DNA from: a virus
Virus record (IMG/VR): IMGVR_UViG_3300042260_000483
Coordinates: 22,090-86,089 of that record
Reading direction: 5' to 3' (one strand)
DNA length: 64,000 nucleotides
Shown here one piece after another: positions 1 to 64,000 of this stretch (position 1 is its first letter; each line of letters opens with the position of its first letter). The translations under genes were made by a program, and so were the position numbers. A model generated the notes under the pieces. It was given only the letters and a program-made list of their open reading frames with translations. It was not told the DNA's origin and made no database searches.

Positions 1-219
1 CGCAGGTTGTAATGAGTGTCCACATTCATGTAAAAGAGCAAATAACCCGTTATTGGTTAAATCGTAATTGTGATGAATATTAATCACACGAGTAAAGTGT
101 CCCATAAAACAAGTAGATTGCGATAATTGAACCTCAATACCTTTTCTGATTTTGATGTAATCCACAACTTTCTGAAATTGTTTTGGAAACTTACGATTTT
201 TGAATTTGTATCTGCTCAT
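1..219 (-). CDS. HExxH metallopeptidase-like protein, cut by the left window edge
   Basis: Only the first 73 codons lie in the window; the frame stays open to base 1. The visible part ends in a helix with H64-E65-C-G-H68, the HExxH zinc site of metallopeptidases, preceded by a His-rich segment (H41, H49, H50). The ATG at 219 was chosen because it follows promoter 241-272 and a leader ending in AAGATATG, as in other genes here. The third zinc ligand would lie beyond the edge, so the exact family is unknown. It could be a SprT-like or other small zinc protease. The HExxH is seen; protease activity is inferred. Confidence 0.7.
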   Translation of the reverse strand, partial: MSRYKFKNRKFPKQFQKVVDYIKIRKGIEVQLSQSTCFMGHFTRVINIHHNYDLTNNGLFALLHECGHSLQPA

Positions 220-240
220 ATCTTATCTTTTATTACATAG

Positions 241-272
241 CAAATATACGAAATGTTTTTCATTTTTCCTAA
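241..272 (-). promoter_or_regulatory. Bacteroidota-type promoter for the left-edge gene
   Basis: The -7 box TATATTTG (248-241) has TTAG at 272-269, 20 nt upstream, in place of TTTG. The leader ATGTAATAAAAGATA resembles the shared AGAGATA leader seen at other promoters. The -33 box overlaps the stop codon of the preceding gene. Confidence 0.65.
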
Positions 273-514
273 TTATTTGCAATATATTTTCCTCTTAAAT
301 CGTTTAATCTTTTTTGCATACTACTATCATAGGTATCAACTCCATTACGCCAGAGTGAATATATAAATTCATAATCGGCTATGGAGATATCACTGCGAAA
401 TCCTATTATAAAATTAGGGTCTGTATTTTGCATTGATTTCCAATACCATTCCATAAACTTTATAAGGAATTCCTTGTGTTGATCTTTAAATGTATTATAT
501 TCAATATTACTCAT
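269..514 (-). CDS. Hypothetical protein, 81 aa
   Basis: Not recognised. A soluble protein rich in aromatic residues (several Trp, Tyr and Phe in the first 35 residues), with no signal peptide, membrane segment or Cys pairs. ATG start at 514. It lies downstream of the terminator at 521-557 and has no promoter of its own that I can see, so it probably depends on read-through from the CobS-like gene. The gene is accepted for its orientation, its fit between neighbours and the lack of a competing frame. Confidence 0.6.
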   Translation of the reverse strand: MSNIEYNTFKDQHKEFLIKFMEWYWKSMQNTDPNFIIGFRSDISIADYEFIYSLWRNGVDTYDSSMQKRLNDLRGKYIANN

Positions 515-520
515 TGCGGA

Positions 521-557
521 TTGATTAAAAAAGGGATAAGATTGACTCCCATCCCTT
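521..557 (-). terminator. Intrinsic terminator after the CobS-like gene
   Basis: On the minus strand, AAGGGAT and ATCCCTT form a 7-bp stem around a 13-nt loop, followed directly by a T run. It begins about 20 nt after the stop codon at 579. Confidence 0.75.
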
Positions 558-578
558 AATTTAGATAAACATTAAACA

Positions 579-1790
579 TTAAAACATTGGAATTTCATCA
601 ACTTCTTCTTCTTTTTGTTCTGTGAAGAGTTTTTCATTTGATTCATCTTTCACATACTTTTGAACTAATTGTTTTACATAAGTTCGTTCTGAATCTACAC
701 CACCATCATTTGAGAAGAATGGGAAGATTGAAATCTCAGCAGCTTCGAACAAATCAAACCCATCGTAAATCAACCCAGCCATTTCAACACTAGCACGAGT
801 CGATACCATTGCGGTAACCTTACCAGAATCACTTAGTGATTGAACTCGTGTGTGATGTGCAATCTCAGCAATTGCTCGTAGATTATCTTCAGAAACTTCT
901 GGAAACATATAGGTTAATAATCCTAATTCTTGTTCATCGTTTAGAACATCCATTTCAATGGTTACGAAACGGTCTAAGATTGCTCGGTCCATAACTCGAG
1001 TTGATGTATATTCATTACCTATGTTAGCAGTTGCGATGAATGTAACACCTTCTGCAACCTTAACAATTGGTGAACCATCTGCCTCATCTAAACGTAGGTA
1101 ACGTTGACCACCATCTAAAACGGTCATTAAGATATTCCAAGCATCAGGGTGAGCACGGCTCATCTCATCTAATAAGATAACTGCGTTTGGGGTTTTGATT
1201 GCCGAAACGAATGCTGATTGAGAGAAGAACGTTCCCTTATTTTTATCGAAGTGAGTGTTACCGATTAAAGTAGCACGAGGGTCTTGTGTTGCTCCTAAGT
1301 TGAAGTAGAAATCAGGTCTATCTAATGCCTTAACCAACGCTTTTGCAGCCATTGTTTTACCACAACCAGCAGGACCAGTCATCATAATGTTTTTAGCACG
1401 AACTGCTGAACGAATTAAGTATTTCCACTTAAGGTCGGTCATTACCATCTCGCGAGGTTTTAATGATACCGAACTATTGTGGATGAAATCCTTAACAGCA
1501 GAGTGGTCTAAATTATTTTCCATTTGAACCTTACCATTATCCGTATCCATCGGAGCTACTAAATTATTATACACATCCATACTAACTTTTCGGAAGGTCT
1601 TTTTACCATTTTTATTTACATAAGCTTGAACAGCTTTACCTTCATTGAAGGCATCTTTACGAGTCATAGTTGTTGCACCTAAAGTTCCAACTTTATTACC
1701 TTTGGTATCAATTAACTTAAATGAATTACCAAACGCTTCTACTTTGTAAACCTCATTAGCAACCAATCCTAAATTTAAATCCTTTTTCAT
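579..1790 (-). CDS. cobS: CobS/MoxR-like AAA+ ATPase
   Basis: A 403-aa AAA+ ATPase. Walker A is GPAGCGKT (139-146) and Walker B is ILLDE (about 205-209), followed by the SRAHPDAWN segment typical of MoxR/CobS/NorQ proteins and a sensor-1 region with ATAN. The first 100 residues form a separate domain I do not recognise. CobS-like ATPases are widespread in T4-type cyanophages and related marine myophages, where their role is unsettled; in bacteria such ATPases remodel complexes together with a VWA partner. That partner is probably the neighbouring 700-aa protein. It has its own promoter (1838-1869) and terminator (521-557), so it is a single-gene unit. The ATPase call is firm; the target is unknown. 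Confidence 0.88.
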   Translation of the reverse strand: MKKDLNLGLVANEVYKVEAFGNSFKLIDTKGNKVGTLGATTMTRKDAFNEGKAVQAYVNKNGKKTFRKVSMDVYNNLVAPMDTDNGKVQMENNLDHSAVKDFIHNSSVSLKPREMVMTDLKWKYLIRSAVRAKNIMMTGPAGCGKTMAAKALVKALDRPDFYFNLGATQDPRATLIGNTHFDKNKGTFFSQSAFVSAIKTPNAVILLDEMSRAHPDAWNILMTVLDGGQRYLRLDEADGSPIVKVAEGVTFIATANIGNEYTSTRVMDRAILDRFVTIEMDVLNDEQELGLLTYMFPEVSEDNLRAIAEIAHHTRVQSLSDSGKVTAMVSTRASVEMAGLIYDGFDLFEAAEISIFPFFSNDGGVDSERTYVKQLVQKYVKDESNEKLFTEQKEEEVDEIPMF

Positions 1791-1837
1791 AATGTTTTAT
1801 TGTTTATATGTTATAATGTTTATCTCTTATTACTTAG

Positions 1838-1869
1838 CTAATATACGAATAATTGCTGAATTATCCAAA
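1838..1869 (-). promoter_or_regulatory. TTTG-N20-TATATTAG promoter for the CobS-like gene
   Basis: -33 TTTG at 1869-1866, a 20-nt spacer and -7 TATATTAG at 1845-1838. The leader continues GCTAAGTAATAAGAGATA, a member of the conserved-leader class; the ATG is about 40 nt downstream of the AGAGATA box. Confidence 0.85.
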
Positions 1870-1889
1870 TTATTTTTCACTTTTTTTCA

Positions 1890-1955
1890 TTAATATCCCA
1901 ACATTTTTAAAACCCGAAATCCCAACATCATTAAATCAAAAATCATATATTTCAT
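1890..1955 (-). CDS. Possible 21-aa leader peptide or small protein
   Basis: The ORF begins at the ATG directly after AGAGAT in the leader of promoter 1975-2006, the same arrangement that starts the 45-aa gene at 4414 and the HExxH gene at 19756. It encodes a short hydrophobic, Met-rich peptide (MKYMIFDLMMLGF...). It lies in the 301-base gap between the CobT-like and CobS-like genes, which otherwise holds only two promoters and a terminator. It may be translated, or it may only mark a decayed gene behind a working promoter. Low confidence in a protein product. Confidence 0.35.
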   Translation of the reverse strand: MKYMIFDLMMLGFRVLKMLGY

Positions 1956-1974
1956 ATCTCTCATTCTTATAAAG

Positions 1975-2006
1975 CTAATATAGGGCTTTTTTCCGAATTA
2001 TCCAAA
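1975..2006 (-). promoter_or_regulatory. TTTG-N20-TATATTAG promoter
   Basis: TTTG at 2006-2003 and TATATTAG at 1982-1975 with a 20-nt spacer, followed by GCTTTATAAGAATG and AGAGATATG. It sits just past the terminator of the CobT-like gene and would transcribe the 21-codon ORF and then the CobS-like gene in tandem with promoter 1838-1869. Confidence 0.82.
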
Positions 2007-2033
2007 CAATTAATCAATTATTTTTCACTTTTT

Positions 2034-2070
2034 TTAAAAAAAAATAACTCATTGGAAACCAATGAGTTAT
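2034..2070 (-). terminator. Strong intrinsic terminator after the CobT-like gene
   Basis: A perfect 12-bp stem (2044-2055 with 2059-2070), a 3-nt loop, then a run of nine T on the minus strand. It follows the stop codon at 2092. Confidence 0.92.
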
Positions 2071-2091
2071 AAGTTATTGAGTATCAATTCC

Positions 2092-4194
2092 TTATTTTGA
2101 AAGGAATAGTTCGTTCATTGTTTTAGTAATCTGTGCCACGTTGGTTACATCAATTGATTTAGCACCATTGCCATACATTTTACGGAAACCTCTAGATGGT
2201 TCGGTTGTATATCCACCTTCTGCTACAAAGTATGAAAGAGTTTTAATCCCAAGTCCTTCGATTTGTTTGATGGTTTTTGCAGTATGGTTAAACGCAGCCT
2301 CACCTTGATAAACAAACCCAACTCCTTCGAAATAAGGTTCACCATCTGAAACGTTTAAGAAGTAAGAATCAAAATCATTTCCAGCAGAGATGAATTTGTT
2401 AATGATTGCTTCAAAACATAATCCTTCAGGAGTAGTTCCACCAGGAGTTACACAAGTGAAAACCTCTTTAGCTTTTGAAATCTTATCAACTCGAGAATCA
2501 TACGCCATAACGATGTAAGGAACTGAATTTGAATTGGTAGTTCTGATTGAAACCTGAACTGAAAGGTTTTGAATCATATCAACTGCTTTACACAATGCCA
2601 TTGTATTAACAACCGTTTGTCTCCATTTTTCACCACTCATTGAACCAGATGCATCTAATGAAATATGTAAATTGGCTTTCTTATATGAATCAGTTTCGAA
2701 GATACTAAAGACGTTTTCGTTACCGAATCCTAATGATGAAATTAAACGTTTATCAATTTTACCAACTCTTTGTCTGTTATAGACAGTGGTACGAGATTCA
2801 CTTCGTACCTGAAGTTTCTTTCCTAAGATAGTTCCAATTTGAATACCCTTAGCAACTTCAGATTCGTATTGTCTACGGGCTTCTTTAGTTTGCCAATCGA
2901 TGTATGTTAATGGGAAAATATCGGAGTTTAAAAGTGTTTTAGTCAATTTATTAACAACTACACAGCCAATACCTTTCTGATATCTACCATTTGGATTTTG
3001 AACTTCATTACCAACGTTCTTAATTTCAGAACCAGATTCTTCAATTGCTTCTAATGATTTTTCTTCGTTCTTAGTGATTGTTTTTTTAGTAACATCACCA
3101 TTCATAAACTTTCGTTGGTTTTGAATTTTCTTTTTAAGTAAATCCTTTTGTTTAGTAGAGAGGTCAGATGTGTTACTACCTTTGGTATTTGAGTTAGTTT
3201 CTTTACCACCCATAGTTGGTGCATCACCTGCATCCATTGAAGAACCACCACCATCATTTTCATCAGAATCACCACTCATTTCAGAAGAGCCATTTCCGTT
3301 TGAATCAGCCGGAGAATCTTCATTATCTTCGTTTGATTCACCACCACCATTTTGTGATTCAGTTGAGTCATCATCACCTTCTCCACTTCCATCACCTTCA
3401 CCTTCACCTTCATTTTCATTTTCATCTTGTTGTGGAATCGGTGTTAAATTATTTAACATCACATTGAATACATCTAAAGCAACATCAAACGTATCTTGTG
3501 AAGATTTTAATCGGTCAATCTTACCCAACCCAATTAATTTATAAATCTCACGTAATCCTTTTAATTTTGAAAGGTCAGTATTTTTGTTGTGAAGGTTGAT
3601 AATTCGAAACATATAAGATTCGATTGTTTCTTCAGTATATTCATCGGATAATAAACCTTTATCAATAATCGGGTCATTGAAGTATTTATCATACATAGAA
3701 CGATAATACTCACGATAGCCAGGAGCTGAATTAAATACGAAGTTATCAATTCGTCTATCTTCAACATAATTCCAAACATCTTTGATGATTGAGATTGGGT
3801 TCATAATACCCATTTTGATTGATTTTTCAGTAACCGAATTGGGAACTAAATTGTAAATATTACCTAATAATTTGAAATCAGAAAGTTTAATGTGAGAACC
3901 TTCGTGAAGTGCCAATCCTACTGCAACATCAAAATCTTTCGGTTCGATTACATTAGCACCGATAACCACTGTCTTACCATCGGTGTAAGAATTTCCGCGG
4001 GAGTTAAATCTAACAGGAATTTGTTGGTTAGTTACGATATTTACGAAGTTAGAAATAGCACGTTGAACACCAGACATTTTATAAAGGTCATGTGTTTTAC
4101 GTTCTGTTTCATTAAAATTGTTTGAAATGATATCGTCATCTTCCCAATCTTGTAACCAGTAAGAGGAATGTGATTTGTTTGAATATTGTTTCAT
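2092..4194 (-). CDS. cobT: CobT-like protein: HExxH metallopeptidase-like domain plus VWA domain
   Basis: A 700-aa protein. The N-terminal part carries H97-E98-G-S-H101, an HExxH zinc site. A long acidic, Gly/Ser/Asn-rich linker spans about residues 255-345. The C-terminal third is a von Willebrand A domain with the MIDAS motif DASGS near residue 513. This layout (metallopeptidase-like region, acidic linker, VWA) matches the CobT or VWA-metallopeptidase proteins that pair with CobS/MoxR ATPases, and the ATPase is the next gene. In T4-like marine phages the pair is common and its target unknown. Start at ATG 4194, reached from promoter 4234-4265. The overlapping plus-strand frames at 3170-3544 arise from the acidic repeats and are rejected. 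Confidence 0.85.
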   Translation of the reverse strand: MKQYSNKSHSSYWLQDWEDDDIISNNFNETERKTHDLYKMSGVQRAISNFVNIVTNQQIPVRFNSRGNSYTDGKTVVIGANVIEPKDFDVAVGLALHEGSHIKLSDFKLLGNIYNLVPNSVTEKSIKMGIMNPISIIKDVWNYVEDRRIDNFVFNSAPGYREYYRSMYDKYFNDPIIDKGLLSDEYTEETIESYMFRIINLHNKNTDLSKLKGLREIYKLIGLGKIDRLKSSQDTFDVALDVFNVMLNNLTPIPQQDENENEGEGEGDGSGEGDDDSTESQNGGGESNEDNEDSPADSNGNGSSEMSGDSDENDGGGSSMDAGDAPTMGGKETNSNTKGSNTSDLSTKQKDLLKKKIQNQRKFMNGDVTKKTITKNEEKSLEAIEESGSEIKNVGNEVQNPNGRYQKGIGCVVVNKLTKTLLNSDIFPLTYIDWQTKEARRQYESEVAKGIQIGTILGKKLQVRSESRTTVYNRQRVGKIDKRLISSLGFGNENVFSIFETDSYKKANLHISLDASGSMSGEKWRQTVVNTMALCKAVDMIQNLSVQVSIRTTNSNSVPYIVMAYDSRVDKISKAKEVFTCVTPGGTTPEGLCFEAIINKFISAGNDFDSYFLNVSDGEPYFEGVGFVYQGEAAFNHTAKTIKQIEGLGIKTLSYFVAEGGYTTEPSRGFRKMYGNGAKSIDVTNVAQITKTMNELFLSK

Positions 4195-4233
4195 ATGTTT
4201 AAGTTTTAAATGTTATCTCTCAATCTTATACAG

Positions 4234-4265
4234 CTAATATACGACATTTTTCTGATATATCCAAA
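4234..4265 (-). promoter_or_regulatory. TTTG-N20-TATATTAG promoter for the CobT-like gene
   Basis: TTTG at 4265-4262, a 20-nt spacer, TATATTAG at 4241-4234, then GCTGTATAAGATTG and AGAGATA. Member of the conserved-leader class. Confidence 0.85.
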
Positions 4266-4276
4266 TATTTTACCCA

Positions 4277-4414
4277 TTATTTTGAATAAAATTTATCAAT
4301 TTCTGCTTCAGCTTTTTTTAATACTTTTTTAGATTCTGATTTTTTACCACTAAAAAGTAGTTCCATAGATTGGATTAATAATTGTCTGTGCTTAGGGAGG
4401 GTTTGTTTTTTCAT
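4277..4414 (-). CDS. Small basic protein, 45 aa
   Basis: The ORF opens with the ATG directly after AAGAGAT in the leader of promoter 4435-4466 and ends with TAA just before the next promoter. The protein is Lys-rich and helical (starts MKKQTLPKHRQLL, ends EAEIDKFYSK). It has no membrane segment or Cys. It is not recognised. Its position as the only gene between two strong promoters, with an exact leader-to-ATG fit, argues that it is real. It could be a small early regulator or host-takeover protein; that role is only inference. Confidence 0.7.
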   Translation of the reverse strand: MKKQTLPKHRQLLIQSMELLFSGKKSESKKVLKKAEAEIDKFYSK

Positions 4415-4434
4415 ATCTCTTATTGTTTATATAG

Positions 4435-4466
4435 CTAATATAGACATAATAATTGATATTACCAAA
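4435..4466 (-). promoter_or_regulatory. TTTG-N20-TATATTAG promoter for the 45-aa gene
   Basis: TTTG at 4466-4463, a 20-nt spacer, TATATTAG at 4442-4435, then GCTATATAAACAATA and AGAGATATG. The start codon follows the AGAGAT box directly. Confidence 0.85.
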
Positions 4467-4470
4467 TATT

Positions 4471-5793
4471 TTAGTATAAAGTTTTGAAGTTTTTTTCGTT
4501 TGGATTTTTTAGTTTTTGTCTGATACGTTCATCTGATAAATTGAAGTATTTGGCTGCATCCTTAATTGATTGAAACTCAATACCTTCGCAAGAAATCGTT
4601 GGTAAATCTAAACGTATATTATTTTCCCACATAGATTTCATATCGGTATAACTAATATTTGTAATATCTACCCTTTTCCAATGTCTGTATTGTGGGTTAT
4701 TCGATTCTATTCGATTCCTAGCCATGGTTTCGGTGAAATCCCCACCTATCAAATCCGATATTTGTTTTGGATTTTCAAATGGAATACCATCGACTTCATA
4801 TTTTATATGCGGGTTCGTTTCTTCACCAATAATTTGCCAATCTTTGTATTTGGATTTGGTTGATTTACATCTACGTTCAACTTCGGTTGCAACCAATTCA
4901 TTCGGATTAATTGATATTGCTGCTTCTCTAAAAGAACGATATTGAATTCCATCAATTGAACAAATAAAATTATCCCCATTGGTAATCAGTTCCGTTGCTA
5001 TATCGGGGTTTCCTTTGACAAAAATTAAAATGTTTTGGTGTATAGATGCGGTTTTTCTGTTTCTATCAAAATATGTTTTGGCAACTCTACTTGCTTGATG
5101 CTGAGAGTTCATTAATATCATATCATTGTAAAAGGATAATCCCATTTTTTCACACATCTGAATAACTGATGGAACGAATCCTTTGTATTTACCAATTTTA
5201 TAATCACCGGTTTTAGATTGTTCTCTAATTTCAGATACAACTATACCCATAAATCGATTGGATTTGAGTTTAGAAACAGATTTTGTTAATATAGATTCCA
5301 ATGATGCTAAAAACGTATCATAATCCATGTTTGATATATCATTTGGATTATCTGAATAGATTTCTAAATCGTGGTATGGAGGACAGGTGAATACAAAATC
5401 AAATTCATCATTAAGTGTATCCAATGTATCATCACTATTTCCTACAATCCAATTTGGTTTGGATGATTGTAATTGATTTGCTTGTATTTGGGTTTCGGAT
5501 ATATCAATACCGGTATAATTAAATCCTAATTCTTCGGCAACAATACCTCTAACCGAACCTCCTGCGAATGGGTCTAATATTTTACCATCTTTCGGACAAA
5601 ACCAATCATACATCAATTCACATAAGAATGGATCAAAAACCGATACGTTTGTTTCGGATTCCCAAAATATAGTTTTAGATTGAGTTTCTTCTCTACCAAG
5701 TTCAGATTGGATTTGATGAGTTTGTAACCACCAATTTTTTCTATCTTTCCATTCCTTAGTACGAGTATCCAATATGGAAAATGGATAAATCAT
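4471..5793 (-). CDS. DNA methyltransferase with three C-terminal homing-type DNA-binding repeats
   Basis: A 440-aa protein. The methyltransferase part has a SAM-binding DPFAGGS motif (74-80) and a catalytic TCPPY motif (136-140), order as in N6-adenine or N4-cytosine enzymes. The last 165 residues hold three repeats of about 40 aa (277-319, 333-372, 400-440), each with a short beta part (I/V-DGI or CEGI) and then a helix-turn-helix. They resemble the IENR1/NUMOD repeats normally found on HNH and GIY-YIG homing endonucleases. The fusion suggests the repeats target the methylase to a site. The start overlaps the 57-aa gene by 4 nt (ATGA). DNA methylation is well supported; the modified base and site are not visible. 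Confidence 0.8.
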   Translation of the reverse strand: MIYPFSILDTRTKEWKDRKNWWLQTHQIQSELGREETQSKTIFWESETNVSVFDPFLCELMYDWFCPKDGKILDPFAGGSVRGIVAEELGFNYTGIDISETQIQANQLQSSKPNWIVGNSDDTLDTLNDEFDFVFTCPPYHDLEIYSDNPNDISNMDYDTFLASLESILTKSVSKLKSNRFMGIVVSEIREQSKTGDYKIGKYKGFVPSVIQMCEKMGLSFYNDMILMNSQHQASRVAKTYFDRNRKTASIHQNILIFVKGNPDIATELITNGDNFICSIDGIQYRSFREAAISINPNELVATEVERRCKSTKSKYKDWQIIGEETNPHIKYEVDGIPFENPKQISDLIGGDFTETMARNRIESNNPQYRHWKRVDITNISYTDMKSMWENNIRLDLPTISCEGIEFQSIKDAAKYFNLSDERIRQKLKNPNEKNFKTLY

Positions 5794-5963
5794 TTAGATT
5801 TGTTTAGGATGTATTCTTCTATTTTTTCATCTATATAATCAATGGCTTCAGATGAACCATCGAACCCTTCGTATTTAGCATAATATTTGATATGATCTGG
5901 ATTAGTTTCTAATTCTCTTTTCAAATCTTCGATATTCGCTAAATGCTTTACAATATATGTCAT
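5790..5963 (-). CDS. Hypothetical acidic protein, 57 aa
   Basis: Reads MTYIVKHLANIEDL... and ends in a helical acidic tail (DYIDEKIEEYI). Start at ATG 5963; the stop TGA shares four bases with the ATG of the methyltransferase, the usual sign of translational coupling. It is not recognised. No Cys pairs, signal peptide or membrane segment. Given the coupling it may assist or regulate the methylase, but nothing in the sequence shows that. Confidence 0.7.
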   Translation of the reverse strand: MTYIVKHLANIEDLKRELETNPDHIKYYAKYEGFDGSSEAIDYIDEKIEEYILNKSK

Positions 5964-5964
5964 G

Positions 5965-6354
5965 TTAATTTTTTAAATCATCGGGAGTATCACGATAAAT
6001 TCGGTATGAATCTTCATCGAAGTGTTCGGTGCTTACTTCAAATATAGTAGAATTGGATTCTAATGCAGTTAGTTGATGTGGCAATCCTCTTTCAATTAAA
6101 ACAGATTCACCAACTCCAATTACTTTAGATTGTAGTTTAGCATCTTCAACATCAATCCAATCAAATTTGAATGAACCTTGTTGAACAAACCAACTTTCTT
6201 TTTTCTTTAAATGATAATGCATTGAGAACTTATCACCTTCGTTATTAAATACCAATAATTTACCACAATATTCGGCATCATTATGTATCCATAACTCATA
6301 ACCCCACTTCTTTTCTACTTTCTTTGGTAATCGTATATCTACGTTAATCTTCAT
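5965..6354 (-). CDS. Cupin-fold protein, mannose-6-phosphate-isomerase-like
   Basis: A 129-aa single cupin domain. Cupin box 1 is FSMHYHLKKKESWFV with the HxH...E metal ligands; box 2 is around ERGLPHQL, giving the last His. This type II cupin resembles the C-terminal domain of mannose-6-phosphate isomerase/GDP-mannose pyrophosphorylase and WxcM-like sugar enzymes, so a role in nucleotide-sugar or cell-surface sugar chemistry is plausible. I chose ATG 6354 (MKINVDIRLP) over the ATG at 6369 because it gives a normal amphipathic start; both overlap the end of the 53-aa gene. The fold is well supported, the substrate unknown. Confidence 0.78.
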   Translation of the reverse strand: MKINVDIRLPKKVEKKWGYELWIHNDAEYCGKLLVFNNEGDKFSMHYHLKKKESWFVQQGSFKFDWIDVEDAKLQSKVIGVGESVLIERGLPHQLTALESNSTIFEVSTEHFDEDSYRIYRDTPDDLKN

Positions 6355-6505
6355 AATCCATAAAACCATTATCTGCTCTATCTAATTCATTATAGATTTT
6401 ATCTAAAGCATCTATCATTTTTTTTACTATCTGCCAGTTTTGTTCTTCGTGTGCATCCTCTAATAAATTACAGATTCTGCCGATTTCTTCAGTTAAGTTT
6501 GTCAT
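6344..6505 (-). CDS. Hypothetical helical acidic protein, 53 aa
   Basis: Starts MTNLTEEIGRICNLL and ends FMDYEDstop. It is almost entirely helical and acidic, with one Cys. It overlaps the cupin gene start by about 11 nt in a different frame, which suggests coupled translation. It is not recognised and has no motif that suggests a function. It is called a gene because it fills the gap cleanly in the same direction as its neighbours. Confidence 0.6.
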   Translation of the reverse strand: MTNLTEEIGRICNLLEDAHEEQNWQIVKKMIDALDKIYNELDRADNGFMDYED

Positions 6506-6538
6506 ATATTCAATATAATCCTCGTTAGTTTAATATGA

Positions 6539-7462
6539 TTAAATATACTTAATTTTATTTTTAATGTTTTTTTTCTCTAAAAAATCAATTATTGATTTTC
6601 CAATATACTGATGTTGTATTAAAGTTGGATGAGCATTTTGTGTGTTTGGGAATTCATCAAGAATTCTTTTATACTGAAACGTAGATTCCCACTCTGAATA
6701 TTTTGAATACGATTTGTCATCATATCCAATTAATGGAATAACTCTTTCTAAAAAATACTCATTTTTAAATAACGATTCTCTAGCCATATTATCCCAAGAA
6801 TCAATAAAAAATACAGATACACCATCGGATTCCAACTTCTTAAAGTAAGTATCAAACAAATATTCTAAATGTATTTTTGTTTTTGAAATTTCAATGCATT
6901 TAACCGAATCAATTAATTCATCAATCGGTAATTCAAAATCAACATTGTATTTAATGGAAAATTGAGTTTTTAAGTGTTGTTGATATTCTGTTAAATTACC
7001 ATAATACATTTGATTGATAATTTGATAAATTACATCGAATGTAATTGGCCAGGATTTATCATACTTAGCACTAACTTCACATATATTACATTTGCAATTG
7101 AAATTACTAGAATCTTCTTCAAAACATATATCATTTCGATTGAATGCTGAAAATTGATATATGAGGATTTCGGGTTTGTTGATTGAATTAAATACAGAAT
7201 TTAATTTTACCATTAAACTACGAAATGATCCACCATTCTGATGATCAATTGATAAATTTGATTTGAAATGTTTAGTTACCAGATAGGGGAATCGGTTAGT
7301 TTCTCTAAACAAAATAGATTCCGAATCTTCAATTGGCTGGATTTCTTGCCAAGTTGATTTTAGATTACGTTGCGTTATCCATTTTTGATTAGATGAATAC
7401 AATTCTAACCCTTCACCCCAAGTAAAGGAATCACCGAAAAAAGCAATATTCCTATACCTCAT
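6539..7462 (-). CDS. SGNH/GDSL-hydrolase-like protein
   Basis: A 307-aa cytoplasmic protein with block I FFGDSFTWGEG near the N-terminus (nucleophile Ser) and a C-terminal NAHPT segment matching block V, where the His is kept and the usual Asp is replaced. A CNCKCNIC cluster near residues 120-130 could bind metal. SGNH proteins remove acyl groups from sugars and lipids; phage relatives often sit in sugar-modification loci. This is one of five such proteins in the window (others at 11715, 22144, 22682 and 36490), so the phage invests heavily in this fold. The substrate is unknown, and some copies may be non-catalytic. Confidence 0.65.
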   Translation of the reverse strand: MRYRNIAFFGDSFTWGEGLELYSSNQKWITQRNLKSTWQEIQPIEDSESILFRETNRFPYLVTKHFKSNLSIDHQNGGSFRSLMVKLNSVFNSINKPEILIYQFSAFNRNDICFEEDSSNFNCKCNICEVSAKYDKSWPITFDVIYQIINQMYYGNLTEYQQHLKTQFSIKYNVDFELPIDELIDSVKCIEISKTKIHLEYLFDTYFKKLESDGVSVFFIDSWDNMARESLFKNEYFLERVIPLIGYDDKSYSKYSEWESTFQYKRILDEFPNTQNAHPTLIQHQYIGKSIIDFLEKKNIKNKIKYI

Positions 7463-7477
7463 AACTAATTTTTATTA

Positions 7478-7624
7478 TTATCTACCTTGACCTCTATAAG
7501 CCTTTTTGTAGTTTTTACTATGTTTGTGAACCGATGTTTTAGTTTTAGCGTGAACACCTGGTCTTGATACTTGTTTTGTTTTGTGTGTAGTTGAGGTAGT
7601 TGCACCACCTTTAGCTTTTGCCAT
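7478..7624 (-). CDS. Small highly basic phage protein, 48 aa
   Basis: Starts MAKAKGGATTSTTHKTKQ and ends KNYKKAYRGQGR. It is extremely Lys/Arg/His-rich with no acidic residues. Small proteins with a similar SKNYKKxYRGQGR tail are, as I recall, common in Bacteroidota phages, including crAss-like phages; their function is not established. Nucleic-acid binding or packaging with the genome are natural guesses from the charge. Start at ATG 7624; stop at 7478, just before the SGNH gene. A ribosomal-protein-like role is also possible. Confidence 0.75.
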   Translation of the reverse strand: MAKAKGGATTSTTHKTKQVSRPGVHAKTKTSVHKHSKNYKKAYRGQGR

Positions 7625-7656
7625 TTAACGTAACTCTCATCGAGTCTCCTGATTGA

Positions 7657-8475
7657 TTATTTGATAATATTACTTTTCTTTAAAGCTCTTGCAGTATCAA
7701 TCCATTTCAATCCAATTTTGTTTGTAATTGGTTTTGATATAAATTTAGTAACTGCTTTTTGGACTGATGTATCAACTGATTTATATACCGTATTATCTAC
7801 GATAGCAAAATTACCACCAAATAAATTGTGGAATTTTCCTAAATTTTCTTGACAAGCCTTCCATATATCTGAAACCAATGATTCGGGAAGAGTTCTATCT
7901 CTCTTCGCGTTTCTTTCTTGTGCAACCTCCAATGATGTGTTTACGAATACCATATAACAATCGTATCCTAAACTTTCAGCATGGTCTTTTTTCTTTTTAA
8001 TCTTTGTATATTCATCACCAGTTCCATCGATAATCAATCCCAATCTACCTGCCTCATAAAATGATTGCTGTTGTTGAGTGATTTTCTTTGCTCTATCTCT
8101 AATACCATTAGGATTCTTAGTAATCATATCCCATAATGCTGGGTCTTCTTTTTCAATCTTACCTAAATCTTTTGGATTGATTCCATTTTTTTTAAGTTCA
8201 GCTTCGAAAGCAGTATCTGAATTAACTAATTTTAATCCGTATGATGAGAATGATGATGTGAATGATTTACCTACACCAAAAATTTCCTTTGCAGTAAATG
8301 ATTTACCACTACCCGGTCCTCCTGCTAAAAATACACATTTTAGGATACCAGGGTCATCTACACCTTCTAATATTAGTTGTTCTAATATAGATTCTTTAAT
8401 TGAAAACATTTCTGTTTCCAAATCAAGCATAGATTTTTCAATTTTAGCTTCAGTAAGGGTTTTCTTCTGATTCAA
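7657..8475 (-). CDS. Zeta-toxin-like P-loop kinase with possible capsid-targeting tag
   Basis: A 272-aa P-loop protein with Walker A AGGPGSGKS (51-59), a following SDTAFE-like region and a GTGDEY segment, as in phage zeta-toxin/adenylate-kinase-like proteins. The start is TTG at 8475 with GGAG six bases upstream; the next ATG (residue 16) would drop the leader. The leader reads MNQKKTLTEAK, where LTE before A matches the T4 prohead protease rule (L/I-x-E, cut, small residue); LILEG at 34-38 is a second possible site. It may be a packaged, injected enzyme. Kinase fold: strong. Zeta toxins phosphorylate UDP-GlcNAc; whether this one does cannot be judged. Confidence 0.75.
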   Translation of the reverse strand: MNQKKTLTEAKIEKSMLDLETEMFSIKESILEQLILEGVDDPGILKCVFLAGGPGSGKSFTAKEIFGVGKSFTSSFSSYGLKLVNSDTAFEAELKKNGINPKDLGKIEKEDPALWDMITKNPNGIRDRAKKITQQQQSFYEAGRLGLIIDGTGDEYTKIKKKKDHAESLGYDCYMVFVNTSLEVAQERNAKRDRTLPESLVSDIWKACQENLGKFHNLFGGNFAIVDNTVYKSVDTSVQKAVTKFISKPITNKIGLKWIDTARALKKSNIIK

Positions 8476-8498
8476 TTTATTCTCCGTTTTTGAAGTGA

Positions 8499-8756
8499 TT
8501 ACTTCTTTGTAGTTTTTTTACTCTTAACAGATTTAACAACTGCTTCTGCAACGTTAATAGCAGCTTCATTTTCAGTAACGATTGTTTCTGCTTGTTTAGT
8601 TGCTTTTTTAGCTTTAGCAATTCCGGCTTTAGCCTTAGTTGTTACTTTCTTAGCTTCAGGTACAATTTCTTCTACTTGTTCTACAAATGTTTCTACCGCT
8701 TCTTCAATTTGTTCAGCCTTTACAAAAAGACTTTTAATAAATGCAAATAATCCCAT
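8499..8756 (-). CDS. Ala/Lys-rich helical protein, 85 aa
   Basis: The N-terminus (MGLFAFIKSLFVKA) is a short amphipathic helix; an acidic helix (17-35) follows, then an Ala/Lys/Thr-rich histone-H1-like tail ending in KSKKTTKK. The composition suggests DNA binding or a structural or scaffold role; no family is recognised. A TATTTATA motif (8792-8785) lies about 30 nt upstream of the ATG, so late expression is plausible. It could be a packaged DNA-condensing protein, but this rests on composition only. Confidence 0.65.
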   Translation of the reverse strand: MGLFAFIKSLFVKAEQIEEAVETFVEQVEEIVPEAKKVTTKAKAGIAKAKKATKQAETIVTENEAAINVAEAVVKSVKSKKTTKK

Positions 8757-8784
8757 AATTTTTTGGTTTTGTTAATTAATTTAG

Positions 8785-8792
8785 TATAAATA
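8785..8792 (-). promoter_or_regulatory. Candidate late-promoter core (TATTTATA)
   Basis: TATTTATA on the gene strand, about 30 nt upstream of the Ala/Lys-rich gene, with no TTTG box 20 nt further up. Same core as the motifs at 15260, 15534, 19382 and 22115. Confidence 0.4.
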
Positions 8793-8800
8793 TTGTTCCG

Positions 8801-8887
8801 TTAAATAAAAAGATGAATATCATCAGAATCCTCTGAATCATTTATGGATTTCATCTCTATTATTAATCGAGATGCAGGAAAATTCAT
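8801..8887 (-). CDS. Possible 28-aa small protein
   Basis: An ATG at 8887 opens 28 codons (MNFPASRLIIEMK..., acidic end DSDDIHLFI). A TATTTATA motif lies 7-14 nt upstream (8901-8894). It fills part of the 165-base gap between two genes. No homology is recognised. Very short ORFs arise easily by chance in such A/T-rich DNA, so this is weak. Confidence 0.3.
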   Translation of the reverse strand: MNFPASRLIIEMKSINDSEDSDDIHLFI

Positions 8888-8921
8888 AGCGTATATAAAT
8901 AATATTGAATATGCTATTTTT

Positions 8922-9188
8922 CTAATCTTCGCCATATAAACTCCACTTCTTTTCAGGTTCTGGTTCTACCAATACTTCTTCAGTATCAACCACATATACA
9001 TAACCTTCTCTAGCATCCATAAAGAATTGTGTTTTACCAGTTTTCTGATAAACGTATTCTAATACTTCAGTAAGAGATTCTAATAAAAGTGTAGTGTTGT
9101 CAAGAGGGTGCCACTTATCTCCCGGTGGCACTCTCTTTGCAACTTTAGTCTTTACTTCTTCTTCTTTAATTTGAACGGTCTTTGCCAT
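8922..9188 (-). CDS. Hypothetical acidic protein, 88 aa
   Basis: Begins MAKTVQIKEEEVKTK and ends KKWSLYGED. A basic/acidic head, a central helix (TLLLESLTEVLEYVYQKTG) and a strand-rich tail. It is not recognised. I chose ATG 9188 instead of the longer start at 9197, which is TTG and overlaps the previous gene; the ATG lies one base after the upstream stop (TAA-A-ATG), giving tight coupling. Expressed from promoter 9446-9477 with the DUF4494-like gene. Confidence 0.65.
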   Translation of the reverse strand: MAKTVQIKEEEVKTKVAKRVPPGDKWHPLDNTTLLLESLTEVLEYVYQKTGKTQFFMDAREGYVYVVDTEEVLVEPEPEKKWSLYGED

Positions 9189-9189
9189 T

Positions 9190-9402
9190 TTATTCAATTA
9201 CCCTAATAACTCGGGATTCCTTTGCTCCACTAACTTTGTAATCAATTTGGACACCTGCCTCTTCGAAATCTTTTACTACTCTTGCTTCTGCTTCGGTTAC
9301 CGATTGTGCATCTACTAAATAGATTTCTTTTGCTTTCTTGTCTTTACCATTTTTTTGAGTTGCTACTACGACCTCAACGATTACTTCAAAATACTTGTTC
9401 AT
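9190..9402 (-). CDS. DUF4494-like small protein
   Basis: A 70-aa protein of two beta strands and a helix. The segment KEIYLVDAQSVTEAEARVVKDF closely recalls the start of DUF4494 proteins of Bacteroidota (YLVDAxSFTEAE), which are longer (about 150 aa). Here only the N-terminal half is present. Function of DUF4494 is unknown; its near restriction to Bacteroidota supports the host assignment. Driven by promoter 9446-9477. Confidence 0.6.
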   Translation of the reverse strand: MNKYFEVIVEVVVATQKNGKDKKAKEIYLVDAQSVTEAEARVVKDFEEAGVQIDYKVSGAKESRVIRVIE

Positions 9403-9445
9403 AACTTGTTTTTTAGATTATATTATTATATATTTATTTATTTTA

Positions 9446-9477
9446 CAAAGATACTAAAAAAATTTGAATTTACCAAA
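9446..9477 (-). promoter_or_regulatory. TTTG-N20-TATCTTTG promoter
   Basis: TTTG at 9477-9474, a 20-nt spacer and -7 TATCTTTG at 9453-9446: a full match to the Bacteroidota TAnnTTTG consensus. Drives the DUF4494-like and 88-aa genes. Confidence 0.85.
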
Positions 9478-9493
9478 CTTTTTTGATTATTTT

Positions 9494-9808
9494 TTATCCA
9501 TTCCACTTCATACCATAGAATTCGTAGTTTTTACGAACCGATTCATCATTTCCTTCTACTGCAATTGCCTCTTCTTCGGTTTCAAATATAGCATCCACCG
9601 GACACTCTGGAATACATGCTCCACATAAAATACATTCATCTGGATTAATGTAGAGTTGTAATCCCTTCTTTTCCTCATCACTCATACCAAGAACTTCTTT
9701 ACCTAATCCATCGATGTTGATAGGACCATTGATAACATCTACTGGACAAACTTGCACACACGCAGTATCACAAACCCCATCACATGCTTTTCCGATTATA
9801 TAACTCAT
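9494..9808 (-). CDS. Dicluster ferredoxin
   Basis: A 104-aa electron-transfer protein with two iron-sulfur motifs: C9-x3-C13-x3-C17-x3-C21-P near the N-terminus and C59-x2-C62-x2-C65-x3-C69-P in the middle. The order, the insert between them and the acidic tail ending in YGMKWNG match ferredoxins of Bacteroidota, so this looks like a gene acquired from the host group. Known phage ferredoxins (cyanophages) are mostly the [2Fe-2S] plant type, so this type is unusual in a phage. Likely partners in the infected cell are host oxidoreductases; the radical SAM enzyme at 41876 also needs electrons. Assignment as ferredoxin is firm; its partner is inferred. Confidence 0.92.
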   Translation of the reverse strand: MSYIIGKACDGVCDTACVQVCPVDVINGPINIDGLGKEVLGMSDEEKKGLQLYINPDECILCGACIPECPVDAIFETEEEAIAVEGNDESVRKNYEFYGMKWNG

Positions 9809-9811
9809 AGT

Positions 9812-10018
9812 TTATTCTTTTAATTTTTTAATATAAAAAGTTTCGTTTTGATAAATTTTTATTTGTGCTGAATTATAGTGTCTAACTATTCCACCTTCAC
9901 ATAAAACTACACACCAAATGTCATTTTCAAATGTCCCACCACTAGTTACATAGATAGCATATCCTTCTTTAGTATCTTCTACAATTACCGGTATTGGTTT
10001 TTTAAATTCTAACATCAT
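9812..10018 (-). CDS. Hypothetical protein, 68 aa, probably leaderless mRNA
   Basis: A small beta-rich protein (MMLEFKKPIPVIVEDTKEG...) of unknown function, directly upstream of the ferredoxin gene (3-nt gap), so the two are co-transcribed. A longer frame starting at 10030 uses TTG inside the -7 box of promoter 10020-10051 and is rejected. The ATGATG at 10018-10013 begins only 1-2 nt after the -7 box, so the transcript probably starts at or next to the start codon. This would be a leaderless or near-leaderless gene. Confidence 0.65.
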   Translation of the reverse strand: MMLEFKKPIPVIVEDTKEGYAIYVTSGGTFENDIWCVVLCEGGIVRHYNSAQIKIYQNETFYIKKLKE

Positions 10019-10019
10019 A

Positions 10020-10051
10020 CAAAGATACAAAAATTATTTCAAATTTCCAAA
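10020..10051 (-). promoter_or_regulatory. TTTG-N20-TATCTTTG promoter for the ferredoxin unit
   Basis: TTTG at 10051-10048, a 20-nt spacer, TATCTTTG at 10027-10020. It begins one base after the stop of the HTH/HNH-like gene. Confidence 0.85.
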
Positions 10052-10618
10052 TTAATATTCAAATTCTTTTTTAGGACCAGTAAGATTACCATTTACTAAG
10101 AATGAACAATTGAAACATAACATTCTCAAATTATCATATAAATGATTAGTTTTATTACCATCTAAAAAATCTAATACCAATGGAACTTTATTATCAGTAA
10201 TACGTCTTTCCTCAAACCCACAATTATTACATTTTTCCAACATATACCCATTGAGTAATAATCGTTGTTTTAATTTCCAAACCGGATATTCTGGGTATTT
10301 TCCTTTTAAGATATCATCCAATGAAAATTTACCTCTTTTGATATTATATCCTTTACGAATACCAATACCATCTGGATTCTTTAAATCATCGAATATACCA
10401 TATTTACGTGCGTATTTTTTATAGGTGTTGAATGATACCCCTAAGATTCTTGCTGCTTCCATTGCGGAACGTGCCTTTTGTTGAACTGCTTTTATTTCAG
10501 ATTCCAATAAAGGTTGTGCACCCAATCCACGTTTTAATCTTCTTGATTTACTTGCTTGTGATAAATCAGATGTTGGATCGTAATTTGGGAATATTTTATC
10601 GTGTTTATTATTTTCCAT
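10052..10618 (-). CDS. HTH protein with a degenerate HNH zinc-finger domain
   Basis: 188 aa. An HTH (about 50-75, SAMEAARILGVSFNTYKKYA) is followed by a C-terminal zinc-ribbon of HNH type: CNNCG, then LVLDFLDGNKTNHLYDNLRMLCFNCS. In active HNH proteins this segment reads roughly LDHxxGxxxNNxxxNLxxLCxxCH; here the catalytic His positions are F and S, while both CxxC zinc pairs are kept. It is therefore probably a DNA-binding regulator or an inactive homing-nuclease relic. It lies alone between the amidinotransferase gene and the ferredoxin promoter. Confidence 0.7.
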   Translation of the reverse strand: MENNKHDKIFPNYDPTSDLSQASKSRRLKRGLGAQPLLESEIKAVQQKARSAMEAARILGVSFNTYKKYARKYGIFDDLKNPDGIGIRKGYNIKRGKFSLDDILKGKYPEYPVWKLKQRLLLNGYMLEKCNNCGFEERRITDNKVPLVLDFLDGNKTNHLYDNLRMLCFNCSFLVNGNLTGPKKEFEY

Positions 10619-10673
10619 ACTAATGTTATTTAATATAAGTATAGTATATTATAATTTTTTGATATAGTTTCCG

Positions 10674-11711
10674 TTATTTTTCATCCCTAACTACATCCAA
10701 TGTGACACAATGAGGTCCTCCACTAAACGTTCGTGCATGTCTCATCTTTGTTGGAATAGATTCAATTCCCCACTTTTTCAATTCCATCATTAAAAGAGTT
10801 TGGTGTTCTTCTACCATACAAAGTTTATCGTTTATTGGTAAAATATTCATTCCTAACCAGGGTGATGCAGGACACCAATCTTCTAATACTTGTGTTGGAT
10901 ATGGTTCGGGTGCCCAAATCTTATCGAAATCTTTTAAAAATTCGGGTAAGTTTTGCCATCTAACTCTAGCCGGATTCAAAAGAACCTTACCTTCACCTAA
11001 AAATACAAAGGTAGTATCGATGTGTATATATGCGTAAACATTTTCTGCTAGATGAACATTGTATTCATTACCGAAGGTTTCTTTACAATAAATTTCTAAC
11101 CATTTTGCACCATCCTTATTACCTGTATTTGAAACTAAATAAAGAATATCATTATTATGTTTGATTACGTTCGCAGCATCAAATACTGGTTCACCATCTA
11201 ATAGAGTTGGTATTGATAAATCTTCTCTCTGATAAATTGAATCTAATAATTTTGGTTTTGGTGCATCTACCCAATGATTCGGGTCAAATAAAGGTTTACA
11301 AGTCTCTGCTTCATTTGAACGATGGCGTAGTGTCATGGGTGTTGCAATTACCTTATCATTTACCACAAACATTGAATCTCTTGGACAATAATTGTAATAA
11401 CCATCTACTTCCCAATTTTCAGTTATAATCGGTTGTGAGAAATCTCTAACCTCTGGTCTATGAACTTTTACTCCTAATGAACGAAGTGTATTCGCTATCC
11501 CATCTAAATCTTCGCGAGTTTCATCTATTAATTTTTGAGGATATACCCCACTTGGTCTATTAGCAAATTCTTCATCGGATAAATGTGCGTAATCAATTGA
11601 ATGTAAACACTTATCTCCTTTAGTTGGTACCTGTGCATAATCTGCAGTTCCTACTATAATTTCTCTTAATTGTCCCCATTCATTTCGGACATTCGGTTTT
11701 ATCAATTCCAT
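10674..11711 (-). CDS. Amidinotransferase (arginine:glycine amidinotransferase family)
   Basis: 345 aa, close to the family length. The expected catalytic residues are present: D178 in EPVFDAAN, H230 in YIHIDTTF and C335 in GGPHCVTLD. These match the Asp-His-Cys set of GATM/StrB1-type enzymes, which move an amidino group from arginine to an amine such as glycine. Related enzymes include agmatine and arginine deiminases, so hydrolytic activity is possible, but the overall length and the C-terminal GGxHC context favour transfer. The stop lies 55 nt before the HTH gene and the start 3 nt after the SGNH gene. Its role in infection is unknown; guanidino-compound synthesis or arginine use are options. 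Confidence 0.85.
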   Translation of the reverse strand: MELIKPNVRNEWGQLREIIVGTADYAQVPTKGDKCLHSIDYAHLSDEEFANRPSGVYPQKLIDETREDLDGIANTLRSLGVKVHRPEVRDFSQPIITENWEVDGYYNYCPRDSMFVVNDKVIATPMTLRHRSNEAETCKPLFDPNHWVDAPKPKLLDSIYQREDLSIPTLLDGEPVFDAANVIKHNNDILYLVSNTGNKDGAKWLEIYCKETFGNEYNVHLAENVYAYIHIDTTFVFLGEGKVLLNPARVRWQNLPEFLKDFDKIWAPEPYPTQVLEDWCPASPWLGMNILPINDKLCMVEEHQTLLMMELKKWGIESIPTKMRHARTFSGGPHCVTLDVVRDEK

Positions 11712-11714
11712 AAC

Positions 11715-12593
11715 TTATATAACTTTTGGTATAATATATTTTGTGTTTTTGTAGGTTTCCCAATCTATTTCTTTAATTGGTGTATCCAACATTCCATCGT
11801 TTACCAATTTATTATAAATTACATTTGCAATCAGTTTATTACCCTTTAACCCAATGTGCATATCGTTTGATTGATGACCAGTTTCATCTTTAATTGTTAA
11901 TTTATTTACAAATGAAAAATCCATCATATCTTTTGTTTGTTGAAAATATTTTCCATCTCCGAATAATAATTCACATGATTTTCGATACTCATGATTCTGT
12001 GGTGTCATTGTAAAATAATAATTTATATTTTTGGATTCTAAATATGCAAGAAACAAATCTACCATTCTTCTATGTTCATCAACTTCATTTTTAATATCAA
12101 AAAAATCAGTTAAATAAGTTTCAAAAAAAGGGTCATAGGTTTCTAATAATTTAATAGTTTCATCCGAATCATAATTGTAATGATTTGCAGTTGCTAAGAA
12201 AACTGCTTTATCATTTTCATCAATCTGATAATTACAAATTATATAATCATTTATTTTCTTAAAGAAAAATTCTCTTCTACCTAATCCAGTAATTTCAAAT
12301 ATAAAAATATGTTCATCTTTATTAAAACCATGTGAATCAATAATTTCATATGATTTTCTAATTACTCTTTCATTACCACATCCTTGTTTTCCAAAATTAT
12401 TAACCTTTACATTTTTTGAAACTAACTTTTGTATTTGTCCTGGATATGAAAAGTTAAAAATGGTTTTTTCTTCGTTTGTTATATGGCCATACAATTTATT
12501 AATGAACCACCCTTGTGTAGGTGAATCGAATTCGAAACCACCTCCAGCAGTGTTTGATGTTCCAAAACAATTTATGTATTTAATTTTTGTCAT
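11715..12593 (-). CDS. SGNH/GDSL-like protein
   Basis: 292 aa. Block I is INCFGTSNTAGGG (Ser in GTSN, where GDS is usual) and block V is NDMHIGLKGN, with both Asp and His in place. Many aromatic and acidic residues, no signal peptide. Its start overlaps the DUF2061 gene by 14 nt and it sits between sulfate-activation genes and the amidinotransferase. It is the second of five SGNH-like proteins. An esterase or acyltransferase acting on an activated sugar or surface polymer is plausible; no substrate can be read from the sequence. Confidence 0.6.
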   Translation of the reverse strand: MTKIKYINCFGTSNTAGGGFEFDSPTQGWFINKLYGHITNEEKTIFNFSYPGQIQKLVSKNVKVNNFGKQGCGNERVIRKSYEIIDSHGFNKDEHIFIFEITGLGRREFFFKKINDYIICNYQIDENDKAVFLATANHYNYDSDETIKLLETYDPFFETYLTDFFDIKNEVDEHRRMVDLFLAYLESKNINYYFTMTPQNHEYRKSCELLFGDGKYFQQTKDMMDFSFVNKLTIKDETGHQSNDMHIGLKGNKLIANVIYNKLVNDGMLDTPIKEIDWETYKNTKYIIPKVI

Positions 12594-12801
12594 CTTTCTT
12601 TAGACCATATTTAATCCACTTATACCATACTCGTTCATGTAGATAATATTGAATCGGTTTATACACCAATTCTGCAATACCAAACGCAGTTCCAACTTCA
12701 ATTGAACCACTTATCCACCACATCAAAAGAAACCCTACAAGGGTACTTAAAATACGATAGGAGATGGTTTTAGCAATATGACGTTTAGGTTGGACTATCA
12801 T
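12580..12801 (-). CDS. DUF2061 membrane protein
   Basis: 73 aa. The motif KRHIAKTISYRILSTLVGF near the start, two hydrophobic helices and YKPIQYYLHERVWYKI-like end are characteristic of DUF2061. In flavobacteria and other bacteria, small DUF2061 proteins are encoded next to sulfate-activation genes (cysC, cysD, cysN); here too it directly follows an APS kinase and a nucleotidyltransferase, joined by one-base stop/start overlaps. Exact function is unknown; the linkage suggests an auxiliary or membrane role in sulfur activation. Family call is strong. Confidence 0.88.
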   Translation of the reverse strand: MIVQPKRHIAKTISYRILSTLVGFLLMWWISGSIEVGTAFGIAELVYKPIQYYLHERVWYKWIKYGLKKDDKN

Positions 12802-13181
12802 TATCCTTTATTTTCATCGTAGGTTAATGAACCATCTGGTTTCATATGACCAGTTCTGATTGCAGTTCCGCTAATTGATGCAATATCAGTTGGTGGTTCG
12901 TGGTATATGACATCATACCCAACTCCTCTACCATAATTTACTGATTCGATATCTGGTATGATTGAAATGTATAATCTACCCGTAGATAAATAACCTTTTA
13001 ATTCTTCTGTCAAATTATCTAATATTTCTTTTGCAGTTTTGGGATTGTTATCATCTCTATCAACATCTCTAATTGCAATCCAAACATTATTACCTTTTTG
13101 GAATTGTTGATCAATTAACCATTGATGACCAGAATGCCAGTTTTGCCATCTACCGATGTAAAGTGCGTATTTTTTATTCAT
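12801..13181 (-). CDS. HxGH nucleotidyltransferase
   Basis: 126 aa. The nucleotide-binding HxGH appears as GRWQNWHSGHQ (11-21), and the second motif as ISGTAIR near residue 104 (ISxTxxR). These define the nucleotidylyltransferase superfamily (NMN adenylyltransferase, PPAT, glycerol-3-phosphate cytidylyltransferase and the ATP-sulfurylase fold). It overlaps APS kinase and DUF2061 by one base on each side. The operon suggests it supplies adenylyl-sulfate to the kinase, but it is far smaller than ATP sulfurylase; NMN adenylyltransferase activity is an equally good reading. Confidence 0.78.
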   Translation of the reverse strand: MNKKYALYIGRWQNWHSGHQWLIDQQFQKGNNVWIAIRDVDRDDNNPKTAKEILDNLTEELKGYLSTGRLYISIIPDIESVNYGRGVGYDVIYHEPPTDIASISGTAIRTGHMKPDGSLTYDENKG

Positions 13182-13651
13182 TATAATTTTTTTAATTTAT
13201 TCAAATGATTTATTAATTTTGAAAATGAAATATCCGGTGAATCTTTTGTAGTATTCACATCGATGAAATTTACTTGAGGGGATTCGTAATCTTTAACGTG
13301 GAAATGATCACGTTCTCTAGGTTCGGTTGTGTGGACGTAAATCTCAACCATATCTGGTCCGATTTTATCTTTCAACTCTTCCCGTAGTTCGATGAATGGT
13401 GCAACTAATGAAACGACAACATCACATCTATTTAAGTGTAGATATTCAACTATTGTCTGTGCAGTTCTGATATTATTCTTTCTACCTTCTTCAGAATAAT
13501 CTTTATTATTAGTAATTTCACGCAGATGATCACCATCTAAATGAAATACGTTTTTACGCCAATTGCGTTTTTCTGTTTCTAAAAACTTATGTAACTTTTT
13601 ACCTAAGACAGTTTTACCTGCTCCTGGTTGTCCTGTAAACCAATATATCAT
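13181..13651 (-). CDS. cysC: Adenylylsulfate (APS) kinase
   Basis: 156 aa. Walker A GQPGAGKT (7-14), then LDGDHLRE (APS-binding region), a conserved R-NN-R helix and VAPFIELRE, all typical of CysC. It makes PAPS from APS and ATP, for sulfate assimilation or as sulfate donor for sulfotransferases. The C-terminus lacks the usual lid ending and is slightly short. It heads a three-gene coupled set (cysC, nucleotidyltransferase, DUF2061). No sulfotransferase is visible in the window, so use in sulfation of surface sugars is a guess. Family call is firm. Confidence 0.9.
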   Translation of the reverse strand: MIYWFTGQPGAGKTVLGKKLHKFLETEKRNWRKNVFHLDGDHLREITNNKDYSEEGRKNNIRTAQTIVEYLHLNRCDVVVSLVAPFIELREELKDKIGPDMVEIYVHTTEPRERDHFHVKDYESPQVNFIDVNTTKDSPDISFSKLINHLNKLKKL

Positions 13652-13673
13652 TGTGTAACTTTTTTTATTATAA

Positions 13674-15233
13674 CTACTTAGTTCGTTTTTTAATTATATT
13701 TTCAACAACTTCACTTAATCCTAATTTATCACTATAATCTGAAATTTCATAGTAATCGGAATCTTGAAGTTCTCTTTCAATTTTACTCCATGCCGAATTT
13801 GGATTTTTAGTGATAACTGCTGCTATCTTTTTTCTTCCAAACGCTCCGGCCTTTTGATATAATTTTTGAATTGCTTTAAAATGCCAATCACCCAACCCTA
13901 CTTCGTATAAATTACCATCTTCACTATCTGGATTATCAATTGCATTCTTTTCAGTTGGTGTTCCGGATAATTTATCAGAATGACGTGGTAATAAGAATGT
14001 ATCAGTTAGATTAGAACCATATTCTTTTAATTGAGATAAGAATACAGAATAATCAAAATCAATATTCTCTTCTTTAAATTGCTTAATCATATTTAAAGCA
14101 ATTTCTTTTCGATTTTCTTTATCTTTAACTTGTTTTAAAATATCAATTATACCAACAACCATTTCTCTTTCGTTATCAGAAAGTTCATCGTTTATTGATT
14201 CGGTTTTTATTTTTCTCTTTTGTTGAATGATTTGTTGAATTTGTGAAAATATAGTTTGTATATCTTTATCCAACTTTTTTTCATCTGCTGACATTGGTGA
14301 TTCAATATCTACATCTGAATATAATTTTTTCTTTTTGGCAATTAAAACATCTACTTTTTTAATTAAATCAGTTCTGACTTTATCTAAATCCTTTATAATA
14401 TCGGATGGGTTAGATGATTCGGTTACCGATTCTCTCATTTTTCCTAAATGTTTAAGTGCATCTTTTGCATTCTTCTTAAAGTAATCTTCAACTTCTTTTT
14501 TGGTATCAAATGATATTTGTCCTTTTCCTTTCTTCACATCATCTACCCAAAATGAATCAGAATCTCTATCAAATGAGTAATATCCTATAAGTTTATTATT
14601 GTATAAAACTTTACCATCCTTTATATCCCAACTTTCATTAAGTTTAGATTCTTTTACGATTTTTACTGGGTTTAAATGTGTTCCCAATTTATCACTATAA
14701 GCCATTACATAATGAGTTCCATCTTGGCCGATGTGTTTGTTAAAGTTTTTAATTTTAGACCACTCTTTTTTAGTAATGGTTTGTATTTCAGGTGCTTCGT
14801 TCATATTTTCACTTTCTAAATCTTCTTGTCCAGAATCATCTTTATCAAAATTAGTATCATCGTAATCTTCTCTAGGTGTAGTTCCTAATTGACTATGTTG
14901 GTCTGAAACTCTACCTACTAACCAATTTGCTGGAAAGTTTTCATTTACATCCATTTCATCATCGGAACGTAAAGAATCTTTAGGTGCAGAAGGTTGTGTT
15001 TGATGGTTTGGAATCATCATTGCATATTCCTTTAATCGTTTTACAATTTCTTGCTTTACCTTCTTAGGTAATCCCTTATGTTTGGTAGATGCAAAATCAT
15101 TAACATCAGATGGATTCATATCTTTTGCAACTTTCTTTAATTCAGCAGATGCATCAGATTGATTCATATCACCTTTTTGAAGTGCATGAACCATACCCAT
15201 AAATTTTTGTTGTTGTTTTGATGATGACGGCAT
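13674..15233 (-). CDS. Modular late protein with repeated ES(x)NE-like linkers
   Basis: 519 aa. The N-terminal 70 residues (SSKQQQKFMGMVHALQKG, then ASTKHKGLP) match the small DUF3008-type phage protein. Several unrelated modules follow, separated by short acidic linkers: ENMNEAPE (about 141), ESKLNESW (about 196), ESVTESS (about 269) and ESINDELS (about 345). The linkers resemble the ESVNE repeats in the 416-aa protein at 20829 and fit cleavage sites of a T4-type prohead protease (hydrophobic-x-E). I infer a polyprotein whose pieces are packaged in the head. The module functions are not recognised. A TATTTATA motif lies upstream (15260-15267). Confidence 0.72.
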   Translation of the reverse strand: MPSSSKQQQKFMGMVHALQKGDMNQSDASAELKKVAKDMNPSDVNDFASTKHKGLPKKVKQEIVKRLKEYAMMIPNHQTQPSAPKDSLRSDDEMDVNENFPANWLVGRVSDQHSQLGTTPREDYDDTNFDKDDSGQEDLESENMNEAPEIQTITKKEWSKIKNFNKHIGQDGTHYVMAYSDKLGTHLNPVKIVKESKLNESWDIKDGKVLYNNKLIGYYSFDRDSDSFWVDDVKKGKGQISFDTKKEVEDYFKKNAKDALKHLGKMRESVTESSNPSDIIKDLDKVRTDLIKKVDVLIAKKKKLYSDVDIESPMSADEKKLDKDIQTIFSQIQQIIQQKRKIKTESINDELSDNEREMVVGIIDILKQVKDKENRKEIALNMIKQFKEENIDFDYSVFLSQLKEYGSNLTDTFLLPRHSDKLSGTPTEKNAIDNPDSEDGNLYEVGLGDWHFKAIQKLYQKAGAFGRKKIAAVITKNPNSAWSKIERELQDSDYYEISDYSDKLGLSEVVENIIKKRTK

Positions 15234-15259
15234 AGTATTATCAATAATTCTTTATATCA

Positions 15260-15267
15260 TATAAATA
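15260..15267 (-). promoter_or_regulatory. Candidate late-promoter core (TATATTTATA)
   Basis: TATATTTATA on the gene strand, 26-34 nt upstream of the ATG of the 519-aa modular protein. No TTTG box at the normal distance. Followed by ATATAAAG. Confidence 0.5.
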
Positions 15268-15286
15268 TATGAATTAGAGTTTTCCG

Positions 15287-15511
15287 TTATTTAGTTTTTT
15301 CTTCGTACCAGATATTTTTAGGATTGTTCTTAAAAGTGCCATCTATTCTCCACATTATCTCATTGGAATAATATTGACCTTTTTCTGGGTTGGTGAAATG
15401 TAAGTAGATGAAGAATACATCAAATAATAATGCAAATGATATCCACATTAGTGTGAATATTGCGAATCCTTTAAATAATAACTCTGAACATTTTGTTAAA
15501 AACCTTTTCAT
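15287..15511 (-). CDS. Small membrane protein, 74 aa
   Basis: One clear membrane helix (about 12-37, GFAIFTLMWISFALLFDVFF), a short basic N-terminus (MKRFLTKCSE) and a charged C-terminal tail. A GGGAG Shine-Dalgarno-like element lies about 10 nt before the ATG, and a TATTTATA motif at 15534-15541. Unknown function; its topology would fit a holin accessory or inner-membrane protein, but nothing specific supports either. Confidence 0.65.
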   Translation of the reverse strand: MKRFLTKCSELLFKGFAIFTLMWISFALLFDVFFIYLHFTNPEKGQYYSNEIMWRIDGTFKNNPKNIWYEEKTK

Positions 15512-15533
15512 GTATCATACTCCCTTTATTTTA

Positions 15534-15541
15534 TATAAATA
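15534..15541 (-). promoter_or_regulatory. Candidate late-promoter core (TATATTTATA)
   Basis: TATATTTATA followed by TAAAATAAAGG on the gene strand, about 23 nt before the ATG of the 74-aa membrane protein. No -33 TTTG. Confidence 0.5.
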
Positions 15542-15566
15542 TAAGAAAATGATTACAAAATATAAA

Positions 15567-16115
15567 TTAGTGTTTTATTTGCTGAACTCTCCACTTAACA
15601 TTCTTACTACGCAACATTTGTTTTGCTGCTTCAACATTCTTTTCGGAATCATCTGCAAAGTAAATATCATCATACCCATCGTTATCAATTTTCTTCTCAA
15701 TCCAATCTGCTTTATCTTTTGGATTATTAGAACCTAACGCAACTACAAATACTTTGTTTGAATTGATTCCAATATCTTTTAAGTAATTTTTAATTGGTTG
15801 ATATGCAGCACGGGCAGTTAAAATATACACACCTTCTCCACCACTAACTCTAATTATGTTTTTAAGAATATTTGTTATTTTAGTAATTTCTTCTGGGTTC
15901 TTAACAGATTCAAAATCTTTAAAATCATATACATCACCTGGTCTTTCAGTATAAACTGCGTATTGACCGGGAGTTAATTTAGATTTTTTACCATCTGAAT
16001 GTGTAATGTATATAAATGATGTTGTTTTTACTAGAGTATCATCAAAATCGAATATCCTCAATTTTTTTGATTCTACGAATAAACTTCTACTTATCATGTC
16101 TGTTAATTTTATCAT
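15567..16115 (-). CDS. HAD-family phosphatase with tag-like N-terminus
   Basis: 182 aa. HAD motif I is FDFDDTLV (about 22-29), motif II is in YILTARA (about 101) and motif IV is FADDSEKN (about 153-160). The fold and the ILTAR segment resemble the phosphatase domain of phage polynucleotide kinases and small phage HAD proteins. Residues 1-16 (MIKLTDMISRSLFVES) precede the enzyme and resemble the shared M(I)KLxDI leader of neighbouring genes; cleavage after FVE would release the phosphatase. The start overlaps the upstream stop by one base (TAATG). Phosphatase fold is firm; substrate and packaging are inferred. Confidence 0.82.
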   Translation of the reverse strand: MIKLTDMISRSLFVESKKLRIFDFDDTLVKTTSFIYITHSDGKKSKLTPGQYAVYTERPGDVYDFKDFESVKNPEEITKITNILKNIIRVSGGEGVYILTARAAYQPIKNYLKDIGINSNKVFVVALGSNNPKDKADWIEKKIDNDGYDDIYFADDSEKNVEAAKQMLRSKNVKWRVQQIKH

Positions 16116-16918
16116 TATAAATTGTCCAATTTCTTTTGAGCTTTTACTATATTTTGTTGAGCGGTTTTAATTGCATCTTGTTTCCAACTTATGTTTTTCT
16201 TTTTCCAAAATACTATACTATCTTCTTCCGATTGTTTCTTTTGTTGATTGTAATATTTTTCATCATTATTGTAATTTTGAGCAACACCTCTTTTAACAAT
16301 TTCTTCCCAACTTGGCCAGATGAATGGTTTCCCCGATACGTTATCACCATCATTAACCATCTTCAAAATTTGTTTATCATTGAATTTAGAATTTTTATCA
16401 ATTAAATTCTGATTTAATTCAATAACTTTTTTATTATGTTCAATTTCCTTTTGTAATTTCTCACCTTTGGATAATTTAACCAATTCAGCTTTCAACTTTT
16501 GAGTTTCAATAGATTGGCCAGTTTGTGGTAAGGTTGTTTTAGTTAAATAACGAAAGTGTAATTTCTGAATGTTATACCCACCTGCATAAATTACTTCGGT
16601 GTTGAATGGGTATTTATTACCATCTCTTTCGATTATACAACTGATTTGAAATGAACCTTTAGATGAATTTTTTACTTTAACCTCACTCATTTTATCAGTA
16701 GATAATGTATATTTTTCCAAAGCCTTAACCATATCATATTTTAAGGTGATTTCGGTGTAATATGCATCATAATCACTAAACACTTTATCTTCTTTTTTAT
16801 ACCTTTGTTTAGTATCTTCGATGATATCAGCAATTAAGGGTTTTAATTCTGCCAATAATCGTTTGATTAGTGGATTTTTAGTTTCTCCCTCATTTAGTAA
16901 ATCTCTTAATTTTATCAT
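16115..16918 (-). CDS. Tagged hypothetical protein, 267 aa
   Basis: Starts MIKLRDLLNEGETKNP: the leader shared with five or more neighbours, with LNE followed by G as a likely prohead-protease site at residue 10. The remainder is a helical, Lys/Glu-rich protein with a beta-rich centre (about 80-130) and a coiled C-terminal end. It is not recognised. It is the first gene behind promoter 16942-16973, whose leader ends AGAGATAAGATG. Proposed as a packaged internal protein. Confidence 0.68.
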   Translation of the reverse strand: MIKLRDLLNEGETKNPLIKRLLAELKPLIADIIEDTKQRYKKEDKVFSDYDAYYTEITLKYDMVKALEKYTLSTDKMSEVKVKNSSKGSFQISCIIERDGNKYPFNTEVIYAGGYNIQKLHFRYLTKTTLPQTGQSIETQKLKAELVKLSKGEKLQKEIEHNKKVIELNQNLIDKNSKFNDKQILKMVNDGDNVSGKPFIWPSWEEIVKRGVAQNYNNDEKYYNQQKKQSEEDSIVFWKKKNISWKQDAIKTAQQNIVKAQKKLDNL

Positions 16919-16941
16919 CTTATCTCTTAACGTTTATAAAG

Positions 16942-16973
16942 CTAATATAGTAATAATATTTGATATTACCAAA
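16942..16973 (-). promoter_or_regulatory. TTTG-N20-TATATTAG promoter
   Basis: TTTG at 16973-16970, a 20-nt spacer, TATATTAG at 16949-16942, then GCTTTATAAACGTTA and AGAGATA. Conserved-leader class; drives the MIKLRDLLNE gene. Confidence 0.85.
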
Positions 16974-16978
16974 TATTT

Positions 16979-17746
16979 TTAATACTTTTTTATCACTTTA
17001 TAATCAATTATTCCGGTTGGTTTTATGATAATTTCGTTCCACAGATTTGTCTTATTTTCTCTGCAATCATCTACGTTTTTACATAAGTTCGATTCTTCAT
17101 CTTGATATGCAAAACGGAATAGATTTGCTGCTCTATCACCATTATCAACTACCAATGATTTTACATCAGATTTGAATGCTGCTACTAATTTACCTTTTAT
17201 TCTTACTAAGATATTACTATCTGGTCTGAAGAATTCTTTAGCCTGAGTTGTGAAGGTTGAAATTGAAAATTGTGATTTATTCTGAATACCATCTATGATA
17301 TTTGCTAAACCCTCTTTATTTGTCCAATGTAGGGTTTTAACTATCTCATTGGTAGTTCCATAGACATCTTCAGTAAAACTCTTATCTAGGAGGATATATG
17401 GTTCAATTGCACCCCTACTATAAAAGAATGCAAACTTATCATTGTTTATATTAACGATATAATCTTTAAATTCATCTTTTAATCCCCAAACTCTATGATT
17501 TACAAAATCTTCAATGAAATCTAAAACCATTTTTTGTTTAAGTTGTGGGTATCGCTGAGTTTCTACATACAATTGAAATCCAAACCATTGATTTACTAAT
17601 GAAACTAATTGGGGATTATTATCAATCATTCCACCTCTTGTATCAAATCCTTGTTGTTCTAATGCAATGAATTGTTTGGCAATACTCTCCCACTCCGCAA
17701 TAGTTGCAAAATTCTTATATGGGTGAACGTATCCTCTTACTTCCAT
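16979..17746 (-). CDS. Hypothetical protein, 255 aa, ART-like motif pattern
   Basis: A soluble protein without the shared N-terminal tag. The C-terminal half holds LHWTNKEGL, then QFSISTFT, then LWNEIIIKP. This order (aromatic/basic strand, S-T-x motif, acidic strand) recalls R-S-E ADP-ribosyltransferases, and T4 packages such an enzyme (Alt). However, the catalytic Arg and ExE motif are not clear, so this is a weak suggestion. A similar ISTFT segment occurs, as I recall, in uncharacterised marine phage proteins. Located within the tagged-protein cluster, ending just before promoter 16942-16973. Confidence 0.6.
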   Translation of the reverse strand: MEVRGYVHPYKNFATIAEWESIAKQFIALEQQGFDTRGGMIDNNPQLVSLVNQWFGFQLYVETQRYPQLKQKMVLDFIEDFVNHRVWGLKDEFKDYIVNINNDKFAFFYSRGAIEPYILLDKSFTEDVYGTTNEIVKTLHWTNKEGLANIIDGIQNKSQFSISTFTTQAKEFFRPDSNILVRIKGKLVAAFKSDVKSLVVDNGDRAANLFRFAYQDEESNLCKNVDDCRENKTNLWNEIIIKPTGIIDYKVIKKY

Positions 17747-17751
17747 TTTAA

Positions 17752-18111
17752 TTAATATTTCCTTTCAGGATCTGGATGGGGTGTTGTATCGATATATTGG
17801 TCTACTTCTTTTTTATCATATAGATTTTTAACAAATTCGTATCCACCATGATGTATCGAATCATGTGATTGTGGTTTACCTGCCAATTCTGCATTGTTGT
17901 GGTCAATATCATGTTGATGCATAATAGTTCCCATTTTGTGAAATGTAATTTCTTCCCAATCTTTTAATGAATCATTGAATATGTGATATAATCTACTTTT
18001 TTCCCAACCCTTAGCAATAGTTTCTTCATCTGCAAATGGCCAGTTCCACCCCACCTCACCACAATTGTAGGTAGGACTTATTTCTTGTAATATATCAACC
18101 AATTTAATCAT
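17752..18111 (-). CDS. Tagged His-rich hypothetical protein, 119 aa
   Basis: Starts MIKLVDILQEISPTYNCG; LQE before I is a likely processing site at residue 10. The body is rich in His and Asp (HQHDIDHNN, HDSIHHGG), which suggests metal binding, and in Trp near the start. No known family. It overlaps the next tagged gene upstream by one base (TAATG), so these genes are translated in a coupled chain. Confidence 0.65.
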   Translation of the reverse strand: MIKLVDILQEISPTYNCGEVGWNWPFADEETIAKGWEKSRLYHIFNDSLKDWEEITFHKMGTIMHQHDIDHNNAELAGKPQSHDSIHHGGYEFVKNLYDKKEVDQYIDTTPHPDPERKY

Positions 18112-18458
18112 TATAATCTCTTTAATAAATCATCCATATTAATCTCAAAAGCATAACCTGCTCCACTATATGTCTTATCAAAGATGACTTTTAATTTTAA
18201 TTTTTTTTCTAATTGTTGTTTTAATAATTCCAAAAAATCAGCATCGCCACCTTTACCCATTCCTCTTTTAGCTAAGGTATATTGAGCAAGATTTCCACTT
18301 AATTTTTGTTTTATTGAATCAATTCCATCCACATCTTTCATTGATGATGGTAATAAAATAATTTTACCATTTTTTGGTATCGGTGTAAATTTTACATTTC
18401 CTGACCAATGTGGAAACTCAAACCCATTACTTTCTTTTAATATATCTTTTAATTTCAT
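18111..18458 (-). CDS. Tagged hypothetical protein, 115 aa
   Basis: Starts MKLKDILKESNGFEFP: the same leader, with LKE followed by S at residue 9 as possible cleavage site. The remaining part is a small alpha/beta protein with a Gly-rich segment (AKRGMGKGGDADF) near the middle. Not recognised. Lies two bases from the upstream gene at 18460. Likely one of the proposed packaged proteins. Confidence 0.65.
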   Translation of the reverse strand: MKLKDILKESNGFEFPHWSGNVKFTPIPKNGKIILLPSSMKDVDGIDSIKQKLSGNLAQYTLAKRGMGKGGDADFLELLKQQLEKKLKLKVIFDKTYSGAGYAFEINMDDLLKRL

Positions 18459-18459
18459 A

Positions 18460-18786
18460 TTAGTTAATATAATAAGTTAATTCAAATTTACCACTCTCCA
18501 TTCCATATACTGAAATGTTAAGGTTTTTTCTTTGTGGTTTCCCACCTTTTAATACCCCAACACTAAATGTATTAGTTTTACCAGCACTTGGTCTTGAACG
18601 AGAATACTTACCACCTAATGCAATTTGAGTTTGCCAATCATCTTCGTTGATTTCAAATCCTCTTTTTTCTGCTGCTTTTCTAGCGTAAGAAACTGCATCG
18701 GTAAATGAGTTAAAATAGGTATCGTTGACCTCGTTAATACTTGGTGTTATTTTTGCGTTAGCAATAATTGACTTTAATGTTATCAT
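18460..18786 (-). CDS. Tagged hypothetical protein, 108 aa
   Basis: Starts MITLKSIIANAKITPSINE; a longer form of the leader in which INE before V would be the processing site (residue 19). The body is basic and strand-rich (SRSRPSAGKTNTF). Unknown family; a small beta-barrel nucleic-acid-binding fold is possible from composition. Gap of 15 nt to the upstream tagged gene. Confidence 0.62.
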   Translation of the reverse strand: MITLKSIIANAKITPSINEVNDTYFNSFTDAVSYARKAAEKRGFEINEDDWQTQIALGGKYSRSRPSAGKTNTFSVGVLKGGKPQRKNLNISVYGMESGKFELTYYIN

Positions 18787-18801
18787 GATATTTAATTTTT
18801 A

Positions 18802-19362
18802 TTAAAATGGTCCGTTATATGGAAGCTGTTCACCACTTTCAGTATAAGCAAATCCATCATAAATACTAACTTTACTTTTTGGTTCTTTCATTTTTATACT
18901 AATCGATAATACCGATGGTTTACCATTTGGTAATTCGTAGTGTAGTATTCTAATGAATTTTTCTAAACCTTTGACAATTCTTTCCGTAGATACTTTATGA
19001 AAATCTGCCATTTTTTGAATAGATTTGTTATTCTTTTCTAAATGTTTCATAAAATCTCTTTTAGCATCAGCATCTTTTACGATTTTTTGAGTTGCCTCAT
19101 TTACTGATTCATTTCTTCCAAAATAAGAATGTTCGTAATGTTCTAACCCATATTTTCGAATTGTATCATCGTCCAATAAACGAGAATTTACTGTCCCTAA
19201 TCTTTTACCTTTGTAATAGACAGACCAGTTTCCTTGTGGAGATGCATCGACAGTGATATTTTTTAAATCTTTAATACCTCTATCGTGAATTTGGATAGCA
19301 TCTAAAAACTTAGCTGCCTTTGGAGTTAAACTCACTTCGTTTAAAATATCTTGTAATTTCAT
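18802..19362 (-). CDS. Tagged two-module protein with internal ESVNE
   Basis: 186 aa. Leader MKLQDILNEVSLTP (LNE site at 9), then a module of about 75 residues, then RNESVNEATQ (near 84-92), then a second, helical module. The ESVNE linker is identical to those in the 416-aa protein. I read it as two packaged products joined by a protease-sensitive linker. The modules are not recognised. A TATTTATA motif (19382-19389) and an AAGGAA element precede the ATG, so it probably starts a late unit. Confidence 0.7.
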   Translation of the reverse strand: MKLQDILNEVSLTPKAAKFLDAIQIHDRGIKDLKNITVDASPQGNWSVYYKGKRLGTVNSRLLDDDTIRKYGLEHYEHSYFGRNESVNEATQKIVKDADAKRDFMKHLEKNNKSIQKMADFHKVSTERIVKGLEKFIRILHYELPNGKPSVLSISIKMKEPKSKVSIYDGFAYTESGEQLPYNGPF

Positions 19363-19381
19363 ATTAATTCCTTTATTATAC

Positions 19382-19389
19382 TATAAATA
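19382..19389 (-). promoter_or_regulatory. Candidate late-promoter core (TATATTTATA)
   Basis: TATATTTATA then GTATAATAAAGGAA on the gene strand, about 20 nt before the ATG of the 186-aa tagged protein. Same layout as 15534. Confidence 0.5.
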
Positions 19390-19393
19390 TAAA

Positions 19394-19756
19394 TTAAACA
19401 AACTTTACCCAATTTTCTTCTTCATTATATGCCTGAATCTCATATGGATGGTTATTATATCCATATCCCATTTTATAATATCTAGTCATCCAAGAGGGAG
19501 ATTGTAAGTAGTGTTGGTATTCGTGAACCATTGTTCTGATTAAAACCTCTGGAGATGGTATATTCTTCCAATACACCACAATTTCATTCATCATTGAACA
19601 ATACTCACCGATTAAATCAGGATCATCCGCATCATCATAAGGTGAATCTTCAAATACTACATATGGAATTGAGTGTTGATGATTGGATTCACCATAATGT
19701 TTGGTAATTTTTTCATAGACTTCAAACACTAATTTTTGTATTTCTTTTTGGGTCAT
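19394..19756 (-). CDS. HExxH zinc metallopeptidase-like protein
   Basis: 120 aa from ATG 19756 (MTQKEIQ). The longer frame from 19786 would start inside the -7 box of promoter 19776-19807, so it is rejected; the chosen ATG follows AGAGAT exactly as in the 45-aa gene at 4414. The motif HEYQH lies near residue 80 and is followed by HPYEIQAYN, giving a possible third Glu ligand, the pattern of small zincin proteases. Unlike its neighbours it has an early-type promoter and no tag. Zinc site is seen; protease activity is inferred. Confidence 0.75.
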   Translation of the reverse strand: MTQKEIQKLVFEVYEKITKHYGESNHQHSIPYVVFEDSPYDDADDPDLIGEYCSMMNEIVVYWKNIPSPEVLIRTMVHEYQHYLQSPSWMTRYYKMGYGYNNHPYEIQAYNEEENWVKFV

Positions 19757-19775
19757 ATCTCTCATTCTTATAGAG

Positions 19776-19807
19776 CTAATATACAACTATTTTATGGATT
19801 TTCCAAA
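19776..19807 (-). promoter_or_regulatory. TTTG-N20-TATATTAG promoter for the HExxH gene
   Basis: TTTG at 19807-19804, a 20-nt spacer, TATATTAG at 19783-19776, then GCTCTATAAGAATG and AGAGATATG. Confidence 0.85.
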
Positions 19808-19833
19808 TATTTTACCACTTATTTTTGGGCAAT

Positions 19834-19860
19834 AAAAAACCCATTGAAAATCAATGGGTT
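19834..19860 (-). terminator. Intrinsic terminator ending the export/lysis/cargo operon
   Basis: Perfect 10-bp stem (19838-19847 with 19851-19860), a 3-nt loop and a T run on the minus strand. It follows the stop at 19879 and precedes promoter 19776-19807. Confidence 0.9.
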
Positions 19861-19878
19861 ATATATTATATTGTTTTT

Positions 19879-20502
19879 TTAACTTTTTAAGAATATTGAG
19901 ATGTATCCTGATAAACGATTACAACGTTCGATCAAAAATGATTTTTGTTCTATTGTTAGTTTCTTTGATGTTAGATAATCAATCCCCAATGTTCCAATGC
20001 AAATTTCAGTTTTAATATCGAATAAACCAACTGCGTATGTTGCTTTAGCACCACTTGCAACTGCTGCTTCTTTCAATCCAAATGTTGCTTGAGTTGGGTC
20101 TTCAAAATTAGATATGAATATATGACCGGAATTTAAAATTTCCTCATTTGATTTTAGGAAAAGTGATACGGGTATATTGGTAAATGTTGGGGCTATTTTT
20201 GAAACACCATTTTTGGTAGATTCATACATTATTGAAAATTTTTGGATAGATTTGTTTGAATGTAAGAAATGTCCACCATTGTGAAACATTGATACCCAAA
20301 TTCTATCTGCATTGAGATATTCTCTAATATCTTCAATATCTTCATCTATAATTTTAGCAGATTCTAACTCATTACGAATCGGGTCTGGCATTACATCTTT
20401 TTTAAGTTTAACGCGAACCCACTCTAATGTTGCCGGACCTACTACTGCGGTAATTAATGCTATTACGACTGTTGTGATTGTTTCCATATATTTTAATTCC
20501 AT
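19879..20502 (-). CDS. Membrane-anchored GAF-like protein
   Basis: 207 aa. One N-terminal membrane helix (about 8-30, TTVVIALITAVVGPATLEW), a charged linker, then a domain of about 150 residues. It contains RIWVSMFHNGGHFL and a strand-rich sensor-like core ending ERCNRLSGYISIFL, resembling GAF domains. Similar one-helix plus GAF-like proteins occur in marine T4-type phages without known function. ATG 20502 and ATG 20487 are both possible starts; the second gives a shorter pre-helix. It is the last gene before the terminator at 19834. Confidence 0.62.
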   Translation of the reverse strand: MELKYMETITTVVIALITAVVGPATLEWVRVKLKKDVMPDPIRNELESAKIIDEDIEDIREYLNADRIWVSMFHNGGHFLHSNKSIQKFSIMYESTKNGVSKIAPTFTNIPVSLFLKSNEEILNSGHIFISNFEDPTQATFGLKEAAVASGAKATYAVGLFDIKTEICIGTLGIDYLTSKKLTIEQKSFLIERCNRLSGYISIFLKS

Positions 20503-20513
20503 ATCTAACCCAC

Positions 20514-20813
20514 TTATTTGGAGTTATTATCATAGTAACCTGTATTGGCTTGGTTAATAAAATTTTGTGACTGGGATATATGGTCTTGTATCCATGCGGG
20601 GATATCTGTTTCCGTTTCTCCTATTTTTTCTTTTAACTCTGTTGCGTTTTTTATAATATCATCTAAAAGAGAGTGTCCCATAAATACTTCATGGTCTTCC
20701 TCTTCTTTCAATGGTTTAAATGCGGTATGGTATGGATTCGAATATACTTTACCTAATTCGATATTCTTACCTTCCCACTTATTTTTACTCATTATATTTC
20801 TTAAACTTATCAT
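20514..20813 (-). CDS. Conserved marine-phage small protein, 99 aa
   Basis: Starts MISLRNIMSKNKWEG, a variant of the shared leader. The rest (VYSNPYHTAFKP, then ATELKEKIG, then IPAWIQDHISQSQNFINQA) resembles a small helical protein that I remember from many T4-like marine phages, usually encoded with structural or packaged proteins; no function is known. It lies directly downstream of the 416-aa modular protein (15-nt gap). No catalytic motif. Confidence 0.68.
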   Translation of the reverse strand: MISLRNIMSKNKWEGKNIELGKVYSNPYHTAFKPLKEEEDHEVFMGHSLLDDIIKNATELKEKIGETETDIPAWIQDHISQSQNFINQANTGYYDNNSK

Positions 20814-20828
20814 TTTAATATTACTTAA

Positions 20829-22079
20829 TTAGACAAATATTCTTACGGAAAGAATTACATCATTACCGATTTTTAAATTATTTATTTTATGCTTTTCTAA
20901 ATCGTAAGATGGATTACCTATTGTGTTTGCTTTTGCAATTACACCATTCTTAATAAAATGTGGTTGTAGTCCAGAGTAATTATCATCTCTAAATATGAAT
21001 ACATCCGTTGGATTTTCTTTTGAGATTTTAATTATTTTCATCAAACCTTGTTTACCAATGAAACACCCACCTTCACATTTAGTTCCACCATAAGTTTTAC
21101 CTTTTTGGAATGCTTCGTTTACTGATTCGTTTCTTTTATCTAATGAAAAATATATTTGATTTTTAACTTTTTGAAATGAATTAACTGCTGCGGTATTATT
21201 ACCAATGAATCCCATATTCAATCCAATTTCAGATGAACGAACACCTTTTTTGGCTAATGTCATAATTTGTTTTGCAACATCTTTTGATAAAATTTCTTTG
21301 GGAGTTTCTACGTGAATCAGATGTTTTAATGATTCGTTTACTGATTCTTTGATTACAACGATTCCGTTTTCATCACCTCTCTTAGCAGTTTTGATACCGG
21401 CTTCGATTGAATCTAATTTATGTCTAACTTTAGTTGGTGAACTTACTTTTCCTGATGGGTCAGTTCTAGTCAATGTTGCAGTGGTATCATCCATATCAAC
21501 AATCTTATAGTATTTACCACCATCAATTCCTTTTAAACGAGTAAACCCTTGTCCTTTAATAACCGAACCTATTTTTAAATCAGTTGGATATTTTACTTCG
21601 TTTACGGATTCTTCAAACTCACCCTTCATATCTTTGTGTGCTTGTCTTGCTGCAGCACCACCCACTATTCTTGATGCGGGGTCTGCGTTTTTCAAAGCAG
21701 CAATCACACTAATTTGTTTTTGTAGTAAATTGTTATATAATTCAACGTATTCTTCTTTGGAAACTAATTTATTTTTCAACAAACTTAATATAAGTGCAGG
21801 TTCTTTAGTACGAATTCTATGGTCTTGTTGAATAGTTCCGTTTAATCTAGCCAAATCATTAGCAACAACTATCATCTTTTGCATTTTCTTACCATACATA
21901 GGATTACCTTTACCTGGTACTTTTGCATATGCCATTGCCAAATCTAATATTTGAACTGGTGTCATATTTCTCTTAGTATATTGCTCACTACCTAAGTTAT
22001 ATGATGCTTCTGTTAGAGATTGTTTAAATTTTTCTCTAATTGTTTCTTTTATTGCCGATTTTACTTGTGATAACTTCAT
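20829..22079 (-). CDS. Probable polyprotein: four modules joined by ESVNE repeats
   Basis: 416 aa. Leader MKLSQVKSAIKE... with a possible cut at SLTE/A (about 24). The remainder is split into four unrelated modules of about 70-135 residues by three linkers: EESVNEVKYP, KESVNESLKH and NESVNEAFQK. Each linker has the hydrophobic-x-E pattern used by T4-type prohead proteases, followed by a small or hydrophobic residue. Module 4 has CEGGC. None is recognised. The start has AAGGAAC about 7 nt upstream and a TATTTATA motif at 22115-22122. The repeated linker is seen; cleavage and packaging are inferred. Alternative: fused domains with flexible linkers. Confidence 0.75.
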   Translation of the reverse strand: MKLSQVKSAIKETIREKFKQSLTEASYNLGSEQYTKRNMTPVQILDLAMAYAKVPGKGNPMYGKKMQKMIVVANDLARLNGTIQQDHRIRTKEPALILSLLKNKLVSKEEYVELYNNLLQKQISVIAALKNADPASRIVGGAAARQAHKDMKGEFEESVNEVKYPTDLKIGSVIKGQGFTRLKGIDGGKYYKIVDMDDTTATLTRTDPSGKVSSPTKVRHKLDSIEAGIKTAKRGDENGIVVIKESVNESLKHLIHVETPKEILSKDVAKQIMTLAKKGVRSSEIGLNMGFIGNNTAAVNSFQKVKNQIYFSLDKRNESVNEAFQKGKTYGGTKCEGGCFIGKQGLMKIIKISKENPTDVFIFRDDNYSGLQPHFIKNGVIAKANTIGNPSYDLEKHKINNLKIGNDVILSVRIFV

Positions 22080-22114
22080 AATTTGTTCCTTTGTATTCTC
22101 TATATTTTAACTTA

Positions 22115-22122
22115 TATAAATA
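22115..22122 (-). promoter_or_regulatory. Candidate late-promoter core (TATATTTATA)
   Basis: TATATTTATA then TAAGTTAAAATAT on the gene strand, 36-43 nt before the ATG of the polyprotein gene. No -33 TTTG. Confidence 0.5.
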
Positions 22123-22143
22123 TAGAAATGTTTATTTATAGGT

Positions 22144-22713
22144 TTATTTACCTAACAATTTTTTAATATTATCGTAGATATATTCATTACCTTTATCAGT
22201 TAAATGATTGGTATAGCCTCGATGTTTTAAAAATATTTCTTCGAATTTGATTACTTTATCTGAATAAAATGAATCAAAGAAGGTTATATGTGTTGCTGAT
22301 GGGATTTCTTTGTATATCTTATCAAAAATCAAATCATTAATAAATACAAAATAATCTGCGTAAAATATTTCAGAATAAAAATCATATGCAGTTTTCATTA
22401 TTGGATTTTCTAAATGTTCTTTGACATCTGAAAAGATAATATCACAATCATTATGAAGTGAATCACCCTTATGAATAGGATGTTCTTCGATTGGTATTCT
22501 GTATGCTGATGTATGTGATACAATTATATGGTCATAGTTTTTGGGATTCACCGATTGTAATTGTAAATACAATTTATATTCACTAACTCCTGCTTGTGCT
22601 AAATTAGTTACATCGTAATCAAATTCTAATTTATTTACCCAACCCAACGAGTTTGATTTACTACTCCAATCAGCAGCAAAACTATCTCCAATTATTAAGA
22701 GTGTTTCTTTCAT
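22144..22713 (-). CDS. SGNH/GDSL-like protein, short
   Basis: 189 aa. Block I is IIGDSFAADW (classical GDS), a middle GVSEYKLYLQ region and block V around TNHLTDKG with the His kept. It is the shortest of the five SGNH-like proteins and overlaps the end of its longer paralogue by 32 nt. The pair may have arisen by duplication and divergence. A hydrolase acting on acylated sugars is the usual role of the fold; the substrate here is unknown. Confidence 0.65.
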   Translation of the reverse strand: MKETLLIIGDSFAADWSSKSNSLGWVNKLEFDYDVTNLAQAGVSEYKLYLQLQSVNPKNYDHIIVSHTSAYRIPIEEHPIHKGDSLHNDCDIIFSDVKEHLENPIMKTAYDFYSEIFYADYFVFINDLIFDKIYKEIPSATHITFFDSFYSDKVIKFEEIFLKHRGYTNHLTDKGNEYIYDNIKKLLGK

Positions 22714-23488
22714 CTATGTAACTTTTTAGTATTTCAAATATTTTATTATGGCCATTTAACGATGGGTGTAATTCTTTCATAGTTGGTGGTAATGGAAATT
22801 TATCAATCCACTTAAATTCATCATGAATTATGTTTTTATTTTCAATTAAATATTTTTCAACTAAAATATTAGTTTCATCGTTTAGTAGAGGAAATTTTAC
22901 AATATGTTTTTCTAAAAATTGTAAATTTATATTGGTAAAATCTAAAACATCTCTCCAAATTAGTATTGAAAATTTTATATGTGAATTTGCATTTATAAAA
23001 TCGTTGAGTTTTATAAAAACTGCATTCATAAATTCACGCGGATTATAGTTTATAATCCATTCGATAATTTTGTTTTTTATTTCGGTATTATCATTTTTAT
23101 TATTAGTTAAAAATGATTCAATTTCAGATGGTGTTCTTGGTATTTTTTCTGATGCAGTAGAATTAGCATGAAAAAATCTATCAAAGTAGTTGTAAATGCC
23201 AGATAATTCAAATACTATGTATTCAACATCAGATAAATCTTCTTGTGAAAGTAAATATAACGCTTCTGCAGGAGAACCACCTGCTCTAGAGAGATTTATT
23301 TCTTCAACATTTAAATATTTTGAAAGTTGTTTTGAAAATCGATTTTCTTCTATGAATATGGTATCTTCGATGCTAGGGTCGAATGGAAATCGGAAATCTA
23401 TATTTTCTTCAAATTCATATACATCTCTAAACCAATGTAACCCAACCCCATGTGTATTTGATGCTCCTAAAAATATTGCTTTTTTCAT
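22682..23488 (-). CDS. SGNH/GDSL-like protein
   Basis: 268 aa. Block I is IFLGASNTHGVGL (Ser in GAS), a central ELSGIYNYFDRFF region and block V KELHPSLNGHN with the His present. No signal peptide, so cytoplasmic or virion-borne. Located directly after the outer-membrane protein gene and before the capsid-cargo genes, so it may act on the cell surface or on a virion protein. Relationship to the family is clear in block I and V only. Confidence 0.62.
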   Translation of the reverse strand: MKKAIFLGASNTHGVGLHWFRDVYEFEENIDFRFPFDPSIEDTIFIEENRFSKQLSKYLNVEEINLSRAGGSPAEALYLLSQEDLSDVEYIVFELSGIYNYFDRFFHANSTASEKIPRTPSEIESFLTNNKNDNTEIKNKIIEWIINYNPREFMNAVFIKLNDFINANSHIKFSILIWRDVLDFTNINLQFLEKHIVKFPLLNDETNILVEKYLIENKNIIHDEFKWIDKFPLPPTMKELHPSLNGHNKIFEILKSYIDERNTLNNWR

Positions 23489-23519
23489 TATAAACGTAAC
23501 TATCTTTTATTTAAGTATA

Positions 23520-24953
23520 TTATAAATTAATTTTTGATCCAATAATAAATGAATTTATCAATGGTAACATTTCATTTGTGGATTTTATACCCGTCCAATT
23601 GAAATTTACTATAAAACGTTTGGTTAATTGTATAGTAAACCCGTTTGATGATATAAACATAACATCTCCATTAAATTCTTGCATTTGATTTACTGCGTTA
23701 ACGGGTGTGTTGGTTACGATAAAAGCTGGAGAATATGTTATGTTCTTTCCTACTTTAAATGAGTTTGTGTATAATGCATTCCAACCAATTGTATATGTTC
23801 CATAATCCAACATTTCACCCCATACTGCAGAACCATTGAATCCAATACCAAATGTTCCTTTTCTACCACTCATTGGTTCTATCCAACTCATTGATATCGA
23901 TGTTGCATTTGTGCCGAAATTGTTTGAGTATGATGCTGAAATAGATTCAATCCCACTTACTTTATAATCAGATGTCATATAAATTTTAGCAGTTGATGCG
24001 GATAAACTGAATTGTCTTAGGTTAGACCAAATCATTGTTCCTGCGTTATAACTTCTATCACCAAATATTGATGATTTAGATACCCCAACGGAAAGAACTG
24101 CATCGATTCCACCTGTTAAACTTTGCATACCAATCATATCACCACTTACCATCATTGGTGGTGCAGATGCACGTTTTTGTTGTTTTTCTTTTTTCTTATC
24201 TTCTTTTTTCTTATCGTCTTCTTTCTTTTTCTCTTCCTTAGTTTCCTCTTTTTTCTCTTCCTTTTTTTCTTCTTTAGTTTCCGATTTAGATTCTTCTTTC
24301 TTTTCCTCACTCTTACTTTCAGATTTACTTTCTGATTTAGATTCGGATTTAGTTTCACTCTTCGTTTCCGATTTTGAAGATGAACTACCCTCACTTTGTG
24401 ACGAAGATGAAGAAGAATTACCCTCACTTTGTGACGAAGATGAAGAAGAACTACTACTTGATGAAGATGATGAACTACCCCCACTTTGTGCAGGAGGTGG
24501 TGAAGAACTATTACTTGCAGGTGGTGGAGGTGGTGGTGTATTAACTACCGGAACTGATGGAATGTTTGAAGTTGCAGATGCTGCTTGAGATGCAGCACTT
24601 GCAGCCTGTGATGCTGCTTGAGATGCGGTTTGAGCTGCTTGTTGTGCTTGTTGTGCAGTTTGTTGGGCTTGTTGTGCTTGTTGAGTTGCAACCGAACATG
24701 GTGAAAGTGCATACCACCAATTATAAGTTTCGGTTAACCACATTTGAAGTGTTCCGTTTGTAACTTCTTGTTGAGTAAATACTCTAATTCGATTATAAAA
24801 TGCAACGGTTGCTCTACCATTTACAAATGTTGCCGTAACTACCTTTACATCACCCGTGCATCTATCAACAAAGGTTTGAGTGAACGTAGTTTGACCGTAT
24901 CCACTCAAACCTATGAAGGTTAGTAGTAATATGAATAATAATTTTTTTATCAC
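23520..24953 (-). CDS. Outer-membrane-type protein with Gln/Ala, Ser and Lys/Glu linkers
   Basis: 477 aa. Signal peptide 1-20 (MIKKLLFILLLTFIGLSGYG, cut before Q). A globular part with two Cys (about 32, 87), then a Gln/Ala-rich helix (94-137), a Pro stretch, a poly-Ser segment (about 160-200) and a Lys/Glu-rich segment (to about 275). The last 200 residues are strand-rich with alternating hydrophobics and end GSKINL, as in an outer-membrane beta barrel. The start is GTG at 24953; the overlapping ATG two bases earlier runs into a stop at once. It directly follows csgG (2-nt gap), so it may be a CsgG partner, replacing CsgF/CsgE. Function inferred only from context. Confidence 0.72.
   Translation of the reverse strand: MIKKLLFILLLTFIGLSGYGQTTFTQTFVDRCTGDVKVVTATFVNGRATVAFYNRIRVFTQQEVTNGTLQMWLTETYNWWYALSPCSVATQQAQQAQQTAQQAQQAAQTASQAASQAASAASQAASATSNIPSVPVVNTPPPPPPASNSSSPPPAQSGGSSSSSSSSSSSSSSSQSEGNSSSSSSQSEGSSSSKSETKSETKSESKSESKSESKSEEKKEESKSETKEEKKEEKKEETKEEKKKEDDKKKEDKKKEKQQKRASAPPMMVSGDMIGMQSLTGGIDAVLSVGVSKSSIFGDRSYNAGTMIWSNLRQFSLSASTAKIYMTSDYKVSGIESISASYSNNFGTNATSISMSWIEPMSGRKGTFGIGFNGSAVWGEMLDYGTYTIGWNALYTNSFKVGKNITYSPAFIVTNTPVNAVNQMQEFNGDVMFISSNGFTIQLTKRFIVNFNWTGIKSTNEMLPLINSFIIGSKINL
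24386..24450. repeat. Tandem 33-bp repeat in the Ser-rich linker
   Basis: Two near-perfect 33-bp copies (from 24386 and 24419) encode SSSSSQSEG-type units; a third, degraded copy starts near 24477. The period is a multiple of three, so copy changes keep the frame. This is a coding repeat, not an array. Confidence 0.8.
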
Positions 24954-24955
24954 AT

Positions 24956-25672
24956 TTAGTTAGGAAATACACCTTTTTTAATTAATCTACTTACAATGCG
25001 TGCAGATGCAGTTTCTAATGCTTTACGAGTAGTTACTCCGATTGCAGATTGTCTAAATTTAATTTCTTCAACATCTAACCCCAATAATCCTTCTTGAGTT
25101 TTGACTGTATTTGCTTCACCTAATCCAGAACCTACGAAATAAGTTCCATCAATTGCATTAGTGAAACGAACCTGAAGACCTAAACGAGTTGTTTGAGTTT
25201 GTTTAGAACCTTCCTTTAAAGAAAGAACTTCATCCTCTGATACTGAAAAATCATAAATTTCAATTGTGACAAAATAATTTGCTAATTTGATTTTACCAAA
25301 CCCATAAACCTCATTTTCGGATACACCTTTCTTAGATGCTTTCCATTGGTCTTTCATTCTGTTTTTAATTTCAGATTTTTCTTCTACGAATTGAAATCTG
25401 TTAGTATATTCTAAATACTCAATTACCATATTAGTTACACCTAATCCAATTCTAGCATCTTTTAAATCTGGCCACATTTGATATACTTCATCTGTTGCGG
25501 AAATGTTTAAGAGAGCAATTGGGATTGGTTTACCATCATAATCCGAAACATCTTCAATTGATTGTTTCTTCTCAAACTCTGATTGATATTTTTCTGCTTT
25601 AATAGTCCCAATCTGTGCAAATGTGATTTGAGTAAATAGTATGCATACTATTACTAATATAAGTTTTTTCAT
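24956..25672 (-). CDS. csgG: CsgG-like outer-membrane secretion pore
   Basis: 238 aa. Signal peptide 1-19 (MKKLILVIVCILFTQITFA). The mature part shows the CsgG order: IPIALLNISATDE, then LGVTNMVIEYLEYTNRFQFVE, then EIYDFSVSEDE, LGLQVRFTNAIDGT and the C-terminal helix ASARIVSRLIKKG. CsgG forms a nonameric outer-membrane channel that exports curli subunits. Unlike E. coli CsgG it has no lipobox Cys after the signal. CsgG homologues have been reported in some marine myophages and proposed to help lysis. Here it is coupled to the OMP and close to the endolysin and holin candidate. Family call good; role in lysis or export inferred. Confidence 0.8.
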   Translation of the reverse strand: MKKLILVIVCILFTQITFAQIGTIKAEKYQSEFEKKQSIEDVSDYDGKPIPIALLNISATDEVYQMWPDLKDARIGLGVTNMVIEYLEYTNRFQFVEEKSEIKNRMKDQWKASKKGVSENEVYGFGKIKLANYFVTIEIYDFSVSEDEVLSLKEGSKQTQTTRLGLQVRFTNAIDGTYFVGSGLGEANTVKTQEGLLGLDVEEIKFRQSAIGVTTRKALETASARIVSRLIKKGVFPN

Positions 25673-25688
25673 GTAGTATCCTTTATTC

Positions 25689-25919
25689 TTAACTATGTGT
25701 ATCTTTTATATCTTTAGGAAGTTTCCAACCTTTTTTATTAGCAACATATGAATACCAACCAGCCAATCCAAAAAATTGAACTAACCATATAATTGGTAAC
25801 CAATATATAGTTCTCATTTGTTCTTCTAAAATAATAAAAAACCCATTTAGATATATTATCATTAACAAGAAAGCCAACCATTGCTGGTTGTCTTTCCAAT
25901 ATTGTAGTAACGTTTTCAT
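25689..25919 (-). CDS. Small membrane protein with two helices, 76 aa
   Basis: Two membrane helices (about 14-32 and 39-60, rich in Trp and Phe) with a charged C-terminal tail ending KDTHS. It lies between the holin candidate and csgG, with an AGGA element before the ATG. A second holin, antiholin or channel accessory is possible from topology and place; nothing in the sequence confirms it. Confidence 0.62.
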   Translation of the reverse strand: MKTLLQYWKDNQQWLAFLLMIIYLNGFFIILEEQMRTIYWLPIIWLVQFFGLAGWYSYVANKKGWKLPKDIKDTHS

Positions 25920-25924
25920 ATTAA

Positions 25925-26182
25925 TTATCCTAATTCTTCTTCATTAGAATCGGATTCTTTTTTACCACCAAAAACTTTACCAGCCTCAGCGATACCAAAT
26001 GAACCTAATGTGATTATTACAAATGAATTGAAAATAGTATCACTAATTTCCAATGTCTGTCCCATAATACCCGTTACTATATCTGCAGCTGCAAATACTA
26101 CCATTACTGCGAATGATGCGAATCCAACGATTGATTTTTCGTTATATTCATTGTTGTCTTTAAAAATGTCTTTAAATGCCAT
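25925..26182 (-). CDS. Holin candidate, 85 aa
   Basis: Two hydrophobic segments (about 19-40, GFASFAVMVVFAAADIVTG, and 49-70, FNSFVIITLGSFGIAEAG) separated by a short loop, with an acidic tail. I chose ATG 26182 (MAFKDIFKD), since AAGGAGAAA, the strongest Shine-Dalgarno type in the window, lies just upstream; a longer frame from 26230 starts with no such site. Size, topology and the position two genes after the endolysin fit a class II holin. No sequence family is recognised, so this rests on topology and context. Confidence 0.6.
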   Translation of the reverse strand: MAFKDIFKDNNEYNEKSIVGFASFAVMVVFAAADIVTGIMGQTLEISDTIFNSFVIITLGSFGIAEAGKVFGGKKESDSNEEELG

Positions 26183-26256
26183 TATTTGTTTCTCCTTTTT
26201 TTGGTTTACCATAACTCCTCTATGAAACAATTAATACAACCTTTATTTTTTATTTT

Positions 26257-26562
26257 CTACCACTCCTCATCTTCTTTTTCTTTTGGCTTTGGTTTTGCCT
26301 GTGGTTGTGGTTGTGAACCGCTAGATGCAGGAACTGCTTTTTCTTTGATAATCACTGTCTTTCCAGCAGATTGTTGTTGTGTTTGATTTTGTGTAATGTT
26401 AATTACCGGTGCTGCTTGTTGTACCGGAGCTGGTTCTGCATCACCTTCGCCTGTTAATTTGTTAGTGATAAACCCACCTACACCTAATGTAATTGTGCTT
26501 ACTAATCCAATTAAAATACTTTTAATTGATGTTCCTGCTGATTCTTCTTTTTCTTCTGCCAT
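26257..26562 (-). CDS. Small membrane protein with Pro-rich tail, 101 aa (spanin-like?)
   Basis: A short acidic head, one membrane helix (about 13-34, IKSILIGLVSTITLGVGGF), a Gln-rich middle and a Pro/Lys-rich tail (QPQPQAKPKPKEKEDEEW). It is directly downstream of the endolysin with AAGGAG before its ATG. One anchored helix with a long extended periplasmic tail is what an inner-membrane spanin would look like, but the order could equally fit a holin regulator. Family unknown. Confidence 0.62.
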   Translation of the reverse strand: MAEEKEESAGTSIKSILIGLVSTITLGVGGFITNKLTGEGDAEPAPVQQAAPVINITQNQTQQQSAGKTVIIKEKAVPASSGSQPQPQAKPKPKEKEDEEW

Positions 26563-26575
26563 TTTGATTTTCTCC

Positions 26576-27430
26576 TTATGCTAATAAATGATAATATTCT
26601 TTGAAATGTTTAATTCTATCTGGTAAACCAATTGTTCCACCATTTACTCTTTTTGTGATTTTAGTTACAACTACATCACTTGCACCTTCATCTGCAATCT
26701 TATGTAATCCGTTCTTAGAAAAGAACCATGCTGCTGATGCTAATGCATATTTAGAGGCTACTAAATCTGGGTTGTTTGGAATATCTACACCGATTGATTT
26801 ACCGAATGCAGTATAGTTTTCTTTGCCTGTCAATTGGATATATCCCCTACCTCTGAATTTGTATCCATCTCCACTTGCTTCCGAACCATTTGCCATACGA
26901 TTTGCATAAACTTTGTTTGCAATCTTTTGTGGATTTCGTTGATATGCATTTGCAATTGCATCAGTTGGGAAATATTTTTTAAAGATACCTCTCAATCCCT
27001 TTGCCGAATAATTTAGATTTTCAGATGTTACTTTGAATCCACCACTCTCATGTCCACATTGTGCTAAAAAATGTGCAACTCTTAATGGAGTATTGATTCC
27101 AAACTTAATTGCAACTTCTGGAATTGAATCTATTACTATTTGAGGAACGTGTCCTTTAAGTTTATCCAATTTCAATCCTGCAACTTGCGGGGTTGGAGTT
27201 GATACTACGGGTTGTGGAGTTGCTACGATTGGTTGCGGTGTAGGAGTTGTTCCCATAATCTTACCCCACGTCCCATCACCTACAATACCATCTGCAGTTA
27301 ATCCATTTTTCTTTTGAAATGCTTTTACAGCTTCTTCGGTTTTTGGTCCGAAATTACCTACTGGTTCTAATCCGAGTTTTGTTTGTAATAATTTTACATT
27401 CTCGTTATTATCTCCTTTTTTTAGTAACAT
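26576..27430 (-). CDS. Endolysin: peptidoglycan-binding domain plus GH19 lysozyme-type domain
   Basis: 284 aa. Residues 1-60 are a PG_binding_1 domain (NVKLLQTKLG, FGPKTEEAVKAFQKKNGL, DGIVGDGTWG). A Thr/Pro linker (61-85) leads to a GH19 chitinase-like domain (95-284) with the catalytic Glu in AQCGHESGGF and the conserved YKFRGRGYIQLTGKENY. In phages this domain cleaves peptidoglycan at lysis. No signal peptide, so a holin is needed; a candidate lies two genes downstream. AAGGAA lies upstream of the ATG. Firm call. Confidence 0.93.
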   Translation of the reverse strand: MLLKKGDNNENVKLLQTKLGLEPVGNFGPKTEEAVKAFQKKNGLTADGIVGDGTWGKIMGTTPTPQPIVATPQPVVSTPTPQVAGLKLDKLKGHVPQIVIDSIPEVAIKFGINTPLRVAHFLAQCGHESGGFKVTSENLNYSAKGLRGIFKKYFPTDAIANAYQRNPQKIANKVYANRMANGSEASGDGYKFRGRGYIQLTGKENYTAFGKSIGVDIPNNPDLVASKYALASAAWFFSKNGLHKIADEGASDVVVTKITKRVNGGTIGLPDRIKHFKEYYHLLA

Positions 27431-27453
27431 AATTTTATTCCTTCATTTTTAAA

Positions 27454-27822
27454 TTATAGTTTGTTAAAATCCGTAACCCCTAATTGTTTACCACTTGCAT
27501 CGAATAATCCAATTCTATATGCAGATGATGGTAATGCAGTTGTATATACTTTAAGCACATTATCTCCTGCTACTACATTCATAGTTTCTTTAGATACTAC
27601 TCTGTTAGCAATATCAAATATTTTTATTGTTACCGAACCTGCCGTTTCAGTTTTCACATTCATTGCAACTTCAGAAGTTACAAATGGTGTTTGTAATTTA
27701 ATACCTACTGAACTTGTCATTTTAAGTTCTTCGGATGCAGATTCCGGCATTGGTATGAAATCTTCTTTACTACATCCTACTAATAAAGTAGTAAATAATA
27801 CTAATATAAATATTTTTTTCAT
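27454..27822 (-). CDS. Surface-type lipoprotein, 122 aa, sorting-domain-like fold
   Basis: Lipoprotein signal with lipobox LLVGC (Cys 17), then SKEDF, similar to the lipoprotein export signal that sends Bacteroidota lipoproteins to the cell surface (Lys or Ser followed by acidic residues). The C-terminal 75 residues (VTIKIFDIANRVVSKE, GDNVLKVYTTALPSSAYRIGLFDASGKQL) strongly resemble the beta-sandwich of T9SS C-terminal sorting domains. AGGAG lies upstream of the ATG. Paralogous to the next upstream lipoprotein. Possible roles: receptor masking (superinfection exclusion) or lysis (outer spanin). Localisation is well supported, function is not. Confidence 0.72.
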   Translation of the reverse strand: MKKIFILVLFTTLLVGCSKEDFIPMPESASEELKMTSSVGIKLQTPFVTSEVAMNVKTETAGSVTIKIFDIANRVVSKETMNVVAGDNVLKVYTTALPSSAYRIGLFDASGKQLGVTDFNKL

Positions 27823-27830
27823 CGGTTCTC

Positions 27831-28175
27831 CTAATTGATTATTATCGTTGTTTTACTTATTTCTTTTTTAGTAACATCTTCCAATAACAAATATAAGTAT
27901 TTAACCGAAATTGATTTAGTGTATATTTTCTTTACATTTTCACCATATTGACCTGTGAATTTTTCTCTACTTATCACTTGTCCACTTTCTTTATCAATTA
28001 AAGTTAGATAATATACTCCTGCAGTGGGTAAATCAAAGTGTATAGATTGACCATTTGAAACATTACTTTCAGTTACACTAAATATATCATCTTTAGCCAT
28101 AACTTCTGGAAATGGTATTTCTGGTTTACTACAACCCCACATTAAAATTATACATATAAATAGTATTTTTTTCAT
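27831..28175 (-). CDS. Surface-type lipoprotein, 114 aa
   Basis: Lipobox LMWGC (Cys 15) followed by SKPEIPF. The mature part is a strand-rich domain (GVYYLTLIDKESGQVISREK, GENVKKIYTK, YLYLLLEDV) with the same fold pattern as the 122-aa lipoprotein downstream; together they are diverged paralogues. The ATG overlaps the stop of the 762-aa lectin protein by one base (TAATG) with AAAGG upstream. Surface or periplasmic lipoprotein of an infected cell; exact role unknown. Confidence 0.7.
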   Translation of the reverse strand: MKKILFICIILMWGCSKPEIPFPEVMAKDDIFSVTESNVSNGQSIHFDLPTAGVYYLTLIDKESGQVISREKFTGQYGENVKKIYTKSISVKYLYLLLEDVTKKEISKTTIIIN

Positions 28176-30463
28176 TAGTTTACCTTTATTTTTAATTGTG
28201 TTCCACTTTTATTAACTGCATCTGTTGCTGATATTGATGATAATCCCAATACACTACCCAATCCTATTTTTGGTAAAAATGTTATTTTATATTCTGTTGT
28301 CTTATCTAATAAAGTTGAACCATCGGTAATCAACGAACCTAAAGTTATATAATCACCTTTATCAGTTCCAAAATTTGTAGGATTACCTTTTGTAGTGAAT
28401 TCTATTTTTTGGAATTCCAATGAAGTATTATCATAGTTTAACTTAAATTGTGTTCCAACTAATTCTTGTTGTAATGGGTCTATTGATATGGTGACAACCA
28501 ATTTACCACCAACGTTTTCACCCATAAGTGATGCGTTAATTTGATTAGAAACTGAATTTACACTTAAACTCATCGTTTTCAAACTATTAGTTGAAATGAC
28601 AGATGTAGTTTGTTGTGCTGAATGGGATAGATTTACATCACCTAACCAAGTTACATTCATATTATAGGTGTTATTCATTCCACTCAATGTGAATGGGAAT
28701 AAATTACGAGTTGAATTAAATTGAGTATTCCAATTAGATTTTGTAATAGCATCATAATCTGATTTACTATACAATTTCATCAAATAAGTTAATGCAGAAT
28801 ATTGTGTGAGAGGTTGAACACCTGTTAAATGTTGAAGAAGTTTATATGTGTCCGATTCATCAAACACACCATTACCATCCACATCTGCGTTCATATATTG
28901 TAGACCAGATGTAAATTCTAATCCACTTTGGTTTCCAAATAACCCACCATTTGCTAATTCCTTAAATGCAATGTAAACATCAGATACACCTACGATATTA
29001 CTATATAATGTATTTAATTCTGTTTGTGAATTTGGAATCAATTCGATACCATGTGGTTTATATGATTCAATTGGTGAAAATGTAAATTCTGCTCTTAATC
29101 CATATGCACCATTACCTGACCTAATAAACGATGCAAATGATGAACCACTAAAATTAAATTGAGTTGAAGTATAAACATAAACTTCTGTCCAACCATTTGG
29201 GTCATATGAATTAAATGTTACAGGTCCGTTCCATAAATCAAATAATTGTAAACTACTAATCGTAGATGGATTTGATAAAATCCCATTTACTTCCCTACTA
29301 TCAATTCCGATTCGATATCTTTGATTAATTACATCATAATCATAAATTACACACCATTCCACTCCACCGGTTGTAGTTGTTGCTCTTACTCCACCATTTG
29401 ATATTTTAGCAGTATCTAATAAACTTGTCAAATCTACTTTACCTAATCCACTCAATTGTTTAGCAGTTCCATTTACTATATTCCAATTATTGTTAGTGTA
29501 GGTGTATCCTTTTGCTGAAAATTTAGTTTCATCTACATTACCACCGAAATCAATATTGAATTTTGCAGATAAAACTTCTCCATTTGAATGAGATACACTA
29601 TTGGTATAAAATTCCGTAAATGTTGCATCATCTGGATTAGACCAAGTTCCGAATTCAACTACATATGCACAACTAAAATTATTTGGTAAATCATTCCATT
29701 GAGACCCACCTCCCCATTTTGTTACTGCATAATCTTCATTACCACTATTATTTGGCTCACCACCTGCCCAATTATTATATTGACCTACTATATTTCCACT
29801 AAGTTGTCCGTTTGAGGTTTTTATTAAAGTTCCTGCTTCAGGACCTGCATCAATTCTCCATTGACCTTCGGTTAATTCATCAGTTAATGCAAACCAAATA
29901 CTAGCTTGTGGGACGTTTGCATATATAAAAGCATCTTCCGAAGCAGATGTTATTGTTACCAAATATCCTTGCTGACCTTTGAATGTTTGTTGTGATGATA
30001 ATAACTTTGCATTAGAATAAGTTGCTCCACTTGATATTGGTCTATAAAAGTGTCCATTAACACCATTGTAAAAATAACCAACAGGGTTTACAGTTGCTGC
30101 TATGGATAATTGAACACTTCCTACTACCGAACCCGTATTTATCTTTAAAGATGATAATGCAGTGTTGATATTATCCATCGTACCAGATACCACTAAACGA
30201 GTTTTATTGCCATTTAAGGTAAATCCACTTGCTGCAGTTAAACCTGTTGTTGTATTTAATACGAATGTTGTACCTGAAGGTGGATTTACTAAACTGATTG
30301 ATGCTAATAAAGTTGATGTTGAACTAAACCCACTCAATACGAATCCACTTGCATCTTGTCCATTAGTGGATTGTGTAAATGATTTAGAGTCCGGAGCAGA
30401 TACACTCTGTCCGAACCCTAAAAATGATGTTAATAATAATAATGTAACTAATATTTTTTTCAT
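28175..30463 (-). CDS. Secreted C-type-lectin, dockerin and cohesin-like protein
   Basis: 762 aa. Signal peptide 1-18 (cut at FGFG-QS). Residues 20-125 are beta-rich. A C-type lectin-like domain spans about 130-273, with the mannose-type motif EPN (236-238) and WND (256-258), both calcium and sugar contacts. After an unknown beta domain, a dockerin-like EF-hand loop lies at 527-538 (DVDGNGVFDESD) with a second half near GDVNLSHS (608). The last 120 residues resemble a cohesin domain (QFKLNYDNTSLEFQKI). The pair recalls cellulosome assembly. Exported from the infected cell, or part of a tail-related adhesin; the signal peptide favours export. Paralogous C-terminal half in the next gene. Confidence 0.78.
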   Translation of the reverse strand: MKKILVTLLLLTSFLGFGQSVSAPDSKSFTQSTNGQDASGFVLSGFSSTSTLLASISLVNPPSGTTFVLNTTTGLTAASGFTLNGNKTRLVVSGTMDNINTALSSLKINTGSVVGSVQLSIAATVNPVGYFYNGVNGHFYRPISSGATYSNAKLLSSQQTFKGQQGYLVTITSASEDAFIYANVPQASIWFALTDELTEGQWRIDAGPEAGTLIKTSNGQLSGNIVGQYNNWAGGEPNNSGNEDYAVTKWGGGSQWNDLPNNFSCAYVVEFGTWSNPDDATFTEFYTNSVSHSNGEVLSAKFNIDFGGNVDETKFSAKGYTYTNNNWNIVNGTAKQLSGLGKVDLTSLLDTAKISNGGVRATTTTGGVEWCVIYDYDVINQRYRIGIDSREVNGILSNPSTISSLQLFDLWNGPVTFNSYDPNGWTEVYVYTSTQFNFSGSSFASFIRSGNGAYGLRAEFTFSPIESYKPHGIELIPNSQTELNTLYSNIVGVSDVYIAFKELANGGLFGNQSGLEFTSGLQYMNADVDGNGVFDESDTYKLLQHLTGVQPLTQYSALTYLMKLYSKSDYDAITKSNWNTQFNSTRNLFPFTLSGMNNTYNMNVTWLGDVNLSHSAQQTTSVISTNSLKTMSLSVNSVSNQINASLMGENVGGKLVVTISIDPLQQELVGTQFKLNYDNTSLEFQKIEFTTKGNPTNFGTDKGDYITLGSLITDGSTLLDKTTEYKITFLPKIGLGSVLGLSSISATDAVNKSGTQLKIKVN

Positions 30464-30466
30464 ATC

Positions 30467-32119
30467 TTATTCAACTATTAAGTCAATTTTGTTACCCTTT
30501 GAATCTACTGCATCTGAAAGAACGAAGTAGAATAATCCTGCAGTATTTGTTAAAGGTGTTTTTGGTGTAAAAATCAATTTGTAAGGAGTCCCTACTTTAA
30601 TTCTTGCAGTTTTTAATTGGTCAATAGAACCAAACGTTAATCTACCATTTTCATGTGTAGAGAAATTAGTGATGGTATTACCTGTATCAAATATTACATT
30701 ATCCAATGTTAATTTAGATTCATCATAATTCATTACGACTTGTAAACCTGCTAATTCTGTTTTTGTTAATTTAGTAGTTAATACAACTTTACCACCTTCC
30801 AATGTAGATGATATACCCAATGTTGCTTTTTCAACTGCTAAAGTTTGATAAGCCATTGTTGTATTACTCATTGATTTGATTGAGTTTACTTGTTTACTAC
30901 TCACTGCGTTTGTATATTGTCCAGCACTTATTTTAGTTGCTATTACTGATGGGTCTGATGAATGTGACCAGTTCAAATCACCACCCCAAGCAAATACTGC
31001 ATAAACTTCTTTAATTGGAGTATCAATCAATACTCTGTTTTTAACAATACCATCTAACCAATTTTGATTCAATAAACCACTATACCATCTTACTGATGTT
31101 GAAGTGTTAGTAGGAATCATTGCAGTTGATGATACATCTTGTCCCATTATGTGTGCAAATAAAGCGTAAGAATCACCTTCACCGAATGCGTTATTATTAG
31201 TAGTTACTTTACCAATTTTCTTTTCCAATGTAGGTAAAGTAAAGTAGTTTCCAGTTCCACTAATATCAGTTTGTGAATGACCTAAGAATGCTTTGTATGC
31301 ATCCGATACGGTTACAATATCATTCATCCATGCTTTTTGGAATGCCGGTCCAACAAATACACCAACTGAATCTCCTACTTTAACTTGAGTTGTGAATAGT
31401 GCCTCACCACTACCATCCAATGGTAATTGTGCAATAGGTTGTTGAGACCAATCAATAGTGCCACTGCCATCTGATTTTAATCTCATCAATTGAACGTTAT
31501 GATCTGTGATGTTATATCCTTGTGGAAATAAAACTTTTACTTTGAATTGAGATGTATTACCCGTTACGTTATTTAAAGATGATGAACCACCGCCATAAAT
31601 AGTTCCCACATTCGAACCATCAATATCAGTACCAGTTGCTAAATCTAATTTGAAAATATTGTTGTAAGTATTTTGGTCTTTTAGAATGTATTTTTGAGTA
31701 GCAATCAATCCACTAATAGATGCATCTGCACGTTGAATAGTCAATTGACCAACATTCCAATCTACATTTGATTGATAATTCCACGGAGTTAACCCATACT
31801 GAACGTTCAAATCATTATCACTTGCACCACCATTGAATATAAACTTATAGTTATTCCAACCAGTATAGAAAGTTTGAGTAGATGAACCCTGATTAAATGT
31901 AGTTGAAACATATGTCAACGCTTTGTTGTTATATTGATATCTAAACCAAAGATAACGTGGATTCTTAATCACTTGTCCTTTTGATAATGTATATTTGACA
32001 GTGATGGTATCTCCAACTTTTAACCCAGTTGCAGGTGTTAAGGACTGACTAATAGTTAGTTGTCCAAATGATGTAAGTGATATTAAAAATATCCCCAAAA
32101 ATGTTAATAGTTTTTTCAT
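30467..32119 (-). CDS. Secreted dockerin/cohesin-like protein, 550 aa
   Basis: Signal peptide 1-19 (MKKLLTFLGIFLISLTSFG, cut before Q). A beta-rich N-terminal part (about 20-260), a dockerin-like helical part (SDAYKAFLGHS and GEGDSYALFAHIMG, about 270-330), GDLNWSHS (about 395) and a C-terminal cohesin-like domain (about 430-550, LAGLQVVMNYDESKLTLDNV). The order dockerin-like, GD(V/L)NxSHS, cohesin-like is shared with the 762-aa neighbour, so the two C-terminal halves are paralogous. It lacks the lectin domain. Self- or cross-assembly of the two on the cell surface is an attractive inference. Confidence 0.72.
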   Translation of the reverse strand: MKKLLTFLGIFLISLTSFGQLTISQSLTPATGLKVGDTITVKYTLSKGQVIKNPRYLWFRYQYNNKALTYVSTTFNQGSSTQTFYTGWNNYKFIFNGGASDNDLNVQYGLTPWNYQSNVDWNVGQLTIQRADASISGLIATQKYILKDQNTYNNIFKLDLATGTDIDGSNVGTIYGGGSSSLNNVTGNTSQFKVKVLFPQGYNITDHNVQLMRLKSDGSGTIDWSQQPIAQLPLDGSGEALFTTQVKVGDSVGVFVGPAFQKAWMNDIVTVSDAYKAFLGHSQTDISGTGNYFTLPTLEKKIGKVTTNNNAFGEGDSYALFAHIMGQDVSSTAMIPTNTSTSVRWYSGLLNQNWLDGIVKNRVLIDTPIKEVYAVFAWGGDLNWSHSSDPSVIATKISAGQYTNAVSSKQVNSIKSMSNTTMAYQTLAVEKATLGISSTLEGGKVVLTTKLTKTELAGLQVVMNYDESKLTLDNVIFDTGNTITNFSTHENGRLTFGSIDQLKTARIKVGTPYKLIFTPKTPLTNTAGLFYFVLSDAVDSKGNKIDLIVE

Positions 32120-32616
32120 TTTGTTAAATCCTTTACTATGCTTTCACATACTTTTTTAAGTGCTATACTTGCGGTTTGTTGATTAAACGAACCATCTTCT
32201 GCAACCACCAAAGTAGAAGTTGAAATTTCTTTACTTTGACCTTTCTGTATTGTCTTTTTTACAACTTTACCATTTCTTCGTAATTCACCAATAGCAATGA
32301 TTTCAGTCAAAGACACATCATTGTGATAAATACCGATATTTTGACCGATATTTTTTACATCAAAAAATACTAAACGGATTGTTATTTCTTCCTCCGCATC
32401 GGGAGTTAATTGATAATCTAAATCTTGAAATAATTCTTCTAAGATATTCTTTACACCCACTGCCATATTTCTTTGGCCAGCAAATGGTCCTAATCGAATT
32501 TCATTAGTTATTTCACCGATTTTAATTTTTTTGTCTTCTTGAGATGAATCTGATACAAATACTAATATTGTGCAGATACAAAAAATCTTAATTAAATTTA
32601 ATAGACCGTATTTCAC
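32116..32616 (-). CDS. Exported small protein, CsgG/YajG-like fold (tentative), 166 aa
   Basis: A hydrophobic N-terminal segment (about 7-22) followed by SDSSQEDKK looks like a signal peptide. The mature part (KKIKIGEITNEIRLGPFAGQRN, AVGVKNILEELFQDLDYQ, ASIALKKVCESIVKDLTK) follows the beta-alpha-beta order of CsgG/YajG-type periplasmic domains. The start is GTG at 32616 with AGGAGGT five bases upstream, the best Shine-Dalgarno site in the window. First gene of the export/lysis operon; overlaps the next by 4 nt. Confidence 0.62.
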   Translation of the reverse strand: MKYGLLNLIKIFCICTILVFVSDSSQEDKKIKIGEITNEIRLGPFAGQRNMAVGVKNILEELFQDLDYQLTPDAEEEITIRLVFFDVKNIGQNIGIYHNDVSLTEIIAIGELRRNGKVVKKTIQKGQSKEISTSTLVVAEDGSFNQQTASIALKKVCESIVKDLTK

Positions 32617-32688
32617 GTTACCTCCTGGTTTGGATTTAGGTAACCTTAATTTATGAAACTGATTTGTATAACATTTAAAATTTGTAAA

Positions 32689-32696
32689 TATAAATA
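32689..32696 (-). promoter_or_regulatory. Candidate late-promoter core (TATTTATA) before the export/lysis operon
   Basis: TATTTATA on the gene strand, just past the GT-operon terminator and about 73 nt before the GTG start at 32616. No TTTG-N20 box. It is the only promoter-like sequence in this gap. Confidence 0.42.
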
Positions 32697-32703
32697 CGAG
32701 ACT

Positions 32704-32734
32704 AAAAACAAAAAACTCACTATTAAGTGAGTTT
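32704..32734 (-). terminator. Intrinsic terminator ending the glycosyltransferase operon
   Basis: Perfect 9-bp stem (32713-32721 with 32726-32734), a 4-nt loop and a T-rich run on the minus strand. The stop codon of the last GT gene lies in the loop, so the terminator is embedded in the coding end. Confidence 0.85.
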
Positions 32735-33616
32735 ATTGTATTCTTCTGTTAATTTGGAGGTAGCAATTTTTTTAAATTCATCCTTTCGATTGTAAATACT
32801 CATATGATTTATATAGTGTCCTTGATTTCGATATCGATAATTTTCACAAACAACTATGTTTTTTAACTTAAATTGTTTGACAGGATTATTATCCAATCTC
32901 GAGATTTTTTCAGAAGCCCACATAATGTAAGTATCATCTGCAGGACCATAATGACCAAAGGATTCTGGTATACCGATTCGATTTAATAATTTAGCACTAA
33001 TACACGTAAACCATCCTCCTGCGAATTTGTAAGTTGGTTGTTCTGGTATCGTATTTACAACCGATTCAACTGATACCTCGCCTTTAATTCCACTATCTTT
33101 ATATGGATTATTAGTTAGATGATAATTTAATGGTTTATCTAAAAATGATTCATTAACTAAACAATCCCACGTATCATCCCATAATTTTACAATTTCGGGA
33201 GTGATGATAGTATAATCATATTCAGATAAAGCTGATAAACTACTTACCATATAAGGTAAAGTTCGTTCATCGAATACAATATCACTATCTAACCAAATAA
33301 AATAATCAGCATCTTCATATCTTTCTAAGACATCTCTTTTATGTGAGATACATCCTTTAATTGTTTCACTTGCATTGAAAGTTTTACTACACCAATCCAC
33401 ATCAGTAGATAATTTTAACAATTTATCTAAAAAATATGATTTTGGTAATGATGATTTTTTCCAATCAATCATATCATCTGCTATAGTCATTGCCACATCG
33501 ATTGTAAAATCAATTTTAGAATCTAATAAGAGAGATGATTTTTTTAATTGCAAAAGAATTTGCTCTAAATCATCAATCTCATGTGGTAATATAAATGTTG
33601 ATAAAACTATATTCAT
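32723..33616 (-). CDS. GT-A glycosyltransferase-like protein
   Basis: 297 aa. DYFIWLDSDIVFD (about 104-116) gives the DxD-type metal/nucleotide-sugar motif. YKFAGGWFTCIS and GPADDTYIMW are acceptor-side segments seen in family 2-like enzymes. It transfers a sugar from a nucleotide donor to an unknown acceptor; no membrane segment, so it acts in the cytoplasm. Last gene of the GT operon; 4-nt overlap with the upstream gene and terminator inside its 3' end. Confidence 0.75.
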   Translation of the reverse strand: MNIVLSTFILPHEIDDLEQILLQLKKSSLLLDSKIDFTIDVAMTIADDMIDWKKSSLPKSYFLDKLLKLSTDVDWCSKTFNASETIKGCISHKRDVLERYEDADYFIWLDSDIVFDERTLPYMVSSLSALSEYDYTIITPEIVKLWDDTWDCLVNESFLDKPLNYHLTNNPYKDSGIKGEVSVESVVNTIPEQPTYKFAGGWFTCISAKLLNRIGIPESFGHYGPADDTYIMWASEKISRLDNNPVKQFKLKNIVVCENYRYRNQGHYINHMSIYNRKDEFKKIATSKLTEEYNKLT

Positions 33617-34404
33617 TTGTATTTTGTTTTTATTAAGTTTTTAAGTGTATCATCCCTATCATACTGATGCACGATTGTAAATAATTCACCATTTGAAGTT
33701 TTTATCAAATCACCATCGATTGTAGCAAGTTCTTCACTACAAAGATGTTGTTTATCAAATCTAATTTTCAAATGTAATTGTGCAGCAAAACCTTCTTGTT
33801 GTTTTACAAACTGAACCTTATCTTTGAATTGATGTAATCTCAATAATATATTATATGCTGCTTGGTCTGCTAATTGTCCTGGATTTGAAGTTGTTAATGA
33901 CCATCTGTAAATATCGATGAATAAATCTTTAATAGCATCTTTTTTACCAACAATCGTTCCTGCACAATAAATTTCTTCGTTCTTCAACCATTCCCATTCA
34001 ATTGGAAATGATGTTCCTGCATTAATATGTGCCCAACTATCGTGATCAAAAATCAATGATTCAGAAAAAGCAAGGATATCACCTTTCATATTCTTATCTA
34101 ACCATTCAGTTGGATTTTTTTGAAATACAATATCTTTCACATCACACCATATAATAACATCAGTTTGTAAAGATTGTAATAAAACATACATATCTCTAAA
34201 TCTCTGAACTATTATATGTTGTTGTAATTCTGAACCATATAAACTCCATCCTTTACTTTTAAGATACTCAATCGTATCATTTGATATTTCATATACCAAC
34301 ATCAATTTCTCGCCGGTATATCCACTTTGTTCGATAGATTCTACAAATGGTTTTATATCTTCAATTCCGTATTTTGTTATACAACCTACTATTGTGTAAT
34401 TCAT
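33613..34404 (-). CDS. Glycosyltransferase-like protein (GT-A, DxD variant)
   Basis: 263 aa from ATG 34404 (MNYTIVGCITKYG), which overlaps the upstream stop by one base (TAATG); a longer start at 34425 is less likely. VIIWCDVKDIVFQKNPTEW (about 85-103) gives a DxxD-type segment like the DxD in sugar transferases, and GTSFPIEWEW, EEIYCAGTIVG with LADQAAYN are typical of nucleotide-diphospho-sugar transferases. Family not pinned. Member of the GT operon. Confidence 0.68.
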   Translation of the reverse strand: MNYTIVGCITKYGIEDIKPFVESIEQSGYTGEKLMLVYEISNDTIEYLKSKGWSLYGSELQQHIIVQRFRDMYVLLQSLQTDVIIWCDVKDIVFQKNPTEWLDKNMKGDILAFSESLIFDHDSWAHINAGTSFPIEWEWLKNEEIYCAGTIVGKKDAIKDLFIDIYRWSLTTSNPGQLADQAAYNILLRLHQFKDKVQFVKQQEGFAAQLHLKIRFDKQHLCSEELATIDGDLIKTSNGELFTIVHQYDRDDTLKNLIKTKYK

Positions 34405-35144
34405 TATTTTCCGTATTTTTTCCAATCGTTGTGTTTGAATAATCCTTCATTGTGTCCAACTTTGAAATCTTGTCTTGGCCACCAATATGCAATCTTTCTT
34501 TCCAAATCAATACCCTCACCCATAAATGGTTCGATTGCATCTAAATAAAATTGTTTTTTATATAAACAAGGATTGTTTGTCCAATTCCCATAACGAGATG
34601 TGGTGTAAAACATATCTTCACTTTTCTTAATTTGTTCTGGAAACTCAATATCAGGTTCACACCAATGAACTGAATCTAATAGATGTGGTGATGTAAGTTC
34701 GTGCCAATCATCATAGTATTCTAATTCTCTACCTTTATATTGAAATGAAAAATGTGGATGACCGGGTTCTCTTCTATGTCTTAAACGAACTACATCCAAT
34801 CCCATTTCTAATGCCTGATAACTTTTCTGTAATCTTAAAAATGTAGTTTCTTCGTTTTCGATTAGATTCCAATCATGCTCTAAAATAAGAACATAATCTG
34901 TTTGTGCATTTTCAGTTAAACGTTTGAATGCTTTACCAATTCCAATATTTTTTTGTAAACCAATACAATCAATACCAAAATGTGATGCAATTTTAATATC
35001 CTCCTCCGTTACTTCTTGAAAAAGAATAGTAACATCGTTTACCATATCGAATAACCCATTGTGGTAATATGTTGTCAGAGTGTCTACCAGAACTTGACCT
35101 GAATGCCATGCAAGTATTCCTACACTAATTGGTAGTTTTTTCAT
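34404..35144 (-). CDS. Glycosyltransferase family 2-like protein
   Basis: 246 aa. ISVGILAWHSGQVLVDTL at the start, NIGIGKAFKRL, and YVLILEHDWNLIENE in place of the DxD motif (EHDW variant). Domain length and the RLRHRREPGHPH segment suit a family 2-like cytoplasmic sugar transferase. The unusual EHD may change metal use. Overlaps the GT8-like gene by 20 nt. Confidence 0.7.
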   Translation of the reverse strand: MKKLPISVGILAWHSGQVLVDTLTTYYHNGLFDMVNDVTILFQEVTEEDIKIASHFGIDCIGLQKNIGIGKAFKRLTENAQTDYVLILEHDWNLIENEETTFLRLQKSYQALEMGLDVVRLRHRREPGHPHFSFQYKGRELEYYDDWHELTSPHLLDSVHWCEPDIEFPEQIKKSEDMFYTTSRYGNWTNNPCLYKKQFYLDAIEPFMGEGIDLERKIAYWWPRQDFKVGHNEGLFKHNDWKKYGK

Positions 35145-35868
35145 AGTAATTTTTTATATGATTCCAAATTTGTCTTATAATATTTCTTTTGTTAGTATGT
35201 CCACCCATCTTAGGACCAGTAAAGTGCCAGATATATGAATCATTTACAAACGAACCATCCTCATACTCATGCATGACCATATTATTCCAAATATATTCTA
35301 AATGATGAATTTCAGTTGGAAACAATTCATATGCTATAATATTAACAGGAGTTTGTTCACAAGCATTTGGTCCTTGTGGTCCGATTTTGTAAAAGAATGA
35401 CCAATAATCATAATACTTAGGCATCTGTTCTCTAATTGCTAAATATTTTTTCTTTGATAAAAATACAAATCCCGTATTAAAGTATTTATCTGCCGGAGTT
35501 TTTATATCAGGGTTAATTCTAATCCATTGTTGTAAATGACGATGTCCAGAAAATTCTCCACCTGCATCTGCTACAACACACATTTCATAATCTTTAGCAA
35601 CTTCGAATATATTTGGGGTATCCCATCTAACCATAGTATCTGCATCTACGATTAAAACTTTATCATATTCCAAATCAACTAAACGATTATCAAACCAGGG
35701 TTCAAAACATCCGTTTCCCCATGGCTCGAAATCATATACTTTTTTTTCATTTGCAATAATCAATTCAATATTCCACTTATTGCAATACCATTTCCAGGAT
35801 TCAATACATTCTGGTAATTGAGTATTAAATCCATTATACGCAGGTATAAAGATTATATTTTTACTCAT
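35125..35868 (-). CDS. GT8-like glycosyltransferase
   Basis: 247 aa from ATG 35868 (MSKNIIFIPAYNG), which overlaps the stop of the upstream GT by 4 nt (ATGA); a longer frame from 35940 runs inside that gene. KVLIVDADTMVRWDTPN is the DxD (DAD) motif, and YFNTGFVFLSKKKY and WHFTGPKMGG match GT8-type nucleotide-sugar transferases. It probably adds a hexose to a surface or virion polymer; donor and acceptor unknown. Confidence 0.78.
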   Translation of the reverse strand: MSKNIIFIPAYNGFNTQLPECIESWKWYCNKWNIELIIANEKKVYDFEPWGNGCFEPWFDNRLVDLEYDKVLIVDADTMVRWDTPNIFEVAKDYEMCVVADAGGEFSGHRHLQQWIRINPDIKTPADKYFNTGFVFLSKKKYLAIREQMPKYYDYWSFFYKIGPQGPNACEQTPVNIIAYELFPTEIHHLEYIWNNMVMHEYEDGSFVNDSYIWHFTGPKMGGHTNKRNIIRQIWNHIKNYYEKTTN

Positions 35869-36497
35869 CTCTGAATTGTTTCGTAATAATCGTTTTGTTT
35901 TTCCTGTCTTTGAATTTCTTTTGGATGGTATAAACACCAATCTTCTTCAGTTGGGAAATTTGAAAATGTGGTGTAACCTGTGATGGTTTCGTGAACTTTA
36001 TTCATCCACACAACGTCATCGGTTCTTTTGTAAATTCTCAATTGGTAATCGGGAAAATTTACCCAACCTTTTTCATTTACATTCCATCCCCATTTTTTAA
36101 TGTGAGATTCGGTTAATCCTTCAACGGTATTGATACGTGGAACGAATACTACATCTACTGGGTTGGATTCTAATACTTGAGGTAAATACTCAATTAATGT
36201 CTGATGTGGAATTTCATCTGCATCAATTTGAAAAATATAATCCTTACTACAATGTGATTTTAGATTATTTTTAAAAGTTGCAAAATCATTATTAAGTGGA
36301 AATGAAATAAGTGTATGATTATCTTGCATCATATCCATTACATTCAAATATTCTTTGACTTCTTGAGTAGCAGATGTTGAATCATATTGAATTACAACTT
36401 CATCTTCTGGTCTTATATGTAATTGTAAAAAGTTTAGTAATTTAACTATTTCTTCTAATTCATTACAAACCGTTATTGCGTAACTTATACTAATCAT
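35865..36497 (-). CDS. Glycosyltransferase family 2
   Basis: 210 aa. SYAITVCNELEEIVKLL at the N-terminus and IFQIDADEIPHQTLIEYL (DxD within DAD) are classical GT2 motifs (nucleotide-sugar binding and metal binding). The C-terminus (WCLYHPKEIQRQEKQ) is short. Overlaps both neighbours, as all genes in this operon do. A cytoplasmic, inverting sugar transferase. Confidence 0.8.
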   Translation of the reverse strand: MISISYAITVCNELEEIVKLLNFLQLHIRPEDEVVIQYDSTSATQEVKEYLNVMDMMQDNHTLISFPLNNDFATFKNNLKSHCSKDYIFQIDADEIPHQTLIEYLPQVLESNPVDVVFVPRINTVEGLTESHIKKWGWNVNEKGWVNFPDYQLRIYKRTDDVVWMNKVHETITGYTTFSNFPTEEDWCLYHPKEIQRQEKQNDYYETIQR

Positions 36498-37251
36498 TTT
36501 TTTTAATTTCTTTGTAAATACTATTTGCTATTATGTGATGACCTTCTAAAATTAAATGATTATCACCTTTATTTAAATTCTTATCAGAAAAATAATTTTC
36601 AATAACCAACAACGGATGATTTTCACTCAAATCATCGGTTGATGTGTATTCGTTTTCTTTATATTTTAAGGTTACAAAGTTTGAATATAATTTATGAGTT
36701 TTTAAAACTTCAACTGAATCTTTGGGGTATGCTATTATATAAACTAATACTCCATTTGATTCTAAAAAAGTTTTAAATTCATATAATTTATCATAGAAAT
36801 AAGTGTATGAATCTTTAAGAATAGTATCATTATCCAACCCAAGCACTTGTCTTTCATATTCCAACGTAGAATAATCAGTTTTTTCTAATATCTCACCCGA
36901 TGGTAATTTAAATATAAATGGGTCTCTAGAAAATTCTGTAAGTTGAAATACGCAAATTTTATAATTTTCTAAATTAGAAGGATTGTTATAGAATTCAGTA
37001 GCAAAAGTTAATGATTCCATATTAGAACCACCATTTCTTGATTTAGTAATATATTCAACTCCTAATTGGTTAGCCAATAAAGCAGGCCAACGATTTTGGT
37101 ATATAAAATTTAATTGAGCATCATCTAATGTTTTAAGTGAATCTGGAAACTGAGGTCTATCCTGTTTCCATACCACCGAATCTAAACCTGAAAAGAATTG
37201 TAATGATTCTCCCCAAGTGAATGAACATCCTAATGCTAGTATATTATTCAT
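36490..37251 (-). CDS. SGNH/GDSL-like protein in the glycosyltransferase operon
   Basis: 253 aa. Block I is ILALGCSFTWGESLQ (GCS in place of GDS), a middle SRNGGSNMESL region with the Gly/Asn of blocks II-III, and block V DNHLILEGHH with Asp and His. Embedded between two GT genes with 8-nt overlaps, so it probably modifies the same glycan (acetyl transfer or removal). It is the closest relative, by eye, of the SGNH protein at 6539 (both have SFTWGE). Substrate unknown. Confidence 0.68.
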   Translation of the reverse strand: MNNILALGCSFTWGESLQFFSGLDSVVWKQDRPQFPDSLKTLDDAQLNFIYQNRWPALLANQLGVEYITKSRNGGSNMESLTFATEFYNNPSNLENYKICVFQLTEFSRDPFIFKLPSGEILEKTDYSTLEYERQVLGLDNDTILKDSYTYFYDKLYEFKTFLESNGVLVYIIAYPKDSVEVLKTHKLYSNFVTLKYKENEYTSTDDLSENHPLLVIENYFSDKNLNKGDNHLILEGHHIIANSIYKEIKKND

Positions 37252-37768
37252 TTACTCCCTTTTCTGCAACTTCAGTTTGAATCGTATCTCTTTGAGTTGT
37301 GGTAGTTCCACCCTCTTTAAATAACGTTCGTAAAAATCCTTCTTCAAATCTAATCTCCCAAACATTCTGAATATTATCTAAAATATAAGTTCTATAATTA
37401 GCCATTTTAGATGAATATACTTTTGAATTCGTTTTTATATAAGTTTCAAATAATTGTTTACCATCGTTTGAAAATAATTTTAACAATTCTTCTAATGCTT
37501 GATCTGATTTTATGGGGATTCGTTTATCTCTTAATTTATTTATAAGATTTGTAAAATCAATTGGTTTAACATCATTTAATTTAATACAATGTATTTTACC
37601 ATCAATTTTACCAATAACAAATACATAACGAGATTGATCACCAACTTTAGTAGGAGGTGTTCCACCTGCATAAGTAGAAATTCGATAAATGTTTCTGGGT
37701 TTTATCTCACCTTTACTTACCCTAACTTCCGGTTTTAAAAATTGTTTATACTGACCTGTGTATGCCAT
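37244..37768 (-). CDS. Hypothetical protein, 174 aa
   Basis: Starts MAYTGQYKQFLKPEVR at ATG 37768, one base after the stop of the upstream GT4; the longer frame from 37804 runs inside that gene. An N-terminal beta-rich part (RNIYRISTYAGGT, YVFVIGKIDGKIHCIKL) and a helical C-terminal half. Not recognised; it resembles small virion-associated proteins rather than an enzyme. Its place in the GT operon may reflect co-regulation only. Confidence 0.6.
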   Translation of the reverse strand: MAYTGQYKQFLKPEVRVSKGEIKPRNIYRISTYAGGTPPTKVGDQSRYVFVIGKIDGKIHCIKLNDVKPIDFTNLINKLRDKRIPIKSDQALEELLKLFSNDGKQLFETYIKTNSKVYSSKMANYRTYILDNIQNVWEIRFEEGFLRTLFKEGGTTTTQRDTIQTEVAEKGVNE

Positions 37769-37769
37769 T

Positions 37770-39032
37770 TTATAATTTTTTAATTTCAGGTAATTTAAGT
37801 TCAACTTTCTGTTTTATCGTTACATATTTATCAAATACATTTTTCATTACTTCATGCATCTTTGATAAAGAAAACTTATTTACAATATTAGTTTTCAATC
37901 CTGCAGATTTCTTTAAATGTTTATTGTAGTTTTTATGTAAATCTAAAATTGATTGTGCTGCTTTTGTATAATCGACTGAAAACCATTTTGATTCTTTTAG
38001 TAAAAATTGATTAGATGCAGATTGATGCACCGGTGTTAATTCACCTTCTAAATATATTGTATTTTCTGCTGGTAAGAAATCAATCAATCCACTCCAATTT
38101 GAAACTAAAATTGGTTTACCCGTAGTTGCAAATTCTGCAAGAGGTCTTCCATACCCTTCACCTTTAGTAAATGAAATCATCGCCTTTACTTTTGGGTGAT
38201 GATATAAATCACTCATATTTGATTCGGATAAATCACCGAATAACAAATAAATTGGAGGACACTTATCACCAAATTCTTTAGTAAGTTGGTTAATTTTATT
38301 TGCAACGATTTCTCTATCTCCTACCGAAAATCCTGCCATTGAGGTTTTCAAAATAAGACCAGGTTGTTTATCTTTAGCAACATTTTTAAAGACGGTGCAG
38401 AATGTTTTTATCATCATACCCACATCTTTTCTATCTTGTCCTAAATCACCTTGTAACCAATGACCTACATACAAATAATTAAAATCAGTTTTAATATCAG
38501 ATAAAACATCTACATCTGATGTTGGAGTTAAAAACGTATCTAAATCGACACCTTCAAATACAACTTCAATTGGAGTAGATACTTTAATATCTCTAATTTT
38601 TTGTTTTGTTTGGTTATTTACTTCGGTGAATGTAGTAGTTTCTAATACTTGTTTTGTAAATTCTGATGGAACTAAAACTAAATCCATTAAATTACACCCA
38701 TCGATAAATTCTTTAGGTGCTATTGTAGTTTCTACACCCGCAGTTACTCCAATATTATATTTACCAACTTTTTTGAATTCATTTGCAACTGAAACTTGCA
38801 CAAATACATCGGGTTGTCTATCCAATGTAACTGCAATATTTTGTAGTATTTTTTGACCAAATTCGGTTGATGGGTCTAATTGATTTTGTGGGGTTGTTCC
38901 CCATCTTGTTGGAACAATTTTCACATCAAATTTATCCATTGCAAATATAGATTTTAATAAATCTCTAGAATGGTCTCCATAACCACTACGGGTTGCAATT
39001 GGTGCTTGAAATAACAATAATGGTTTATTCAT
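37770..39032 (-). CDS. GT4-type glycosyltransferase
   Basis: 420 aa. GT-B fold with FQAPIATRSGYGDHSRDL at the start and SFTKGEGYGRPLAEFATTGKP near residue 285-305, the E-x7-E nucleotide-sugar motif of retaining GT4 enzymes, followed by PILVSNWSG. It transfers a sugar, usually a hexose, in polysaccharide or glycoprotein synthesis. It overlaps the 91-aa gene by 8 nt. The second GT4 gene in the operon (39300) is only distantly similar. Confidence 0.82.
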   Translation of the reverse strand: MNKPLLLFQAPIATRSGYGDHSRDLLKSIFAMDKFDVKIVPTRWGTTPQNQLDPSTEFGQKILQNIAVTLDRQPDVFVQVSVANEFKKVGKYNIGVTAGVETTIAPKEFIDGCNLMDLVLVPSEFTKQVLETTTFTEVNNQTKQKIRDIKVSTPIEVVFEGVDLDTFLTPTSDVDVLSDIKTDFNYLYVGHWLQGDLGQDRKDVGMMIKTFCTVFKNVAKDKQPGLILKTSMAGFSVGDREIVANKINQLTKEFGDKCPPIYLLFGDLSESNMSDLYHHPKVKAMISFTKGEGYGRPLAEFATTGKPILVSNWSGLIDFLPAENTIYLEGELTPVHQSASNQFLLKESKWFSVDYTKAAQSILDLHKNYNKHLKKSAGLKTNIVNKFSLSKMHEVMKNVFDKYVTIKQKVELKLPEIKKL

Positions 39033-39300
39033 TTTCTTCTCTTTTTCTTTGTTCTTCTTCTTGTCTTAAACACCTTTCGATGGATAATTCAATTAACTTT
39101 GTAATATTTTCTAATTTATCAGGTTCATTTGGTGCGTTATACATCTCAAATACAGTCGATTCAACTTCTCTATCCGCAAGAACCATTACATGGTAATCTT
39201 CACATAATTCTCTATTTTTGTAAATAGCCTCACGAGATGATTCGATTTGTTGAGGTGACCAAGTTCCTGGCATTCTAATGATGAATATTGGTTTACTCAT
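39025..39300 (-). CDS. Hypothetical protein between two GT4 genes, 91 aa
   Basis: Starts MSKPIFIIRMPGTWSPQQI; a small alpha/beta domain with a Glu/Arg-rich C-terminal helix (RCLRQEEEQRKREENE). It overlaps both neighbours (1 nt and 8 nt), so its translation is coupled to the GT4 genes. Not recognised; it could be a small partner of a transferase. Confidence 0.6.
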   Translation of the reverse strand: MSKPIFIIRMPGTWSPQQIESSREAIYKNRELCEDYHVMVLADREVESTVFEMYNAPNEPDKLENITKLIELSIERCLRQEEEQRKREENE

Positions 39301-40691
39301 TATCTTAGTTTATATAAGTTATATCTATCTTTTGGTTTCCAATTTTTCATTGCGGTTTCCATACCATCAACTAATGTTTTACACATATTAGTATTTGATA
39401 ACCCACCTTCGTTCAACATCCACTCTCTACCTTTCAATCCTGCTTGTTGACGTTCTTCTGGTGTTTTTTCATACCAATATCTCATTGCATCTGCAACTTC
39501 GTAAATATCCACCTTATCATCGATAATATATGGAGTTGGAACTGAACCTACTAATGTTTGAACTTTTGGGAATACTGGTTTAACCCATTCACCATGTGTA
39601 ACTTTAGATGCCCATTTTCTCCAATCATGCAATGAACCATGTTCTACATAATCATCTGCAGTGAATTCTTTACCATTTAGTTTAAATCCACACTGGTCTT
39701 GTAATCCACCTGTTACGTTTACAATAATAGGAGTTCCTGCCATTACAGATTCTGCAGTAACCAATCCAAATCCCTCATTACCTGCAATGTTAATTGTAAC
39801 ATCGGCAAGATTGTGAATTAAATTTAATTGATCTTGATTAACTCTGTTTGTTGAGAAAACTACATCATAATCTGGGCAAATGGTTTCTTTTACTGCATAT
39901 AAATCAGTTCCGTTTTCATCCACCGGTTGAGTATGCATTAATAAACATACTTTATCACGTTTTTCTTTTGGTAATCCATCTACGAATCTCTTATATGCCC
40001 AAATTACATCGGATGGTTGTTTACGTCTGATATTTCGGTTCATCCAAAATAAAACAAAATCGTATTCTTTATCTCCAAATAATTCTTTTTTAAATTCAGT
40101 AGGAACTTCAACTGGTTTGAATGTTTCTGAATTGATACCATGAGGAACATACGAAACTTGCCAATCTTCTAATGGTTTAGTGGTTGGAGTTTTAATTGCA
40201 CCTACGCGTTTTACAATACCATATGTTTGTTTTGAAATACATCCTAACCAATCACAACTTTCGTAATAATCTCTGTTGTATTTCGGGTCTGGCAAATCAT
40301 CCCAAATATGATAGAAGAAAATAGGAATGTTTTGTCTTAATTCTGCTTCCATTTCATATAACCATCTCCAATATCTCGGGTCTGTAAAATGAAGGATTGC
40401 ATCTGGTTGATGTTTCATTATAAGTTCTCTTAAAATGTTAGCATCACCATAACCACTCCACGGAACAATTTTAAGGGATGCATCTTCAACACCACTTATT
40501 TTACGTGCATCATCACCTAAATCAAGTTCTTTACCTTTGTCGGGGTGATTTATTGCGGCTCCCAATTGAACCCAATCGTATTTGTCAAATGTGCCAAAAA
40601 CTAATTCTTTTGATACGGTTGCGATACCAGATGACATTCTTAAGTCATCGGATAGTAAAAGAATCTTTTTTTTCTTTCTTACTTCTGTCAT
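39300..40691 (-). CDS. GT4-type glycosyltransferase
   Basis: 463 aa. ILLLSDDLRMSSGIATVSKE at the N-terminus and NIAGNEGFGLVTAESVMAGTP (about 300-320), which holds the E-x7-E motif of retaining GT4 enzymes. Contains VLFWMNRNIRRKQPSDVIWAY, typical of the family. First GT gene of the operon, downstream of the 68-aa putative regulator. Acceptor unknown. Confidence 0.82.
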   Translation of the reverse strand: MTEVRKKKKILLLSDDLRMSSGIATVSKELVFGTFDKYDWVQLGAAINHPDKGKELDLGDDARKISGVEDASLKIVPWSGYGDANILRELIMKHQPDAILHFTDPRYWRWLYEMEAELRQNIPIFFYHIWDDLPDPKYNRDYYESCDWLGCISKQTYGIVKRVGAIKTPTTKPLEDWQVSYVPHGINSETFKPVEVPTEFKKELFGDKEYDFVLFWMNRNIRRKQPSDVIWAYKRFVDGLPKEKRDKVCLLMHTQPVDENGTDLYAVKETICPDYDVVFSTNRVNQDQLNLIHNLADVTINIAGNEGFGLVTAESVMAGTPIIVNVTGGLQDQCGFKLNGKEFTADDYVEHGSLHDWRKWASKVTHGEWVKPVFPKVQTLVGSVPTPYIIDDKVDIYEVADAMRYWYEKTPEERQQAGLKGREWMLNEGGLSNTNMCKTLVDGMETAMKNWKPKDRYNLYKLR

Positions 40692-40700
40692 TTAATTTAA

Positions 40701-40907
40701 TTAAAATTGTGAACCACTAGCGTGTAATTCGTTGTAACTATTAATTTCGTTTCTAAATTGTTCATCTTCGGTATATTTTTCCAAAGAACGATTAACTAAT
40801 TTTTGTAAGGTAATGTTTGAATCGAATGAAACTTTTTTAAATTTTGCATAAACATCGTGAATGATTTTCACCGTTGTTAATTTTGTGTTTGTGTTTGGGT
40901 TTGCCAT
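40701..40907 (-). CDS. Small ribbon-helix-helix-like protein, 68 aa
   Basis: MANPNTNTKLTTVKIIHDVYAKFKKVSFDSNITLQKLVNRSLEKY: a beta strand, then two helices, as in Arc/MetJ-type (RHH) DNA-binding proteins of similar size. It heads the GT operon, preceded by promoter 40948-40977, so it may regulate it. The leader ends GAGAGAGTTATG. No catalytic motif. RHH assignment is from pattern only. Confidence 0.62.
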   Translation of the reverse strand: MANPNTNTKLTTVKIIHDVYAKFKKVSFDSNITLQKLVNRSLEKYTEDEQFRNEINSYNELHASGSQF

Positions 40908-40947
40908 AACTCTCTCTCTTGTTTTTTGTTATGTATATAAATATATA

Positions 40948-40977
40948 CAAATATAAAAAAGAGAAATTATTTCCAAA
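40948..40977 (-). promoter_or_regulatory. TTTG-N18-TATATTTG promoter for the GT operon
   Basis: TTTG at 40977-40974, an 18-nt spacer and TATATTTG at 40955-40948. The -33 box lies within the end of the upstream nuclease gene. A TATATTTATA motif overlaps the leader (40936-40945), so the operon may also be transcribed late. Confidence 0.72.
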
Positions 40978-41824
40978 GAGGACAAAGTTTTCGTGTCTTA
41001 AATTCACACCAATCACATGCTTTTCCCTTATTAGTTGGGAAATCGGTAGTCTTAATTAAACCACCATCATCATATACAGAATCAACAAATTCCATAAACC
41101 CTTTCCATGCAGCATTAACTGAAGGTTTACCATGGGGAGGAATGAATTTAGAAATGCGTGGGATTGGGTATTCAAAATCTTCGTTAATCTTACGTTTAAG
41201 AATTTGATACTCTACTTTGATTTTGTCTAATGAAACGTTGTATTTTTCTGAATAGAATTTTTTATACAACAACATTTGAGATGTTTTTACTTTATCATTC
41301 TTTTGATATTTTGACCAACCAGATGTTGATGTTTTTAAATCCACAATGATAATATCACCTGATGATAAATCTTTCAACACAATATCAATAAATCCAATGA
41401 AATGAACACCGGGTTTTACTTCTGCGTTCAATGCCATCTCGATTGCAACTAATTCGAATCCACTTTTAGTGTATAGTTTATCCAATTTAGTTTTAAAGTA
41501 ATGTAAGATATGTCTTCCATCTCCGAAGAATTCTTCTAACTCTTCTTTGGTACAAGGTGTTCCCTCACTCATCTTCTCCTTTTCAGCAGTAAAGTGTTCT
41601 ACCAATTTATCTTTTAACATTGTTTCTAAATCCAATGTTAATGCCTGTTTTTTAGATACACCATACATTACACTTAAAAAATGTTGAATGGTTTCGTGCA
41701 TCGCAGAACCAAAGATTGTGTGAATGTTCGCTGAACTTTCTCCTAACTTGTCAATATAGTTCAATTTAAATTGTTGAGGACATGAACTCCACATACCATA
41801 TTGAGAATAACTTACTCTTGCCAT
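40967..41824 (-). CDS. PD-(D/E)XK nuclease with 4-Cys cluster, Cas4/RecB-like
   Basis: 285 aa. The N-terminal SQYGMWSSCPQQFKLNYID (C15) and GSAMHETIQHFL, the core VDLKTSTSGWSKY (DxK active site) with the following TSQMLLYKKFY (QxxxY), and the C-terminal CDWCEFKTRKLCP. The order C, nuclease core, CxxC, C fits the iron-sulfur cluster of Cas4/AddB/Dna2-type nucleases. In phages this kind of nuclease acts in recombination or DNA degradation. Its promoter is 41843-41874. Firm for fold; the cluster is inferred from Cys spacing. Confidence 0.85.
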   Translation of the reverse strand: MARVSYSQYGMWSSCPQQFKLNYIDKLGESSANIHTIFGSAMHETIQHFLSVMYGVSKKQALTLDLETMLKDKLVEHFTAEKEKMSEGTPCTKEELEEFFGDGRHILHYFKTKLDKLYTKSGFELVAIEMALNAEVKPGVHFIGFIDIVLKDLSSGDIIIVDLKTSTSGWSKYQKNDKVKTSQMLLYKKFYSEKYNVSLDKIKVEYQILKRKINEDFEYPIPRISKFIPPHGKPSVNAAWKGFMEFVDSVYDDGGLIKTTDFPTNKGKACDWCEFKTRKLCPLWK

Positions 41825-41842
41825 AACTTTATTTTTATACTA

Positions 41843-41874
41843 CAAATATACGAATAATATTTGTAAATTCCTAA
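41843..41874 (-). promoter_or_regulatory. Bacteroidota-type promoter for the nuclease gene
   Basis: TATATTTG at 41850-41843; the -33 position (41874-41871) reads TTAG, as at 269-272. Spacer 20 nt. Confidence 0.72.
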
Positions 41875-41875
41875 T

Positions 41876-43135
41876 TTATTCCGAAAAAGATTCTACAAGC
41901 ATACTATCAAAATCAATCCCATTTAAACTATTAGCATTGGTTTTAAATAGGTCATCTAATTTTTTAGTAAATCCCACTACCATTTCAATTGGGTTATCAA
42001 TATTTTGGTCTGAATTGATAAAATTGATTAAGTTGTTTAACTCATCTATGGTTTTATTACTTGTTATAGTTTCCATGCCATCTTTTAAAAACTTAATAAC
42101 TCGTTCTTTTTCAGATTTACTGATATTATTTAAGGAAACGTTTACTGGGTTCCATGCATAATAAAAATCTATATGTTCGGTTGAAGTAATAAATTTATTA
42201 TCTGTCATAAATTTAATAAAATCAAATATATGATATACGTTCCAAATAGTAGTTGTGTATTGAAAATTATATTGCATTCCCATACCACCTGCGTAAGGTG
42301 ATTGTGGTGTAAAATACTTTTGTATTGTTTTTAAATTTTCTACAAATCTGTTATGCTGGAATCCTACTCTTTGATATTCACCAACTTCACCAATTCCATC
42401 ACAAGAGATTGAAAGAAATACTCTATCAAATCCTTCCCATAGTTCTACCAAACTTTGTTCATCATAGGTGATTACTGAAAGATTGGTATTATAGTGAATA
42501 CTTAAATGACGTTTATCACCCCAATGTTGTTCAATTACCGGCATATTATCATAAAGATGTTTCAATACCTTATAATGTTCCGGCATGATTAAAGGTTCTC
42601 CACCTGCAAAATAAAAACTTTTAATATTTTTTAAATGGGGAATTAAATCTTCAACAATAGTATCAGATACTTTCATCACCTTTGGTTTACCATTAGTATA
42701 ACCGGGTGATATTTTCCCATAATCTTCGAACCAATTTGATGAAAATTCATGACTACACATTCTACATTTGAAATTACATAGATTAGAAAATCTAATATCA
42801 ATATGTTGAAATTGAGTTTCTACTGAATAATCCTCATTTACATTTGGTAATTCCCATAAAGTATTATTGTTGAAATCATTACGAGGTGATACTCCGTTTA
42901 AATCTTCTTTTTTGTAGCAGACATCACAAACTTTATTACGTTTACCTTCTAACATATCTTTACGCAATTTCTTCATTTGAGGTGAATTAAATGCTCCATC
43001 GATTGTTAGTTGTTTCAAATCCAACGGCGTTTCAAACCCTCCTGCAATACAACATGGCTTCATCTCCCCCTTCGGTTCTGAATAGAGGTGAATGAATGGT
43101 AATATGCAGAATGTTTCCGTTTGTGGATTTTGCAT
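41876..43135 (-). CDS. Radical SAM enzyme
   Basis: 419 aa. The radical SAM cluster motif is C-x3-C-x2-C in LCNFKCRMC (about 120), followed by YFAGGEPLIM (GGE, SAM binding). N-terminal FCILPFIHLYSEPKGEMKPCCIAGG and CDVCYKKE supply more Cys, probably auxiliary-cluster ligands as in twitch/SPASM-type proteins. Such enzymes occur in marine T4-like phages and are usually assigned to peptide or sugar modification. It is in a coupled set with a zinc-ribbon protein. Electron supply could come from the phage ferredoxin at 9494. Substrate unknown. Confidence 0.88.
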   Translation of the reverse strand: MQNPQTETFCILPFIHLYSEPKGEMKPCCIAGGFETPLDLKQLTIDGAFNSPQMKKLRKDMLEGKRNKVCDVCYKKEDLNGVSPRNDFNNNTLWELPNVNEDYSVETQFQHIDIRFSNLCNFKCRMCSHEFSSNWFEDYGKISPGYTNGKPKVMKVSDTIVEDLIPHLKNIKSFYFAGGEPLIMPEHYKVLKHLYDNMPVIEQHWGDKRHLSIHYNTNLSVITYDEQSLVELWEGFDRVFLSISCDGIGEVGEYQRVGFQHNRFVENLKTIQKYFTPQSPYAGGMGMQYNFQYTTTIWNVYHIFDFIKFMTDNKFITSTEHIDFYYAWNPVNVSLNNISKSEKERVIKFLKDGMETITSNKTIDELNNLINFINSDQNIDNPIEMVVGFTKKLDDLFKTNANSLNGIDFDSMLVESFSE

Positions 43136-43389
43136 TATTCTTCTACTTTGAAACCAGGAACTAATAAATCTTCCAATACTTCACCGCAATCTCCACATAA
43201 AAATAATTCAACAGGAATTACTTCATCTTTTGGTTTTTTGGTTAATATTTTTGAAATTTTTCTAAATGCAAATCCTTGTACAAAAATTTCACCGCCACAT
43301 TTTTTACATGCAATTGCTTCTGTTTTTGTTAAATCAATTGGTTCTTGTGGATTTAATTGATTACCACCTTGTCCTAAAATTTGTGCCAT
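43135..43389 (-). CDS. Zinc-ribbon protein, 84 aa
   Basis: CKKCGGE (about 28) and LCGDCGEV (about 64) give two CxxC pairs, a zinc ribbon. The Pro/Gln/Asn-rich start is unstructured. It overlaps the radical SAM start by one base, so it is probably co-translated. Function unknown; a nucleic acid or protein adaptor is likely. Confidence 0.72.
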   Translation of the reverse strand: MAQILGQGGNQLNPQEPIDLTKTEAIACKKCGGEIFVQGFAFRKISKILTKKPKDEVIPVELFLCGDCGEVLEDLLVPGFKVEE

Positions 43390-43392
43390 AAT

Positions 43393-43875
43393 TTATTTTT
43401 TATTTTTTTTATTCTTTTTCTTATCAACTTTTGAATTACGTTTTCCATATTCATCGAACTCACCATCGATATTGTATTTCTCTACCTCTTCTGGTGTTGC
43501 AAATGGTTCGGATGGTTGTTCGTTCCAAAATTGAGTTTCCAATTCATCGTTCCATTCATCTTCATTATGTTCTGCAAGAGCTTCATCAATTTGTTGTTCA
43601 CTCATAAGTCTAACATACTCTTCTGCTGCTCTTCGTAACTCAGCGTTTGGTTCGTACATTGCTTCCTCATCAGCCTCTTCTTTATATTCTTCTGCTTTAT
43701 CTACAACGCATTGTTTCCAAGATGATTCATCATATCCTAATCCAATACAAATGGTTTGGAATGCATCAAATAATTCAGTTATGTCAGTATCACTATGGTC
43801 TATTTCAACTGAAACTTTTGTTCCGTATTGTTGACCAGTTATTAAAGTTGGTTTTAATATATTACTATAACTCAT
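43393..43875 (-). CDS. Acidic hypothetical protein with Lys-rich tail, 160 aa
   Basis: A short N-terminal beta part (LITGQQYGTKVSVEIDHSD), long acidic helices (EEYKEEADEEAMYEP, HNEDEWNDEL) and a tail KKNKKNKK. Not recognised. The acidic-then-basic ending suggests a protein that binds other proteins or DNA. Co-transcribed with the zinc-ribbon protein (3-nt gap). Confidence 0.62.
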   Translation of the reverse strand: MSYSNILKPTLITGQQYGTKVSVEIDHSDTDITELFDAFQTICIGLGYDESSWKQCVVDKAEEYKEEADEEAMYEPNAELRRAAEEYVRLMSEQQIDEALAEHNEDEWNDELETQFWNEQPSEPFATPEEVEKYNIDGEFDEYGKRNSKVDKKKNKKNKK

Positions 43876-43885
43876 TTTATTTATT

Positions 43886-44095
43886 TTAATCGAACCATTG
43901 AGTTCGGTTTGTTTTTACATTTTTTACACCATTCTTTTTAAGAATTTCGTGTCCTTTCTTTTTCCACTCACCTACTATCTTTTTATCTTTACGTTTATAC
44001 GCAGATAATTGGTCTAAGTATGAGAAGAAATCAGTTTCAGATAATTCTTTTAAATCATCATCACTTAACGGATTCTGTGGGTCATATACTATCAT
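43886..44095 (-). CDS. Hypothetical basic protein, 69 aa
   Basis: Starts MIVYDPQNPLSDDDLKEL and is Lys-rich in the second half (KRKDKKIVGEWKKKGHEILKKNG). No recognised motif. First gene behind promoter 44117-44148, with leader AAAAGATATG. Possibly a small early regulator. Confidence 0.65.
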   Translation of the reverse strand: MIVYDPQNPLSDDDLKELSETDFFSYLDQLSAYKRKDKKIVGEWKKKGHEILKKNGVKNVKTNRTQWFD

Positions 44096-44116
44096 ATCTT
44101 TTATTTTTATATTACA

Positions 44117-44148
44117 AATATACGAAATAAAAATGGATTTACCAAACT
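44117..44148 (-). promoter_or_regulatory. TTTG-N20-TATATTTG promoter
   Basis: TTTG at 44148-44145, a 20-nt spacer and TATATTTG at 44124-44117. Drives the genes from 44095 down to the radical SAM enzyme. Confidence 0.85.
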
Positions 44149-44149
44149 T

Positions 44150-44689
44150 TTATAGTAGTATTTTCAATATATCATTGACGGTATCATCACCAACTTCAAT
44201 TATAGTATAAGGTATATTGTTGTTTATTAGGGTGTTTTCAATTGCATCATCTAATACTTTAGATTCATCTAATGTTTGATATCGTTCCTTTTCATTATAC
44301 CCCCCTTCAGTTCGTTTTAAGAGTATATTAAGAGTATCATATTGATTATGGATATCCAATACCATTTTATCAAAAGACTCCCCATATAACGTTGCTGGAT
44401 ACTCCATTCCCTTATATACTGATTTATAGACAAGTGATAATATAATTGGAGAATCTAAAATGATATAATCAACCTTACCGAAACTTTTTACAATTCCCCT
44501 ATGTTGATTTGCAAGAACATATAATTGGTCTTTAATAGCAGAATGGTTTTCATCCCATGCTAAAACTTTTGGAAACTCATACGGATTATCACACGTTATA
44601 TGTTTCTTTTTTAATTTATAAGTAAGGCCCGAAGCAATTGATGATTTACCAATGCCAGGGCCTCCAAAAAGATTTACTATTTTACTCAT
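44150..44689 (-). CDS. P-loop ATPase/kinase, AAA_28-type
   Basis: 179 aa. Walker A NLFGGPGIGKSS (about 6-17), VDYIILDSPIIL (Walker B-like, about 74-85) and a Lys/Arg-rich lid (LLKRTEGGYNEKERYQ). It resembles NadR/AAA_28-type small ATPases known in T4-like phages. Reading a nicotinamide-riboside-kinase role into it would be premature. Adjacent to IMPDH/GMPR. Confidence 0.78.
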   Translation of the reverse strand: MSKIVNLFGGPGIGKSSIASGLTYKLKKKHITCDNPYEFPKVLAWDENHSAIKDQLYVLANQHRGIVKSFGKVDYIILDSPIILSLVYKSVYKGMEYPATLYGESFDKMVLDIHNQYDTLNILLKRTEGGYNEKERYQTLDESKVLDDAIENTLINNNIPYTIIEVGDDTVNDILKILL

Positions 44690-44696
44690 AGTTTTT

Positions 44697-45767
44697 TTAC
44701 AATAAATGTGGTTTTGCTTCGTTAATACCCGATGTGGTTACAACTACATAAGGTGGTCTGAAATTTCGTAGAACATTAACACCTGCATATGATAAGGCAG
44801 ATTTAATACCATCTACCAAACCAGTTAAGATAAATTTTACACCACCTTTATATGGGATGGTAGTTGATTCACCTTCAATGTTTCGAACGTTCTGTCCGTT
44901 TGCTACTTTGGTTTCCAATGATGCAGAACCTCTATATCGTTTATATAAACCTTTTGGGGTTTCGATTATTTGACCGGGTGCTTCTTCAGTTCCTGCTAAG
45001 ATTGAACCTAACATTACGGAACTTGCACCTAATGATAATGCTTTTGCGATATCACCGGATGTTCTGATTCCCCCATCTGCCATTACTGGAGTTTTTGCAA
45101 CTCTGATAATATCTTCTAAACAACTTACATTTGGAACACCAAATCCAGTTTTTATTCTAGTCGTGCATAGTGAACCACCACCGATACCAACTCTCAATCC
45201 ATCTGCACCTGCATGTTCTAACATAATTGCTGCTTCTGAAGTTGCAATGTTTCCTGCAATAATATCAACGTTCTCATTTAGATTTTCCTTACACCACTTA
45301 ATCATATCTATGACATTTTTGTGGTGGCCGTGTGCAACATCTATAACTAAAATATTTGCACCTGCTTCAGTTACTCTCTTAGCTCGTTCCATATCAGAAG
45401 CCATTACTCCGATTGCAGCCATAATTGGAATTTGTTTAATTTCGGCATGCCAATCATCATACATAATTCCCCAATCTTCAAAAGGACCACCGAAACCTTC
45501 TCCGTAGATTCTATATTTTAGATTTTTGACTTGATTGACTTGTTCATCAATTGACATAAAACGATGAAGACATCCAACTCCTCCCATAAGGAACATTTTG
45601 AATGCCATTTCTTCTTCACAGACAGTATCCATTGGTGAAGCAACTAATGGATTTAATAATCCATATCTTCGAGATACCAATGTGTTTAATTTAATTGCCG
45701 TTCTTGTAGCAATTTCTGAATATTGTGGAACTAATTGGATGTCATCATAAGTGAGACTATAATTCAT
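44697..45767 (-). CDS. IMP dehydrogenase / GMP reductase family enzyme
   Basis: 356 aa TIM barrel without CBS domains. The catalytic Cys is in GGGSLCTTR (about 197-205), ADGGIRTSGDIAKAL and LGSILAGTEEAPG bind phosphate, and KRYRGSASLE is the flap. IMPDH and GMPR share all of these. The 356-aa length without CBS domains fits GMPR or the compact IMPDH; the choice is not resolvable by eye. Role: guanine nucleotide balance during DNA synthesis, in line with NrdA and thioredoxin in the window. Confidence 0.9.
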   Translation of the reverse strand: MNYSLTYDDIQLVPQYSEIATRTAIKLNTLVSRRYGLLNPLVASPMDTVCEEEMAFKMFLMGGVGCLHRFMSIDEQVNQVKNLKYRIYGEGFGGPFEDWGIMYDDWHAEIKQIPIMAAIGVMASDMERAKRVTEAGANILVIDVAHGHHKNVIDMIKWCKENLNENVDIIAGNIATSEAAIMLEHAGADGLRVGIGGGSLCTTRIKTGFGVPNVSCLEDIIRVAKTPVMADGGIRTSGDIAKALSLGASSVMLGSILAGTEEAPGQIIETPKGLYKRYRGSASLETKVANGQNVRNIEGESTTIPYKGGVKFILTGLVDGIKSALSYAGVNVLRNFRPPYVVVTTSGINEAKPHLL

Positions 45768-45777
45768 ATTTTTATCT

Positions 45778-46080
45778 TTATTGTAAAATGATACCTAATA
45801 ATTCGTGTTCGTGGAATAACAAATAATCCTCACCATCTAATGGGAGTGTTTCACTTGCCATATCCTTTTTGTATAGAACTGAATCACCAATTGAAACTGT
45901 CATTCGGATACGTTCTCCAGTTTGTGAGAAAATACCATCACCAACTGCTACAACTTCTCCGGTAACCTTTTCACCTCTATTTACACTATCGGTTAGAAGA
46001 ATACCACCTGCGGATTTTTCTTCTTTCTTTTTCGGTTTAACTACTACTCTATCACCAAGTGGTTTGAAATTAATTGCCAT
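45778..46080 (-). CDS. groES: GroES-like co-chaperonin
   Basis: 100 aa, close to the usual length. FKPLGDRVVVKPKKKEEKSAGGILL is the standard GroES start; then mobile-loop region, VVAVGDGIF and the C-terminal LLFHEHELLGII. T4 supplies gp31 in place of GroES; here a true GroES is encoded, with GroEL (50581) about 4.5 kb away. They likely form a phage chaperonin for capsid folding. Firm family call. Confidence 0.95.
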   Translation of the reverse strand: MAINFKPLGDRVVVKPKKKEEKSAGGILLTDSVNRGEKVTGEVVAVGDGIFSQTGERIRMTVSIGDSVLYKKDMASETLPLDGEDYLLFHEHELLGIILQ

Positions 46081-46082
46081 AT

Positions 46083-46532
46083 CTATAAGTTTAATTTTAG
46101 TTTTGTAATTTGTTTTGATTCAATTCCATACATCGTGCATAACTCTTTAATTCGTTCTCTGCCTGGTTTGGTTGAATATAAAATTTTAATATAATCTTCA
46201 CTTTCTAATGTAGATGTATTATAATGTTTGGTTACTAATTCAATCAACCACTTTTCATAAACATCCTCACCTTTTGCTTTCATATATTTTAAGAAAGCAC
46301 GTGTCTTTGGTATAATATCAATTAGAGCAAGATAACAAGCTTTGGGTGGAACTTCTTGAAGATATGGTTGTAATTGTGCAACCATCGTTACCCAATCAGG
46401 GTTCATTGAAAGAAACCGAAATACCATGTAATTACTCCATGTCTTTTTATCAGATTCATCCAACTTATCCCAATACTTTTTATCTTGAGTTTGAGTAATT
46501 GCTTTGATGTGATCAAAAAGTGTAACTGCCAT
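46083..46532 (-). CDS. 62: Clamp-loader small subunit, gp62-like
   Basis: 149 aa. A helical protein with TQDKKYWDKLDESDKKTWSNYMVFRFLSMN near its start, typical of phage gp62 relatives. Its gene overlaps the gp44-like gene by one base (as genes 44 and 62 are adjacent in T4). It loads the gp45 clamp together with gp44. Identification rests on context plus the pattern; no enzymatic motif is expected. Confidence 0.85.
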   Translation of the reverse strand: MAVTLFDHIKAITQTQDKKYWDKLDESDKKTWSNYMVFRFLSMNPDWVTMVAQLQPYLQEVPPKACYLALIDIIPKTRAFLKYMKAKGEDVYEKWLIELVTKHYNTSTLESEDYIKILYSTKPGRERIKELCTMYGIESKQITKLKLNL

Positions 46533-47479
46533 TATAATAAATTGTTTATCTCAATTAAAGTTGCAGCCATTGCAATCTCTTTATCAATTGATTGGAAATG
46601 GGTAGTTTGTCCTTGTGAAAGTGCAATTACTACATTTGCAGTATTAGAAGATGCGTATTCATCTACCTTATCATATAATAAAGTAAATAAGTCTGTAAAA
46701 TCAGTTACTCTACTATCAATCAAAGTTTGTCTTAATTTCATATACCGATTTCGTTTATCGTCTGATGATTTAAGAATATCTAAGATTTTCATCTTGTAAT
46801 CATTTTCCAATAAATTTTTAGTATCTACTTGCAACGCACCTTTATGTGAGTTTAATTGACAAGTATTGATAATCTTACGAATATCTGGATATCCTGCATC
46901 AATAATTGGAACTAAATCTTTTGGTTCAAATCTAATTTCTTCCGATTTTAAAATCTTACTAATTTGAATTGCAACATCTTTTTTAGTTGGTGGAACAATT
47001 TGAAATGATTGACAACGAGATTGAATTGGTTCAATTACTTTCTCTACATAGTTACACGTTAAGATGAAACGGCAATGTTTAGAAAATGTTTCCATTAAGT
47101 TACGCAAGATTGCTTGTGCAGATTGGGACATATAATCAAACTCATCTAAGATGATAATTTTTATATCTTTAAATCCAATCGTAGAAGCAAAATTCTTAAC
47201 TTTATTACGGACAGTATCTACGTTATTTTCATCCGATGCATTGATAATCATATAATCACAATTGATTGAATTAACGATTAACTTTGCAAGTGTTGTCTTA
47301 CCAGTTCCTGCTTTACCATATAATAAAAGATGTGGCACATCTCCGTTTTCAATGTATGTTTGAACTTTTAATTTCAAATGTTCATTACCAACGTAATCTT
47401 CTAATTTAGATGGGCGATATGATTCTACCCATAAACTATTATCTTTTTCTTCTGTATTTTTATCTTCAAAAAATGCCAT
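46532..47479 (-). CDS. 44: Clamp-loader large subunit, gp44-like AAA+ ATPase
   Basis: 315 aa, similar in length to T4 gp44. Walker A LLYGKAGTGKTT (about 52-63), Walker B IIILDEFDYMS (about 107), sensor 1 FILTCNY and the Arg finger in IQSRCQSF (SRC motif). It drives ATP-dependent loading of the sliding clamp. Next to gp62-like, in the same operon as the clamp and below the polymerase. Confidence 0.93.
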   Translation of the reverse strand: MAFFEDKNTEEKDNSLWVESYRPSKLEDYVGNEHLKLKVQTYIENGDVPHLLLYGKAGTGKTTLAKLIVNSINCDYMIINASDENNVDTVRNKVKNFASTIGFKDIKIIILDEFDYMSQSAQAILRNLMETFSKHCRFILTCNYVEKVIEPIQSRCQSFQIVPPTKKDVAIQISKILKSEEIRFEPKDLVPIIDAGYPDIRKIINTCQLNSHKGALQVDTKNLLENDYKMKILDILKSSDDKRNRYMKLRQTLIDSRVTDFTDLFTLLYDKVDEYASSNTANVVIALSQGQTTHFQSIDKEIAMAATLIEINNLL

Positions 47480-47495
47480 TTGTTTTATTTTTTAT

Positions 47496-47975
47496 TTACC
47501 ATTTATATCTATTATCTTTCCATGGTAACATTTGTAAGTTATTAATATTACCAATTATTTTTGGGTGTATTTTGTTTTCAAATCCATATTTTATTGAAAG
47601 AATATGGTCTACTTGATATGCACCATCTACACCACTTTTACCTCTTTTATCAAAATTTTCCATTAAATGTAATGGTTGTTTATTTGTTTCACTCCAAACC
47701 TTACCTCTGTATTTTTGGTATTCCCTATTATAATGTTCAGTATTTTTAATTTGAGAGCATGAAACACATAGTTCACCGGATTTAGAATATGCCTTTCTCC
47801 ACGTAAATACTCGCGTATCTCCACATTTATTACACACTTTAGTCCATTCCGTAATTCCAAGTGTTCCATGTCTTTTTTTAGCAGAACAATTTATACATAA
47901 TTTAGATTTGTTTGTTGAATAAATTTCTCTATCCTTATTACAATACTCACATTTAACTATTATTCTTTTTACCAT
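47496..47975 (-). CDS. HNH homing-type endonuclease with zinc-ribbon repeats
   Basis: 159 aa. Three Cys-pair units (CEYCNK, CNKCGD, CVSCS) precede the HNH core YQVDHILSIKYGFENKIHP...INNLQMLPWKDN, which keeps the key D-H and N. The gene lies between gene 44 and the SPPY methyltransferase, a typical intergenic site of a free-standing homing endonuclease in T4-like phages. It shares a short overlap with the upstream 47-aa ORF. Active-site residues appear complete. Confidence 0.82.
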   Translation of the reverse strand: MVKRIIVKCEYCNKDREIYSTNKSKLCINCSAKKRHGTLGITEWTKVCNKCGDTRVFTWRKAYSKSGELCVSCSQIKNTEHYNREYQKYRGKVWSETNKQPLHLMENFDKRGKSGVDGAYQVDHILSIKYGFENKIHPKIIGNINNLQMLPWKDNRYKW

Positions 47976-48096
47976 AATAATCCACCATTCTTTTTTTGTT
48001 TAGGGATTCTTTATTTTTATCATACCAACGATTCCATCTATCCTTTTTTGCTTGGAGTTTTTCTTCTTCGGTTTGGTATAATTTTTTTCTTCCCAT
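47953..48096 (-). CDS. Small basic ORF upstream of the HNH gene, 47 aa
   Basis: ATG at 48096; MGRKKLYQTEEEKLQAKKDRWNRWYDKNK...: the Lys/Trp-rich motif seen at the start of many HNH and GIY-YIG homing proteins. It overlaps the HNH start by 23 nt in another frame. Either a frameshift split one homing protein, or it is a separate small DNA-binding protein. A TATTTATA motif lies 3 nt before the ATG. Confidence 0.6.
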   Translation of the reverse strand: MGRKKLYQTEEEKLQAKKDRWNRWYDKNKESLNKKRMVDYYGKKNNS

Positions 48097-48150
48097 AACT
48101 ATAAATATAAAAGTTTGATAAAAAAAGTTTGATAAATTGATATTTCTTAA

Positions 48151-49785
48151 TTAAGGGCGGTAGAATACAAATATCGGTTCGTATTTATAAGCTTTCCCAT
48201 TATGTTTAACAGAATTCTTAATACCACTTTTAGTTGGGTCTAATCCCACCATTCGTGTCATTAGCATTTTCAGTTTTCCTTTATACTCACACCCTAATTC
48301 TAATAATATTTTTTTAGAATCCTCTTCAAGTTCAAAATAAGTATCCTTACCCACTTTTATTGAGGCAATATTCCAAAGGATGTATCTATCATTCTTTGTG
48401 TATTCGAAGATGGTAGTTAAAGTTGGACGTAAAAAGTTTTCTCTCCAATCTTCATATTCACCATATGCTTTGAATGATTGTTTTTCATCTTGAGAATATT
48501 GTTCTCTGTTGAAGTATGGTGGAGATGTAAATGATAAATCTAATTTACCATTATATTTTTGAAATTTAGGATTGTGTTGAATTAACTCTGAACCATCTTG
48601 AAACAATTCATATGTATTACCTTGTTTGGTTACATCGAAGAACTTAGCAAATGAATCTGAAAAATCATCTACACATCTATCGTTGTAAAACTTAGCAACG
48701 TATTCATATCGAGATATACCTAACTCTGGAATAAAGTTATCAGGGTTCGGGTCTGTTCCAATATAGTGAGTTTTCTTACGAGAACTCATTGCACCTAATA
48801 TTCTACCACCCCATCCACTTGATGAATCATAAATATGAAGAGGTTCATCTTGTTCAATATGTGATGTGTAATTTTCGTAAATCCACTTTGCAGTTAATGC
48901 AGGGAAATTTACAGCAGGTTGGCCACATGATAATCTAAATACCTGTAATATCTTTGGAAAAATACCATCTGATTTATCATACCAACGAATTAGATAAAAG
49001 AATTTCTTAACTTTACCATCTGCCATTGTATAATCATCATCGATAGATTTTACGTTTGACATTTGTGTTGGAGTTAAAAATCCTTTATCAACACATTCTC
49101 TTAGTTGTTCTGCAGTTAAATACAGATTACCAAATCCAATATACTCATCATTGATAGTTCCGTAATTATCTAAAGTATCTTCTTTAACTTTAGCAATCAC
49201 AATATCATTATCAGACCATTTGCCTGTAAATACCTTGCCTTCTGAAACTTTTTGTATAAACTCTACACCATTTTCACCATCCCAAAATTCGTTTTCATCT
49301 TTCTTATTTACAATAGAACGTGACCAGGAATACATTGAATCCCTCTTCACTGCTCTTCTCATAATTTTAACAAATTGTTCTTCTAAATTCGGGTCAGCAA
49401 AATGGTCATAAATAGATAACCCACCATCTGCTGATTTACCAATTGAAATTTTGGTTTTCAACATAGTAGGAAAAAACTGATTTACAACCGATGCATCTTT
49501 ATTAAAGTTCTGAATGATTCCTAATGATTCATCATCACCACTTAAATCCTTTTCCCAAAAATTACAATCATTACCTTTTAGTTTTTTGAACGAATCGATA
49601 ATACCACTTTCATCTCTACCAATTACAGGTGGAGTTCCGGTTGTATCCCATTGCTCAGTAACTTCTTTGCGTAATAATCTAGCCCAATCCGTAAACTCAT
49701 CATCAGTCATAGATAATAACTGATGATAAGTTGTATTGGACTTGAATTCGGAAAACTTGCTTCGTTCGTAAAAGTATTTCGTCAT
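48151..49785 (-). CDS. SPPY-type methyltransferase-fold protein, 544 aa
   Basis: The C-terminal half holds IYDSSSGWGGRILG (SAM-site glycine loop, about 316-329), IGTDPNP and LSFTSPPYFNREQYS (TSPPY motif), like a class I DNA N-methyltransferase. About 300 residues precede it and are not recognised. The protein at 61068 is a paralogue with the same SAGWGDR and SSPPYFNVERYS order. Enzymes of this type are predicted to modify DNA bases; the exact chemistry is not known. In the operon of the clamp and clamp loader. Confidence 0.8.
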   Translation of the reverse strand: MTKYFYERSKFSEFKSNTTYHQLLSMTDDEFTDWARLLRKEVTEQWDTTGTPPVIGRDESGIIDSFKKLKGNDCNFWEKDLSGDDESLGIIQNFNKDASVVNQFFPTMLKTKISIGKSADGGLSIYDHFADPNLEEQFVKIMRRAVKRDSMYSWSRSIVNKKDENEFWDGENGVEFIQKVSEGKVFTGKWSDNDIVIAKVKEDTLDNYGTINDEYIGFGNLYLTAEQLRECVDKGFLTPTQMSNVKSIDDDYTMADGKVKKFFYLIRWYDKSDGIFPKILQVFRLSCGQPAVNFPALTAKWIYENYTSHIEQDEPLHIYDSSSGWGGRILGAMSSRKKTHYIGTDPNPDNFIPELGISRYEYVAKFYNDRCVDDFSDSFAKFFDVTKQGNTYELFQDGSELIQHNPKFQKYNGKLDLSFTSPPYFNREQYSQDEKQSFKAYGEYEDWRENFLRPTLTTIFEYTKNDRYILWNIASIKVGKDTYFELEEDSKKILLELGCEYKGKLKMLMTRMVGLDPTKSGIKNSVKHNGKAYKYEPIFVFYRP

Positions 49786-49786
49786 A

Positions 49787-50500
49787 TTATGATTGAATCT
49801 CCACTAAGTAATAATCGGATGTATATTCATCTACCTCAAAGTGGATGTGAGATAAACCTTGTGTTGAAATGTTAAGAGTTGCATCAGATGCCTCTTTGTT
49901 TGCTACTAAGATTTCTTTCAAATAAGTTGCAGAGAATGAAATTGCATCTACATCACCATTAACCGTTGCATCTACATCAATTGTAATTCTGTTTGTGTTG
50001 ATGTTTGAATGGCCTAAGATGATTTGTGATTTACCATTCTTAGAGGTGAATGTAAAATTGTTTTCATCTGCCAATGCACCCTTTGCACGAATGAACTTTG
50101 AAATGAAGTTAGAATCTAATTTGATTTCTACATCAAAGTTAGGTAATTGTTTCAAATCTGGTACGTTTGGAATAACTGATAAATCAGCCAACATATAATT
50201 TACAGATGTTGATCCATCTTTAAATTTTAATGATACTGCTTTACCTTCAATGTCAGAGATTGAAAAATCTACTGCATCACCTAATACTGATAACATTTTT
50301 GTTAATTTGGTTGTATCATATACACCAAATGATGAATCTGAATTATCGAATTCTTTCATTGATACACTACCCAATACAGATTTATCATCTGAAATGAATG
50401 AGGTGTTTAATGAACCATTCTTTGATTCCCACTTTACTGATTCGACTAATCCTGCAAGATTATACTTACTTACGAAACGATTTAATTTTTGTTTTTCCAT
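49787..50500 (-). CDS. 45: Sliding clamp, gp45-like
   Basis: 237 aa, near T4 gp45 (228). Two repeated halves of a clamp fold (KLNRFVSKYNLAG start, LADLSVIPNVPDLK, SATYLKEILVANKEASDATLN near the end), as in phage trimeric clamps. It has its own promoter (50530-50561) and lies next to gp44/gp62. T4 gp45 also activates late transcription; a similar link here is possible, given the separate late-type motif. No long catalytic motif is expected. Good by context and length. Confidence 0.88.
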   Translation of the reverse strand: MEKQKLNRFVSKYNLAGLVESVKWESKNGSLNTSFISDDKSVLGSVSMKEFDNSDSSFGVYDTTKLTKMLSVLGDAVDFSISDIEGKAVSLKFKDGSTSVNYMLADLSVIPNVPDLKQLPNFDVEIKLDSNFISKFIRAKGALADENNFTFTSKNGKSQIILGHSNINTNRITIDVDATVNGDVDAISFSATYLKEILVANKEASDATLNISTQGLSHIHFEVDEYTSDYYLVEIQS

Positions 50501-50529
50501 TTTATTTATTGATTTTAAATTTATTTATA

Positions 50530-50561
50530 CAAATATACGACTATTTTCTGAATATTCCAAA
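50530..50561 (-). promoter_or_regulatory. TTTG-N20-TATATTTG promoter for the sliding clamp unit
   Basis: TTTG at 50561-50558, a 20-nt spacer, TATATTTG at 50537-50530. The leader is A/T-rich, without a Shine-Dalgarno site. Confidence 0.85.
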
Positions 50562-50580
50562 TATTGTTCCATTTATTTTT

Positions 50581-52224
<1,644 letters not shown>

Positions 52225-52286
52225 TTATTTTTGTTTTATCTATTATATTCAATTTTAATACCACATTTCATTATACTGACACATTG

Positions 52287-52631
52287 TCATACTAAATAAT
52301 GTTTTAGTAAAATACATAATGAAATTCCAATCCATATTGTATTAAATAAAATGAGAGTTGGTAAACTTTTTTTCATACTTGCCCATATCAATAAGGAACT
52401 CGTTAAAAGTGTTATCCAATGACCCCACCATAATTCAATTCCAAATATTAAACCAGGAATAATGATGATTGCCTTTGCCATCCATGCTGAAAATTCTATA
52501 AAATTATAATCAGTCCAATATGTTTTATTGAAAAACATTTGGTATCTTTCTAAGATTCTATTAATTCCAACTACCTTATACAATCCAATAATGAATCCTA
52601 CAAATACTACTAACCAATAACCTACTATCAT
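52287..52631 (-). CDS. Small multi-helix membrane protein, 114 aa
   Basis: Three to four membrane helices (about 4-22, 48-66, 70-84, 92-111), rich in Trp and Ile. No motifs. Between polymerase and groEL, so expressed with replication genes. Function unknown; may be a membrane anchor or superinfection-immunity type protein, but nothing supports a choice. Confidence 0.65.
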   Translation of the reverse strand: MIVGYWLVVFVGFIIGLYKVVGINRILERYQMFFNKTYWTDYNFIEFSAWMAKAIIIIPGLIFGIELWWGHWITLLTSSLLIWASMKKSLPTLILFNTIWIGISLCILLKHYLV

Positions 52632-52641
52632 ACTTTTTTAT

Positions 52642-55149
52642 TTAGAAACTAAAGAATTTTTCAGCAGTTTTTTGTTCACTCATTACCTCACCCCAACTTA
52701 ATGCATTGTAAAAATCTTGTAATTTACCTTTTAATTCTGCTTCGAAGATTCGATTATGATCTACATAAGTTGAAATGAAATCAACAATTTCTTTAGGGTC
52801 TTCGTAACCAGTAAATCCTAAACCATCAATTCCTAATGGATTGTTTTTAAGATACACCCACTTAATTTTATCACCATCCTTCATCGGTGAATATTTAAAT
52901 GGAGCGTTAAAATGTTTCAAACAATCATTGTAAAGAATTGCTGCTTTAACGTGTGCAGGAACTCCTTTTTCTAATTGAAATAATTGTCTTTTCTTTGGTA
53001 GATACTTTGATAAGTTTTTAACTGCAGAGTTCTTTGCAATTTCACTAACCGGTCTTTCCATCATACTCTTTTTGAATGCAAGAATAAATGCTGTGATTTC
53101 TTCCTCTGGTTTACTTCGTAGAATATCAATTAAGACAGTTCCCATACATTCCTGAAATGCTTTAGGGAATGATGAACGTTTAACATCCAATCCTTTAACA
53201 TCTAATTTATCAGTTGCAATACCATTGTTTGAAATAATCCATTGTGCATATCGTTTCTTTGCAATCCAAATACCTGCACGAGCAACGTATTCTTTTTTAA
53301 TTTCTAATCGGTGATTTTGAACATTAAAGAATTTATCACATAAAATATCGTAAAATTGATTTAGGTAATCTTGAACTTCACCTGCAATACCATCTACCAA
53401 CACAGCAACTTCACTATCTGGCATCTGTTTCCAATCTTTATGTCTATGGTCTAAAAGTGGAACTGCCGAGAAGAATACAGAATCGGTATCAATATAGATG
53501 TTTGAATCCACATCTTTCGTTCCTAATTCTTTGTTGTATTTGATGTTCCCCATATTCGCCGTGTTCTTAATAACCGTTTGGCCCGTAGTTGTAACTGCCT
53601 CCGCATTATCAACATCGTAAAACCGAAAGGCAGGAAGGCCAAGAACACCATAAAGAGAGTTAAGAAGAATTTTTTGAACCAACTGTCTTTTTCCGTAAAA
53701 GGCATATTTTTCTTTATCACCCTCCTGACCGTATTTCTTTTCCAATTTTCTAAATTCAACCCTTTCATTAAACCAAATATCTAATATCTCGGGAATACAT
53801 CCCATTTTGTCTTTACGATATAAAACTCCGTTTGATGATATTGTTAAATCACCTTCTTTAATATATCTATCTAAATTATCTCTGGAAATTCTATCATCAC
53901 CCATTTGGTAATAATCAACTTCTTTTTTCATAAACTTCTGCACATCCCAATCCTCAACTTTATTAACCTTAGTTTCAGGTGAAATGTTTAAGGTCATAAT
54001 GATTGATGGATATAGTGAGGTTAAGTCCAAGTCATACACCCAATCATATTTACCCACAATCGGGTCTTTTACATACGCACCGATAAACTTTTCTTCTCCT
54101 GCCTCTTTTAATGCTGCAAGTTTTTCTTTTCTATCTGCCGGTTTGTTTGGTGCAACCAATCCTTTACGTTTAAGAAAACATAACAATGCACCCTCCAAAT
54201 ATTTTGAAGAATATACGAAATCCTCATATGGAACGTGTCCTGCATGACATATACCTCGACATAAATCAATGAATTGTAATTTCTTATCTAACTCTACTAC
54301 GATTTCAACATCGACTAAGTTATACTCAATGAACTTTTCAATATCTTCATTAAATAAATCATCCAATGAACCTTGATACTCAATCTTACCTTTACCTAAT
54401 TCAATCGTTCCGATAGTATCCAAACGATAATTCGGTAATTCGTTATAGTTAAATTTCTTATATAATTCTAAATAATCTAAACAACTTACACCTGCAAAGA
54501 ACCAACGATTACGATATGGTGAATAGAACGCTTGGCCAATTGGTGATAATCTTTTTGCGTGTTGTTCTCCTAAGATACGTTTGATACGATTAAAAAGATA
54601 GGGAATATCGAAATTATCAATATTCCAACCAGTTAAAACATCGGGAGCAATTCCTTCATAAAGTTCTAAGAACTTCATACACAAATCTCTCTCATCTTTA
54701 AATGGTAAAATGATTGCCTTATCCGTTTTACGTTCGGTCATCTTACCTTTTTTATCCATAATCAATACCCAATACTGATTAGTGATATTATCTTGTAAAC
54801 CGATTGCAGTTAATTCATTCTTAGCTTCTTCAACATTCGGTAGACCAGATTCCATCTCAACCTCAATATCGAATGTCATTGTTACGATACCTTCAGATGG
54901 TAAATCAGATTCGGTATAAGTATCTACCAATACTCTGGTAGTTTCAGGTACATCTGATTCAAATAAATTAGGATCATCTCCTTTAAATTTGTAGATTTTG
55001 GTAAGTTTATCACCATAGATAGAACGGAATGTTCCATTCGTTGCAGGTTCATATGCGTAACGAGTGTATGGAAATGTTCTGTATCCTAAATGATCATCCC
55101 ATAAATGGACAGTATTTTTCTCTCGTTGAAAATAGACGTTTTTATACAA
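52642..55149 (-). CDS. 43: DNA polymerase, gp43-like, family B
   Basis: 835 aa, close to T4 gp43 (898). Exonuclease motif MTFDIEVEME (about 107-116), polymerase motif A DLTSLYPSII (about 375), motif B region KILLNSLYGVLG and motif C YIDTDSVF (about 553). All catalytic carboxylates are present. The start is TTG at 55149; no in-frame ATG occurs before residue about 106, which lies in the exonuclease motif, so TTG is likely used. Preceded by promoter 55173-55204 with a leader of about 20 nt. Firm. Confidence 0.96.
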   Translation of the reverse strand: MYKNVYFQREKNTVHLWDDHLGYRTFPYTRYAYEPATNGTFRSIYGDKLTKIYKFKGDDPNLFESDVPETTRVLVDTYTESDLPSEGIVTMTFDIEVEMESGLPNVEEAKNELTAIGLQDNITNQYWVLIMDKKGKMTERKTDKAIILPFKDERDLCMKFLELYEGIAPDVLTGWNIDNFDIPYLFNRIKRILGEQHAKRLSPIGQAFYSPYRNRWFFAGVSCLDYLELYKKFNYNELPNYRLDTIGTIELGKGKIEYQGSLDDLFNEDIEKFIEYNLVDVEIVVELDKKLQFIDLCRGICHAGHVPYEDFVYSSKYLEGALLCFLKRKGLVAPNKPADRKEKLAALKEAGEEKFIGAYVKDPIVGKYDWVYDLDLTSLYPSIIMTLNISPETKVNKVEDWDVQKFMKKEVDYYQMGDDRISRDNLDRYIKEGDLTISSNGVLYRKDKMGCIPEILDIWFNERVEFRKLEKKYGQEGDKEKYAFYGKRQLVQKILLNSLYGVLGLPAFRFYDVDNAEAVTTTGQTVIKNTANMGNIKYNKELGTKDVDSNIYIDTDSVFFSAVPLLDHRHKDWKQMPDSEVAVLVDGIAGEVQDYLNQFYDILCDKFFNVQNHRLEIKKEYVARAGIWIAKKRYAQWIISNNGIATDKLDVKGLDVKRSSFPKAFQECMGTVLIDILRSKPEEEITAFILAFKKSMMERPVSEIAKNSAVKNLSKYLPKKRQLFQLEKGVPAHVKAAILYNDCLKHFNAPFKYSPMKDGDKIKWVYLKNNPLGIDGLGFTGYEDPKEIVDFISTYVDHNRIFEAELKGKLQDFYNALSWGEVMSEQKTAEKFFSF

Positions 55150-55172
55150 AATTATTTATTTTTATTGTTCTA

Positions 55173-55204
55173 CAAAGATACGAAAAAGATTTCGTATTTC
55201 CAAA
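55173..55204 (-). promoter_or_regulatory. TTTG-N20-TATCTTTG promoter for DNA polymerase
   Basis: TTTG at 55204-55201, a 20-nt spacer, TATCTTTG at 55180-55173. Full match to the consensus. Confidence 0.88.
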
Positions 55205-55217
55205 TGATTTTGATGAT

Positions 55218-56708
55218 TTAATTATCAAAATCATTTTCATCAAATTCATCTAAAGTTATTTCATTTTCATTCAATGGTTTATCATTTTCATGAACTTCCT
55301 TATGACATGGTTTGTGTAATATAACCATATTGGCAACTTCGTTTGGACCTCCTTTAGAATATTTTTTAAGGTGGTGAGCCTCATCTCCAATATAAACTCT
55401 CTTACCACAATGAGGACAGATTGAATCCTGATTTAATAATACCTCCCAACGTTGTAATTTATTTATATTTCTGCTTAATTCTCGAAGTTGAATACCAGAC
55501 GATTCATTAAATTTTTCCAAATCGCCATTGACATTCTTTAATTGCTGTTGTAAATAAAAATCTGTTTCGTTTGATAATGTAATGATAACATCTTTATCAT
55601 CTCGTCTGGCCATATCAGTAATCCACCACGATTCTTTAACTCCGATAGTAACTTTACCTTTTGATTTCATAAAATATTTATACATTGTATTAAAATATAC
55701 AAATAATTTATCATAATCAGTAATCAATACATCATACTCTTTTCGTAAATCAATTAAAATATACATTAATAAACGAATTGAACCTTTACCATATTCTTTA
55801 ACTGCAGTTGGTGGTATTGCTTCAATGAATTTATCGATATCATTTATAGTCTTAGTAAATTTTAAATCTAATGATGATTTACAAAGGGATTCCAAATCTT
55901 TTTTATTTACTTTTTTTGGACCAATTTTATAATAATAATACAATCTAAGAATTAAATCAGCTGCCGTAAATCTATTAGTTTCAATTCCAACTTTATCAAA
56001 ATTGATAGTATCATTCCATTTTCGTGCTTGTTCGTATAACGCTGATTCGGTTGCTAATAAAATTTCGATATTCACTAAATTAGTGGAACCAGTATTCAAA
56101 TCTTTAAATAATTGTCTAATTTCTTCTTCAGTTCCCTCATATAATACAACTGGTAAATATGTTGAATAAAATACATCTTCGATTAATTCCTTACCATTAG
56201 GAAGTTCTTCTACGATTTGTTTATAGGTTAATCCGGAAATATCTACTTTTAATTTAAATTTGCCGGTAATAAAAGTTCCTTTACCTAACGCAAATTCGTT
56301 TGTAATAAATTTTATTAATGTAGACCAGCGTTGTTGACCATCTATAATTTCTAAAATATCCTCTTCTCTACGATATGAAAAATATAAGGGATTTGTTAAT
56401 TGATTGTTAAATATTGCCTTAATGATTGATTGTTTACCTTTGAGGTCTTTAACAAATTTTCTTTGAAATCTAGTTGGTATTACTATTTTATTTGAAATAT
56501 TTTCAAAATTGATAGTATCAATTTTATCACACTTACCCATTGTTAAATCAGCCAAAGACATACCATTGTTTTTATTAGGCTCGCCACGATACATACGAAT
56601 ATCAAATCCTTGTTTGACTTGTAAACGTTGTCTAATTGTCTTTCCACCTACATTTAATGTTAGTTCATCTGAAGTTAAATACCCTAATCCTGTTTTAAAT
56701 TTTTCCAT
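55218..56708 (-). CDS. DUF262-HNH nuclease (GmrSD-like)
   Basis: 496 aa. The N-terminal DUF262 domain has IDGQQRWSTL (about 122-131), the nucleotide-binding motif of the GmrS/ParB-like fold, and a LFKDLNTGSTNL segment. The C-terminal HNH has CPHCGK (about 432), DEAHHLKKYSKGGPNEVANM and CHKEVH. This layout is that of GmrSD-type modification-dependent restriction systems and related exclusion proteins. In a phage it may attack rival phage or host DNA. It has its own promoter (56743-56774). Fold call is good; target unknown. Confidence 0.83.
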   Translation of the reverse strand: MEKFKTGLGYLTSDELTLNVGGKTIRQRLQVKQGFDIRMYRGEPNKNNGMSLADLTMGKCDKIDTINFENISNKIVIPTRFQRKFVKDLKGKQSIIKAIFNNQLTNPLYFSYRREEDILEIIDGQQRWSTLIKFITNEFALGKGTFITGKFKLKVDISGLTYKQIVEELPNGKELIEDVFYSTYLPVVLYEGTEEEIRQLFKDLNTGSTNLVNIEILLATESALYEQARKWNDTINFDKVGIETNRFTAADLILRLYYYYKIGPKKVNKKDLESLCKSSLDLKFTKTINDIDKFIEAIPPTAVKEYGKGSIRLLMYILIDLRKEYDVLITDYDKLFVYFNTMYKYFMKSKGKVTIGVKESWWITDMARRDDKDVIITLSNETDFYLQQQLKNVNGDLEKFNESSGIQLRELSRNINKLQRWEVLLNQDSICPHCGKRVYIGDEAHHLKKYSKGGPNEVANMVILHKPCHKEVHENDKPLNENEITLDEFDENDFDN

Positions 56709-56742
56709 TTATTTTAAGTTTTATATCTCTTAATCTTATATC

Positions 56743-56774
56743 CAAATATACAAATAATTTTTTACATTTCCAAA
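56743..56774 (-). promoter_or_regulatory. TTTG-N20-TATATTTG promoter for the DUF262-HNH gene
   Basis: TTTG at 56774-56771, a 20-nt spacer and TATATTTG at 56750-56743, then GATATAAGATTA and AGAGATA: conserved-leader class with the standard -7 box. Confidence 0.85.
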
Positions 56775-56792
56775 TAAAAAGGTATTTATTTT

Positions 56793-57632
56793 TTAAAATT
56801 TATAAATTCCACCAACATTCCAAAATAAAATAGTTCCTTCAATTTCATCAATGTTTTCTTCTAACCACTTCCATTGTTTAATATCCCAAAATTGATTACA
56901 AGGGAATGGTGCTGAATAGCCTTCCAATCTATCCTCAAAAAGATATTCTGATTTTCTTATATTTAATGGAATTGGAATACCACTTCGTTTAAGTGTTTTG
57001 TTAATTGAACTTTCAGATGATACACACGTTGTCCAAACTTTTCTCTTTACTTTTGGAAAAAATTCTTTTAATTCTTCTCTATAATAACCTCTTACTAAAC
57101 CTGCTAAGGTCACACCACTACCCGATGATACAACTAAATTATCAAAATGTGTAAATGGTTGAATTCTATCTGCAAGGTAATCTTTGTAGAAATCGTGGTC
57201 AAAAGCGTAAGGTAGCATTTGCCATCCATTTTCAGATGCTATCTTCTTTAGTGAATTATACATAATTTGCATCATATTGGGTCTGATTGGATTCATATGA
57301 ACCTTTGGAAACATTTCCTTAATCATACTCAAATATTCTTGTGAGATTTTCTTTGAATCAGGATATGATACATGAAATTCGATATCCAAATCTTCACAAA
57401 TTGCTGCTAGTGCCCAACCTGTCCAACTTCCATCTACTGAAAGGTGGGTTAATGGTTTAGATTTATCTACATACTTTTTTACTAATTCGTATAATGCTGC
57501 TACTTTTCCCCACGGAGGTAATAGTTGTCCATCACCCATCAAATCATCTCTTTTTACCCACACTTCTCTACCTTTAATATGGTAAAGTTCTAATGGAGTA
57601 TCTTCGTTCAATCCTTTCAATCCTAAATCCAT
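56793..57632 (-). CDS. PLP-dependent enzyme, ACC-deaminase/D-cysteine-desulfhydrase-like
   Basis: 279 aa, fold type II PLP enzyme. VWVKRDDLMG, the Lys in PPWGKVAAL (about 43, internal aldimine), the VSSGSGVTLAG phosphate loop (about 168-178). It is shorter than typical family members (about 330 aa), lacking part of the C-terminus. Substrates in the family are ACC, D-cysteine or other amino acids. The neighbouring asparagine synthase overlaps it by 10 nt. PLP enzymes act in phage thymidine hypermodification; a link is possible here. Confidence 0.8.
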   Translation of the reverse strand: MDLGLKGLNEDTPLELYHIKGREVWVKRDDLMGDGQLLPPWGKVAALYELVKKYVDKSKPLTHLSVDGSWTGWALAAICEDLDIEFHVSYPDSKKISQEYLSMIKEMFPKVHMNPIRPNMMQIMYNSLKKIASENGWQMLPYAFDHDFYKDYLADRIQPFTHFDNLVVSSGSGVTLAGLVRGYYREELKEFFPKVKRKVWTTCVSSESSINKTLKRSGIPIPLNIRKSEYLFEDRLEGYSAPFPCNQFWDIKQWKWLEENIDEIEGTILFWNVGGIYKF

Positions 57633-59128
57633 TGGTATATCCCTCCTGCGTTTGATGTTAATTCTCCTTTCATTTTTCTATGAGAGAATCCATGTATTTT
57701 TTCAAAATTATCACCGATAACGTTAATCATTTTTTTTCTATTCTTAAAATTGATATTCGGGTCATTTAAGATAATTTCTTCTATGTATTGTTTAAAGTTA
57801 GTTCCTTTTTGGAATGCCCTCTTTTCTTGGTCTAATATCTCATCTGGTAATTTTCCTCTAAATGCATTTGCAAGTGGTAATTTCCATTGTCCACCTTTAC
57901 AAAGAAATTCATCAGTTAAGTTCGTAGTATAGTTTAAGAAATCAGTATCAAAGAATGGACATCTTAATTCGATTGTTCCATAATTCATAAAGATAGTATT
58001 TCCTCTTAGTAAATTTCCGTAGTATTGTTTTTCAAATAATTTTTTACGGACATCACTCCAATCTGGTTTCTTACTGAACATACGAAAAGTTCCATATGAA
58101 CCATATGATTCATCACTACCCTCACCACTAAATGCTACTTTGATTCCATCACTTGCCATTTGTTCTGCAATGAATGATTGTAAAATACCTACTTCCATTT
58201 GAACGGTTGATGGGTATTCAATTACTTTAATTGAATCTAAGAATCTTTGTTTGATTATCTCATCGTTTTTAGGCACGAATACCTCAATCAATTCTACTCC
58301 TAAATACTTTGCACATACTCTTGCCTTTTGTAAATCTTTTGAGGTTTCATCAAATGCAATGGTATATGCTTTTAAGTTAGGAATTCGTTGTGAAAGTAAA
58401 TAAGTAATAACTGCAGAATCAATACCACCACTCAAAGATGTTGCAATCGGAACATCTGCCAATAATCTTTTATCTACCGCACGTTCTAATAATTTAAAAG
58501 TAGTATCTCTAACCTCATCATGTGATTCAACTTTCGTTGGTTCGGATGAAAATTGGAAATAATAATTAGAATGAATAGTAAGTTTATCAGTATCTAAATC
58601 AATTTCAACTAAACTATTTTTTGGAACAAATTTAATATCCGAAGTTTTATGCTGAGTAGTAATTGCTTTCAATTCACTTGCTACAATATATTGGTTTGTA
58701 TTATAGATGTAAAGTGGTAATTTACCAACCCAATCTCTTGATAATATCAATTTATTATTATCGTAGATGATGAATGAAAACATTCCATCTAATCTTTTTA
58801 ATTCACCTTCTTTATATAAAAATAGAATAATTTCTGAATCTGAATTAGATTTGAATACATACCCACGTTCTTCGTATTCTTTACGCAACGTTGGGTAATT
58901 CCAAATCTCACCATTTACAACTAATTGAACACCATCGTATTCCATCGGTTGATTACCTAATGGAGATGTATCATTAATTGATAAACGATTATGACCTAAA
59001 ATAATATGTTTATCTCCATACTTAAATTCTCTAATACCGCGATTATCTCTACCACGATGTTCGATAGTTTCAAGCATTTCATTGACATCTTCTTTATTAT
59101 AACCTATGGTTGCTACGATTCCACACAT
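57623..59128 (-). CDS. asnB: Asparagine synthase, glutamine-hydrolysing
   Basis: 501 aa. The N-terminal glutaminase starts MCGIVATIGYN with the catalytic Cys2, then RLSINDTSPLGNQPM and NGEIWNYPTLR. The synthetase part has LSGGIDSAVITYLL (ATP pyrophosphatase loop, about 230-243) and AFSGEGSDES. It forms an amide from a carboxylate, ammonia and ATP. Such a gene in a phage may support asparagine supply, or act on another carboxylate in surface-glycan or base modification. Start at ATG 59128, two bases before the thymidylate-synthase-like gene's end. Firm family call. Confidence 0.93.
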   Translation of the reverse strand: MCGIVATIGYNKEDVNEMLETIEHRGRDNRGIREFKYGDKHIILGHNRLSINDTSPLGNQPMEYDGVQLVVNGEIWNYPTLRKEYEERGYVFKSNSDSEIILFLYKEGELKRLDGMFSFIIYDNNKLILSRDWVGKLPLYIYNTNQYIVASELKAITTQHKTSDIKFVPKNSLVEIDLDTDKLTIHSNYYFQFSSEPTKVESHDEVRDTTFKLLERAVDKRLLADVPIATSLSGGIDSAVITYLLSQRIPNLKAYTIAFDETSKDLQKARVCAKYLGVELIEVFVPKNDEIIKQRFLDSIKVIEYPSTVQMEVGILQSFIAEQMASDGIKVAFSGEGSDESYGSYGTFRMFSKKPDWSDVRKKLFEKQYYGNLLRGNTIFMNYGTIELRCPFFDTDFLNYTTNLTDEFLCKGGQWKLPLANAFRGKLPDEILDQEKRAFQKGTNFKQYIEEIILNDPNINFKNRKKMINVIGDNFEKIHGFSHRKMKGELTSNAGGIYQWI

Positions 59129-59129
59129 A

Positions 59130-59828
59130 TTATCTATTTAATACTTCTAATAACTTATGAGTTTTTTTAGTTTCATCATTCATCTTACCGATATGACAAG
59201 AACATGCTAAAACTGATACCTTTCCTAATTCCATATTACTTTCTTTCGCTAAGAATTTACCCATCTCAACTAACGCAGTATAATCTGCATAACCTGATTT
59301 CGATACTCTATTTGAACGAATGATTGATGTTAGGTAGATTTTACCATTACGAGGTTTAATATCAATTGCTAACATACAAGGTTGTGAGTATGGATTTCTA
59401 GCATCTCTACTCGGGTCAAAGATAATCAATTCACATCTTTTAACTGCTTTACCAGTTTTTAAGATTTTAATTACGTTTTCTACCTGATTGAATGTTCCTT
59501 GCCATGCAACCATTCTACCCCAATATGAATCACTCCATTTATCTTTGATAAATTTATATTCCAATCCTTCTTCTGCTTGAAAAAATGGACTATCTGAAAC
59601 AAATGGTTGTGGTTCTAAGAATGTTACGGTCTTTGCATAATCAATTCTATCATCACCCATAATTTCTCTAAAATGAGGGTCAAACCAATCATCAGATTGA
59701 AATTCTGTGATTTCAGTCATCACATTTAATTCTTCGGTTAAATCACCTACTTTTACTCCGTTTGCAATAAGATGTTTAGATACCTTTACCCATGCATCGC
59801 CGGGAGATGTTGCTTCAATTACTGTCAT
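59130..59828 (-). CDS. Divergent thymidylate-synthase / hydroxymethylase-like protein
   Basis: 232 aa. FDPSRDARNPYSQPCMLAIDI corresponds to the active-site Cys region of ThyA (PPCH), then KIYLTSIIRSNRVSKSGYADYTALV matches the RS phosphate-binding motif. The Asn that reads the pyrimidine base in ThyA seems replaced here, with an Asp nearby, as in hydroxymethylases, though this alignment is by eye. Function may be thymidylate or 5-hydroxymethyl-pyrimidine synthesis. It sits in an operon with asnB and a PLP enzyme behind promoter 59859-59890. Confidence 0.72.
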   Translation of the reverse strand: MTVIEATSPGDAWVKVSKHLIANGVKVGDLTEELNVMTEITEFQSDDWFDPHFREIMGDDRIDYAKTVTFLEPQPFVSDSPFFQAEEGLEYKFIKDKWSDSYWGRMVAWQGTFNQVENVIKILKTGKAVKRCELIIFDPSRDARNPYSQPCMLAIDIKPRNGKIYLTSIIRSNRVSKSGYADYTALVEMGKFLAKESNMELGKVSVLACSCHIGKMNDETKKTHKLLEVLNR

Positions 59829-59858
59829 ATTATTTTATTTATAGTTTTAGTATCCTAA

Positions 59859-59890
59859 CAAAGATACTATATTTTTTTAACATTTCCAAA
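59859..59890 (-). promoter_or_regulatory. TTTG-N20-TATCTTTG promoter for the thymidylate-synthase-like unit
   Basis: TTTG at 59890-59887, a 20-nt spacer, TATCTTTG at 59866-59859. The -33 box abuts the stop of the ABC-GNAT gene. Confidence 0.87.
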
Positions 59891-61063
59891 CTAAAATTGA
59901 AAAAATTTATTTAACATTTTTTTATTTACAATATTATTATTACGCATTTCTGAAATAGGTTGTAATAATTCATCATATCCTTCTATTGGGTTTCCAACAT
60001 ATTCATGACAATATGATGCTCTTAATTTCAACATTGTATATGCATTTTTTTGTAAATTTTTATCAGTTCGGATTTTACCATTAAATGGTGTTGGTTTCCA
60101 ATTTGGATTATTTTCTCTATATTCACCTAATGCAGGATTTACTGTTTTAGTATAATATTTTGCATTAGTATTTTTTATAATTCCTGCACAAAATTCAGAT
60201 ACTTTACTACCAATACCCATTCCTTGATAATCTGGATTAACTACAATCCTGCTTTCTCTAAAAGATTTTTCTACACTATTTCTACCAATATGTCTTCCAA
60301 TTACATTTATTGCAACGGGGTTACCATTCCATTCAAACAATAAAAAAATGTAAGTGTTATTTACATTTTCTGTTAGATAATGATGTTTTTTGAAGAAATC
60401 CCAAGCTTTAGGTTCAACCCTACTAATTTGAAGTTCGATGTTTGGTCTTCCTTGCCGAAGCCATTCACCTCTTTCGAGTGTGCCTCCTTTTTGGGGTGAA
60501 AGTGTCCAATCAGGCATCAACCACTGCATTATATCGTTATGACACGATGCTAGAATAATCTTTTTATTTTCTCTACGAATATATTTTTGTAATGCAAACG
60601 ACATTGCCTTTGCAACATCTCTATCTACTACTGATGTATATTCATCTATTAAAATAGTATCGCCATCTTTTGCAGAAGAAACTAAATATGCTAATTCAGC
60701 TCTATATTGTTCTCCGTTACTTAATAAGTGAAAAGGACGTAACCATGTTGGTATGGATGATAATCCCATTGATGTTAAAACCTTTCCTGCTTCACTCGGT
60801 TCTAACCAATCAAAATTTGAAATTAATGATTTTTCACTATCAAACTGAATTTTATTGATACCACCTAATTCTTTTAATATAGTAGATTTACCACTACCAC
60901 TGCTACCATAAATGACACCAATATTCCAATCAAATGAGTTTAGAGATGAAATATCCATTGGAATAATTACTCTCGTTTCCTCTTTGTTTTGAATATCAAA
61001 TGTATCATACACATATTGTGTGTATTTATCATTTTTGATTGAATGTGATAATTCTATTTGCAT
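59891..61063 (-). CDS. ABC-type ATPase fused to a GNAT acyltransferase (Mom-like candidate)
   Basis: 390 aa. ABC ATPase: Walker A GSSGSGKST (about 53-61), signature-like LSNGEQYRAELA (about 114-125), Walker B DTILIDEYTSVVD (about 135-147). The C-terminal half has a GNAT domain: SFRESRIVVNPDYQGMGIGSKV carries the acyl-CoA loop (Q-x-x-G-x-G). ABC-GNAT fusions resembling phage Mu Mom-type proteins have been predicted to modify DNA bases. No membrane segment, so not a transporter. Located between two base-modification-like genes. Domains are clear; the role is inferred. Confidence 0.78.
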   Translation of the reverse strand: MQIELSHSIKNDKYTQYVYDTFDIQNKEETRVIIPMDISSLNSFDWNIGVIYGSSGSGKSTILKELGGINKIQFDSEKSLISNFDWLEPSEAGKVLTSMGLSSIPTWLRPFHLLSNGEQYRAELAYLVSSAKDGDTILIDEYTSVVDRDVAKAMSFALQKYIRRENKKIILASCHNDIMQWLMPDWTLSPQKGGTLERGEWLRQGRPNIELQISRVEPKAWDFFKKHHYLTENVNNTYIFLLFEWNGNPVAINVIGRHIGRNSVEKSFRESRIVVNPDYQGMGIGSKVSEFCAGIIKNTNAKYYTKTVNPALGEYRENNPNWKPTPFNGKIRTDKNLQKNAYTMLKLRASYCHEYVGNPIEGYDELLQPISEMRNNNIVNKKMLNKFFQF

Positions 61064-61067
61064 TTAA

Positions 61068-62300
61068 TTACATTTTACGAAATATCCATATCGGCTCACA
61101 GAATGTTTTATCTTTGGCTTCTTCGTTCTTTTTCAATTCTTCTTCGGAATATCTTTCTTCATCACCATCTATAATCATTCCTGCCCCGGCAGAACCCGGT
61201 CTTTTGGCCATTTCCATACCCAAACACCCTTGATACTCTGCACCTTCTAAAGTGGAGATAAAATCGTTCATAGGGTTGGTAATTTCTTGTTGTCCTTTAC
61301 CATCACCTTTTGATGATGCGTAGACATCTGCAATGTTCACTGCTAAGTAACCACCTTTTTTAATAGTAGGCCAAACATTAGCAATTGTCTTATGTAAGAA
61401 GTTTTTATTCCATTCATCGATTGTTTTATATCGAACCCAACTTTGAGTATCATCGTATGAATATCTCTCTACGTTGAAATATGGAGGTGAGCTGAATACA
61501 ATATCAAAATATTCTTTATACTCACTCAAATCTAAATCTTCAGCAGGGGATTCATAAAAGGTTGATTTCTTTTTGGTTTCAAAAAATCCATTATGTTTTT
61601 CGTAAAAATCTGCTTGTTCTCTATAAATTGGATGATTTTCAGTACGAGGGTCTATACCCACAAAATGTTCTCCAAATTCAGATGCATAAAAACCACATAA
61701 TCTATCACCCCATCCTGCAGAAATATCTAATACGTTTTTTGCTTCAACGTAATCATATAATACTTTTGCAACATTTGGTTTAAATTGCGAACAAATATAC
61801 TTTCGTAGGGATAAGCAAGTTCTTAGTGTGTTTTTGGTAATTTCATCAAACTTTAAGGTATATAATCCACCCATAAGTGAGAACATAAAATCAGGGTTAT
61901 TCCAAGTACGGTATGGCCCAGGCGAGACCGTTCCATCTACACTCCAACGATTTGCTTGTTGAAAGTAATTAGATGCGGCGTTACCTGTGTTAATACGTCT
62001 TACAAATTGATTTTTTCCTTGAAATGTTAAGGGATATCGAGATTCGGCTGCCTTTCGTGGCACCCAATCACCTTCTGTAAAAAGTTCTTGCCATCTGAAA
62101 CCTTTTAGTTTAAGATATTCTTTTCTTGCTTCTTCTTCGGTGATATCAGCATATGGGATTTCATATGTTGCTGCTACTCTTGCTAGAGATTCTTTTACAT
62201 CTTCTCTATCAAATGTTTTTTTGATGTAACTCCATTCTTCTTTGTTAATATGAAGATACGGGAGCATATCATAGAATTTATCAAAGTATTCTAAATACAT
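61068..62300 (-). CDS. SPPY-type methyltransferase-fold protein, 410 aa
   Basis: DISAGWGDRLCGFY (SAM-binding region, about 191-204), VGIDPRTENHP, then DIVFSSPPYFNVERYS (about 263-278) and KKGGYLAVNIADV. Paralogue of the 544-aa protein at 48151, with a shorter N-terminal region (about 180 aa), where FRWQELFTEGDW and RWSVDGTVSPGPYRTW are distinctive. DNA base modification is predicted. Lies 4 nt upstream of the ABC-GNAT gene, so they are probably co-expressed. Confidence 0.8.
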   Translation of the reverse strand: MYLEYFDKFYDMLPYLHINKEEWSYIKKTFDREDVKESLARVAATYEIPYADITEEEARKEYLKLKGFRWQELFTEGDWVPRKAAESRYPLTFQGKNQFVRRINTGNAASNYFQQANRWSVDGTVSPGPYRTWNNPDFMFSLMGGLYTLKFDEITKNTLRTCLSLRKYICSQFKPNVAKVLYDYVEAKNVLDISAGWGDRLCGFYASEFGEHFVGIDPRTENHPIYREQADFYEKHNGFFETKKKSTFYESPAEDLDLSEYKEYFDIVFSSPPYFNVERYSYDDTQSWVRYKTIDEWNKNFLHKTIANVWPTIKKGGYLAVNIADVYASSKGDGKGQQEITNPMNDFISTLEGAEYQGCLGMEMAKRPGSAGAGMIIDGDEERYSEEELKKNEEAKDKTFCEPIWIFRKM

Positions 62301-62325
62301 AACCTTTAATTTATTTTATATTTTA

Positions 62326-62357
62326 CAAATATACGAAAAATAATTCACATTTCCAAA
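62326..62357 (-). promoter_or_regulatory. TTTG-N20-TATATTTG promoter
   Basis: TTTG at 62357-62354, a 20-nt spacer, TATATTTG at 62333-62326. Drives the SPPY methyltransferase-fold and ABC-GNAT genes. Confidence 0.87.
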
Positions 62358-62540
62358 TTAAATGTGTGTCCATGTTCTTCGTTTCACTATTTCTTCAATG
62401 TTCCATACGGAAACTTTGAAATTTCGGGCAATGACGTTAGTAGAGAACCCTTTTGAATAGAGTTCTCTTATTATCCTAACTTGTTCGTTTGTAAGTTTTG
62501 CTTTTGGATGATTCTCACCACGTCTATTTGCTATACTCAT
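62358..62540 (-). CDS. Small HTH protein, 60 aa
   Basis: MSIANRRGENHPKAKLTNEQVRIIRELYSKGFSTNVIARNFKVSVWNIEEIVKRRTW: the KAKLTNEQV...IRELY...GFS...IA..F.VS pattern is the HTH found at the end of phage HNH endonucleases and in small regulators. No nuclease domain here. It overlaps the thioredoxin gene by 17 nt. Possibly a remnant of a homing enzyme or a regulator. Confidence 0.72.
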   Translation of the reverse strand: MSIANRRGENHPKAKLTNEQVRIIRELYSKGFSTNVIARNFKVSVWNIEEIVKRRTWTHI

Positions 62541-62787
62541 TTAATGCGTTTACATATGCCATTTCAGATTGCACTCCGGTAAATCTTCCAATCTCAACAC
62601 CATCTTTTTCAACAATAACCGTAGGAACGGAACGGATTGAATATTTAGATGCTATTTCAAATTGTGAATCTACATCAATGTTTTCAAAATTAATATTATT
62701 AAATTTTGATTTAACATTTTCCATAATAGGTGCCAATACTCTACATGGACCACACCATGCTGCTGAGAATTTTTTTACTTCAATCAT
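62524..62787 (-). CDS. trxA: Thioredoxin
   Basis: 87 aa, similar in length to T4 NrdC. Active site WCGPC (11-15) in FSAAWCGPCRVLAPIM, cis-Pro in VPTVIV (about 54) and the usual GRFTGV. It likely reduces the phage ribonucleotide reductase encoded just upstream. Start at ATG 62787 after an AAGGAG-like site. Firm. Confidence 0.95.
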   Translation of the reverse strand: MIEVKKFSAAWCGPCRVLAPIMENVKSKFNNINFENIDVDSQFEIASKYSIRSVPTVIVEKDGVEIGRFTGVQSEMAYVNALNEYSK

Positions 62788-62812
62788 TTTCGTTTCTCCT
62801 TATTTTTTTATT

Positions 62813-64000
62813 TTATCCATCGCATGAAAGACATTCAGGATCCATAGCCTTTGCTGCTATATCACCTCTCAATACTGATTCAGTTCTCATATAATACAAA
62901 GTTTTAACACCTTGTTTCCAAGCTTCTAATGTTACTTGGTTAATCCACTTAGGTTCTGCTGTTGCAGGAAATGCTAAGTTTAATGAAACTGATTGGTCAA
63001 TATATTGTTGTCTAATTCCTGCTTGTCTTACTAAATCTAGTTGATTAATTTCTTTGAATGTTTTGAATACATCCTTTACTCTAAATGTTTTAGCCGAATC
63101 TTCGATTGCAACTTCATCACATTTAACTACTTTACCATTTAGGAAACACCATTGGTCTAATTCACTAATATCCTGAATAGAACCACCATCTGCAAGGATT
63201 TTATCCCATACTTCTTTAGTGTTCAATCCAATTTTTCTTAATACTCTTTCCAATTCACCATTTCTACGGATGAATGTTCCCTTTGATGTTTGTTCGGTAA
63301 ATACATTTGCTGCCCATGGCTCGATTCCGGCAGATACATCACCACTTAATTTAGAATTTGAAACCGTTGGTGCAATTGCACGAAGGTGTGTGTTTCTAAA
63401 TCCGGTATCTTTACACCATAGTGGTTCTCCGTATTCAGTTGCCATATCTCTACTTGCTCTTTCAGATTCAATTTTTAATTGAGAGAAAATCTTACGAGTT
63501 TCAAATTGAGCAACCATACCTTCAAACGGAATACCTCTTTGTTGTAAATAGGTATGCCATCCTAATACACCCAATCCTAATGCTCTACCTTTTTCAGCAG
63601 AACGAACTGAATTTTCGAATCCTCTTAATCCTTTTGCCTTTTGAATAAATTCAGAAAGAACTCCATCTAAAAACCAAGTTGCAGTATATACTAAATCAGT
63701 ATCTTTCCACTCATCGTATTTAGCCAAATTCAATGATGATAAACAACAAACAAATGAATGTGATTCATCGGTGTGTAAAGTAATTTCAGAACAAATGTTC
63801 GTCATAAATACTTTTAAACCATTTTGTTTATATGATTCTGGGTTTTGTTTATTTACATTACCCTTAAAGAAAATATAAGGTTCTCCTGTTGCTTTTCGTT
63901 TCTGAAGTAATTTACCCCATTTTCTACGAGCAACTTCGTCACCATCTTGTAGTTTTCTCATAAACTTATCACCAATAACTGCACATTGATGTAAATTAAG
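62813..64000 (-). CDS. nrdA: Ribonucleotide reductase class I large subunit, cut by the right edge
   Basis: The frame is open to base 64000, so the 3' part of the gene (about 395 codons) is seen. NICSEITLHTDE carries the N-x-C-x-E active-site core, ALGLGVLGWHTYLQ and the C-terminal PECLSCDG with a CxxC pair (Cys of the redox-active tail). It reduces ribonucleoside diphosphates for phage DNA synthesis. An internal ATG at 63961 is not the true start, since the frame continues upstream. It precedes thioredoxin. Firm. Confidence 0.96.
   Translation of the reverse strand, partial: LNLHQCAVIGDKFMRKLQDGDEVARRKWGKLLQKRKATGEPYIFFKGNVNKQNPESYKQNGLKVFMTNICSEITLHTDESHSFVCCLSSLNLAKYDEWKDTDLVYTATWFLDGVLSEFIQKAKGLRGFENSVRSAEKGRALGLGVLGWHTYLQQRGIPFEGMVAQFETRKIFSQLKIESERASRDMATEYGEPLWCKDTGFRNTHLRAIAPTVSNSKLSGDVSAGIEPWAANVFTEQTSKGTFIRRNGELERVLRKIGLNTKEVWDKILADGGSIQDISELDQWCFLNGKVVKCDEVAIEDSAKTFRVKDVFKTFKEINQLDLVRQAGIRQQYIDQSVSLNLAFPATAEPKWINQVTLEAWKQGVKTLYYMRTESVLRGDIAAKAMDPECLSCDG

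Follow-up and report, generated by a model that had tools for sequence, protein, structure and literature searches.

A putative multi-module precursor of internal head proteins in T4-like phages, with modules bounded by prohead-protease-type sites

The 416-aa gene and its neighbourhood

The window, i.e. the whole stretch of DNA analysed here, comprises 64,000 nucleotides (bases 22090-86089) of an uncultured virus record with a total length of 86,089 bases. Its minus strand, which carries all features described in this section, holds an open reading frame for a protein of 416 aa (20829..22079), a putative multi-module precursor with relatives in which the modules are shuffled. The pentamer ESVNE occurs three times in this protein, at residues 157-161, 245-249 and 318-322, within the linkers EESVNE/V (21597..21611), KESVNE/S (21333..21347) and NESVNE/A (21114..21128; the slash follows the site Glu). 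These linkers separate four modules, just as the initial annotation had described. In 20,000 shuffles of the protein, three copies of any pentamer were obtained in 8 and at least one ESVNE in 7; the repeat is real and far beyond chance.

Module 1 spans residues 25-161 (21597..22007; 137 aa, 15.2 kDa, pI 9.5), module 2 residues 162-249 (21333..21596; 88 aa, 9.5 kDa, pI 9.4), module 3 residues 250-322 (21114..21332; 73 aa, 8.2 kDa, pI 9.6) and module 4 residues 323-416 (20832..21113; 94 aa, 10.4 kDa, pI 9.5). They were said to be unrelated parts, which is true insofar as every module has a separate set of relatives among other proteins. A fifth piece, residues 1-24 (22008..22079), is set off by an SLTE/A site after residue 24 and resembles a targeting propeptide, being longer than the M..LxxLLxE starts of neighbouring genes. 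The whole protein has a pI of 9.7, and besides the boundary sites its four modules contain one interior LxE.

The same linker is present as NESVNEA in the 186-aa protein (18802..19362), where the initial annotation had also noted it. This protein begins with MKLQDILNE and consists of two modules joined by ESVNE at residues 85-89 (19096..19110). Its ortholog in the related 288-kb record G002 (gene 326, 84 aa) ends at FGRN; past this point, the window protein runs on with ESVNE and another module, which is absent from the G002 ortholog. Next to it lies the gene for a 108-aa protein (18460..18786). The 519-aa protein (13674..15233) has an N-terminal DUF3008, which is not an enzyme domain, and a C-terminal module after NLYE. 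Of the similar linkers reported for it, NMNE/A, KLNE/S and SVTE/S were retrieved; SINDE is present too, but does not follow the hydrophobic-x-E rule because of the Asn two places before the Glu. Compared with its G002 ortholog, segment 202-272 between the LNE and VTE sites (14418..14630) is 42% identical, whereas its flanks are 93% and 90% identical. Several of the genes in between (15567..18458) have targeting-like starts (MIKLRDLLNE, MIKLVDILQE, MKLKDILKE), and inspection of their N-termini showed that their order matches G002.

Module exchange at the linkers

A scan of viral contigs provided nine loci with relatives, and the proteins of these loci contain the same parts in other orders, numbers and genes, with the breaks at the linkers. 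In L003, the ortholog consists of modules 1, 3 and 4 and lacks module 2. L006 holds module 4 before module 3, the reverse order, followed by a module resembling that of the 186-aa protein, and in L010 module 3 is flanked by two SINE sites. Module 1, which has different right-hand neighbours in L003 and L004, is followed in L004 by a module like the C-terminus of the 519-aa protein (44% identity over 68 aa); the match begins at the site Glu in both proteins (ESVNE/M and NLYE/V), and the last module of this L004 protein is related to the 108-aa protein. In L005 and L114, module 4 is the first module and stands behind a start of the targeting-like type. In L005, it directly follows MISLKEA; next come SITEA and a relative of the 108-aa protein. 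Throughout these differing contexts the modules are preserved as units, with about 60-90% identity. Modules are also encoded individually, by genes that begin with a targeting-like start resembling that of T4.

Since the loci overlap and are related, the fractions given in this study do not represent independent events; L006 to L009 all share one multi-module protein, whole or cut. At least 590 relatives were confirmed in the relatives scan, of which 80 were kept, and at least 18 in another scan. A tblastn search of the 416-aa protein against 50,697 phage records gave no match at E 0.01, and none of 150 pattern matches for module 4 in genome_contigs encodes a relative. Flavobacterium phage immuto, whose host is Flavobacterium sp. 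LMO8, and Methylophilales phage Melnitz are cultured relatives. Clustering of the modules by single linkage was discarded; it chained unrelated segments together, and therefore the resulting 72 multi-module architectures are a rough number only.

The linker is widespread among related sequences. From 116 of them (window included, overlaps kept), we obtained 1492 ORFs of at least 60 aa and 995 representatives at 90% identity, and in both sets ESVNE is the commonest pentamer. It occurs 103 times in the representatives, compared with a mean of 0.34 in 50 shuffles, and 58/116 sequences have an ORF with ESVNE. The motif is short, which might suggest a meaningless chance repeat; these counts and the junction test below reject that explanation, and we attach practically no weight to it. 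At the DNA level, 56/103 ESVNE sites, in 46/91 distinct contexts, are encoded by one identical 15-base word, GAATCAGTAAACGAA, whereas arithmetic from codon use yields an expected share of about 4%. All 80 occurrences in the loci, with overlapping loci counted, are in frame. A pure DNA recombination site was considered as well, and no off-frame copy of GAATCAGTAAACGAA was present in the loci examined. The linker is thus unusually conserved as DNA beyond the need of the protein, and recombination at the linker is therefore part of the story; in our reading, the shared word is one adaptor copied by recombination.

Module boundaries were also located independently of the motif, as joints at which a protein has one partner to the left and another to the right. 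Without any motif supplied, 308 recombinant junctions were found in 166 proteins, and the top tetramer around them was SVNE. A [LIVM]xE site lies at most 4 residues away in 173/308 junctions, compared with 62 at random (maximum of 300 trials, 82); the other 135 have no such site within 4 aa. After removal of junctions sharing a 6-mer, the enrichment persisted (68/124 vs 25, z 10.4). It is specific to this rule, as neither replacement of the Glu in [LIVM]xE by D, K, Q, N, S, A, G, T or R (z -2.3 to 0.6) nor four other P3 classes before x-Glu (z at most 1.6) gave an enrichment at the deduplicated junctions. Even in proteins without any S[VIL]xE-type motif, 54/132 junctions have [LIVM]xE, compared with 25.6 expected. 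Breakpoints taken from all BLAST alignment ends gave a weaker enrichment (strict motif within 6 aa: left 132/767 vs 41, right 142/952 vs 48); such ends mix real joints with fade-outs, which is why joints with different partners were used instead.

T4 gp21 cleaves after L/I-x-E, as stated in an excerpt of PMC9026906. These enrichment tests indicate that the junctions follow the same rule, extended to Val and Met. Val at P3 goes beyond what has been published for T4, but is plausible given that the major capsid protein (MCP) of immuto has IVSE/A at the corresponding place. The proposal in the initial annotation that the hydrophobic-x-E linkers are of the T4 prohead-protease type holds insofar as they coincide with module boundaries and follow the rule, SINDE being the misfit. 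Avoidance of interior sites by the modules was not supported (ratio of [LIVM]xE to shuffles 1.18, compared with 1.36 in other proteins), so the modules would need protection by folding. The boundary rule also survives a change of linker letters: MelnitzEXVC044M_20, a protein of the Kyanoviridae phage Melnitz, contains a relative of the 108-aa protein between the sites EMDE/AKSS and VISE/EE, whereas in L005 the related module stands behind SITE/A. No linker pentamer is prominent in Melnitz, and ESVNE as a standard adaptor is therefore a trait of this group rather than a general one.

Prohead protease, head operon and targeting-like starts in related records

A matching prohead protease, as implied by the initial annotation, is found in the family: a protease of the gp21 type (Peptidase_S77) is encoded in 5/9 related records, the 288-kb G002 included, and a gp23 capsid protein in 3/9. 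Multi-module genes lie a short distance upstream of the protease gene in relatives. The 86-kb record of the window, itself a fragment, gave no match to Peptidase_S77 or gp23. In an alignment of six sequences, H85, S140 and D168 of T4 gp21, which we take to be the catalytic residues, are invariant. In L008, a portal-like gene and a gene for 289 aa precede the 457-aa multi-module gene, which contains modules 4 and 3. Between this gene and the 199-aa protease gene lies one of 157 aa that has ESVNE in its interior. Beyond the protease gene come two further genes, another multi-module gene (538 aa), one of 100 aa, an acidic scaffold-like gene and finally that of the capsid protein. The names portal-like and scaffold-like are tentative assignments, based largely on position. 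The corresponding order in T4 is 20, 67, 68, 21, 22, 23.

The position of the capsid site matches as well. T4 gp23 loses 65 residues, according to an excerpt of PMC9958956, and its break FLTE/A aligns with LLDE/A of G002. All 30 capsid ORFs with LPLVR have [LIVM]xE before a small residue at most 45 aa upstream of this motif, a count that is anchored on LPLVR and whose 45-aa span leaves room for some chance matches.

Within G002, ESVNE is confined to few genes. It occurs five times in 3/428 genes: two immediately precede the protease gene, and the third, homologous to the 416-aa gene, lies about 100 kb from the ESVNE genes of the head operon. The broader motif [EDNQKTSG]S[VIL][NTKSD]E was found 38 times in 29/428 genes, compared with 16.6 expected (200 shuffles, maximum 27), so that look-alikes of ESVNE do exist singly elsewhere in G002. 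Most of these are single matches in unrelated genes; at least three broader motifs are present only in a head-operon gene and the 416-aa homolog.

Targeting-like starts have a similar distribution. The pattern M..LxxLLxE, a sequence feature chosen after viewing the window, was seen in 8/428 G002 genes; three of these belong to the head operon, and the other five lie in the cluster that corresponds to the window. The window and G002 would therefore share a second head-type cargo locus. In addition, for modules known both in fused form and at the beginning of a separate gene, the Glu ending the start and the linker Glu stand in the same register in 0.47 of cases (mean of 21 families, 145 proteins). 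A shift by a single residue in one of the two directions gives 0.25, and for all other shifts the value does not exceed 0.14. For example, MISLKE/AFIKGQTYGG corresponds to ESVNE/SFVKGKTYGG and MIKLKELLSE/IKFDSNG to ESVNE/LKTLSNG. In 8/21 families, both examples from the window among these, there is no such coincidence.

Several further observations were made around the head genes of these relatives. In immuto, the gene between the protease and capsid genes (L021:17583-18824) encodes a scaffold-like protein in which a module of ~60 aa is tandemly duplicated and bounded by GVNE/GFEQW and LEE/GFEQW. In the 484-kb uncultured phage LR756508, the prohead protease gene (L022:6481-8205) seems to hold a long insert, presumably intein-like, and many neighbour genes have a start of the type MK..E.KLR..I..E. 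A short cysteine-containing module (DPCWKGYEMIGM...VPNCVP) at residues 135-182 of L008:6611-8227 is found again in cyanophages and haloviruses; the DPCWKGYEMIGM module of Haloarcula sinaiiensis tailed virus 1 lies under a feature annotated as head maturation protease.

A candidate precursor of several internal head proteins

The modules share their size and charge with the internal proteins (IPs) of T4, whose mature forms have pI values of 9.0-9.7, compared with 9.4-9.6 for the window modules. Among 49 multi-module proteins, the median pI of the segments is 9.6, and 79% exceed 9, in contrast to 33% of 584 other proteins. Searches for known families and folds gave little. PHROG contained no match to the 416-aa protein at E 0.01, and its sole Pfam match, Ribosomal_S13_N, was below the cut-off of that family. 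Among this protein and the multi-module relatives scanned, no Pfam family was above cut-off, and no enzyme or peptidase domain was found. The structure model of the 416-aa protein (22 sequences, mean pLDDT 42.9) is confident in module 3 only and too poor to judge linker exposure; VIA-align retrieved only common helical arrangements for it (Z at most 8.1). For a two-module relative from L005, the model was better (mean pLDDT 69.7), and Foldseek gave no match in the PDB at E 0.001, which does not by itself imply a new fold. The modules matched no known family, fold or function in PHROG, Pfam and structure searches.

We consider it rather probable that the product of the 416-aa gene is a precursor which carries several internal head proteins of a T4-like phage and is processed by the prohead protease. 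The sequences show that modules are exchanged at these sites, that the site rule is specific, that relatives have protease and capsid genes and that the modules are small and basic; cleavage, packaging, ejection and a function of the modules in the host are what we infer. The N-terminus of the precursor would target it to the prohead core, where a gp21-type prohead protease may cut after the Glu of each hydrophobic-x-Glu linker and thereby free four small basic proteins. These would remain with the packaged DNA and then be ejected into the host. A single gene is thus the probable source of several proteins that travel in the virion. Since the modules begin and end at protease sites, phages of this group can swap, acquire or drop them at the linker, and processing of the cargo would remain correct. 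The polyprotein interpretation of the initial annotation is partly supported overall; module exchange at sites of the protease type goes beyond that proposal, being both firmer and more general. As to function after ejection, counter-defence is our first guess, by analogy with IPI* of T4 (excerpt of PMC3012670).

Known systems share parts of this scheme. In T4 IPIII, the first 10 residues suffice as targeting sequence (excerpt of PMC9026906), and IPI* is an injected anti-restriction protein that blocks a host restriction enzyme (excerpt of PMC3012670). As in IPI, IPII, IPIII and Alt of T4, the proteins described here have a targeting-like N-terminus ending in hydrophobic-x-Glu and predicted small basic mature products, and as in the T4 internal proteins, variable cargo stands behind a conserved start (excerpts of PMC3012670 and PMC9026906). 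In T4, each internal protein has its own gene and an N-terminal propeptide, with Alt trimmed at the C-terminus too; here, in contrast, one chain carries several modules, every joint between them has a site, and these sites are where entire modules are exchanged. The similarity to the gp21 system, compared over the substrates gp22, gp67, gp68, gp23 and gp24, lies in the same protease family in relatives, the matching position of the MCP site and the cleavage rule apart from Val and Met. Giant-phage proteins such as SPN3US gp245 and phiKZ gp175 likewise undergo several cuts in one head protein precursor (excerpts of PMC10052503 and PMC5694885); in the same excerpts, these cuts fall in propeptides that are removed and involve MEROPS family S80 and a different motif. 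Polyvalent proteins (Iyer et al. 2017) are multi-domain and predicted to be transmitted with the genome (excerpt of PMC5512222). They are described there with enzymatic domains and often their own peptidase, whereas here Pfam revealed no enzyme domain and the proposed cutter is the prohead protease. In the open-access PMC literature searched, we found neither a phage polyprotein cut at prohead-protease sites nor shuffling at such sites.

One alternative is that the protein is a degradable core filler, cut at the linkers like T4 gp22, gp67 and gp68, with its fragments discarded from the prohead instead of serving as cargo. These multi-site substrates of T4 are broken down, the core proteins being degraded by gp21 (excerpt of PMC9958956), and the multi-module gene of relatives between the portal-like and protease genes occupies the place of T4 gp67/gp68. 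Against this, modules of the window type look preserved, as units across contexts, and the window gene lies outside a head operon, like its distant G002 homolog. The modules are moreover basic and 8-15 kDa in size, while the scaffold of the group has a pI of 4.1 and is dense in LxE (5.7 per 100 aa); the 416-aa protein likewise failed to resemble the acidic, LxE-dense gp22 and gp67. T4 gp68 is basic too, however, so this mismatch speaks only against gp22 and gp67, and charge alone does not decide between cargo and core filler. On the whole, we regard a core filler as unlikely.

Somewhat less likely still are uncut beads on a string, in which the linkers would be flexible joints that recombine via identical DNA and undergo no proteolysis. 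The conserved 15-base word is the best evidence for this explanation, and a role in recombination is compatible with it. Yet the word is always in frame, the [LIVM]xE rule is obeyed at junctions of proteins without an SVNE-type motif, the boundary in Melnitz has other letters, and the register of the Glu is common to fused and stand-alone copies above the level of chance shifts. It is also conceivable, but quite improbable, that a host protease or another phage protease cuts the precursor, or that the protein acts outside the head. The window record, a fragment, indeed gave no match to the protease; the site rule is that of gp21 apart from Val and Met, and the confinement of ESVNE in G002, mostly to genes just upstream of the protease gene, argues against such explanations.

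If the cargo precursor reading is true, a multi-protein precursor whose exchangeable cassettes are marked off by protease sites would offer phages a general means of loading their payloads and making them more diverse. The chances are about even that this amounts to a true viral polyprotein strategy of tailed phages in which the prohead protease site is both maturation cut and adaptor for cassette exchange, providing combinatorial injected payloads from a shared pool, with the 15 bases as recombination handle. T4, for contrast, delivers a few separate internal proteins (excerpt of PMC3012670). The site rule would also serve to find candidate injected proteins in uncultured phages, such as those among the 58 sequences holding ESVNE, and the adaptor might help to load several proteins into a T4-type head.

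Elsewhere in the window, a 477-aa secreted-looking protein (23520-24953) has long Gln/Ala, Ser and Lys/Glu/Ser low-complexity runs and gave no match in a Pfam scan. Two large proteins with signal-peptide-like starts are encoded at 28175-32119; both have sub-threshold Pfam matches to cohesin, and one of them (762 aa) matches a C-type lectin above cut-off. They are followed at 32723-37251 by a row of genes, several of which we take to be glycosyltransferase-like and SGNH-hydrolase-like; similar starts are present in G002. A phage-encoded GroEL (PHROG match) lies at 50581-52215, and the protein encoded at 45778-46080 is presumably GroES-like.
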